Shown one piece after another: positions 1-32,046 of a stretch of 32,046 nt of DNA. Numbering within the stretch: the first letter of the stretch is position 1; each line of letters opens with the position of its first letter. Source of the DNA: Pedobacter sp. GTDB lineage: Bacteria; Bacteroidota; Bacteroidia; Sphingobacteriales; Sphingobacteriaceae. The notes under the pieces were generated by a model that worked only from the letters and a program-made list of their open reading frames with translations, ran no database searches and had not been told where the DNA came from. The stretch is from assembly GCA_014377775.1 (NCBI GenBank), contig JACMOW010000139.1, forward strand, positions 1 to 32,046, written 5' to 3'. The position numbers and the translations under genes are program-made.

Positions 1-2033
1 AAGTGTTCGCGGATCAACTTAAGAATCTCCTCGCCATATTGGATTGCCTTTCCCTCACCAATGTTTTTAATTTTAGCTAATTGGGTGAGCGATCTGGGTA
101 ATTTACCCGAAATATCGGCCATGGCTAGATCAGAAAGGATATGATAGCTTAATAATTTTTTAGTTTCAGCCGTTTGCTGTCTCCACTCTATTAGTTTGGC
201 GTAAAGTGCTGGATTTTCTACGACGATATCATTTTTTACAGGTTTTGTTTTCCAGCTGTCTAACTGTTTATAGGTAGTAATGGTAGTTTTAATTGCGGCT
301 TGGATCTGCATTGTGTTTTTTAGGGTTGGCAGTATTTTAAAAATAGCTATTTTGCCCTCTAATTGTTCGAGCAGTAGGTTTAGAGTCGGAAAATAGTCGG
401 GCTGAAAAGGCGAACCCGTACAAAGCACATGCAGTTCTAGGATGTATTTGTATAACGCGATGAGTTGGGGTAAGAAGTAAGCCGATGCTTTACCAAGCCG
501 ATTTGCTAAGCTTTCCACAATTATTTTCCCTCTTATTGGCATTAGTTCCTGGCGTATAAACTGCCCAGCAACTGTGCCTATCTTTTTAACGAGAAGTTCT
601 TCGGTAGTGATACCAACTTCTAACATCACCAATTTCAAATGGTAACAAGCCGAATAAATGGAGGCGAAGTCGAAACACTCGATCAAGGTTTCTATATCCC
701 TGCTCGCTAGTGCATTTTCTAACATTTGCTGGTTGAATAGCTGCGATTGGGCTTTTTTCATAAAGGCCGTAACAGATGGGTCGGTAATGATATTTTTCGC
801 CTCTACCTTTTCCTTTAAAATCAATCCTTCCAAATTTCGGCAGCGACTAAGCGCCACATAAGTTTGCCCATGGGCGAAGGCAGCGCCTACATCGATAACA
901 GCTTTATCAAACGTAAGTCCTTGGCTTTTGTGAATGGTGATTGCCCAGGCGAGTCTAAGCGGAAACTGGGTAAAGGAGCCTTCACTGGTTTGAGTAACCT
1001 TTTGATCGGTTTCTGATAATGCGTATTTATTATTTTCCCAGCTCTCTTGCTTCGCTTCGAAAGTAGTGCCATCGTCAAAGAAGGTGAGCTTGATAGTTTC
1101 TCCACTAATGCTGTCTACTTTTGCGGTTCTGCCGTTATAAAACTGTTTCTTTCCAGAACTATCATTCTTGATGAACATTACCATGGCGCCTACTTTTAGT
1201 ATAAGTTCTTCTTCGGTGGGGTAGCCTTCTTTAGGGAAATCGCCAGTTACTTTGGCTATAAAACGATGGTTCTCTCCTGCTAACTGATTTAGCCTTTCTT
1301 CATTAATTTTTTTAACTAGTGGATTATGTGTAGTGAGTGCTACATGGTTGGCAATGTCTGAGTTTTCTGCATATTTCTCGTTTAATTTTCCGAGCAATGC
1401 AGCGCTGATGGATCCGTTTCTAATTTCATTCAGTATCTCGATAAAGCTAGGATCGCTCTGCCTGTGTATGGTGGTGAGTTCGAAGATGAACAGAGAATTT
1501 TCCCTAAAAACGAGGCTATCGAAAAAATAGGGGCTTTTGTAAAATTTTCCAAGCAGATGCCAGTCGTTCTGAAAAACAGGAGGCAACTGGTATAGGTCGC
1601 CGATCATCAATAGTTGTACGCCTCCAAACGCTCGGCTGTTGCCTCTTATAAACCGAAGTACCCTATCAATATAGTCTATCGTATCAGCTCTTACCATACT
1701 AATCTCGTCGATAATTAAGAGATCGAGGCATTTAATGAGCTTTGCTTTTTCCGTACTGAAGCTTTTGCCCGAAAATTCCTCGAACGCATTTGAAAGTAGT
1801 ATTGGTGGTATGGGCCCAAAAGGTATTTGGAAAAAGGAGTGGATGGTTACCCCACCAGCATTAATTGCCGCTACTGCAGTTGGTGCTACCACGGCTAAGC
1901 TCTTTTTTGTGATAGAACGGATGTAGCGTAGAAACGTGGTTTTTCCTGTTCCTGCCTTGCCTGTAAGGAAGATTGGTTTATTGGTTTTTTCAATACATTT
2001 AATAATTAGTTCGTGCAGAGAATCGAGCTTCAT
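1..2033 (-). CDS. PIF1/RecD-like ATP-dependent DNA helicase with C-terminal HRDC-like domain (3' end cut by window edge)
   Basis: Reverse-complement reading from ATG at 2033: MKLDSLHELIIKCIEKTNKPIFLTGKAGTGKTTFLRYIRSITKKSLAVVAPTAVAAINAGGVTIHSFFQIPFGP...LDLLIIDEISMVRADTIDYIDRVLR...FGGVQLLMIGDLYQLPPV...LRLAWAITIHKSQGLTFDKAVIDVGAAFAHGQTYVALSRCR. Walker A (GKAGTGKT), Walker B (IIDEISM), GDLYQLPP and the HKSQGLTFD/YVALSR motifs are present. The C-terminal part (LLSYHILSDLAMADISGKLPRSLTQLAKIKNIGEGKAIQYGEEIL) resembles HRDC. Not in the ORF track, probably because it runs off the left edge. Confidence 0.92.
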   Translation of the reverse strand, partial: MKLDSLHELIIKCIEKTNKPIFLTGKAGTGKTTFLRYIRSITKKSLAVVAPTAVAAINAGGVTIHSFFQIPFGPIPPILLSNAFEEFSGKSFSTEKAKLIKCLDLLIIDEISMVRADTIDYIDRVLRFIRGNSRAFGGVQLLMIGDLYQLPPVFQNDWHLLGKFYKSPYFFDSLVFRENSLFIFELTTIHRQSDPSFIEILNEIRNGSISAALLGKLNEKYAENSDIANHVALTTHNPLVKKINEERLNQLAGENHRFIAKVTGDFPKEGYPTEEELILKVGAMVMFIKNDSSGKKQFYNGRTAKVDSISGETIKLTFFDDGTTFEAKQESWENNKYALSETDQKVTQTSEGSFTQFPLRLAWAITIHKSQGLTFDKAVIDVGAAFAHGQTYVALSRCRNLEGLILKEKVEAKNIITDPSVTAFMKKAQSQLFNQQMLENALASRDIETLIECFDFASIYSACYHLKLVMLEVGITTEELLVKKIGTVAGQFIRQELMPIRGKIIVESLANRLGKASAYFLPQLIALYKYILELHVLCTGSPFQPDYFPTLNLLLEQLEGKIAIFKILPTLKNTMQIQAAIKTTITTYKQLDSWKTKPVKNDIVVENPALYAKLIEWRQQTAETKKLLSYHILSDLAMADISGKLPRSLTQLAKIKNIGEGKAIQYGEEILKLIREH

Positions 2034-2061
2034 TGTAGATTAGGCGGTTTTTTTTATAACA

Positions 2062-2069
2062 CAAAATTA
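2062..2069 (-). promoter_or_regulatory. Putative Bacteroidota -7 box (TAATTTTG, matching TAnnTTTG) of the helicase gene
   Basis: The reverse complement of caaaatta is TAATTTTG, ~30 nt upstream of the helicase ATG. No clear -33 TTTG box was seen. Confidence 0.4.
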
Positions 2070-2262
2070 GGGCAATTGCTACTGGCAGAGAAATGTTGTT
2101 TTCAACAAAATTATTGGATGATAATAATCGACACGATGAAAAATTTTAGTCGTTATGATGTGATAAAAACTTTTTTTGATAGTTATAGGGCCAATTGCCA
2201 TTCTTAATGCAGTTATTAAGGAGCTAAAGATTTAAGGAATTGCTAAATATACATGGCAGCAT

Positions 2263-2320
2263 ATTTCCTCTATTTTTTTAAAATTTTACTCCATCAGTAA
2301 ATAGTTATCCTATATATTAG
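2263..2320 (+). promoter_or_regulatory. Putative promoter/operator upstream of the esterase gene (shared element copy 1)
   Basis: ATTTCCTCTATTTTTTTAAAATTTTACTCCAT (2263-2294), then an 18-nt gap and TATATTAG (2313-2320). Nearly the same element with the same 18-nt gap lies upstream of susC at 12228-12286. Confidence 0.5.
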
Positions 2321-2378
2321 CGTTTACCTAATATAAAACCCTATTGGCTTTATTGCCGTTAAAAAACACTACATTCCA

Positions 2379-3266
2379 ATGAAAAAAATCTTTGTTTTAT
2401 TTTACTTTCTGGGACTGTCATTTTTTGTAAATGCCCAAGATGAAGCGCCTGTAATTAGAAAAGTAACCTATCCAACAGGATACACCAGTCAACTAAATTT
2501 AATTTACACTTCGGCAGTCGCTTGGGAAGGGAAAATGGATCTTTATTTACCGTCAAAAGAAAGGGGCTTATCGCCAGCAATAATTAATATACACGGAGGC
2601 GGATGGCAAAACGGCACGAAAGATACTCAAGGGGGATTTAATTCTTACTTTAAGGCGGGATTTGCTGTTGCCAATATCGCTTATCGATTAAGTGGCCAAG
2701 CAACGGCACCCGCTGCCATAGAAGACACCAGGTGTGCACTTATTTATTTAATTAAAAATGCAAAAACCCTAAACATTGATATCAATAAAATCATCATTAT
2801 GGGTGGTTCTGCTGGCGGTCATTTGGCATTAATGGGTGGTTTATTATCAAACGACAGCCGATTTGATACCAATTGCCCTGGTTTAAAAAACATTAAAGTA
2901 GCGGCCATTATTGATAAATACGGTATTGTAGATGTTGGGGATAAGAGATATGGAAAGTTTAGAAGTGGATCTGAAAAGAAATGGCTTGGGGATAAAGTGA
3001 ACGATCAAAGTTTTATAGAATCTGTATCCCCAATTTATCAAGTGAAAAAAAATAGTCCGCCCATATTTATAGCACATGGTGATGCAGACCCTACAGTACC
3101 TATTCAGCAATCTATCGATTTGAAGAAAAAGCTCGATGAATTGGGTGTGAAAAATGAATTCATGATTATCCCAGGTGGCCTACATGGAAAATTTAGTGTC
3201 GCACAAAATGCCGAATTAGATGCCGCAATTATGAAATTTATTTTGAGTTTAAAGGAATTTAAATAA
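2379..3266 (+). CDS. Secreted alpha/beta hydrolase, carbohydrate esterase/lipase-like (BD-FAE / HSL-type)
   Basis: Signal peptide MKKIFVLFYFLGLSFFVNAQ; oxyanion-hole motif NIHGGGW; nucleophile elbow GGSAGGH; C-terminal acid/His region HGDADPTVP...GGLHGKF. Confidence 0.85.
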   Translation: MKKIFVLFYFLGLSFFVNAQDEAPVIRKVTYPTGYTSQLNLIYTSAVAWEGKMDLYLPSKERGLSPAIINIHGGGWQNGTKDTQGGFNSYFKAGFAVANIAYRLSGQATAPAAIEDTRCALIYLIKNAKTLNIDINKIIIMGGSAGGHLALMGGLLSNDSRFDTNCPGLKNIKVAAIIDKYGIVDVGDKRYGKFRSGSEKKWLGDKVNDQSFIESVSPIYQVKKNSPPIFIAHGDADPTVPIQQSIDLKKKLDELGVKNEFMIIPGGLHGKFSVAQNAELDAAIMKFILSLKEFK

Positions 3267-3309
3267 TAGTTTTTGGCTAATCATTCTATTTATTCATAGC
3301 TTTATAAAT

Positions 3310-6300
3310 ATGACATGCCAATTCCGTTTCAGAAAAAAAACACTTTCCCTATTCTTACTGGGCGTTGCTTTTTCTGTTACTGCTTTTGCGCAAATCAATC
3401 AATTTCAATTTGAACGCTTTACCGTAGAAGGGGGGCTTTCTCAAAGCAGTGTATTCTCCATTGCTCAAGATAGTTTAGGATTTATTTGGTTTGGTACAAA
3501 GGATGGTTTAAACCGATACGATTCTCGCGAATTTAAAGTGTATAAACATAAAGTTAATCAGCCAAATACAATCAGTAGCAGCATTAATATTAATGTTTTA
3601 TTAACAGATAGTAAGGGTAACCTTTGGGTAGGCACGCAAGAGGGTTTAAATAGATATGTGCCCGAAACCAACTCATTTATCAGGTATTTAAATGTACCAA
3701 AAGATAAGAATAGCCTGAGCAACAACACCATAAGAAGTCTCTATGAAGATAAACAAGGCAACCTTTGGGTAGGTACAGAAAATGGTTTAAACAAGCTTAT
3801 AGCTGGTAAAAAATTTGAACGTTTTTTTTGTTCGGGTGCTACTGGAAACAATATCGTTCATCCCACAATCAAAGCAATTTATAAGGATAGTAAAAACCTA
3901 TTATGGGTGGGTACCTCAAATGGTTTGGTGAGCATGGATTTTAAAAATGGATCCTACAGGTTTAAGCTATATACCCATCAACCATCAAACCAGCAAAGTG
4001 TAGGTTCAAACGATATTACCACGATTACCGAAGATCTAAATCATAATTTATGGATTGGCACCCATTTTAATGGCTTAGATTTTTTCGACAGAACCAATAA
4101 TATGTTTCGTCATTTTACAAAGGAGCTCAGCAATAATTCTATTCGTAAAATAATGGTGAATAAAGATGGCACATTGTGGATTGCCACTTTAAATGGCGTG
4201 AATATTTTGGATCCAGTTACACGCCAGTTTAAACTTCAAAAACATGATCCAGAAAATCAAACTAGCATTAGCCAAAACTCTATTTATGATATTTTTCAGG
4301 ATAAGGCGGGCTCTGTTTGGGTAGGCACCTATTACGGCGGTGTAAATGTTTATCATCCAAATGATGTGAGTTTCGATATTTATAAATACTACCCATACAA
4401 AAATTCGTTGAGCAGCAATATTATAAGCGCTATTGTAGAAGATAAACAACATAATTTATGGATTGGTACAGAAGCCGAAGGATTAAATTACTACAACAGA
4501 AAAACTGGATTGTTCACAAAATTCAGTACAACAGTTGGCCTCAGTTCTAATCTCATCAAATCAATGGCAATTGATAAAAATGGAGATTTATGGATTGCTG
4601 CTTATGAAGGCGGACTAGATTTATACAAGCCCAAAACTAAAACATTTAAGAACTATAAGCTAGATCCAGAAAATAAAAATTCTTTGTTTTCTAATAGAAT
4701 ATCGTATTTACTATATGATAATCTGCAAAGGTTATGGATTGGAACCAAAGGGAGTGGACTATATCAGTATGATGGGGAAAATGATAATTTTAAATCACTA
4801 CATGAAACCAAGAATTTATATCATTTACCCTCAAAATTTATCAATTATATTTTTCAGGATAAGAAGCAACACATTTGGGTAGCCTGTACAGAAGGTATTT
4901 ACTTTCTCAGAAAAGGGGGTACTACATTTGGTAAAATAAAATCTTTGAGCACGGTTAATTGTATTCAAGAAGATAGGAATGGGCTAATTTGGTTTGGGAG
5001 CTCAATTGATGGATTGTTAAGCTATAACCCCAATACTAAAAACTTGATAATTTATAACGAAGCGAAAGGACTGCCTTCTAATAATGTAACCAGTATTGTA
5101 GAAGATAGTGAAGGTTATTTATGGATAAGTACCGATAGAGGGTTGGCCAAATTAGACAACGGTAGATTTAAAATTTACACCAGTAACGATGGTTTACCAG
5201 GTAATGTTTTTAATTATCATTCATTTTTAAAGGATAGTAAAGGCGAACTTTTTTTTGGAGGATATAACGGTTTAGTGAGTTTTAAGCCAGAAGAAATTAT
5301 CGAAAACAAAGAAATTCCAACTATTGCTTTTACCCGTTTAAAGCTTTTCGATAAAGATGTTGAAATTAATGACGAAACACAGTTGTTATCAAAATCTATC
5401 CTTAAAACTAAGAAAATTACTTTTTCGTATGCGCAAAATACATTTACCATAGATTTTACTGCGCTAAATTTTGTAAAATCCAGAAAAAATAAGTTTGCTT
5501 TTAAACTCAAAGGTTTTGATGAAAAATGGACCGACTTGGAAATTCCGAGTGTAACTTTTAATAATTTACCAAGCGGAACGTACACGTTGCTTGTTAAAGG
5601 AACCAATAATGATGGGATTTGGAATCAAACACCGCAAAAACTAATCATCGAAATTAATCCTCCTTTTTGGAAAACCTGGTTGGCCTATTTGTTTTATCTC
5701 ATCATTATAGCAGGTTTGCTTTTTGTAGTGGTAAGATTTTTATTGATGCGTGCACTCTTAAAAAGAGAAAATGATATTCATCAACTTAAATTGGCTTTCT
5801 TTACCAATGTGTCTCATGAAATTAGGACACCTTTAACGCTCATAATGGCGCCACTAGAAAGATTGATTCAAGATAATTTTGACAATATAAATTTGAATAG
5901 GCAGTTGTTAGATGTGAACAAAAACGTGAAGCGACTGTACCGGTTGGTAAATGAGTTGATGGACTTTAGAAAGGTAGATTCTGGTAAAATGAAGCTTAAT
6001 ATTACGGTAGAAAATCTTGTCGATTACATCAAAGAAATTTACTTGTCTTTTCAAGACATGGCCTTGAGAAGAAATATAACTTTCATATTTAGTAGTGAAG
6101 CAAATGATATTCCCATTTATTTTGACAAGGACCAGTTGGAAAAAGTTATTTTTAATCTCCTTTCTAACGCCTTTAAGTTCGTGGATGATAAGGGAAAGAT
6201 TACGATCAAAATTCTATTAACTGATGGAAACGTTTTGGTGAAAGTTGCCGACACAGGTGCGGGTATCTCTAAAGAAAGTATTCCTAAATTGTTTACAGAA

Positions 6301-7317
6301 TTTTATCAAGCCGGAAACCCCAAGCAAAGAAACGCAGGTACAGGAATTGGTTTGGCTTTATCTAAAAGAGTCGCAAATTTACATCATGGAGATTTATTTT
6401 TAGATATCAAAGAAGCGTATACCTGTTTTTGTTTACTGCTTAAAACAGGCGCTGATCATTTTAAACAGGACGAATTAATGGGTCCTAATGATCCAGAGAA
6501 TTTAAAAGAATACATACTGCAAACAGAGGTTGATGAGTTGATAGACGTTGAACCCCTTAAGCTAAATTTGGAAAGACCCGTTATACTTTTAGCCGAAGAC
6601 AATCACGACTTAAGGAAATTTATGGTACAAACTTTAAATCGTAATTATACCGTTATTGAATCAGAAAATGGTGCCGAAGCTTTTAAAATAGCCATAGAAA
6701 GTATTCCCGACATTATTATTAGTGACATTATGATGCCCATTATGGATGGTCTTGAGCTTTGTAGGAGTATAAAAACAGATAAAAGAACCAGCCATATTCC
6801 TGTTGTTTTATTAACAGCACGTTCTGGCGATATCCATGAACTAGAAGGATTAAAATGGGGTGCAGACATTTATCTTACTAAGCCTTTTAGTTTGCGAAAA
6901 CTGGAACTAAACATAGAAAATTTAATCACTGCACAAGAAAATATGAGGAAGATGTTTAGTCAGCATTTAACACTCCAACCTTCAAACGTAATTATAGAAT
7001 CTTCCGATCATGAATTTTTAACTAAAATTTTAAATTTAATTGAAGAGAATATCAGCAATACAGATTATAATGTAAACCAATTTGCAGCAGAAATAGGAAT
7101 GAGTACGCCTATATTCTATAAAAAAGTTAAAGCACTTACAGGATTTACTGTAAATAACTTCATCAAATCTATTAAATTAAAAAGAGCAGTACAGCTATTA
7201 CAACAGAAAGCGTATAATGTTTCTGAAGTTGCATACATGGTTGGCTTTACCGATCCGAAATATTTTAGTAAAGAATTTGCTAAACAATACGGAAAAACAC
7301 CATCTAAATTTTGTTAA
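3310..7317 (+). CDS. Hybrid two-component system sensor histidine kinase/response regulator (HTCS; Reg_prop propeller, Y_Y_Y, HisKA, HATPase, REC, AraC HTH)
   Basis: Repeated 'G.LWVGT..GLN' two-component propeller repeats; Y_Y_Y region (FAFKLKGFDEKWTDL...LPSGTYTLLVKGTNNDG); TM helix; H-box FFTNVSHEIRTPLTL; G boxes ADTGAGIS / GTGIGLAL; REC domain ILLAEDN...IIISDIMMPIMDG...LTKPF; C-terminal AraC HTH (VSEVAYMVGFTDPKYFSKEFAKQYGKTPSKF). Confidence 0.96.
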   Translation: MTCQFRFRKKTLSLFLLGVAFSVTAFAQINQFQFERFTVEGGLSQSSVFSIAQDSLGFIWFGTKDGLNRYDSREFKVYKHKVNQPNTISSSININVLLTDSKGNLWVGTQEGLNRYVPETNSFIRYLNVPKDKNSLSNNTIRSLYEDKQGNLWVGTENGLNKLIAGKKFERFFCSGATGNNIVHPTIKAIYKDSKNLLWVGTSNGLVSMDFKNGSYRFKLYTHQPSNQQSVGSNDITTITEDLNHNLWIGTHFNGLDFFDRTNNMFRHFTKELSNNSIRKIMVNKDGTLWIATLNGVNILDPVTRQFKLQKHDPENQTSISQNSIYDIFQDKAGSVWVGTYYGGVNVYHPNDVSFDIYKYYPYKNSLSSNIISAIVEDKQHNLWIGTEAEGLNYYNRKTGLFTKFSTTVGLSSNLIKSMAIDKNGDLWIAAYEGGLDLYKPKTKTFKNYKLDPENKNSLFSNRISYLLYDNLQRLWIGTKGSGLYQYDGENDNFKSLHETKNLYHLPSKFINYIFQDKKQHIWVACTEGIYFLRKGGTTFGKIKSLSTVNCIQEDRNGLIWFGSSIDGLLSYNPNTKNLIIYNEAKGLPSNNVTSIVEDSEGYLWISTDRGLAKLDNGRFKIYTSNDGLPGNVFNYHSFLKDSKGELFFGGYNGLVSFKPEEIIENKEIPTIAFTRLKLFDKDVEINDETQLLSKSILKTKKITFSYAQNTFTIDFTALNFVKSRKNKFAFKLKGFDEKWTDLEIPSVTFNNLPSGTYTLLVKGTNNDGIWNQTPQKLIIEINPPFWKTWLAYLFYLIIIAGLLFVVVRFLLMRALLKRENDIHQLKLAFFTNVSHEIRTPLTLIMAPLERLIQDNFDNINLNRQLLDVNKNVKRLYRLVNELMDFRKVDSGKMKLNITVENLVDYIKEIYLSFQDMALRRNITFIFSSEANDIPIYFDKDQLEKVIFNLLSNAFKFVDDKGKITIKILLTDGNVLVKVADTGAGISKESIPKLFTEFYQAGNPKQRNAGTGIGLALSKRVANLHHGDLFLDIKEAYTCFCLLLKTGADHFKQDELMGPNDPENLKEYILQTEVDELIDVEPLKLNLERPVILLAEDNHDLRKFMVQTLNRNYTVIESENGAEAFKIAIESIPDIIISDIMMPIMDGLELCRSIKTDKRTSHIPVVLLTARSGDIHELEGLKWGADIYLTKPFSLRKLELNIENLITAQENMRKMFSQHLTLQPSNVIIESSDHEFLTKILNLIEENISNTDYNVNQFAAEIGMSTPIFYKKVKALTGFTVNNFIKSIKLKRAVQLLQQKAYNVSEVAYMVGFTDPKYFSKEFAKQYGKTPSKFC

Positions 7318-7412
7318 TAGTTGTTTAAAAATATCACCCTAAAAATTTAAGAAAACCCTCTTTTTTTAAATGTGCTAGCGTTAATTTGCAGTTATCTAAT
7401 ATCAATAACTGT

Positions 7413-8585
7413 ATGAAATTTATATTTATAGTGCTCTTGCTATTCTCAAGGGCTTTTGCACAAGACACTAACTTATCCCTGTTAAATCCTATACTACTTG
7501 CTAGTAAAAGGAATGCATATAAAAATGGCGATGTGCAGCTTGTTAAGCAAGTGCAAATGGTATTGAAAAATGCAGATAAATTTCTTTCTGTAAACCCAGA
7601 GTCGGTAATGGATAAGGCACTATCACCTACAAGTAAATCAAAACACGATTATATGAGTATGGCACCTTATTGGTGGCCCGATACTACTAAACAAGATGGA
7701 TTACCCTATATTCGAAAAGATGGTGTTCGAAATCCAATCATTAAAAAGATTACCGATCATGAATTTTTGGGTAATTTAGAAAACAGATGTAAATTTTTGT
7801 CTTTGGCCTATTATTTTACGAGCGAGGAGAAGTATGCCGACAAAGCGCAACAATTGCTAAACGTTTGGTTTTTAAATCCAGCTACCAAAATGAACCCTAA
7901 TCTTGACTATGCGCAAGCCATACCCGGTAGAAATGATGGCCGTGGGAATGGAATCATAGAATCGCGTGCATTGGTAAATATTGCAGACTGGGTGTGTTTA
8001 TTAAATGGAGCTAAATCTTTTACTAATTCAGATAAGGATGGCATCAAAGCATGGTATAAAGACTACTTAAATTGGATGCTTACCAGCAAAAATGGTATCG
8101 AAGAAAGTAAATCGAAAAATAATCACGGAACACACTATGATGCACAGATTGCCTCATTCTCTATATTTATCGGTGATTTTGAACTGGCTAAAAACATCGT
8201 AACGGCAGCAAAAAAACGTATAGATATACAGATAGACAGCAATGGAAAACAACCTTTAGAACTCGAACGTACCAATGCCTACAGCTACAGCACGATGAAT
8301 CTCGATGGTTGGTTTAATTTAGCTATGGTAGGTAATAAAGTAGGTGTTGATCTTTGGAATTACCAGGCAGAAAGTCTAAAAAAGGCGATCAATTGGTTAT
8401 TGCCTTATGCTTTGGAAGAACAACCCCGAACATATAAGCAATTGATCAATTACAATAGCAGTGAAATGTATAAGCTTTTGATGATCGCCTCGGCAAAATA
8501 TAAAGGGAATTATGCAGAAAAATCAAAACGTATCCCTTTATCTGATAAAGTTATTTTAACGAGGCTTTTGTATCAATCTAAATAA
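7413..8585 (+). CDS. Alginate lyase-family polysaccharide lyase (PF05426-like, possibly PL38)
   Basis: PYWWPDTTKQDGLPYIRKDGVRNP and NNHGTHYDAQIASF motifs typical of the alginate_lyase family. The ORF track begins at a TTG at 7386; the ATG at 7413 gives a clean signal peptide (MKFIFIVLLLFSRAFAQ) and is preferred. Confidence 0.85.
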   Translation: MKFIFIVLLLFSRAFAQDTNLSLLNPILLASKRNAYKNGDVQLVKQVQMVLKNADKFLSVNPESVMDKALSPTSKSKHDYMSMAPYWWPDTTKQDGLPYIRKDGVRNPIIKKITDHEFLGNLENRCKFLSLAYYFTSEEKYADKAQQLLNVWFLNPATKMNPNLDYAQAIPGRNDGRGNGIIESRALVNIADWVCLLNGAKSFTNSDKDGIKAWYKDYLNWMLTSKNGIEESKSKNNHGTHYDAQIASFSIFIGDFELAKNIVTAAKKRIDIQIDSNGKQPLELERTNAYSYSTMNLDGWFNLAMVGNKVGVDLWNYQAESLKKAINWLLPYALEEQPRTYKQLINYNSSEMYKLLMIASAKYKGNYAEKSKRIPLSDKVILTRLLYQSK

Positions 8586-8587
8586 GA

Positions 8588-11032
8588 ATGAAGAAGATAA
8601 TCATTGTAATCGGACTATTAATTGGCGCTTTTACTTCTGTAATGGCACAGCAAAGTACAAGGCTAAATAAAGGTTGGGAGTTTTTAAAAGGAGATTTAGG
8701 TGGTATATGGGAAGCCGTACGTCCCGTAAAGGAGGGCAATCCTGAGGGCGTTCCGCTGTGGGAGAAAGTAAATTTGCCACATTGCTTTAACGCTCAGGAT
8801 GCGGTAGATCCAGATGTAAATTATTATCAAGGACCAGCTTGGTACCGAAGCAATTTAACCATTGCGAACAGCTACCCAAATGGAAGAATTTTATTGCATT
8901 TTGAAGGAGCCGGACAAAAAACGGCGGTTTACGTGTACACTACCAAAGTAGGCGAACATATAGGTGGATACGACGAATGGACGGTTGATATAACCGATGC
9001 CGTTGCTGCTTTTAAGAAGGAAAAAGTTTTTAATGAACAATTTAACGGAAAGGTGCCGATAGCTATCCGATCTGATAATTCTAGAGATCTGGAAATGATT
9101 CCATCAAGCCTTTCTGATTTTAATGTGTATGGTGGTATTTATCGATATTTAAACTTGGTGTATACCCCTCAGGTTTCGGTAGATAAAGTATTTGCACTTG
9201 CAGATGCAAAAAATGGAACCTTAGTTATTTCTGGCAGATTTTATAATCCAAATCAAGTAACAGCGGCGAGTGTACAAGTTACTGTAAAAGATCCAGCAGG
9301 AAAAAGTATTTATTCGGTAAAAACGGCACTTAGCAGCTTTTTAAACAAGAACGAACTTGCTAAACTAACCGTTAAAAATCCAAAATTATGGTCGCCAAAC
9401 CAACCTCTTTTGTATTCGGTAGAAGTGAGCATAATCGCCAATGGAGAAACACATAGTCAGGTTGAAAAAGTTGGATTCCGCTATTTTGAATTTATAAAAA
9501 AGGGCCCTTTTCATTTAAATGGGGAAAGATTATTATTAAGAGGTACACACCGTCATGAAGATCATGCCGGTGTAGCCGCAGCCATGACAGAAGATATGAT
9601 TCGTACCGAAATGTTGATGATGAAAGACATGGGTGTAAATTTTATAAGGTTAGGTCATTATCAGCAATCAAAAATTGTGCTGAACCTTTGCGATAGTTTA
9701 GGTATTATGGTTTGGGAAGAAATTCCATGGTGCAGAGGTGGTTTAGGCGGCGAAGGATATAAAAATCAAGCACGCAGTATGCTTACCAATATGATTGAGC
9801 AGCATTACAATCACCCATCTATTATTATTTGGGGCTTAGGGAATGAAAACGATTGGCCGGGCGATTTTAGCACATTTGATGAAAGTAAAATCAGAACTTT
9901 CATGAAAGAACTTAATGATTTAAGTCATAAATTGGACCCAAACCGAAATACGGCTATTAGACGATGTGATTTCTGTAAAGATATTGTAGATGTGTACTCT
10001 CCTTCTATTTGGGCAGGCTGGTATCGTGGTATTTATACAGAATATAAGGCAGTTTCTAAAAAGGAATTCGAGTCTGTAGATCGGTTTTTACATGTAGAAT
10101 GGGGAGGCGACAGTCATGCTGGTCGCCATGCCGAGTTGCCCGATGAAGCTTTAAGTAAGATAGATCGAAGCGGAAGTGCGGATGAACGTGATGGCGATGC
10201 ATCTTTGTTTGGAGGAGGAGCAAGGGTTTCTAAAGACGGCGATTGGAGTGAGTCTTATGTATGCAATTTAATAGACTGGCATTTAAAGGAACAAGAAGAT
10301 ATGCCCTGGTTAAGTGGATCTGCATATTGGCCTTTTAAAGATTTTTCTACACCGGTTAGACCAGATAATCCGGTTCCTTATATGAATCAAAAAGGTGTAG
10401 TTGAACGTGATTTTACAAAGAAGGAAGCTTATTACGTTTTTCAATCGTATTGGACTGGCAAGTTAATGGCGCATATTTACGGACACAGTTGGCCAACGCG
10501 TTGGGGTAGTGTTACTGATGCTAAAATGCTGAAAGTATATTCAAATGCAGATGAGGTTGAATTGTTTTTTAATGGTCAAAGCATGGGTACTAAAAAACGC
10601 AACAGTGCCGATTTTCCGGCTGCAGGTTTAAGGTGGATGGTAAATTATAAAGAGGGGGAGAACAGCATTAAAATTATTGCAAAAAAAGGCAAAGAAACCG
10701 TAACGGATCAGATCATTCAACAATATCAAACCGCCAAATGGGGTACACCTGTTAAAATGACGTTAGAAAAAATTGGCGAAGCAGATGGAAAAATTACCAT
10801 TCAGGTTAAACTTTTAGATCGGGATAATGTATTGTGTTTAGATGCTAAACAGTACGTAAATTTTAGCCTTGTAGGGGATGGGAAATTGATTGATAATCAG
10901 GGAACTTCTTCAGGGTCGCGGAAAGTGCAGTTTTATAATGGAAGAGCAACCATAAGTATTCAACACAATGGAGGTAAAAATGTTGCCGCAGTAAAATCAG
11001 ACGGCATTTCAACTGTATTTTTAAATCTTTAA
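8588..11032 (+). CDS. Glycoside hydrolase family 2 protein (beta-galactosidase/beta-glucuronidase-like), secreted
   Basis: Signal peptide MKKIIIVIGLLIGAFTSVMAQ; sugar-binding domain (WEKVNLPHCFNAQDA...YYQGPAWYR); TIM-barrel motifs RGTHRHEDHAG, FIRLGHYQQS, NHPSIIIWGLGNENDW (acid/base NE) and HVEWGGDSHAGRH (nucleophile region). Confidence 0.92.
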   Translation: MKKIIIVIGLLIGAFTSVMAQQSTRLNKGWEFLKGDLGGIWEAVRPVKEGNPEGVPLWEKVNLPHCFNAQDAVDPDVNYYQGPAWYRSNLTIANSYPNGRILLHFEGAGQKTAVYVYTTKVGEHIGGYDEWTVDITDAVAAFKKEKVFNEQFNGKVPIAIRSDNSRDLEMIPSSLSDFNVYGGIYRYLNLVYTPQVSVDKVFALADAKNGTLVISGRFYNPNQVTAASVQVTVKDPAGKSIYSVKTALSSFLNKNELAKLTVKNPKLWSPNQPLLYSVEVSIIANGETHSQVEKVGFRYFEFIKKGPFHLNGERLLLRGTHRHEDHAGVAAAMTEDMIRTEMLMMKDMGVNFIRLGHYQQSKIVLNLCDSLGIMVWEEIPWCRGGLGGEGYKNQARSMLTNMIEQHYNHPSIIIWGLGNENDWPGDFSTFDESKIRTFMKELNDLSHKLDPNRNTAIRRCDFCKDIVDVYSPSIWAGWYRGIYTEYKAVSKKEFESVDRFLHVEWGGDSHAGRHAELPDEALSKIDRSGSADERDGDASLFGGGARVSKDGDWSESYVCNLIDWHLKEQEDMPWLSGSAYWPFKDFSTPVRPDNPVPYMNQKGVVERDFTKKEAYYVFQSYWTGKLMAHIYGHSWPTRWGSVTDAKMLKVYSNADEVELFFNGQSMGTKKRNSADFPAAGLRWMVNYKEGENSIKIIAKKGKETVTDQIIQQYQTAKWGTPVKMTLEKIGEADGKITIQVKLLDRDNVLCLDAKQYVNFSLVGDGKLIDNQGTSSGSRKVQFYNGRATISIQHNGGKNVAAVKSDGISTVFLNL

Positions 11033-11036
11033 CATC

Positions 11037-12209
11037 ATGAGAATAGTAAGTATATTTTTTTTTATCGCTGGCTTTTCAACCTACGCGCAAAAGCCTAATC
11101 TAAAAAGGGCAATAACACATGCTACCCATCAAACTAATTTAATGCTTAGCGAAATTGGAAAGGCTGATAATGAAAGCGAAACGCTAGTATCGCCCAGAAC
11201 ATTAGTTGATGGGAAATTAAAACTAGTAGCCTCAAAAGATTGGACAAGTGGTTTTTTTTCGGGTACGTTATGGTATTTATTTGAATTAAGCAATAACGAT
11301 AAATGGAAAGCAGAAGCTCAAAAATTTACAGCTAAAATAGAACAGGAGAAGTATAACGCAAAAACTCACGATATGGGTTTTAAAGTGTATTGTAGTTTTG
11401 GAAATGGATATCGTTTAACAAGGGATCCTCAGTATAGAGAAGTGATTTTACATTCAGCTAAAACCTTAGCTACTCGTTTTAACCCTAAGGTTGGTGCCAT
11501 TAGATCTTGGGATCATAGTTCAGATAAATGGGATTTTCCAGTAATTATAGACAATATGTTAAACCTCGAATTACTTTTTGAGGCTACAAAACTAAGCGGA
11601 GATTCTGCTTATTATAAAATAGCAGTAAGTCATGCAAATACCACACTAAAAAATCATTTTAGAGCTAATTATAGTACTTGGCATGTTATCGGTTACGATC
11701 CAAAAACTGGGGAAGTTGTTAAAAGAAATACTCACCAAGGGTATGCTGATGCTTCTGCATGGGCCAGAGGGCAGGCTTGGGCGCTTTATGGTTACACCAT
11801 GTGTTACCGCGAAACTAAAGATCCAAAGTATTTAGCACAGGCTAAAAATGTAGCTAATTTTATATTTACCCACAAAAATATGCCAGCAGATTTTGTGCCT
11901 TATTGGGACTTTGATGCGCCCAATATTACCTCAGAACCTAGAGATGTTTCTGCAGCGGCAGTAATTGCATCGGCCTTGTACGAGCTGAGTACGTATAGTA
12001 ATAATAATGATTATTTTAACAAGGCAAATAAAATGATGAAGAGCATTGCCTTAAAATATAATTCTATTAAAGGTACAAATAAAGGTTTTATCCTCGATCA
12101 CAGTACGGGCGCTAAACCTAGTAACAGTGAAGTAGATGTGCCATTAATTTATGCAGATTATTATTATTTAGAAGCGTTAGTGCGGTATAAAAATATTGTA
12201 AATAATTAA
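11037..12209 (+). CDS. GH88-type unsaturated glucuronyl hydrolase, secreted
   Basis: DWTSGFFSGTLWYLFE, THDMGFKVYCSFGNGYRLT, NTHQGYADASAWARGQAWALYGYTMCYRET and SEPRDVSAAAVIASALYEL are family-typical blocks. N-terminal signal MRIVSIFFFIAGFSTYAQ. Confidence 0.92.
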   Translation: MRIVSIFFFIAGFSTYAQKPNLKRAITHATHQTNLMLSEIGKADNESETLVSPRTLVDGKLKLVASKDWTSGFFSGTLWYLFELSNNDKWKAEAQKFTAKIEQEKYNAKTHDMGFKVYCSFGNGYRLTRDPQYREVILHSAKTLATRFNPKVGAIRSWDHSSDKWDFPVIIDNMLNLELLFEATKLSGDSAYYKIAVSHANTTLKNHFRANYSTWHVIGYDPKTGEVVKRNTHQGYADASAWARGQAWALYGYTMCYRETKDPKYLAQAKNVANFIFTHKNMPADFVPYWDFDAPNITSEPRDVSAAAVIASALYELSTYSNNNDYFNKANKMMKSIALKYNSIKGTNKGFILDHSTGAKPSNSEVDVPLIYADYYYLEALVRYKNIVNN

Positions 12210-12227
12210 TTATAATCTCATTTTAAT

Positions 12228-12286
12228 ATTTTCCTCTTTTTTTTTAAGATTTTACCCCATGTTAAATTGGGGTGTGCCTAATTTAG
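12228..12286 (+). promoter_or_regulatory. Putative promoter/operator upstream of susC-1 (shared element copy 2)
   Basis: ATTTTCCTCTTTTTTTTTAAGATTTTACCCCAT (12228-12260), an 18-nt gap, then TAATTTAG (12279-12286). Also contains an inverted repeat ACCCCA-tgttaaat-TGGGGT (12254-12273). Confidence 0.5.
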
Positions 12287-12316
12287 ATGGTACTAACCAA
12301 AACCAAAGTATAAACG

Positions 12317-15300
12317 ATGAACAAACTCATTACGCTAAAACTAGTTAAGCTATTGCTGATTAGTTGGCTCTTATTTAGCTTTTCAATTGATTTGAAAGCA
12401 CAAGGTACGGGTATTAAAATTACAGGTACTGTAGTCGACTTGAAAGGTCAACAACTTAGTGGTGTAAGCCTGAAAGTAAAAGGAGGTACAACCGGAACTA
12501 CTACAGATGCTAACGGAAAATTTAGCATTACGGTGCCTAATATCAGGGCAATAATCGTTTTTAGTTATATCGGATTTATAACTTCAGAGGAACTAGTTGG
12601 CGCAAAAAAGATATTGAATGTTAAACTCTTAGAAGATACTCAAGCTTTAACAGAAATTGTTGTGGTAGGGTATGGAGAGGTGAAACGAAAGGATTTAACG
12701 GGCTCAGTAGCGTCAGTAAATATTTCTGATCTTACAAAAGCACCCGTAACCTCATTCGATGACGCTTTGGCGGGTAGGGTTGCAGGAGTTCAGGTAACAT
12801 CGCCAGATGGTATGCCAGGTGCAGCACCTAGTATTATAATTAGAGGAGGAAATTCGGTTACGCAAGACAATTCACCACTTTACGTGGTAGATGGTTTTCC
12901 GATAGAAAATTTTGACAATAATTCAATTAATCCTTCAGATATCGAATCGATTGATGTATTAAAAGATGCATCTTCTGCTGCAATTTACGGCTCTAGGGGT
13001 GCGAATGGCGTAATCATCATCACCACCAAAAGAGGAAATGTTGGTGCGCCTAAAGTAACCTATAAAAACTTCTTTGGTATTCAATCTAATGCAAATAAGA
13101 TCGATTTGATGGATCCTTACGAGTTTGTGAGCTATCAACTAGATGTAGATTCTATCCCTGCCGCAGGAAGCAATAGCTTTGTGATTTATGATATTTTTAG
13201 TAAAACATTAAATCCAACGGGTAAAAAATCTTTAGCAGATTATAGGGTTGAAGGGATAGATTGGCAAGACCAAATTTTCAGACAAGCAGCGATGCAAAGT
13301 CATGAAGTTGCAGTAAGAGGTGGTAGTAAAGAAACGAAATATGGCGTTACTACCTCTTATCTTAATCAACAAGGAACTTTAATTGCTTCCGATTTTAAAC
13401 GCTTTCAAACTAGAGTAACCCTAGATCAGGTATTAAATAAAAGGTTTAAATTGGGTTTAAATGTTAATTACAGTTACATAGCCGCTGGAGGATCGCAAAT
13501 AAGCGGTCAGAATACAACTTCAGATGCTTTTTTAATCAGTGCATGGCGGTACAGACCAATCACAACCAACCTTGATGATTTGGACAATTTATTAGATGAC
13601 GCGCAAGACCCTTCATTAGTAGATTTTTCTGCCACAAACTATCAATGGAACCCTGTTTTAACAAGAAATAATGAAACGCGCAATCGTAAAACTTCTTTAA
13701 TCACCGCTAATTTAAATCTTGATTATGCCATCGCAAATAATTTAAAGTTAAGATTAAGTGGCGGTATTAATTCGAGAACTTTTAAAAATGAGGAATTTAA
13801 CAATTCATTATCCAGGTTAGGTAGTACGCTCAGTACTTTAGGAAACGGAGGTCCAAATGGTATGATTACCAATACTGGAAGCGATAATTTTTTAAATGAA
13901 AACACGCTTACTTACAATAAAGTTTTTAAACGGAAGCATGCTTTTAATGCTGTTTTAGGGTCAACAATAGCACTTAATAAAGTAAATGTTTTTGGGTTTG
14001 GAGCTACCTTAGTACCGAATGAGAATTTGGGAGTTAATGGTTTAGGGCAAGGTATTCCACAATCTGTAAATACACAAAGAAGGCAAAATACTTTAGCTTC
14101 ATTTTTAGGGAGAGTTAATTATAGCTTTAATTCTAAATATCTTTTTACAGCAAGTTTTAGGGCAGATGGCTCTTCTAAATTTGTAGGAGATAATATTTGG
14201 GGTTATTTCCCATCAGCTTCTGCTGCTTGGCGATTAAGCGAAGAGAAATTTTTAAAAGGAAGTAAAATAATTTCTGATGCTAAACTTAGGGCAAGTTATG
14301 GCATAATTGGTAACAATAGAGTTTCTGACTATGCATCTTATGCCTTGTTGGGAACGGGTGGTTCAAACTCTTATTCAGGCAATGGTAACTTCGCTATAGG
14401 ATCGTATCCTTTAACTTTATCAAATCCGTTGTTAAAATGGGAAACTACAAATGAAGTAGATTTTGGGATTGATTTAGGCTTTTTTAATCAGCGTATGTTG
14501 CTGGCGGCAGATTATTATAATAAAAATACTTCCGATTTATTGTTAAGTTCTGATTTACCAGGAAGTAGTGGCTACGCAACGGCTTTTCAAAATATTGGTT
14601 CGGTACAAAACAGAGGATTCGAATTTTCACTAACTACGATTAACGTTGATAATAAAGAATTTAAATGGACTACCAATTTAAATATTTCTTTTAATCGTAA
14701 TAAAGTATTATCCCTAACATCAGGGCAAAATAGTTTATTAACTATTGCCAGGTGGGCAACCAATAACACCATAGGATTGAGTCCTGGGTACATTGCTAAG
14801 CTAGGGCAGCCTATTGGTATGTTTTATGGCTTAACTTCTGATGGTGTGTATCAATACGATGATTTTGATGCAACAACCAATACGACTACTGGCCTTACCA
14901 CTTATCTTTTAAAACCGTCAATACCTGCCGCAAGTGCTACCAGATCATTAATTCAGCCAGGTTTCTGGAAGTTTAAAGATTTAAATGGAGATTTAATTGT
15001 CGATGTAAAAGACTTAGGCACGATAGGTAATCCAAATCCCGATTTTATTGGAGGATTTTCAAATAACTTTAGCTATGAGGGATTTGATTTAAATGTCTTC
15101 TTACAATTTAGCTATGGCAATGAAATTATGAATGTAAATCGTATTTTAATGGAAGGCGGTGGAGGTGTATCTGCAACTAAGGCAGCGAATATGTTTACTT
15201 CTTATGCCGATAGGTGGACTCCAACAAATCCGTCTAATGAATTTGCTGCTGCTGGAGCAGGAGGAAGAGCACCTTCATTTTATCCTTCCAGAGTAGTAGA

Positions 15301-15547
15301 AGACGGTTCGTTCTTAAGGGTTAAAACAGTAAACTTAGGGTATAATTTTAACACTGCCATCACTAAAAAGCTCAAATTAAATGGGCTAAGAGTGTATGCA
15401 TCTGCACAAAATTTATTCACTATAACTGGATATCAAGGTTTAGACCCAGAGGTAAATACGTTCTCATCGGCCTTAACGCCTGGATTAGATTTTTCAGCTT
15501 ATCCACGAGCAAAAACCGTAACCTTTGGATTAGACATTACCTTATAA
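12317..15547 (+). CDS. SusC/RagA-family TonB-linked outer-membrane transporter (PUL 1)
   Basis: Carboxypeptidase-regulatory-like N-domain (GTVVDLKGQQLSGVSLKVKGGTTGTTTDANGKF); plug signature LTEIVVVGYGEVKRKDLTGSV; DVLKDASSAAIYGSRGANGVIIITTKRG; C-terminal beta-barrel. Confidence 0.97.
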   Translation: MNKLITLKLVKLLLISWLLFSFSIDLKAQGTGIKITGTVVDLKGQQLSGVSLKVKGGTTGTTTDANGKFSITVPNIRAIIVFSYIGFITSEELVGAKKILNVKLLEDTQALTEIVVVGYGEVKRKDLTGSVASVNISDLTKAPVTSFDDALAGRVAGVQVTSPDGMPGAAPSIIIRGGNSVTQDNSPLYVVDGFPIENFDNNSINPSDIESIDVLKDASSAAIYGSRGANGVIIITTKRGNVGAPKVTYKNFFGIQSNANKIDLMDPYEFVSYQLDVDSIPAAGSNSFVIYDIFSKTLNPTGKKSLADYRVEGIDWQDQIFRQAAMQSHEVAVRGGSKETKYGVTTSYLNQQGTLIASDFKRFQTRVTLDQVLNKRFKLGLNVNYSYIAAGGSQISGQNTTSDAFLISAWRYRPITTNLDDLDNLLDDAQDPSLVDFSATNYQWNPVLTRNNETRNRKTSLITANLNLDYAIANNLKLRLSGGINSRTFKNEEFNNSLSRLGSTLSTLGNGGPNGMITNTGSDNFLNENTLTYNKVFKRKHAFNAVLGSTIALNKVNVFGFGATLVPNENLGVNGLGQGIPQSVNTQRRQNTLASFLGRVNYSFNSKYLFTASFRADGSSKFVGDNIWGYFPSASAAWRLSEEKFLKGSKIISDAKLRASYGIIGNNRVSDYASYALLGTGGSNSYSGNGNFAIGSYPLTLSNPLLKWETTNEVDFGIDLGFFNQRMLLAADYYNKNTSDLLLSSDLPGSSGYATAFQNIGSVQNRGFEFSLTTINVDNKEFKWTTNLNISFNRNKVLSLTSGQNSLLTIARWATNNTIGLSPGYIAKLGQPIGMFYGLTSDGVYQYDDFDATTNTTTGLTTYLLKPSIPAASATRSLIQPGFWKFKDLNGDLIVDVKDLGTIGNPNPDFIGGFSNNFSYEGFDLNVFLQFSYGNEIMNVNRILMEGGGGVSATKAANMFTSYADRWTPTNPSNEFAAAGAGGRAPSFYPSRVVEDGSFLRVKTVNLGYNFNTAITKKLKLNGLRVYASAQNLFTITGYQGLDPEVNTFSSALTPGLDFSAYPRAKTVTFGLDITL

Positions 15548-15610
15548 AAGAATAGATATTAAATAAACTTCCGAATAGGGAGTAGATTTTTAAACATAAA
15601 AAATATAAAA

Positions 15611-17419
15611 ATGAAAAAGCAAATCATTGTATTATCATTAATTTTAAGCTTAGGGTTTATTGGATGTAAAAAATTCTTAACAGAATTACCACAGGATACC
15701 GCTTCGCCAGAAACTTTTTTTCAAAGAAAAGATCAATTAACATCGGCACTAATGTCTGTTTATTCCCCTTTAGGCAGTACAGATGAATCTACTTATTCTC
15801 GTTTTTTTCCGTTAGAGGCAGATGCAGCCACAGATGAGTTCAGTTCAAGAAGTGCGAGTGGGGTTGCGGCAAGCGCTTACAATGCAAGTTCATCTTATCA
15901 GAACTTTACCAGGTGCTGGAATAATCTTTATTTGGGAATTGAGAGGGCAAATTTTTTGTTAGAGAAATTAGAAACTTCAACTGCGCCTGAGGTAGATAAA
16001 AATCAGGTAAAAGGAGAAGCTTTATTTTTAAGAGCTTATTATCATTTTTTATTGGTTAGTTTTTGGGGAGATGTACCCTTAAAATTAACCACTACAAAGC
16101 GAGCATCTGATGTAAATAGAGCTAGGAATCCGGCAAAAGAAGTATATGACCAAATTATTAAGGACATGACAACAGCCGAGGGATTGGTGAAAAATGCAAG
16201 TGAATGGGGCGTAACCGTAACTGGAAGGGTTTCGAAAACAGCAGTTGAAGGGATTTTATCGAGAGTATGTTTACACGCAGCTGGCAGATTAAGGGATGAT
16301 AGCTATTTACCTGCAGCTGTATCTTGGGGTAAAAAGGTAGTAGCAAGCAATCAACACACGTTAAATCCAGATTATAAACAGATTTTCATTAACCATAGTC
16401 AGGACATAAACGATAATAAGGAATGCTTGTGGGAAGTAGAATTTATGAGAGATGCTACTGGTATTTACACAGAGTACGAGCGTTTTGGTTCTACCTATGG
16501 GCCACAAAACAACAATGAAAAAATAGGGTTTATGCAAGGTATTTATTACGCTACCGGAACGCTCTATAGTTCTTATGCCGATGGCGATTTAAGAAGAGAT
16601 TGGACAATCGCTAATTATCTTTACGTTAATACTGATGCTTCTAAAGGTAAAGCGTATACTAGTCCTGCTGTTATCTGGAGACGGCCAATGGGTAAATGGC
16701 GTAGGGAATATCAAAATGCTGCTGCCATCGGAATTAAGAATTTTGGTCCTACAAATTTTCCTTTATTAAGATATGCTGATGTGTTGTTAACGCTTGCAGA
16801 GGCTGATAATGAATTAAATGGGCCAACTGCAGAAAATATTGAATATGTAAATCAAGTAAGAAGAAGAGCTTATGGCGTGGCTTTTGTAGGTCGTAATATT
16901 AATAACTTTGTAATAACAGGCGGCGGTGCAGGTTATGCACTTACATCATTAGTTACTATTTCTGGAGGTGGGGCAACAAAAGATGCTAAGGCAGTTGTTT
17001 CTGCGGTTACTGCGGGAAGAATTACGGCCATCACGTTAATAGATGGTGGTGCTGGATATACAAGTGCCCCAACCATTACGATTTCTGGTGGAACAGGAGC
17101 TTTGGTAACGGCTAACGTAAGTAATTTGGGTGATTGCGAATTAGTTCCATCTAATTATGCTGCTAAAGATGTATTTCGTAACTTTTTGATGAAAGAGCGT
17201 AGTAGAGAGTTAGCTGGCGAAAGTCACCATAAATTAGATCTGTTTAGGTGGGGTAACTTCCTTTCAACCATGCAAGCAATGGTACCTATTATCAACACAA
17301 ATTTTAGTACGGTGGTAGTAGCTTACAGAAATGCCACTGCAAAGGATACGAGTTTTCCTATTCCAATACAGGAAATGTCGCTTAATTCGTTAATGATACA
17401 GACCGACGGTTGGAATTAG
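15611..17419 (+). CDS. SusD/RagB-family nutrient-binding lipoprotein (PUL 1) with an unusual Gly-rich insertion
   Basis: Lipobox LSLGFIGC; FLTELPQDTASPETFF; GEALFLRAYYHFLLVSFWGDVPL; FPLLRYADVLLTLAEADNELNGPT; C-terminal ERSRELAGESHHKLDLFRWG and FPIPIQEM. Confidence 0.95.
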   Translation: MKKQIIVLSLILSLGFIGCKKFLTELPQDTASPETFFQRKDQLTSALMSVYSPLGSTDESTYSRFFPLEADAATDEFSSRSASGVAASAYNASSSYQNFTRCWNNLYLGIERANFLLEKLETSTAPEVDKNQVKGEALFLRAYYHFLLVSFWGDVPLKLTTTKRASDVNRARNPAKEVYDQIIKDMTTAEGLVKNASEWGVTVTGRVSKTAVEGILSRVCLHAAGRLRDDSYLPAAVSWGKKVVASNQHTLNPDYKQIFINHSQDINDNKECLWEVEFMRDATGIYTEYERFGSTYGPQNNNEKIGFMQGIYYATGTLYSSYADGDLRRDWTIANYLYVNTDASKGKAYTSPAVIWRRPMGKWRREYQNAAAIGIKNFGPTNFPLLRYADVLLTLAEADNELNGPTAENIEYVNQVRRRAYGVAFVGRNINNFVITGGGAGYALTSLVTISGGGATKDAKAVVSAVTAGRITAITLIDGGAGYTSAPTITISGGTGALVTANVSNLGDCELVPSNYAAKDVFRNFLMKERSRELAGESHHKLDLFRWGNFLSTMQAMVPIINTNFSTVVVAYRNATAKDTSFPIPIQEMSLNSLMIQTDGWN

Positions 17420-17470
17420 GGGGATAGCGATTTAAGAAATATTTAGTATAGTTTACGGCTTAATTTAGAG

Positions 17471-17508
17471 AAGCTTATCATTCAGTACGGATGGTAAGCT
17501 TTTTTTTT
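17471..17508 (+). terminator. Rho-independent terminator after PUL 1
   Basis: AAGCTTATC ... GGTAAGCTT (9-bp stem with one G-U wobble) followed by an uninterrupted T tract (aagcttatcattcagtacggatggtaagcttttttttt). Confidence 0.85.
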
Positions 17509-17518
17509 AAACTTAATT

Positions 17519-17548
17519 CATTGTTTTTCATAGCGTAGCGAAGGATCT
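17519..17548 (+). repeat. Possible degraded copy of a dispersed extragenic repeat (…agcgtagcgaaggatct)
   Basis: cattgtttttcatagcgtagcgaaggatct resembles the TGTCATTCTGAGCGTAGCGAAGAATCT-type intergenic repeat recalled from Bacteroidota and other genomes. Only one copy is in the window. Confidence 0.3.
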
Positions 17549-17754
17549 AAACTATTCATAACCCTCTAAGAATTAACTACACTAAGTGCATCTTCCAAAC
17601 CCATAATAATAATCATTTTATCTTCATTACGCTAACATTGGGTCTATTTTTTACCAAAATCCTTTTTAAATTTACTTTTCACTTGGCCATTATTGGTCAA
17701 AATGCTCAAAAATATAATAGATCTCATGGCGAATAGCATACAGTAAGTACTAAG

Positions 17755-18054
17755 CTAAAATGTTATGTGGTAATTGAATAAAAAAATACCAAGTTTATAC
17801 CAGAACATCCTGGCAAACTTAATTTCTATTTATCGGCAGTAGATAGTTTAATAAAACAAGAGGATGATAAACCAATCATAGGTATTTTACTTTGCAGAGA
17901 TAAAAATAATTTTGAAACCGAGTTTGCATAAAGAAGTATAACAAAACCCATAGAAGTAATTGAATTTGAGTTAACAGAAATTTTACCTTATGATTTAAAA
18001 TCTAGTTTACCAAGCATTGAAGAAATTGAAGAAGAGTTAAGAAGATTAGAATAA
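17755..18054 (+). pseudogene. Remnant of a DUF1016/YhcG-family PDDEXK nuclease (C-terminal part, two in-frame stops)
   Basis: A single frame reads LKCYVVIE*KNTKFIPEHPGKLNFYLSAVDSLIKQEDDKPIIGILLCRDKNNFETEFA*RSITKPIEVIEFELTEILPYDLKSSLPSIEEIEEELRRLE*. This matches the YhcG C-terminal pattern (VIELK...GKLNFYLSAVD...P.IG.ILC...YAL......I.V.EY.L...LP..LKS.LPSIEEIE). Both internal TAA codons sit where Leu (TTA) is expected. Confidence 0.85.
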
Positions 18055-18150
18055 TATTGCCAGAAATATCCCTCACAAAAAAATAATGTTCAGTTTTTTT
18101 TAAAAAAAGCAATAAAAATAGTGGTTTAAATAAATTTTTTATATATTCGT

Positions 18151-18161
18151 GTACGTTAACG
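18151..18161. promoter_or_regulatory. Putative LacI-type operator, copy 1 (GTACGTTAACG)
   Basis: Palindromic core ACGTTAACGT, in the intergenic region upstream of the MFS gene; repeated at 18261. Confidence 0.5.
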
Positions 18162-18260
18162 TTATTAAAATTAGTGCAACATTAATAAATAAGTTATGGG
18201 AAGTATTGTAGTTTTACCTCTTTGTAAGAATTAAAGCTATTTTTTTTAACTTTTTTACGG

Positions 18261-18272
18261 GTACGTTAACGG
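18261..18272. promoter_or_regulatory. Putative LacI-type operator, copy 2 (GTACGTTAACGG)
   Basis: Second identical GTACGTTAACG exactly 110 bp downstream of the first and 44 bp before the MFS start codon; palindromic core CGTTAACG. Confidence 0.5.
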
Positions 18273-18304
18273 AACAGTAATAGCGCTGTTTTTAACTAAG
18301 AATT

Positions 18305-19669
18305 ATGCCAAATATAAAAAATAATAACCGTTCTGGATCCGTCCAAGTAAACTCACTTAGTTCGAGAGAGACGTTAATTTCTATGTTTATTTTGGGTGGA
18401 TTGTTTTTTGTATTCGGTTTTATTACATGGATTAACGCCATTTTAATACCCTATTTTAAAATAGCTTGCGAGCTTAGCAACTTTCAATCTTATCTCGTAG
18501 CCTTTGCCTTCTATATCTCTTATTTCATCATGTCGCTCCCTTCTTCTTACCTGTTAAAATGGGTGGGATTTAAAAAAGGCATTATGTATGGCTTATGGGT
18601 GATGGCCATTGGGGTTTTTATATTTATACCTGCCGCACTAAGCAGAACCTACGAAATTTTTCTTTTAGGCTTATTCACTATAGGATCTGGTTTAGCCATA
18701 TTGCAAACTGCTGCAAATCCTTATATCACCATTTTAGGGCCTAGCGAAAAGGCAGCAAAGCGCATCAGCTTTATGGGTATATGCAACAAAGGAGCTGGTA
18801 TTTTAGCACCCCTAATATTTGCATCTGTAATATTTAAGGTTGCGGATAGCGAAATGTTAAAACAGCTTCCTTTAATGAGTGCGATAGAAAGAAGCGCAGC
18901 TTTAGACGAATTAATTAGACGCGTTATTCTTCCCTATAGTATTTTGGGTACTGTATTGGTTATACTAGGTGTATTGATTCGTTTTTCGCCACTACCCGAA
19001 ATCGATACCGAGCAAGAAGACGAAGAATTATCAACCTTAAACGCCGATAAAAAAAGCCTGTTCGATTTCCCTTATTTAATATTGGGTATTTTAGCCATAT
19101 TTTTTCATGTAGGTACACAAGTTATCGCCATCGATACCATAATTGCTTATGCAAATACTCTGGGTATGCCTATTATGGAAGCAAAAGTTTTTCCATCCTA
19201 TACCTTGTTTACTACCATTATAGGGTATAGCTTAGGGATTATCCTTATCCCAAAATACATTTCACAAATAAATGTACTCCGTATTTGTACACTTTTAGGA
19301 GTCGTTTTAACGCTTTTAATTATTTACACTCATAGTAATTATACAATTCTAGGTCATACTACAGATATCTCCATTTGGTTCATTGTATTGTTGGGCTTAG
19401 CGAACTCATTGGTTTGGGCTGGTATATGGCCAGTTGCTTTAAAAAATCTTGGTCGATTTACAAAAATAGGAGCCTCTACGCTAATTATGGCACTTTGTGG
19501 TAGCGCCATTTTCCCACTTATATACGGCTACTTAGCAGATTTATACAATGTAAGAACTGCCTATTGGATATTATTTCCTTGTTACCTCTATCTGGTGTTT
19601 TACGCTTTTTATGGGCACCTCATCAAACGATGGATACCAACCTTTAAAAAGAAAAATATACCAGCTTAA
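18305..19669 (+). CDS. MFS sugar transporter, FucP/GluP (glucose/galactose/fucose permease) type
   Basis: ISMFILGGLFFVFGFITWINAILIPYFKIACELSNFQSYLVAFAFYISYFIMSLPSSYLLKWVGFKKGIMYGLWVMAIG and LQTAANPYITILGP are FucP/GluP-like blocks; ~12 hydrophobic helices. Confidence 0.92.
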   Translation: MPNIKNNNRSGSVQVNSLSSRETLISMFILGGLFFVFGFITWINAILIPYFKIACELSNFQSYLVAFAFYISYFIMSLPSSYLLKWVGFKKGIMYGLWVMAIGVFIFIPAALSRTYEIFLLGLFTIGSGLAILQTAANPYITILGPSEKAAKRISFMGICNKGAGILAPLIFASVIFKVADSEMLKQLPLMSAIERSAALDELIRRVILPYSILGTVLVILGVLIRFSPLPEIDTEQEDEELSTLNADKKSLFDFPYLILGILAIFFHVGTQVIAIDTIIAYANTLGMPIMEAKVFPSYTLFTTIIGYSLGIILIPKYISQINVLRICTLLGVVLTLLIIYTHSNYTILGHTTDISIWFIVLLGLANSLVWAGIWPVALKNLGRFTKIGASTLIMALCGSAIFPLIYGYLADLYNVRTAYWILFPCYLYLVFYAFYGHLIKRWIPTFKKKNIPA

Positions 19670-19818
19670 AAATATAAAACCAACCAATTTAAACCAAACA
19701 ACCAAATATGACATGAATGAAGAAAAAAATTAGAACCTAGCGCGTATTTATTCAATCGCTAAATGTTACATCTGGAATCTAGATTCCTGCAAATCATTAA
19801 AAATTTTAACTAAAAAGA

Positions 19819-22800
19819 ATGAAAAAACAATTATTTTTTAAGCTAAAGCATACCTTTTTATGTGCTTCTCTTATAATACTTTCTTCTAGCGTAAATGCAG
19901 CTATGGAGAATCTTGTTAAGGAAATTAATCCAACTAAAACCTTTTATGCTAAGGATATACTTGTTAAAGGTACAGTAAAGAACGACGCAGGCGAGGCATT
20001 GGCTGGTGCTACTGTAAATGTTAAGGGTTCCAATATCAGAGTGGCAACTAATGCAGAAGGCGAATTTCAGATAACAAGCCCTGAAGGTGCAATACTAGTT
20101 TTTACCTATCTAGGCTACCTTTCGCAAGATGTTAATATTGGTAATAAATCAGTAATCAATGTAACGATGCTGGTAGATGCCCAAAAGTTTCAAATGAACC
20201 AAGTGGTAATTGTGGGATATGGTACACAAAAACGTTCTGACATTACTGGCTCGGTGAGTTCTGTACCCAAAGAAAGGTTATCACAATTGCCAGTAACCAA
20301 TGTGCTTCATGCATTAGAAGGAGCAGTAGCCGGCTTAAAAATTACGCAAACATCTTCTGTTCCTGGAAGTTCTGCTGGGGTGCTGATTAGAGGTGTGAAC
20401 TCAATTAACGCAAATACTGCTCCGCTAACGGTAATTGATGGTGTGCCATTTAGCAATCTCGGAGGATCTATGAATGATATCAACCCTAACGACATCGAAT
20501 CAATAGAAATTTTAAAAGATGCATCGGCCGTTGCCGTATATGGCACCAGAGGATCAAGTGGGGTGATTTTAATTACCACAAAAAGAGGTAAAACCGGAGA
20601 GCCTACCATTAGATATAGTGCTTACGCCGGACCAGAGTATCAAAATAAAACATTAACGCCTTTAAATGCAGAAGAATATGTGAAAAAATATGTAGATTTT
20701 CTTGCACAAAGAGGTCAGGTGCCAACGGTTACACCTGTTCCAAATCAGTACGAAATTGAAAATTATATCGCTGGAAAGACAACAGATTGGATGAAAGAGA
20801 TTTCGCAACAGGGATCAATACAAGATCATAACCTTAGCATTTCTGGAGGTAGCGATAGATTAAAGTATTTTGTTTCTGGAGCCTATCAAAAACAACAAGG
20901 TGTGTTAAGGGGGTATCAGTATAACCGTGCCTCTTTTAGGTCTAACTTGGATGCTAAAGTAACCGATTGGTTAACTGCCGGAACTTCACTGTTTTTTGCA
21001 AATAACAATACAGATGGTGGTACCGTACGCTATACCGCTGCCATGCAAATGAGTCCTTATGGTAGAGCATACGAAGCAAATGGCAAATACACCATTTTCC
21101 CGATGTTCTCGGAAACAAACTTCAGAAACCCTCTGCTGGGTTTAAACTCTGATGTGCTAAATAGAGATAAAAACCTAAATGGAATATTTTATACTGAGGT
21201 TAAACCGAAATTTTTAAAAGGACTTAAGTACAGGATGAATGCCAATTATGCTTTCTTACCTTCACGTACCAATACCTATAATGGAATCGATGCAGGCGAT
21301 ACATTTGGTGGCTCTGCAGGGCTTAGTAACACTGAAACCGAAAGTTGGATTGTAGAAAACATACTTACTTATGATAAAAACTGGGGTGGTCATCATCTAG
21401 ATTTAACCGCTTTATACAGTGCGCAAGAAAAAAAATATAGAACCAATGGAACTACTGGTAGAACATTTATTAATGACGATTTATCATTCAATAACATCGG
21501 CGCTGCGGCTGTATTAACAGGTAACTCTTTTTACAGTAGAGAAGCATTGGTTTCTCAAATGGGTAGATTAAATTACGCCTACAAAAGTAAATACCTGTTT
21601 ACGGCAACAGCCAGACGTGATGGTTATTCTGCTTTCGGATCTGGAACCAATAAATATGGTCTTTTCCCATCGGTTGCTATTGGATGGAATATTTCGAGCG
21701 AAAATTTCCTGAAAAATATAAAGCAAATTGATAACATTAAGCTAAGAGCTTCTTATGGTACATCGGGCAACCAAGCAGTAGGCGTTTATCAAACAATTAC
21801 CACCCAAGGCGTTACAAAATACATCTATAACGGCATAACCGCTACGGGTTTAGTGTCGAGTTCGTTGCTAGCCAACGGAGTTTTGGGAAATGTTAACCTA
21901 AACTGGGAAAGCACCACAGGAACAAATTTAGCAGTAGATTTCTCCTTATTTAACAATAGAATTAGTGGTACGGTAGAAGCCTACCAAACAGAAACTAAGG
22001 ATGTATTGTTAAGTCGTAGGTTACCTAATATTACTGGTTACGCAAGCATTTTCGACAATTTGGGAAGTGTTAAAAATAGAGGTATTGAAGTTACTTTAAG
22101 CTCCATTAACATCAAGAAAAATGATTTTACATGGTCTAGTAATTTAAATTTTTCTGCCAATCGCAATAAAATTGCTTCACTTTATGGAGATAATAAAGAT
22201 GATATTGGTAACAAATGGTTTATTGGTAAACCATTATTTGCTATTTACGATTATCAATTAGCAGGAATATGGCAAGTAGGGGAAGATCCATCTACAGTAG
22301 ATCCTGGCGCAGTTTCGGGAAGCTTAAAATTTGTGGATGTAAACAACGACAAAAAAATTACCGAAGCAGATAAAGTTTATCAGGGAACCAGCTTGCCAAA
22401 ATGGACTGGAGGAATAACCAATACCTTCAGATATAAAACACTAAGTTTAAGTGTATTTCTACAAACTTCCCAAGGATCAAAAATCAATAATCCACAACTT
22501 AATCTGCAAAACTACGGCGGTCGTGTAAATATTCCTAAAGAAGTTTCATATTGGACTGCCGAGAACAAGAATAATACACAACCATCTTTAGTTTTTACTA
22601 ACCCTAGGCTTTACGCTTATCCAGTAAACCAAAACTATACACGTATTAAAGACATCACCATCAGTTACAACTTTACCGAAAAAGTACTCAGTAAACTTAA
22701 ATTGGGAAGTTTAACCGCTTTTGCGAGTGGACGAAATCTTTACACATTTACAGACTGGGTTGGTCTTGATCCAGAGTTAAGTGTAAATGGAAGTCAAGCC

Positions 22801-22884
22801 GGAACAGCCAATGCACCACTAAGTTATGGTATATATCCACTGGTATCTAGTTTCGTATTTGGATTAAATGTTACGCTGCGTTAA
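19819..22884 (+). CDS. SusC/RagA-family TonB-linked outer-membrane transporter (PUL 2)
   Basis: GTVKNDAGEALAGATVNVKGSN..TNAEGEF N-domain; VVIVGYGTQKRSDITGSVSSV; IEILKDASAVAVYGTRGSSGVILITTKRG; barrel C-terminus. Confidence 0.97.
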   Translation: MKKQLFFKLKHTFLCASLIILSSSVNAAMENLVKEINPTKTFYAKDILVKGTVKNDAGEALAGATVNVKGSNIRVATNAEGEFQITSPEGAILVFTYLGYLSQDVNIGNKSVINVTMLVDAQKFQMNQVVIVGYGTQKRSDITGSVSSVPKERLSQLPVTNVLHALEGAVAGLKITQTSSVPGSSAGVLIRGVNSINANTAPLTVIDGVPFSNLGGSMNDINPNDIESIEILKDASAVAVYGTRGSSGVILITTKRGKTGEPTIRYSAYAGPEYQNKTLTPLNAEEYVKKYVDFLAQRGQVPTVTPVPNQYEIENYIAGKTTDWMKEISQQGSIQDHNLSISGGSDRLKYFVSGAYQKQQGVLRGYQYNRASFRSNLDAKVTDWLTAGTSLFFANNNTDGGTVRYTAAMQMSPYGRAYEANGKYTIFPMFSETNFRNPLLGLNSDVLNRDKNLNGIFYTEVKPKFLKGLKYRMNANYAFLPSRTNTYNGIDAGDTFGGSAGLSNTETESWIVENILTYDKNWGGHHLDLTALYSAQEKKYRTNGTTGRTFINDDLSFNNIGAAAVLTGNSFYSREALVSQMGRLNYAYKSKYLFTATARRDGYSAFGSGTNKYGLFPSVAIGWNISSENFLKNIKQIDNIKLRASYGTSGNQAVGVYQTITTQGVTKYIYNGITATGLVSSSLLANGVLGNVNLNWESTTGTNLAVDFSLFNNRISGTVEAYQTETKDVLLSRRLPNITGYASIFDNLGSVKNRGIEVTLSSINIKKNDFTWSSNLNFSANRNKIASLYGDNKDDIGNKWFIGKPLFAIYDYQLAGIWQVGEDPSTVDPGAVSGSLKFVDVNNDKKITEADKVYQGTSLPKWTGGITNTFRYKTLSLSVFLQTSQGSKINNPQLNLQNYGGRVNIPKEVSYWTAENKNNTQPSLVFTNPRLYAYPVNQNYTRIKDITISYNFTEKVLSKLKLGSLTAFASGRNLYTFTDWVGLDPELSVNGSQAGTANAPLSYGIYPLVSSFVFGLNVTLR

Positions 22885-22899
22885 TAATTAAAAAAAATA

Positions 22900-22937
22900 A
22901 TGAAACCATCATGCGTACAAACTTATGATGGTTTCAT
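22900..22937 (+). promoter_or_regulatory. Perfect 13-bp inverted repeat (RNA hairpin) between susC-2 and susD-2
   Basis: ATGAAACCATCAT (22900-22912) - 12-nt loop gcgtacaaactt - ATGATGGTTTCAT (22925-22937). The arms are exact reverse complements. Confidence 0.8.
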
Positions 22938-22965
22938 GACCTTTAAAACTTTAAAACATAAAATA

Positions 22966-24546
22966 ATGAAAAAATTAATCTTTTTAGTACTTATTTTTCC
23001 AGTTCTAGCAGGCTTTCTTTCTTGTAAGAAAAGCTTCCTAGACGAAAAATCCGACTCGGCCTATTCACCCCTCAATACATTTAAAAATGTTGCTGGCTTG
23101 GATGCTGGGATTGCGGGACTGCAAGCGTCTGTTCGTGAGCAATACACCATGCAGGTAACACAATCCTTATTGGCCGTTTTCCAGGTTGGGACAGATGTTG
23201 CCTTAAACGGATTAGATGCAGGTGAAGCCGCACCTTTCGAAAATTATGCACTCCTTAATTCAGAAAGCCCTGCGGTGCTCAATTACTGGAATTGGTCTTA
23301 CAAAGTAATCAATAATGCAAACCTGATTATTAACGGTGCATCTGATAGCACTGCAGTTTTAACCAACGCCCAAAGAGCGGTTTATTTAGGTGAAGCCAAG
23401 TTTTATAGAGCATACGCATATAATTTTCTAGTTACTTTATGGGGACAGGTTCCGCTAATAGACCAACCATTAGATGCGCCAAAAACAGACTTTACAAGGG
23501 CAAGCCTAGAAAATTTAAATACCTTAATTAATAGCGATTTAGTATTTGCAACAACTAACCTTCCTAATATAGATGCCGTATCTAAACCAGGAAGAATAAG
23601 TAAAGAAGCAGCGCAACAATTGCTTGCCGAAGCTTACCTCAGGCAAGGTAAAAATGATCTAGCCGAAGCTCAATGCTTAAATATAATTAATAGCAAGAAG
23701 TTTTCTGTCATTAATGCAAGGTTTGGTGTTAAAAGAACCCTACCAGGGGATGCTTTTTCTGATATGTTTATTGTGGGCAATCAACGCCGAAGACAAGGAA
23801 ATACGGAGGCTATATGGGTTCAAGAAATGGAATACAATATTCCAGGAGGCTCTTCTAGCTTAGATCAACACAGAAGAGTTTGGGTGCCTTATTATTCGAA
23901 TGTTGCAGGAATGCTAGTAGCCGATTCATTGGGTGGCCGTGGTATCGGAAGAATTCGCTTAAGTTCTTGGGTAATAAAAGGCTTATACAAAGGTAATGAT
24001 ATGCGTAATTCAGTATATAACATCAAGCGCGATTTCTATTATAATGATCCAAAGAATGCAAAATTCGGACAAAAAGTAATTCCTCTCGCAGCAGACACGC
24101 TTTATAAAATCGTTCCTTTCACCACAAAATGGAATCATTATCTTGATGCAGATCCTACTGGAAATGGAGCCTATAAAGATTTAATGATGATGCGTTTAGG
24201 CGAAACTTATCTGTTACTTGCGGAAGCACAATTTAAACAAGCGAAGCTAACTGAAGCAGCCATCTCAGTAAATGTGTTAAGAACAAGAGCAAATGCAGCT
24301 CAAGTAACTATATCAGATATTTCGCTCGATTTCATTTTAGATGAGCGTGTAAGAGAATTAATCGGTGAAGAAAACCGAAGAATGACTTTAGCGCGCACTG
24401 GAACCCTTATAGATAGAGTTAAGAAGTTGAATTTTATTCAGAATGCAACCGTTCAACCTTTCCATCAACTCCTACCTATACCACAAAGTGAAATAGATTT
24501 GAATAAAGATGCCGTAATAACTCAAAACCCAGGTTATATAAGATAA
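22966..24546 (+). CDS. SusD/RagB-family nutrient-binding lipoprotein (PUL 2)
   Basis: Lipoprotein signal MKKLIFLVLIFPVLAGFLSC starts at the ATG at 22966; the 22-aa N-terminal extension in the ORF track (from 22900) is encoded by the hairpin and is probably not translated. SusD motifs: GEAKFYRAYAYNFLVTLWGQVPLI; LMMMRLGETYLLLAEAQFKQ; DERVRELIGEENRRMTLARTG; LPIPQSEIDLN. Confidence 0.94.
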   Translation: MKKLIFLVLIFPVLAGFLSCKKSFLDEKSDSAYSPLNTFKNVAGLDAGIAGLQASVREQYTMQVTQSLLAVFQVGTDVALNGLDAGEAAPFENYALLNSESPAVLNYWNWSYKVINNANLIINGASDSTAVLTNAQRAVYLGEAKFYRAYAYNFLVTLWGQVPLIDQPLDAPKTDFTRASLENLNTLINSDLVFATTNLPNIDAVSKPGRISKEAAQQLLAEAYLRQGKNDLAEAQCLNIINSKKFSVINARFGVKRTLPGDAFSDMFIVGNQRRRQGNTEAIWVQEMEYNIPGGSSSLDQHRRVWVPYYSNVAGMLVADSLGGRGIGRIRLSSWVIKGLYKGNDMRNSVYNIKRDFYYNDPKNAKFGQKVIPLAADTLYKIVPFTTKWNHYLDADPTGNGAYKDLMMMRLGETYLLLAEAQFKQAKLTEAAISVNVLRTRANAAQVTISDISLDFILDERVRELIGEENRRMTLARTGTLIDRVKKLNFIQNATVQPFHQLLPIPQSEIDLNKDAVITQNPGYIR

Positions 24547-24591
24547 TCATAATGCATTCATAAAAAGGTTTTAATCAATATCTACTGAAAA

Positions 24592-25230
24592 ATGCGAATA
24601 CCGTTAATAGAATCTATTAGCCATAATACTGAGATTGAGAAAGTTTCTCTGTTACTAGATAAACTTTCTCAATTCTCCATTAGTTATCAACCTTGGTCGG
24701 CCTTTAAAAGCAATTGTCAAACCAGTTTTGTAATTGCACACGCTGGAGATGCAATATGTTTGAAGTTTTTCGTAAAGGAAGATGTAATCAAAGTAAGTAC
24801 CTATCAAACCAATGGAAGAGTGCATAAGGATAATTGTGTAGAGTTTTTTATCGCCTTTGGTGCACAGAAAAAATATTATAATATCGAGTTAAATTGTACT
24901 GGGATATGCTTAATAGGTTTTGGAGAAGGAAGATTGAATAGAGTTTTATTAAATGAAAAGCTCATTGCGAACGTTAAAACCCATATCAAAATTAATACTG
25001 CACCATTACATAGTACCACTAAATATGAGTGGGAAATTACAGCTATACTACCAATCGAAGTTTTTGAGGCATCCAACTTAATCAGTTTTCATCAGTTAAA
25101 CGGTTTTGGGAACTTTTTTAAATGTGGTGATGATTTACCACAGCCGCATTTTTACAGTTGGAATGAGATTGAAGCAAAAACCCCTGATTTTCATTTGCCC
25201 GAATTTTTTGGAGAGCTGGCGTTTGATTAA
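24592..25230 (+). CDS. Carbohydrate-binding family 9-like protein (CBM9-like), no evident signal peptide
   Basis: CLKFFVKEDVIKVSTYQTNGRVHKDNCVEFFIAF...YYNIELNCTGICLIGFGEGR...YEWEITAILPIEVF and HFYSWNEIEAKTPDFHLPEFFGELAF fit the CBM9-like/DOMON-type pattern of PUL-associated proteins. Confidence 0.7.
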   Translation: MRIPLIESISHNTEIEKVSLLLDKLSQFSISYQPWSAFKSNCQTSFVIAHAGDAICLKFFVKEDVIKVSTYQTNGRVHKDNCVEFFIAFGAQKKYYNIELNCTGICLIGFGEGRLNRVLLNEKLIANVKTHIKINTAPLHSTTKYEWEITAILPIEVFEASNLISFHQLNGFGNFFKCGDDLPQPHFYSWNEIEAKTPDFHLPEFFGELAFD

Positions 25231-25254
25231 GCTGTTTTAAAACAAAGAATTAAT

Positions 25255-26448
25255 ATGAATAAACTTAAAATAATTAACGGATATATTATCACACCTTATC
25301 GCATTATTAAAAATGGTACGCTATTAATAAATGATAATAAAATAGAATTAATAAGCGAGGTAGATGTTGAAGCTCCAGATTATTGTATTATTGATGCAAA
25401 AGAAAATTATGTTTCTCCAGGGTTCATAGATATTCATATTCATGGTGGTGGTGGGTACGATTTTATGGATGGTACGGAAGAAGCTTACCTTAAAATTGCA
25501 GAAATTCATGCCAAATATGGAACTACAGCAATGGCACCTACCACACTTACTTGTGCTAAAGCAGATTTGTTAAAAGCAATAGATCTTTACAAAAGTGCAA
25601 ATCTTAAAAATAGCAAAGGTGCACAATTTATTGGCTTACACCTAGAAGGTCCGTATTTTGCACTTAGCCAAAGCGGTGCGCAAGATCCTCGATATATCAG
25701 AAATCCTGATGTTGAAGAGTATAAAGAAGTAATTGCACATGGTGATGTAATTAAGCGATGGAGCGTTGCACCCGAATTACCAGGCGCCGTTGAAATGGGA
25801 AAATACCTAAAATCTCATGGCATTATTGCAGCCATTGCGCATACAGACGCCATTTATGAAGAAGTTGTAGTAGCTGTAGAAAATGGATATAGCCTCGCCA
25901 CCCACCTTTATTCGGCCATGTCTGGCGTAACCAGAAGAAATACCTATCGCTATGCTGGCGTAATTGAAAGTGCTTTTTTAATGGATCAAATGGACGTAGA
26001 GATTATAGCCGATGGCATTCATTTACCTGCACCATTGTTAAAATTAGTTTATAAAATTAAAGGACCAGATCGTATTGCGCTAATTACAGATGCCATGCGA
26101 GCTGCTGGCATGCCCGAAGGCGAAAGCATTCTTGGGAATAAAGAAACAGGATTAAAAGTGATTGTTGAAAATGGAGTAGCCATAATGGCCGATAGATCTT
26201 CTTTTGCAGGAAGTGTAGCTACTACAGATCGATTGGTTCGGACTATGGTTCAAATGGCCGATATCCCTTTGATAGAAGCTGTGAGAATGATGTCTAAAAC
26301 TCCAGCTACCATTATGGGGGTAGAAACTATTAAAGGAACACTAACCGTAGGTAAAGATGCTGATGTTTTAATTTTTGACGAAAACATAAATATAAAAATA
26401 ACCATGATAAATGGAAAAATAATATACACTTCACCAGATTTTGTGTAA
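25255..26448 (+). CDS. nagA: N-acetylglucosamine-6-phosphate deacetylase-like amidohydrolase
   Basis: SPGFIDIHIHGGGGYDFMDGT; GLHLEGPYFALSQSGAQDPRYI; AIAHTDAIYEE; LATHLYSAMSG; ALITDAMRAAGMPEGESILG; GVETIKGTLTVGKDADVLIFD. Confidence 0.88.
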   Translation: MNKLKIINGYIITPYRIIKNGTLLINDNKIELISEVDVEAPDYCIIDAKENYVSPGFIDIHIHGGGGYDFMDGTEEAYLKIAEIHAKYGTTAMAPTTLTCAKADLLKAIDLYKSANLKNSKGAQFIGLHLEGPYFALSQSGAQDPRYIRNPDVEEYKEVIAHGDVIKRWSVAPELPGAVEMGKYLKSHGIIAAIAHTDAIYEEVVVAVENGYSLATHLYSAMSGVTRRNTYRYAGVIESAFLMDQMDVEIIADGIHLPAPLLKLVYKIKGPDRIALITDAMRAAGMPEGESILGNKETGLKVIVENGVAIMADRSSFAGSVATTDRLVRTMVQMADIPLIEAVRMMSKTPATIMGVETIKGTLTVGKDADVLIFDENINIKITMINGKIIYTSPDFV

Positions 26449-26465
26449 TGAATAAAATAATTTAG

Positions 26466-27236
26466 ATGAGAGAATTTATAAAAGACAAATTAATAGTAAG
26501 GATTTTTGACAATAGAAATCTGATGGGGGAGGCAGTTGCCTATGCGGTAAGTGAGCGAGTAAACAAATTATTAAGTCAACAACCCTTCGTTAATATTATT
26601 TTTGGAGCAGCACCATCACAAAACGAATTTTTTGCAGCATTGCTTAAAAAAAACATTGATTGGTCTAGGTTAAATGCCTTTCACATGGACGAATATGTAA
26701 ACCTAGCTGCTGATGCTCCACAAGGATTTGGAAATTTCTTAAAAGAACATTTATTTGATTTAGCTCCTTTTAATACCCTAAATTATATTGATGGAAATGT
26801 GAACGATTATGAAGCAGAATGCTTAAGGTATTCGAAACTGTTAAAAGAATTCGAAACCGATATTGTATGTTTAGGTATTGGAGAAAACACACATTTAGCG
26901 TTTAATGATCCGCATGTAGCCAACGAGAATGACCCTTATTTTGTGAAATGTGTAGATTTAGATGAGACCTGCCGAACGCAACAAGTAAACGACGGATGCT
27001 TTAAACACATTGATGATGTACCCACCCACGCACTTACACTTACTTTACCTGCTTTGCTAAAAGCACCTTATGCTTTTTGTACAGTGCCAGCAGAAAAAAA
27101 GGCAAAAGCAGTATTTCATACGCTAAATGAAGAAATTAGTGATAACTTTCCTTCAACTTTATTAAGAAAACATAAAAATGCTGTGCTGTTTTTGGATGAT
27201 AAAAGCAGCGCACAAATCAAACCAAATATACCTTAA
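26466..27236 (+). CDS. Glucosamine-6-phosphate deaminase/isomerase-like protein (NagB-like)
   Basis: IIFGAAPSQNEFFAALLKKNIDWSRLNAFHMDEYVNL; DIVCLGIGENTHLAFNDPHVA; THALTLTLPALLKAPYAFCTVPAEKKAKAV. Confidence 0.85.
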   Translation: MREFIKDKLIVRIFDNRNLMGEAVAYAVSERVNKLLSQQPFVNIIFGAAPSQNEFFAALLKKNIDWSRLNAFHMDEYVNLAADAPQGFGNFLKEHLFDLAPFNTLNYIDGNVNDYEAECLRYSKLLKEFETDIVCLGIGENTHLAFNDPHVANENDPYFVKCVDLDETCRTQQVNDGCFKHIDDVPTHALTLTLPALLKAPYAFCTVPAEKKAKAVFHTLNEEISDNFPSTLLRKHKNAVLFLDDKSSAQIKPNIP

Positions 27237-27239
27237 GAA

Positions 27240-28055
27240 ATGAAATGTGAATTAACTACAGCGCAAATTCAGTTTTTTCAAACAAACGGATTTGTGGTAA
27301 TCGAAGATTTTCTCTCTGCTGAGGAATTAACGCAATGGCGTGAAGCAGTTACCGAAGCGGTAAAAGATAGAAATGGATTAAAAATGCCAGGAAAGGAAGC
27401 AAAAATAGGGATGGATGATGGTATTAATAAAGATTCAGAATATTTTTCAAAAGTTTTTGATCAATTGCTTAACCTTTGGCAAACCAACGATAAAGTGAAA
27501 GAGATTATGTTGGATGAAAGAATTGGCAAAATGGCGGCCCAACTTTCGGGCGCTAGTGGCATCAGAATCTGGCACGATCAGGCCTTGTTTAAACGCCCAT
27601 GGGCAAACCCAACTTCGTGGCATTTAGATACCCCTTTTTGGTCGTTTTCTGATCGAAAAGCACTTTCTATTTGGGTAGCGTTAGACGATGCAACCTTAGA
27701 AAACGGATGCTTATATTTTATTCCAGCTTCGTTTGAAGAAACCACCTACGAAAATAAAGGAATTGGAAAAAATATGGACGGCATTTTCGAAGCCTATCCT
27801 CAATTTGCACAAGTTGTATCGGTAGCAGCACCCATGAAAGCAGGAAGTTGCTCTTTTCATAATGGATTAACCATACATGGTGCTGGTCCAAATATGACTA
27901 GCGGACATAGGAGAGCGATGACCTGTGCATATATGCCAGATGGAAATATATTTAACGGAGAGCCAAATATTTTACCTGAAACGTATTTGAATACACTTAC
28001 AGTTGGCGACTTGCTGAATAATGAAGCGCAAAATCCATTGATTTATAAATCTTAA
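27240..28055 (+). CDS. Phytanoyl-CoA dioxygenase (PhyH)-family Fe(II)/2-oxoglutarate oxygenase
   Basis: FQTNGFVVIEDFLSAEELTQWREAV; metal motif TSWHLDTPFWSF (HxD); KAGSCSFHNGLTIHGAGPNMTSGHRRAMTCAYMP (distal His plus downstream Arg). Confidence 0.88.
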   Translation: MKCELTTAQIQFFQTNGFVVIEDFLSAEELTQWREAVTEAVKDRNGLKMPGKEAKIGMDDGINKDSEYFSKVFDQLLNLWQTNDKVKEIMLDERIGKMAAQLSGASGIRIWHDQALFKRPWANPTSWHLDTPFWSFSDRKALSIWVALDDATLENGCLYFIPASFEETTYENKGIGKNMDGIFEAYPQFAQVVSVAAPMKAGSCSFHNGLTIHGAGPNMTSGHRRAMTCAYMPDGNIFNGEPNILPETYLNTLTVGDLLNNEAQNPLIYKS

Positions 28056-28063
28056 ATTTAACA

Positions 28064-28885
28064 ATGAAATTTTTGTGTCCACGTTGGGGCTCTGAAACTA
28101 TTGCCTGGCCTATTTTTTTAAAGGAGGTTAAGGATGCAAATTATTCTGGCATTGAATGGTTTCCTTTTGGCGAATCTTGTAGTTATCATGAAGTACTCGA
28201 TTTATTAAACCAGTACGAGTTAGACTTCACCATTGTAATGGCTGTTATCGAACCTTACACCACTTTCGAGCGATATCTGCAAAAGCTAGAAACGGATTTG
28301 CATCAACTGATGGAAATTAGAAGTGAAACTAAAGCGCCATTATTTTTTAGTGCCCAAGTTGGAAGAGAGTTTTTTAACGAACAGCAAATTGAAAAATGCC
28401 TAGTGCTTTGCAATCAGATTGAAGATGAATATAAAACACCTATCCATCAAGAAACGCATCGTAATAAATGGCCGTATGCCGCACATGTAGTGGAGCAAGT
28501 ATTAAAGAAAAATCCAGATTTAAAGCTAACGCTTGATGTATCTCACTGGTTTTGTGTTTCAGAGAGTTATTTAGAAGATCAGCAAGATGCGGTAAACCTG
28601 GCTATAACACATGCCAAACATATTCATGCCAGAGTAGGCAGCACGCAAAGCTCGCAAGTTTGGGATCCGGCAAATGCCGAATACGAAGAAGCTTTAACTG
28701 CACACCTTCTAATTTGGGACAAATGGGTAGCGCAAATGAAAAAGAATAACGAACCCATTACCATTACGCCAGAATTTGGTCCGCCTCCTTATTTAATAAG
28801 CGGAAACCGAACACTATCTTTAAGGGATGAACAATGGAGAATAAATTTATGGATGAAAGATTTTTTAAAAAATAGATATACATGA
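28064..28885 (+). CDS. Sugar phosphate isomerase/epimerase-like TIM barrel (AP endonuclease family 2 fold)
   Basis: YSGIEWFPFGES; PIHQETHRNKWPY; LKLTLDVSHWFCVSE; HAKHIHARVGSTQSSQV; ITITPEFGPPPYL; presumptive metal ligands in these blocks. Confidence 0.8.
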   Translation: MKFLCPRWGSETIAWPIFLKEVKDANYSGIEWFPFGESCSYHEVLDLLNQYELDFTIVMAVIEPYTTFERYLQKLETDLHQLMEIRSETKAPLFFSAQVGREFFNEQQIEKCLVLCNQIEDEYKTPIHQETHRNKWPYAAHVVEQVLKKNPDLKLTLDVSHWFCVSESYLEDQQDAVNLAITHAKHIHARVGSTQSSQVWDPANAEYEEALTAHLLIWDKWVAQMKKNNEPITITPEFGPPPYLISGNRTLSLRDEQWRINLWMKDFLKNRYT

Positions 28886-31728
28886 AAAGAAGATCTTTCT
28901 TGCAAAAAACCACTATTTTATCGGCTGCCACTTTAGTAGCACTACACAATACTACTTTTGCCAACACTTTTATGCAGCTTGTTGAAGACGATTTTAAAAA
29001 TCCAGTGAGTAACTATCGCCCTTTTGTAAGATGGTGGTGGAATGGTAATAAAATAGAAAAATCTGAACTGGCCAGAGAACTTAAACTCTTAAAAGATGCT
29101 GGTATTGGCGGGGTAGAAATTAATCCAATCTCTTTTCCATCTAATACAGACGATATGGGCATCGAATCTGTAGAATGGTTAAGCGATGAATGGGTAGATC
29201 TTTTGAAATTTACGTTAACAGAAGCCAAAAAACTAGATCTAACTTGCGATCTTTTAGCAGGTACTGGATTTCCTTTTGGTGCTGCATTTTTAGAAGACGA
29301 CGAACGTGCACAGGTGGTTGTGGTAGCGGTAAAAAAACTAGAAGGTCCATTGAAAACTGAAATCTCGCTTTTCGATATTTTTAAGGAAGCAGATCCTGCC
29401 ACTTTAAGTCCGTATACAGGGCGCAAAATGGAAATTCTCGAACTAAATGTTGTTCCAGATCCTTTAATTAGCATGGATCAGGTAAAAAATATCACGAAGC
29501 AAGTTGTTAATGATGTGGTTAAAATAGATTTGCCAAAAGGGAAATTTGCCGTTTATGGTTTAGTAAAAATAGACGGTTTTATGCGGGTAATACAAGGTGC
29601 TCCGGGCGGTAGTGGACCAGTATTGAACCATTTTAATGAAAAAGCGGTAAAAAAATACCTGAATAAAATTACAGACACCATTCAGAACAGAATAGGGCCA
29701 TTAGCACCCTATATTCGCTCTTTTTTTGTAGATAGTTTAGAAATGGAAGGCGCCAATTGGACGAGCGATATGATGGTCGAGTTTAAAAAACGAAGGGGAT
29801 ATGATTTGTGTCCATATTTGCCATTTATCTTGTTCAGAACCGGTAGGATGGGGAATACGATCGACTTAAATTATGCGGTAAAAATTAGTCCTGATTTAGA
29901 AAAATCGCTAAATAGGATGCGTTACGATTTTGAGCTTACTAAAGCCGAGCTGTTTAGCGAACGGTTTTCGAAAACCTTTAGTGAATGGTGTACTAAAAAT
30001 AACATAAAATCGAGAGCACAGGCCTATGGTAGAGGGCATTTTCCGTTAGAAGGAAGTTTTGATATGGATATACCTGAAGGCGAAACATGGTTAAAATATG
30101 GTGTTGGAGAAGCAATTTCTGAAACCGATTTTACCAAATACCCTTGGCATTTAGGGCGTGGAAATACCATGATTAATAAATTTGTTTCGTCGGCAGCGCA
30201 TTTAAAAGATAAAAAATTAATCAGTTCAGAAGAATTAACCAATACCGACATGGTGTTTGCCGAAACCTTAGCGATTTTTAAAATTGCAGGCGATCAAAGT
30301 ACCATTTCTGGCATTACACACCCTGTTTTTCATGGCTTTAATTATTCGCCAAAAGCAGCTGCTTTCCCAGGTTGGATCACCTATGGTGGGTATTTTAACG
30401 AACAAAATACCATTTGGCCGCATTTTAAACACTATACCGATTATAGAGCCCGGCAATCTGCATTGTTGCAACAGGCTACTTTTTTTGCCGATATTGCCAT
30501 TATGGCGCCAACTGGCGATATGTGGGGCGATTTTGGTGCACAAATGGAACCTTTTCCTTCACGCGTTACGCCACCCTATCAAATGTTGGTTTGGGAATCG
30601 ATACACCAAAATGGAAATGCATGCGACTATATCTCAGAACAGGTAATCGCCGATGCCGAATTTAAAGAGGGTTCGATCTGTTATGGTTCGAGAAAGTACC
30701 ATACCCTTTTCTTAATAGAAGTTAAAAGTATCGAACCTCAAACCGCAAAGAAATTATATGAATTTGTGAGAGCTGGAGGGCGTATTTTCTGTATAGAAGC
30801 TTATCCGGAAAAATCTCTAGGCTGGCTAAACCATCAACAAAAAGATGCGGAAGTAAAAGAGTGGGTCGATAAATTAAAGCTTTATCCAAAGCAATTTATT
30901 TTCCTGTTTAAACCAGCATCTAATTTTAAAGAATGGTATAAAGCTATTCAAACCCAATATGCCATCACTCCTTATGTAAAAATTGCAAATCCAAATGCAT
31001 TTATCACGCAAGTAAGATATCAGACTAAAGACGCCGAAATTTTTATATTTAACAATGCCAGTGCCCATCACAGCATAGATTTAGCCACCCAATTTTTACC
31101 AGCCATCACAGCCAATAAACAAGCTTGGATTTGGGATGCAGTAAGCGGAGATAAATTTAAATTGGATTTGAAAAATGGTCAGTTCAAAACAAAACTCTAC
31201 CCGGCAGATTCTAAAATCATTGTTTTTAATGACGAGAAAAATGGACAAAACTGGCGCCCTATACCAGAAATAACAGCCAATGCAGTGAAGTTAAATCCGA
31301 AATGGAAAGCGGAGTTTAAACACATGAATGGAAGTATGAAAACGCAGGAACTACACGAACTACGTGATTTAAAAGACCTGCCAGATTTTACTCATTTTGC
31401 AGGTACAGTTTCCTATTCATCAACCTTAACATTATCAAACCCTAAAAGCCTTCAATATTTAGATTTAGGGAAAGTATTTGGCATAGCCGAACTGATTGTA
31501 AATGGTAAACATTTAGGCGCTACATGGTACGGTCGTAACGCTTTTGCAATCGAAAATGTGCTAAAAAAAGGTGTAAATCACATCGAAATTAAAGTAACCA
31601 CAGTAATGTTAAATTACATGAAATCTTTAACAGAAAATGTAACAGCACAGTACTGGTCTAATAATAGTAAAAGAAAAGAACAACCACTTCAATCGATGGG
31701 TATGGTTGGCCCAGTTAATTTATTTTAA
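28882..31728 (+). CDS. Large glycosyl hydrolase, GH106 (alpha-L-rhamnosidase)-like, exported (possible Tat signal)
   Basis: N-terminus MKRRSFLQKTTILSAATLVAL (RRxFL type); NYRPFVRWWWNGNKIEKSELARELKLLKDAGIGGVEINPI; FVDSLEMEGANWTSDMMVEFKKRRGYDL; C-terminal sandwich with LDLGKVFGIAELIVNGKHLGATWYGRNAFAI. Starts with a 4-bp ATGA overlap with the upstream gene. Confidence 0.75.
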   Translation: MKRRSFLQKTTILSAATLVALHNTTFANTFMQLVEDDFKNPVSNYRPFVRWWWNGNKIEKSELARELKLLKDAGIGGVEINPISFPSNTDDMGIESVEWLSDEWVDLLKFTLTEAKKLDLTCDLLAGTGFPFGAAFLEDDERAQVVVVAVKKLEGPLKTEISLFDIFKEADPATLSPYTGRKMEILELNVVPDPLISMDQVKNITKQVVNDVVKIDLPKGKFAVYGLVKIDGFMRVIQGAPGGSGPVLNHFNEKAVKKYLNKITDTIQNRIGPLAPYIRSFFVDSLEMEGANWTSDMMVEFKKRRGYDLCPYLPFILFRTGRMGNTIDLNYAVKISPDLEKSLNRMRYDFELTKAELFSERFSKTFSEWCTKNNIKSRAQAYGRGHFPLEGSFDMDIPEGETWLKYGVGEAISETDFTKYPWHLGRGNTMINKFVSSAAHLKDKKLISSEELTNTDMVFAETLAIFKIAGDQSTISGITHPVFHGFNYSPKAAAFPGWITYGGYFNEQNTIWPHFKHYTDYRARQSALLQQATFFADIAIMAPTGDMWGDFGAQMEPFPSRVTPPYQMLVWESIHQNGNACDYISEQVIADAEFKEGSICYGSRKYHTLFLIEVKSIEPQTAKKLYEFVRAGGRIFCIEAYPEKSLGWLNHQQKDAEVKEWVDKLKLYPKQFIFLFKPASNFKEWYKAIQTQYAITPYVKIANPNAFITQVRYQTKDAEIFIFNNASAHHSIDLATQFLPAITANKQAWIWDAVSGDKFKLDLKNGQFKTKLYPADSKIIVFNDEKNGQNWRPIPEITANAVKLNPKWKAEFKHMNGSMKTQELHELRDLKDLPDFTHFAGTVSYSSTLTLSNPKSLQYLDLGKVFGIAELIVNGKHLGATWYGRNAFAIENVLKKGVNHIEIKVTTVMLNYMKSLTENVTAQYWSNNSKRKEQPLQSMGMVGPVNLF

Positions 31729-31741
31729 TTAAAATGTAAAT

Positions 31742-32046
31742 ATGAAATTTCAAAAGAAAATAATTTTAATGCTGTTAATTTTGCTTCAATGCACAGCTGT
31801 TTTTGCAAAGGACTATAAAGCATCATTTTTTCATATCAAATCGGATGGCACTACCATGAATACCCGGTCTATACAGTTTGCTATAGATTATATTAACAAA
31901 AATGGTGGCGGTAGATTGGTTTTCTATGTTGGGCGGTATTTAACGGGCTCAATTCACTTAAAGTCTAACGTTACGATTCAGTTAGAAGAAGGTGCAGTGT
32001 TGTTGGGTTCTACTAATCCGTTCGATTATGATAGAATTGGGAATAC
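31742..32046 (+). CDS. GH28-like/polygalacturonase-family protein, secreted (3' truncated by window edge)
   Basis: Open to the window end: MKFQKKIILMLLILLQCTAVFAKDYKASFFHIKSDGTTMNTRSIQFAIDYINKNGGGRLVFYVGRYLTGSIHLKSNVTIQLEEGAVLLGSTNPFDYDRIGN, a GH28-type N-terminus. Absent from the ORF track because it has no stop in the window. Confidence 0.8.
   Translation, partial: MKFQKKIILMLLILLQCTAVFAKDYKASFFHIKSDGTTMNTRSIQFAIDYINKNGGGRLVFYVGRYLTGSIHLKSNVTIQLEEGAVLLGSTNPFDYDRIGN

Follow-up and report, generated by a model that had tools for sequence, protein, structure and literature searches.

A Pedobacter PUL with a probable N-acetylhexosamine arm and a probable rhamnose-linked arm containing a predicted PhyH oxygenase and a TIM-barrel protein

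The stretch of Pedobacter sp. DNA analyzed here (32,046 nucleotides; hereafter, the window) contains a single PUL that probably comprises two separable catabolic arms, one for N-acetylhexosamine (HexNAc) and the other a rhamnose-linked arm of a PhyH-family oxygenase, a TIM-barrel protein, GH106 and GH28. Most likely, PhyH and the TIM barrel act on rhamnose in some unusual form and not on a modified amino sugar, because the two genes travel with rhamnose genes and adjoin NagA and NagB only in one Pedobacter group. This rhamnose-linked reading replaces the amino-sugar pathway that had been put forward in the original prediction. Neighborhood is not function, a caveat to be kept in mind for the rhamnose-linked reading.

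Organization of the Locus

The genes of the PUL lie in the order NagP-like MFS, SusC and SusD, CBM9_2, NagA, NagB-like, PhyH, TIM barrel, GH106 and GH28, all on the + strand. The adjacent genes for a SusC-like TonB-dependent transporter (19819–22884; Pfam Plug and CarbopepD_reg_2) and a SusD-like surface glycan-binding lipoprotein (22900–24546; Pfam SusD_RagB and SusD-like_3), together with glycan-active genes, identify the locus as a Sus-type PUL. The CBM9_2-like gene (24592–25230; PF16011, 184 bits), whose product has no evident signal peptide when the N-terminus is read directly, begins 45 bp after SusD. The genes from CBM9_2 to GH106 are then separated by gaps of 24, 17, 3 and 8 bp and a 4-bp overlap, and a further 13 bp leads to the GH28 reading frame, which is truncated by the contig end. 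The tight packing of this run on one strand, downstream of susCD and the MFS gene, had been described in the original prediction and was confirmed to the base. Promoter and terminator scans of the run gave matches at chance level only, so that co-transcription is deduced from the spacing alone. Beyond the contig end, the PUL goes on with PL8 and GH88.

The order CBM9-NagA-NagB-PhyH-TIM-GH106-GH28 is kept in eight Pedobacter species, one of which (L011) lacks CBM9, and the cluster is therefore a real, conserved unit; chance adjacency is ruled out by this conservation and by the control stretches described below.

The HexNAc Genes

The MFS sugar transporter (18305–19669) belongs to the NagP/FucP family, scoring 366 bits against NCBIfam NagP_SO3503 (cutoff 625) and 192 bits against TIGR00885 (fucP). 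A NagP-like MFS is found upstream in all eight Pedobacter loci, and we assign it to the HexNAc arm, but it could also transport a deoxyhexose. The assignment of NagA, N-acetylglucosamine-6-phosphate deacetylase (25255–26448; Pfam Amidohydro_1), is borne out by a score of 301.8 bits against TIGR00221, over the equivalog cutoff of 225.65, and by its best PDB match, the GlcNAc-6-P deacetylase 2vhl. The original assignment of NagB holds at the level of the superfamily only: the NagB-like aminosugar-phosphate deaminase/isomerase (26466–27236) exceeds the gathering cutoff of PF01182 (Glucosamine_iso; 52.5 against 27 bits) and has NagB (2ri0) as its best PDB match, but it falls under every curated NagB cutoff (121.3 against 528 for NF001682, 111.9 against 236.9 for TIGR00502). 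This arm thus resembles NagP-NagA-NagB GlcNAc catabolism, from which it differs in its divergent, sub-cutoff NagB and in the lack of a kinase in the cluster. NagB of the same type is encoded in 100 of 301 Sphingobacteriaceae genomes.

The PhyH and TIM-Barrel Proteins

The PhyH protein (27240–28055) matches PF05721 with 117.5 bits (cutoff 22), and the iron triad H128-x-D130...H213 and the 2OG-binding arginine R224 are present in all 75 aligned PhyH proteins. Judged from this motif, the protein is a catalytically intact oxygenase of the Fe(II)/2OG type, in agreement with the original prediction. SnoK and SnoN, which act on C-H bonds of the nogalamycin deoxysugar (PMC5321127), are its nearest solved relatives both by sequence profile and by fold (model pLDDT 92); those enzymes are biosynthetic and only some 24% of residues are identical with SnoN, whereas the PhyH gene studied here lies in a catabolic PUL.

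The product of the next gene (28064–28885) is an AP_endonuc_2/xylose-isomerase-like protein that is modeled as a TIM barrel with a pLDDT of 95. The AP2-type fold proposed originally is supported by this model and by 48 of its 52 relatives, which match PF01261 (AP_endonuc_2) at E ≤ 0.1 (best 2.9e-10), but the window protein itself reaches only 17.7 bits (E = 0.003) against a gathering cutoff of 31.1 and has no Pfam match at threshold. The best fold matches are to the D-tagatose 3-epimerase family (TM about 0.6), and fold comparison also reveals a likeness to the 3-keto-glucoside 4-epimerase YcjR. E130, D158 and H188 are invariant within the group and E237 occurs in 51 of the 52 proteins. On these grounds the protein is predicted to be a metal-dependent sugar isomerase/epimerase. 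It resembles the AP_endonuc_2 epimerases, including D-tagatose 3-epimerase, in its TIM barrel and overall fold, and its conserved E-D-H-E residues may correspond to their metal/catalytic set; it differs from them in its low identity to the fold matches (9–18%), in its sub-threshold Pfam score and in ETHR and DxSHW motifs that are invariant within the group.

The Glycoside Hydrolases

The GH106-like alpha-L-rhamnosidase (28882–31728) matches PF17132 with 187 bits (cutoff 29), contains a jelly-roll domain (NF045579, over cutoff) and has an exported-type N-terminus. The GH28 rhamnogalacturonidase/galacturonidase (31742–32046) is represented by its N-terminal part, and relatives carry a full-length GH28 in the same position. 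The best NCBIfam matches of both are rhamnogalacturonan enzymes of Bacteroides thetaiotaomicron, namely BT4145 for GH106 and, as partial matches, BT4155, BT4153 and BT4146 for GH28. The scores are, however, far under the equivalog cutoffs (370.6 against 1300 bits for NF049897, BT4145), and in Pedobacter the enzymes are joined to PhyH, TIM, NagA/NagB and PL8.

Neighborhoods of PhyH Across Genomes

In many genera of Bacteroidota, PhyH and TIM turn up near rhamnosidases and genes for rhamnose catabolism. Among 106 distinct loci of PhyH orthologues, which are phylogenetically related and were surveyed up to 10 kb on each side, a TIM-family gene is present in 76 (immediately downstream of PhyH in 49), an alpha-L-rhamnosidase-type glycoside hydrolase in 79, an AraC-family regulator in 54 and a full or partial set of Rha catabolic genes in 16; 24 loci have no rhamnose gene within this range, and 30 have no TIM gene. 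Neither a rhamnosidase nor a TIM gene was found in 40 random or 40 SusD-centered control stretches of the same genomes, a comparison in which detection at PhyH loci was favored because the glycoside hydrolase references came largely from those loci. GH92 was rejected as a specific partner of PhyH, being no commoner there (11 of 82) than in SusD-centered PUL controls (8 of 40).

One locus (L023) is a complete rhamnose operon, in which PhyH and TIM are followed by an FAD oxidoreductase, an MFS transporter, RhaT, RhaD, RhaI and RhaK, with RhaT and RhaD-ADH over curated cutoffs. L-rhamnose mutarotase occurs in two loci (L016 and L074). The window contains no L-rhamnose catabolic operon (RhaI, RhaK, RhaD), and a RhaI gene is present elsewhere in the source genome. 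Across Sphingobacteriaceae, RhaI is encoded in 47 of 48 genomes with PhyH and in 170 of 253 without it (p = 9e-7). Because the NagB type is likewise enriched in PhyH-bearing genomes (30/48 against 70/253), where it is rarely co-located, this genome-level co-occurrence was set aside as sole proof.

The two arms are separated in Pedobacter duraquae, whose PUL retains NagA, NagB, GH106, GH28 and PL8 without PhyH and TIM; the PhyH-TIM genes of this species are located in a rhamnose PUL, beside RhaI and RhaK. In the GH106 tree the P. duraquae PUL is nested inside the PhyH-bearing clade, and the absence of PhyH and TIM is therefore a loss. In the PhyH tree the NagAB-bearing proteins form one group, with support of 82/28 for all eleven and 99/97 for ten of them.

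Proposed Model and Alternatives

In the HexNAc arm, N-acetylhexosamine would be phosphorylated by a kinase encoded outside the cluster, and the NagP-like MFS, NagA and the NagB-like protein would together convert it to fructose-6-phosphate. In the rhamnose-linked arm, periplasmic GH106 and GH28 would free rhamnose and galacturonate residues. We infer that PhyH is cytoplasmic and would there oxidize a derivative of L-rhamnose, a 6-deoxyhexose, and that the TIM barrel would isomerize or epimerize the product so that it enters the RhaI/RhaK/RhaD route. The two arms are likely to be linked through a single polysaccharide that has both HexNAc and rhamnose.

The original prediction was that PhyH and TIM may use oxidation to strip off or rearrange a modification of an amino sugar, leaving the core to NagA and NagB. 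PhyH-family enzymes with amino-sugar substrates exist (KanJ), and the 3- and 8-bp gaps and the adjacency kept in eight Pedobacter species and on a second contig of the source genome would suit such a pathway. The neighborhood comparison that had been suggested as a check went the other way: NagB lies immediately upstream of PhyH in only 10 of the 106 loci, all in one Pedobacter clade to which the four-gene set is confined, and about 90% of PhyH loci have no adjacent NagA/NagB. The NagA-NagB pair recurs in other genomes, often with a NagP-like MFS and mostly without PhyH, as in the P. duraquae PUL. On these location data the amino-sugar pathway was rejected and is very improbable.

For a rhamnose derivative, our first guess at the chemistry of PhyH, held tentatively, is O-demethylation of O-methyl-L-rhamnose to formaldehyde and the free sugar. 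Bryophyte and charophyte walls contain 3-O-methyl-rhamnose (PMC8070800). The 25 commonest Pfam families in a set of 65 unlabeled PhyH neighbors include none that handles formaldehyde, and a hint of methyl transfer from MtaA/CmuA-like genes was dropped, as these occur in only 2 of the 106 loci. Nearly as likely, and held just as tentatively, is the alternative that PhyH instead performs a SnoN-like ring C-H oxidation or epimerization of L-rhamnose, L-fucose or a rare 6-deoxyhexose, after which TIM would epimerize or isomerize the resulting ketose or keto-sugar. Such a reaction would explain the need for TIM more easily than demethylation, and agrees with the deoxysugar C-H targets of SnoN/SnoK and the resemblance of TIM to ketose 3-epimerases and YcjR; the low identity to SnoN, the modest TM score and the many PhyH loci without TIM speak against it. 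It is rather unlikely that PhyH-TIM act on some other component of pectin-like glycans, for instance a uronic acid or one of the RG-II sugars, and that the rhamnose link arises only because such glycans contain rhamnose. GH28 does occur within 10 kb in 37 of the 106 loci, GH88 is missing from the P. duraquae PUL together with both PhyH-TIM sets, and a small related group of loci (L067, L071, L075, L082) pairs PhyH with GH127 and GH95, which suggests fucose or RG-II sugars. However, the L023 operon contains PhyH-TIM without glycoside hydrolases, and several loci have rhamnosidases of different families (GH106, GH78, 6-hairpin) without GH28 or GH88.

A known precedent for oxidative demethylation of a methyl sugar in Bacteroidota catabolism is the P450 of porphyran-degrading Flavobacteriia, which oxidatively demethylates 6-O-methyl-D-galactose (PMC10033563). 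In both cases an oxygenase lies in a polysaccharide-degradation locus, and the P450 removes the O-methyl group of a monosaccharide, as PhyH may do; that system requires redox partners, whereas a single predicted 2OG enzyme is encoded here, and the window proteins scanned gave no Pfam match to a P450 with redox partners. No published description of the PhyH-TIM pair, or of PhyH with rhamnose or PUL genes, was found in the literature, and, in line with the original remark, no characterized pathway with exactly this gene set came to light. We may speculate that a widespread, undescribed Bacteroidota module, a counterpart of the P450 route, uses a single-component PhyH Fe(II)/2OG oxygenase and an AP2-type TIM barrel to make 6-deoxyhexoses with O-methyl or other modifications (methyl-rhamnose, methyl-fucose) accessible from pectin-like, moss or algal glycans, and that in Pedobacter one PUL combines this module with a HexNAc arm and with another, independent PhyH-TIM set. 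If so, aerobic soil Bacteroidota would need an oxidative step for part of natural rhamnose, for example methylated rhamnose, which hydrolases would release and central metabolism could not use directly. As a pair of enzymes, PhyH-TIM is small and open to testing, and the P. duraquae PUL offers a natural case of its loss. PULs are usually interpreted through their hydrolases and lyases.

Gene Run and Encoded Proteins

The window corresponds to contig C280 in a 3.17-Mb Pedobacter-like assembly (339 contigs, 88% complete). The six packed genes described in the original prediction, encoding CBM9, NagA, NagB-like, PhyH (27240-28055), TIM (28064-28885) and GH106 proteins, were confirmed at their coordinates. 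The spacers between them are 24, 17, 3 and 8 bp long, and one pair overlaps by 4 bp; a GH28 gene, truncated by the contig end, starts 13 bp past GH106. NagA scores above its equivalog cutoff, PhyH and GH106 both clear their Pfam cutoffs, and the NagB-like protein, which is of a divergent type, clears the Pfam superfamily cutoff only. A separate polysaccharide utilization locus (PUL) lies upstream (3310-17419), with a hybrid two-component regulator, a PF05426 alginate-lyase-family protein, GH2, GH88, SusC and SusD.

The full iron triad and the 2OG arginine of PhyH are kept in 75/75 proteins, and its nearest solved relatives, by profile and by fold, are SnoK and SnoN. The sugar of nogalamycin that these two enzymes modify is a deoxysugar. 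Their reactions have been reported (PMC5321127). TIM has no match at threshold; its confident model is a TIM barrel akin to AP_endonuc_2 proteins. Residues E130, D158, H188 and E237 are conserved in it, and its likeness to D-tagatose 3-epimerases and to other sugar epimerases of AP2 type comes with modest TM-scores. As read from sequence, signal peptides are absent in PhyH and TIM and present in GH106 and GH28.

Distribution and Genomic Context of PhyH-TIM

A PhyH scan of one genome per species (~85,000 species) gave 343 relatives, and the best 80 of these loci, which were fetched, are nearly all from Bacteroidota. Two typical Bacteroidota loci on contigs labeled Williamsia (Actinomycetota; L020) and Beijerinckiaceae (Pseudomonadota; L069) are probably misbinned MAG contigs. 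Among fetched loci, only Pedobacter species (L008-L015) have the arrangement MFS-SusC-SusD-CBM9-NagA-NagB-PhyH-TIM-GH106-GH28, with minor losses, and in all eight PL8 comes next; outside this arrangement PhyH stands without this NagA/NagB pair. There it is found as SusC-SusD-PhyH-TIM-GH106-GH28 (Niabella, Chitinophaga, Siphonobacter, Flavobacterium rhamnosiphilum and Sphingobacterium, in the last of which the upstream genes are RhaD, RhaI and a RhaK-like kinase), as AraC(divergent)-PhyH-TIM (Parapedobacter and others), or with GH78-like or 6-hairpin rhamnosidases. In locus L023, PhyH-TIM lies within a rhamnose operon (RhaT, RhaD-ADH, RhaI and RhaK-like kinase) without a glycoside hydrolase.

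The first locus set and the sampled genomes together hold 106 distinct PhyH loci, which are phylogenetically related, so that p values are indicative only. TIM or a TIM variant is present in 76/106, and in 49 TIM directly follows PhyH on the same strand; a rhamnosidase-type GH occurs in 79, AraC in 54 and a rhamnose catabolic gene in 16, and NagB is immediately upstream of PhyH in 10. Rhamnosidase, TIM, NagA and NagB had no match in 40 random 20-kb and 40 SusD-centered stretches of the same genomes, a comparison in which the reference proteins came mostly from PhyH loci and detection was thus favored there; GH92 is no rarer in the SusD-centered controls than in PhyH loci.

In even samples, the PhyH orthologue was found in 2/297 genomes across the phylum, one being the window's own, and in 48/301 Sphingobacteriaceae genomes. 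RhaI is present in 47 of these 48 (the exception is 77% complete) versus 170/253 others, and the NagB type, carried by 100/301, in 30/48 versus 70/253. Because both are enriched, genome content alone cannot tell a rhamnose link from a NagB link; gene location does separate them. Most of the 30 best NagB-type loci have NagA-NagB, frequently alongside a NagP-like MFS, and PhyH is included only in the Pedobacter PUL.

Pedobacter duraquae (G567) holds the window's PUL (NagP-like MFS 86%, SusC 73%, SusD 75%, CBM9, NagA 84%, NagB 75%, GH106 75%, GH28 and PL8), in which NagB and GH106 are 31 bp apart and PhyH and TIM are missing. Its GH106 nests on well-supported branches in the PhyH-bearing clade, so PhyH and TIM were lost here and not ancestrally absent. 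Another PUL of this species carries PhyH-TIM-GH106-GH28 with RhaI and a RhaK-like kinase. PhyH proteins that come with NagAB group together in the PhyH tree, with weak support (82/28) for the full eleven. Their neighbor is from a Paludibacter MAG, in which PhyH-TIM is accompanied by GH106 and rhamnose mutarotase but not by NagAB.

A Second PhyH-TIM Set

In the window's genome, PL8 is found on contig C10. The gene order of that contig in reverse complement (PL8, GH88, LacI', PhyH2, MFS2, AraC, TIM2, GH52/GH116-like protein, SASA esterase) is that of the continuation in four relatives. The stretch with PhyH2 (7467-8279), MFS, AraC and TIM2 (4302-5141) lies at the distal end of this same PUL (L006, 4302-8279; compare L245-L249). 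PhyH2 is ~24% identical to the first PhyH, and TIM2 is 37% identical to the first TIM and 42-45% identical to other members of the PhyH-linked TIM family. P. insulae lacks only AraC and TIM2; P. duraquae lacks GH88, MFS2, AraC and both PhyH-TIM sets and keeps NagA and NagB. This joint absence, a single case, suggests that the two sets serve the same glycan part, and that this part is not HexNAc.

Two further loci were seen in this assembly. L005 (contig C228, 4017 bp) is a second NagA(3' end)-NagB-PhyH-TIM-GH106 copy (NagB 82, PhyH 87, TIM 74 and GH106 77% identical) whose PhyH groups with P. arcticus; it stems either from a paralogous PUL or from contamination by a related Pedobacter. The third PhyH of the genome, in L007 (contig C36), belongs to the PhyH2 type (54%) and lies with a HAD-like gene and an AraC regulator related to that of C10 (34%).

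Proposed Functions

The original prediction was that PhyH and TIM may prepare a modified amino sugar for NagA and NagB; we favor two arms. Because the L023 rhamnose operon carries the pair without a glycoside hydrolase, its role points to the monosaccharide level. From this context, the motifs and likeness to SnoK/SnoN, and the lack of signal peptides, we propose that PhyH would oxidize a rhamnose derivative and that TIM would rearrange the product ahead of RhaI. The best single guess for PhyH is O-demethylation of methyl-rhamnose, for which P450 oxidative demethylation of 6-O-methyl-galactose is a precedent (PMC10033563); it is held only tentatively, because ring oxidation better explains the role of TIM. 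Methyl-rhamnose sources include bryophyte and charophyte walls (PMC8070800) and RG-II of ferns and lycophytes (PMC3779834). NagA and NagB would form the second arm, and their company with PL8, whose closest solved relative is chondroitinase AC, GH88 and the NagP-like transporter fits a glycan also carrying HexNAc and uronic acid.

The component families are already known; on the PhyH-TIM pair that recurs in rhamnose loci, no paper was found in a literature collection that covers a minority of the subscription journals.

Some loci have other neighbors. UroD/MtaA/CmuA-type methyltransferase homologues adjoin PhyH in two GH106 loci with L-rhamnose mutarotase (L016, 11697-13975; L074, 12625-13728), which may hint at chemistry of methyl groups. 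GH127 (aceric acid hydrolase-like) and GH95 adjoin PhyH in L067, L071, L075 and L082, three of which have TIM, possibly an RG-II or fucose context. In L083 (10915-18750), PhyH is followed by a 2-hydroxyacid dehydrogenase, an aldehyde dehydrogenase scoring above the PRK10090 cutoff, a transporter, an SDR, another TIM and an HpcH/HpaI-type aldolase, a set that looks like a non-phosphorylative deoxyhexose pathway.
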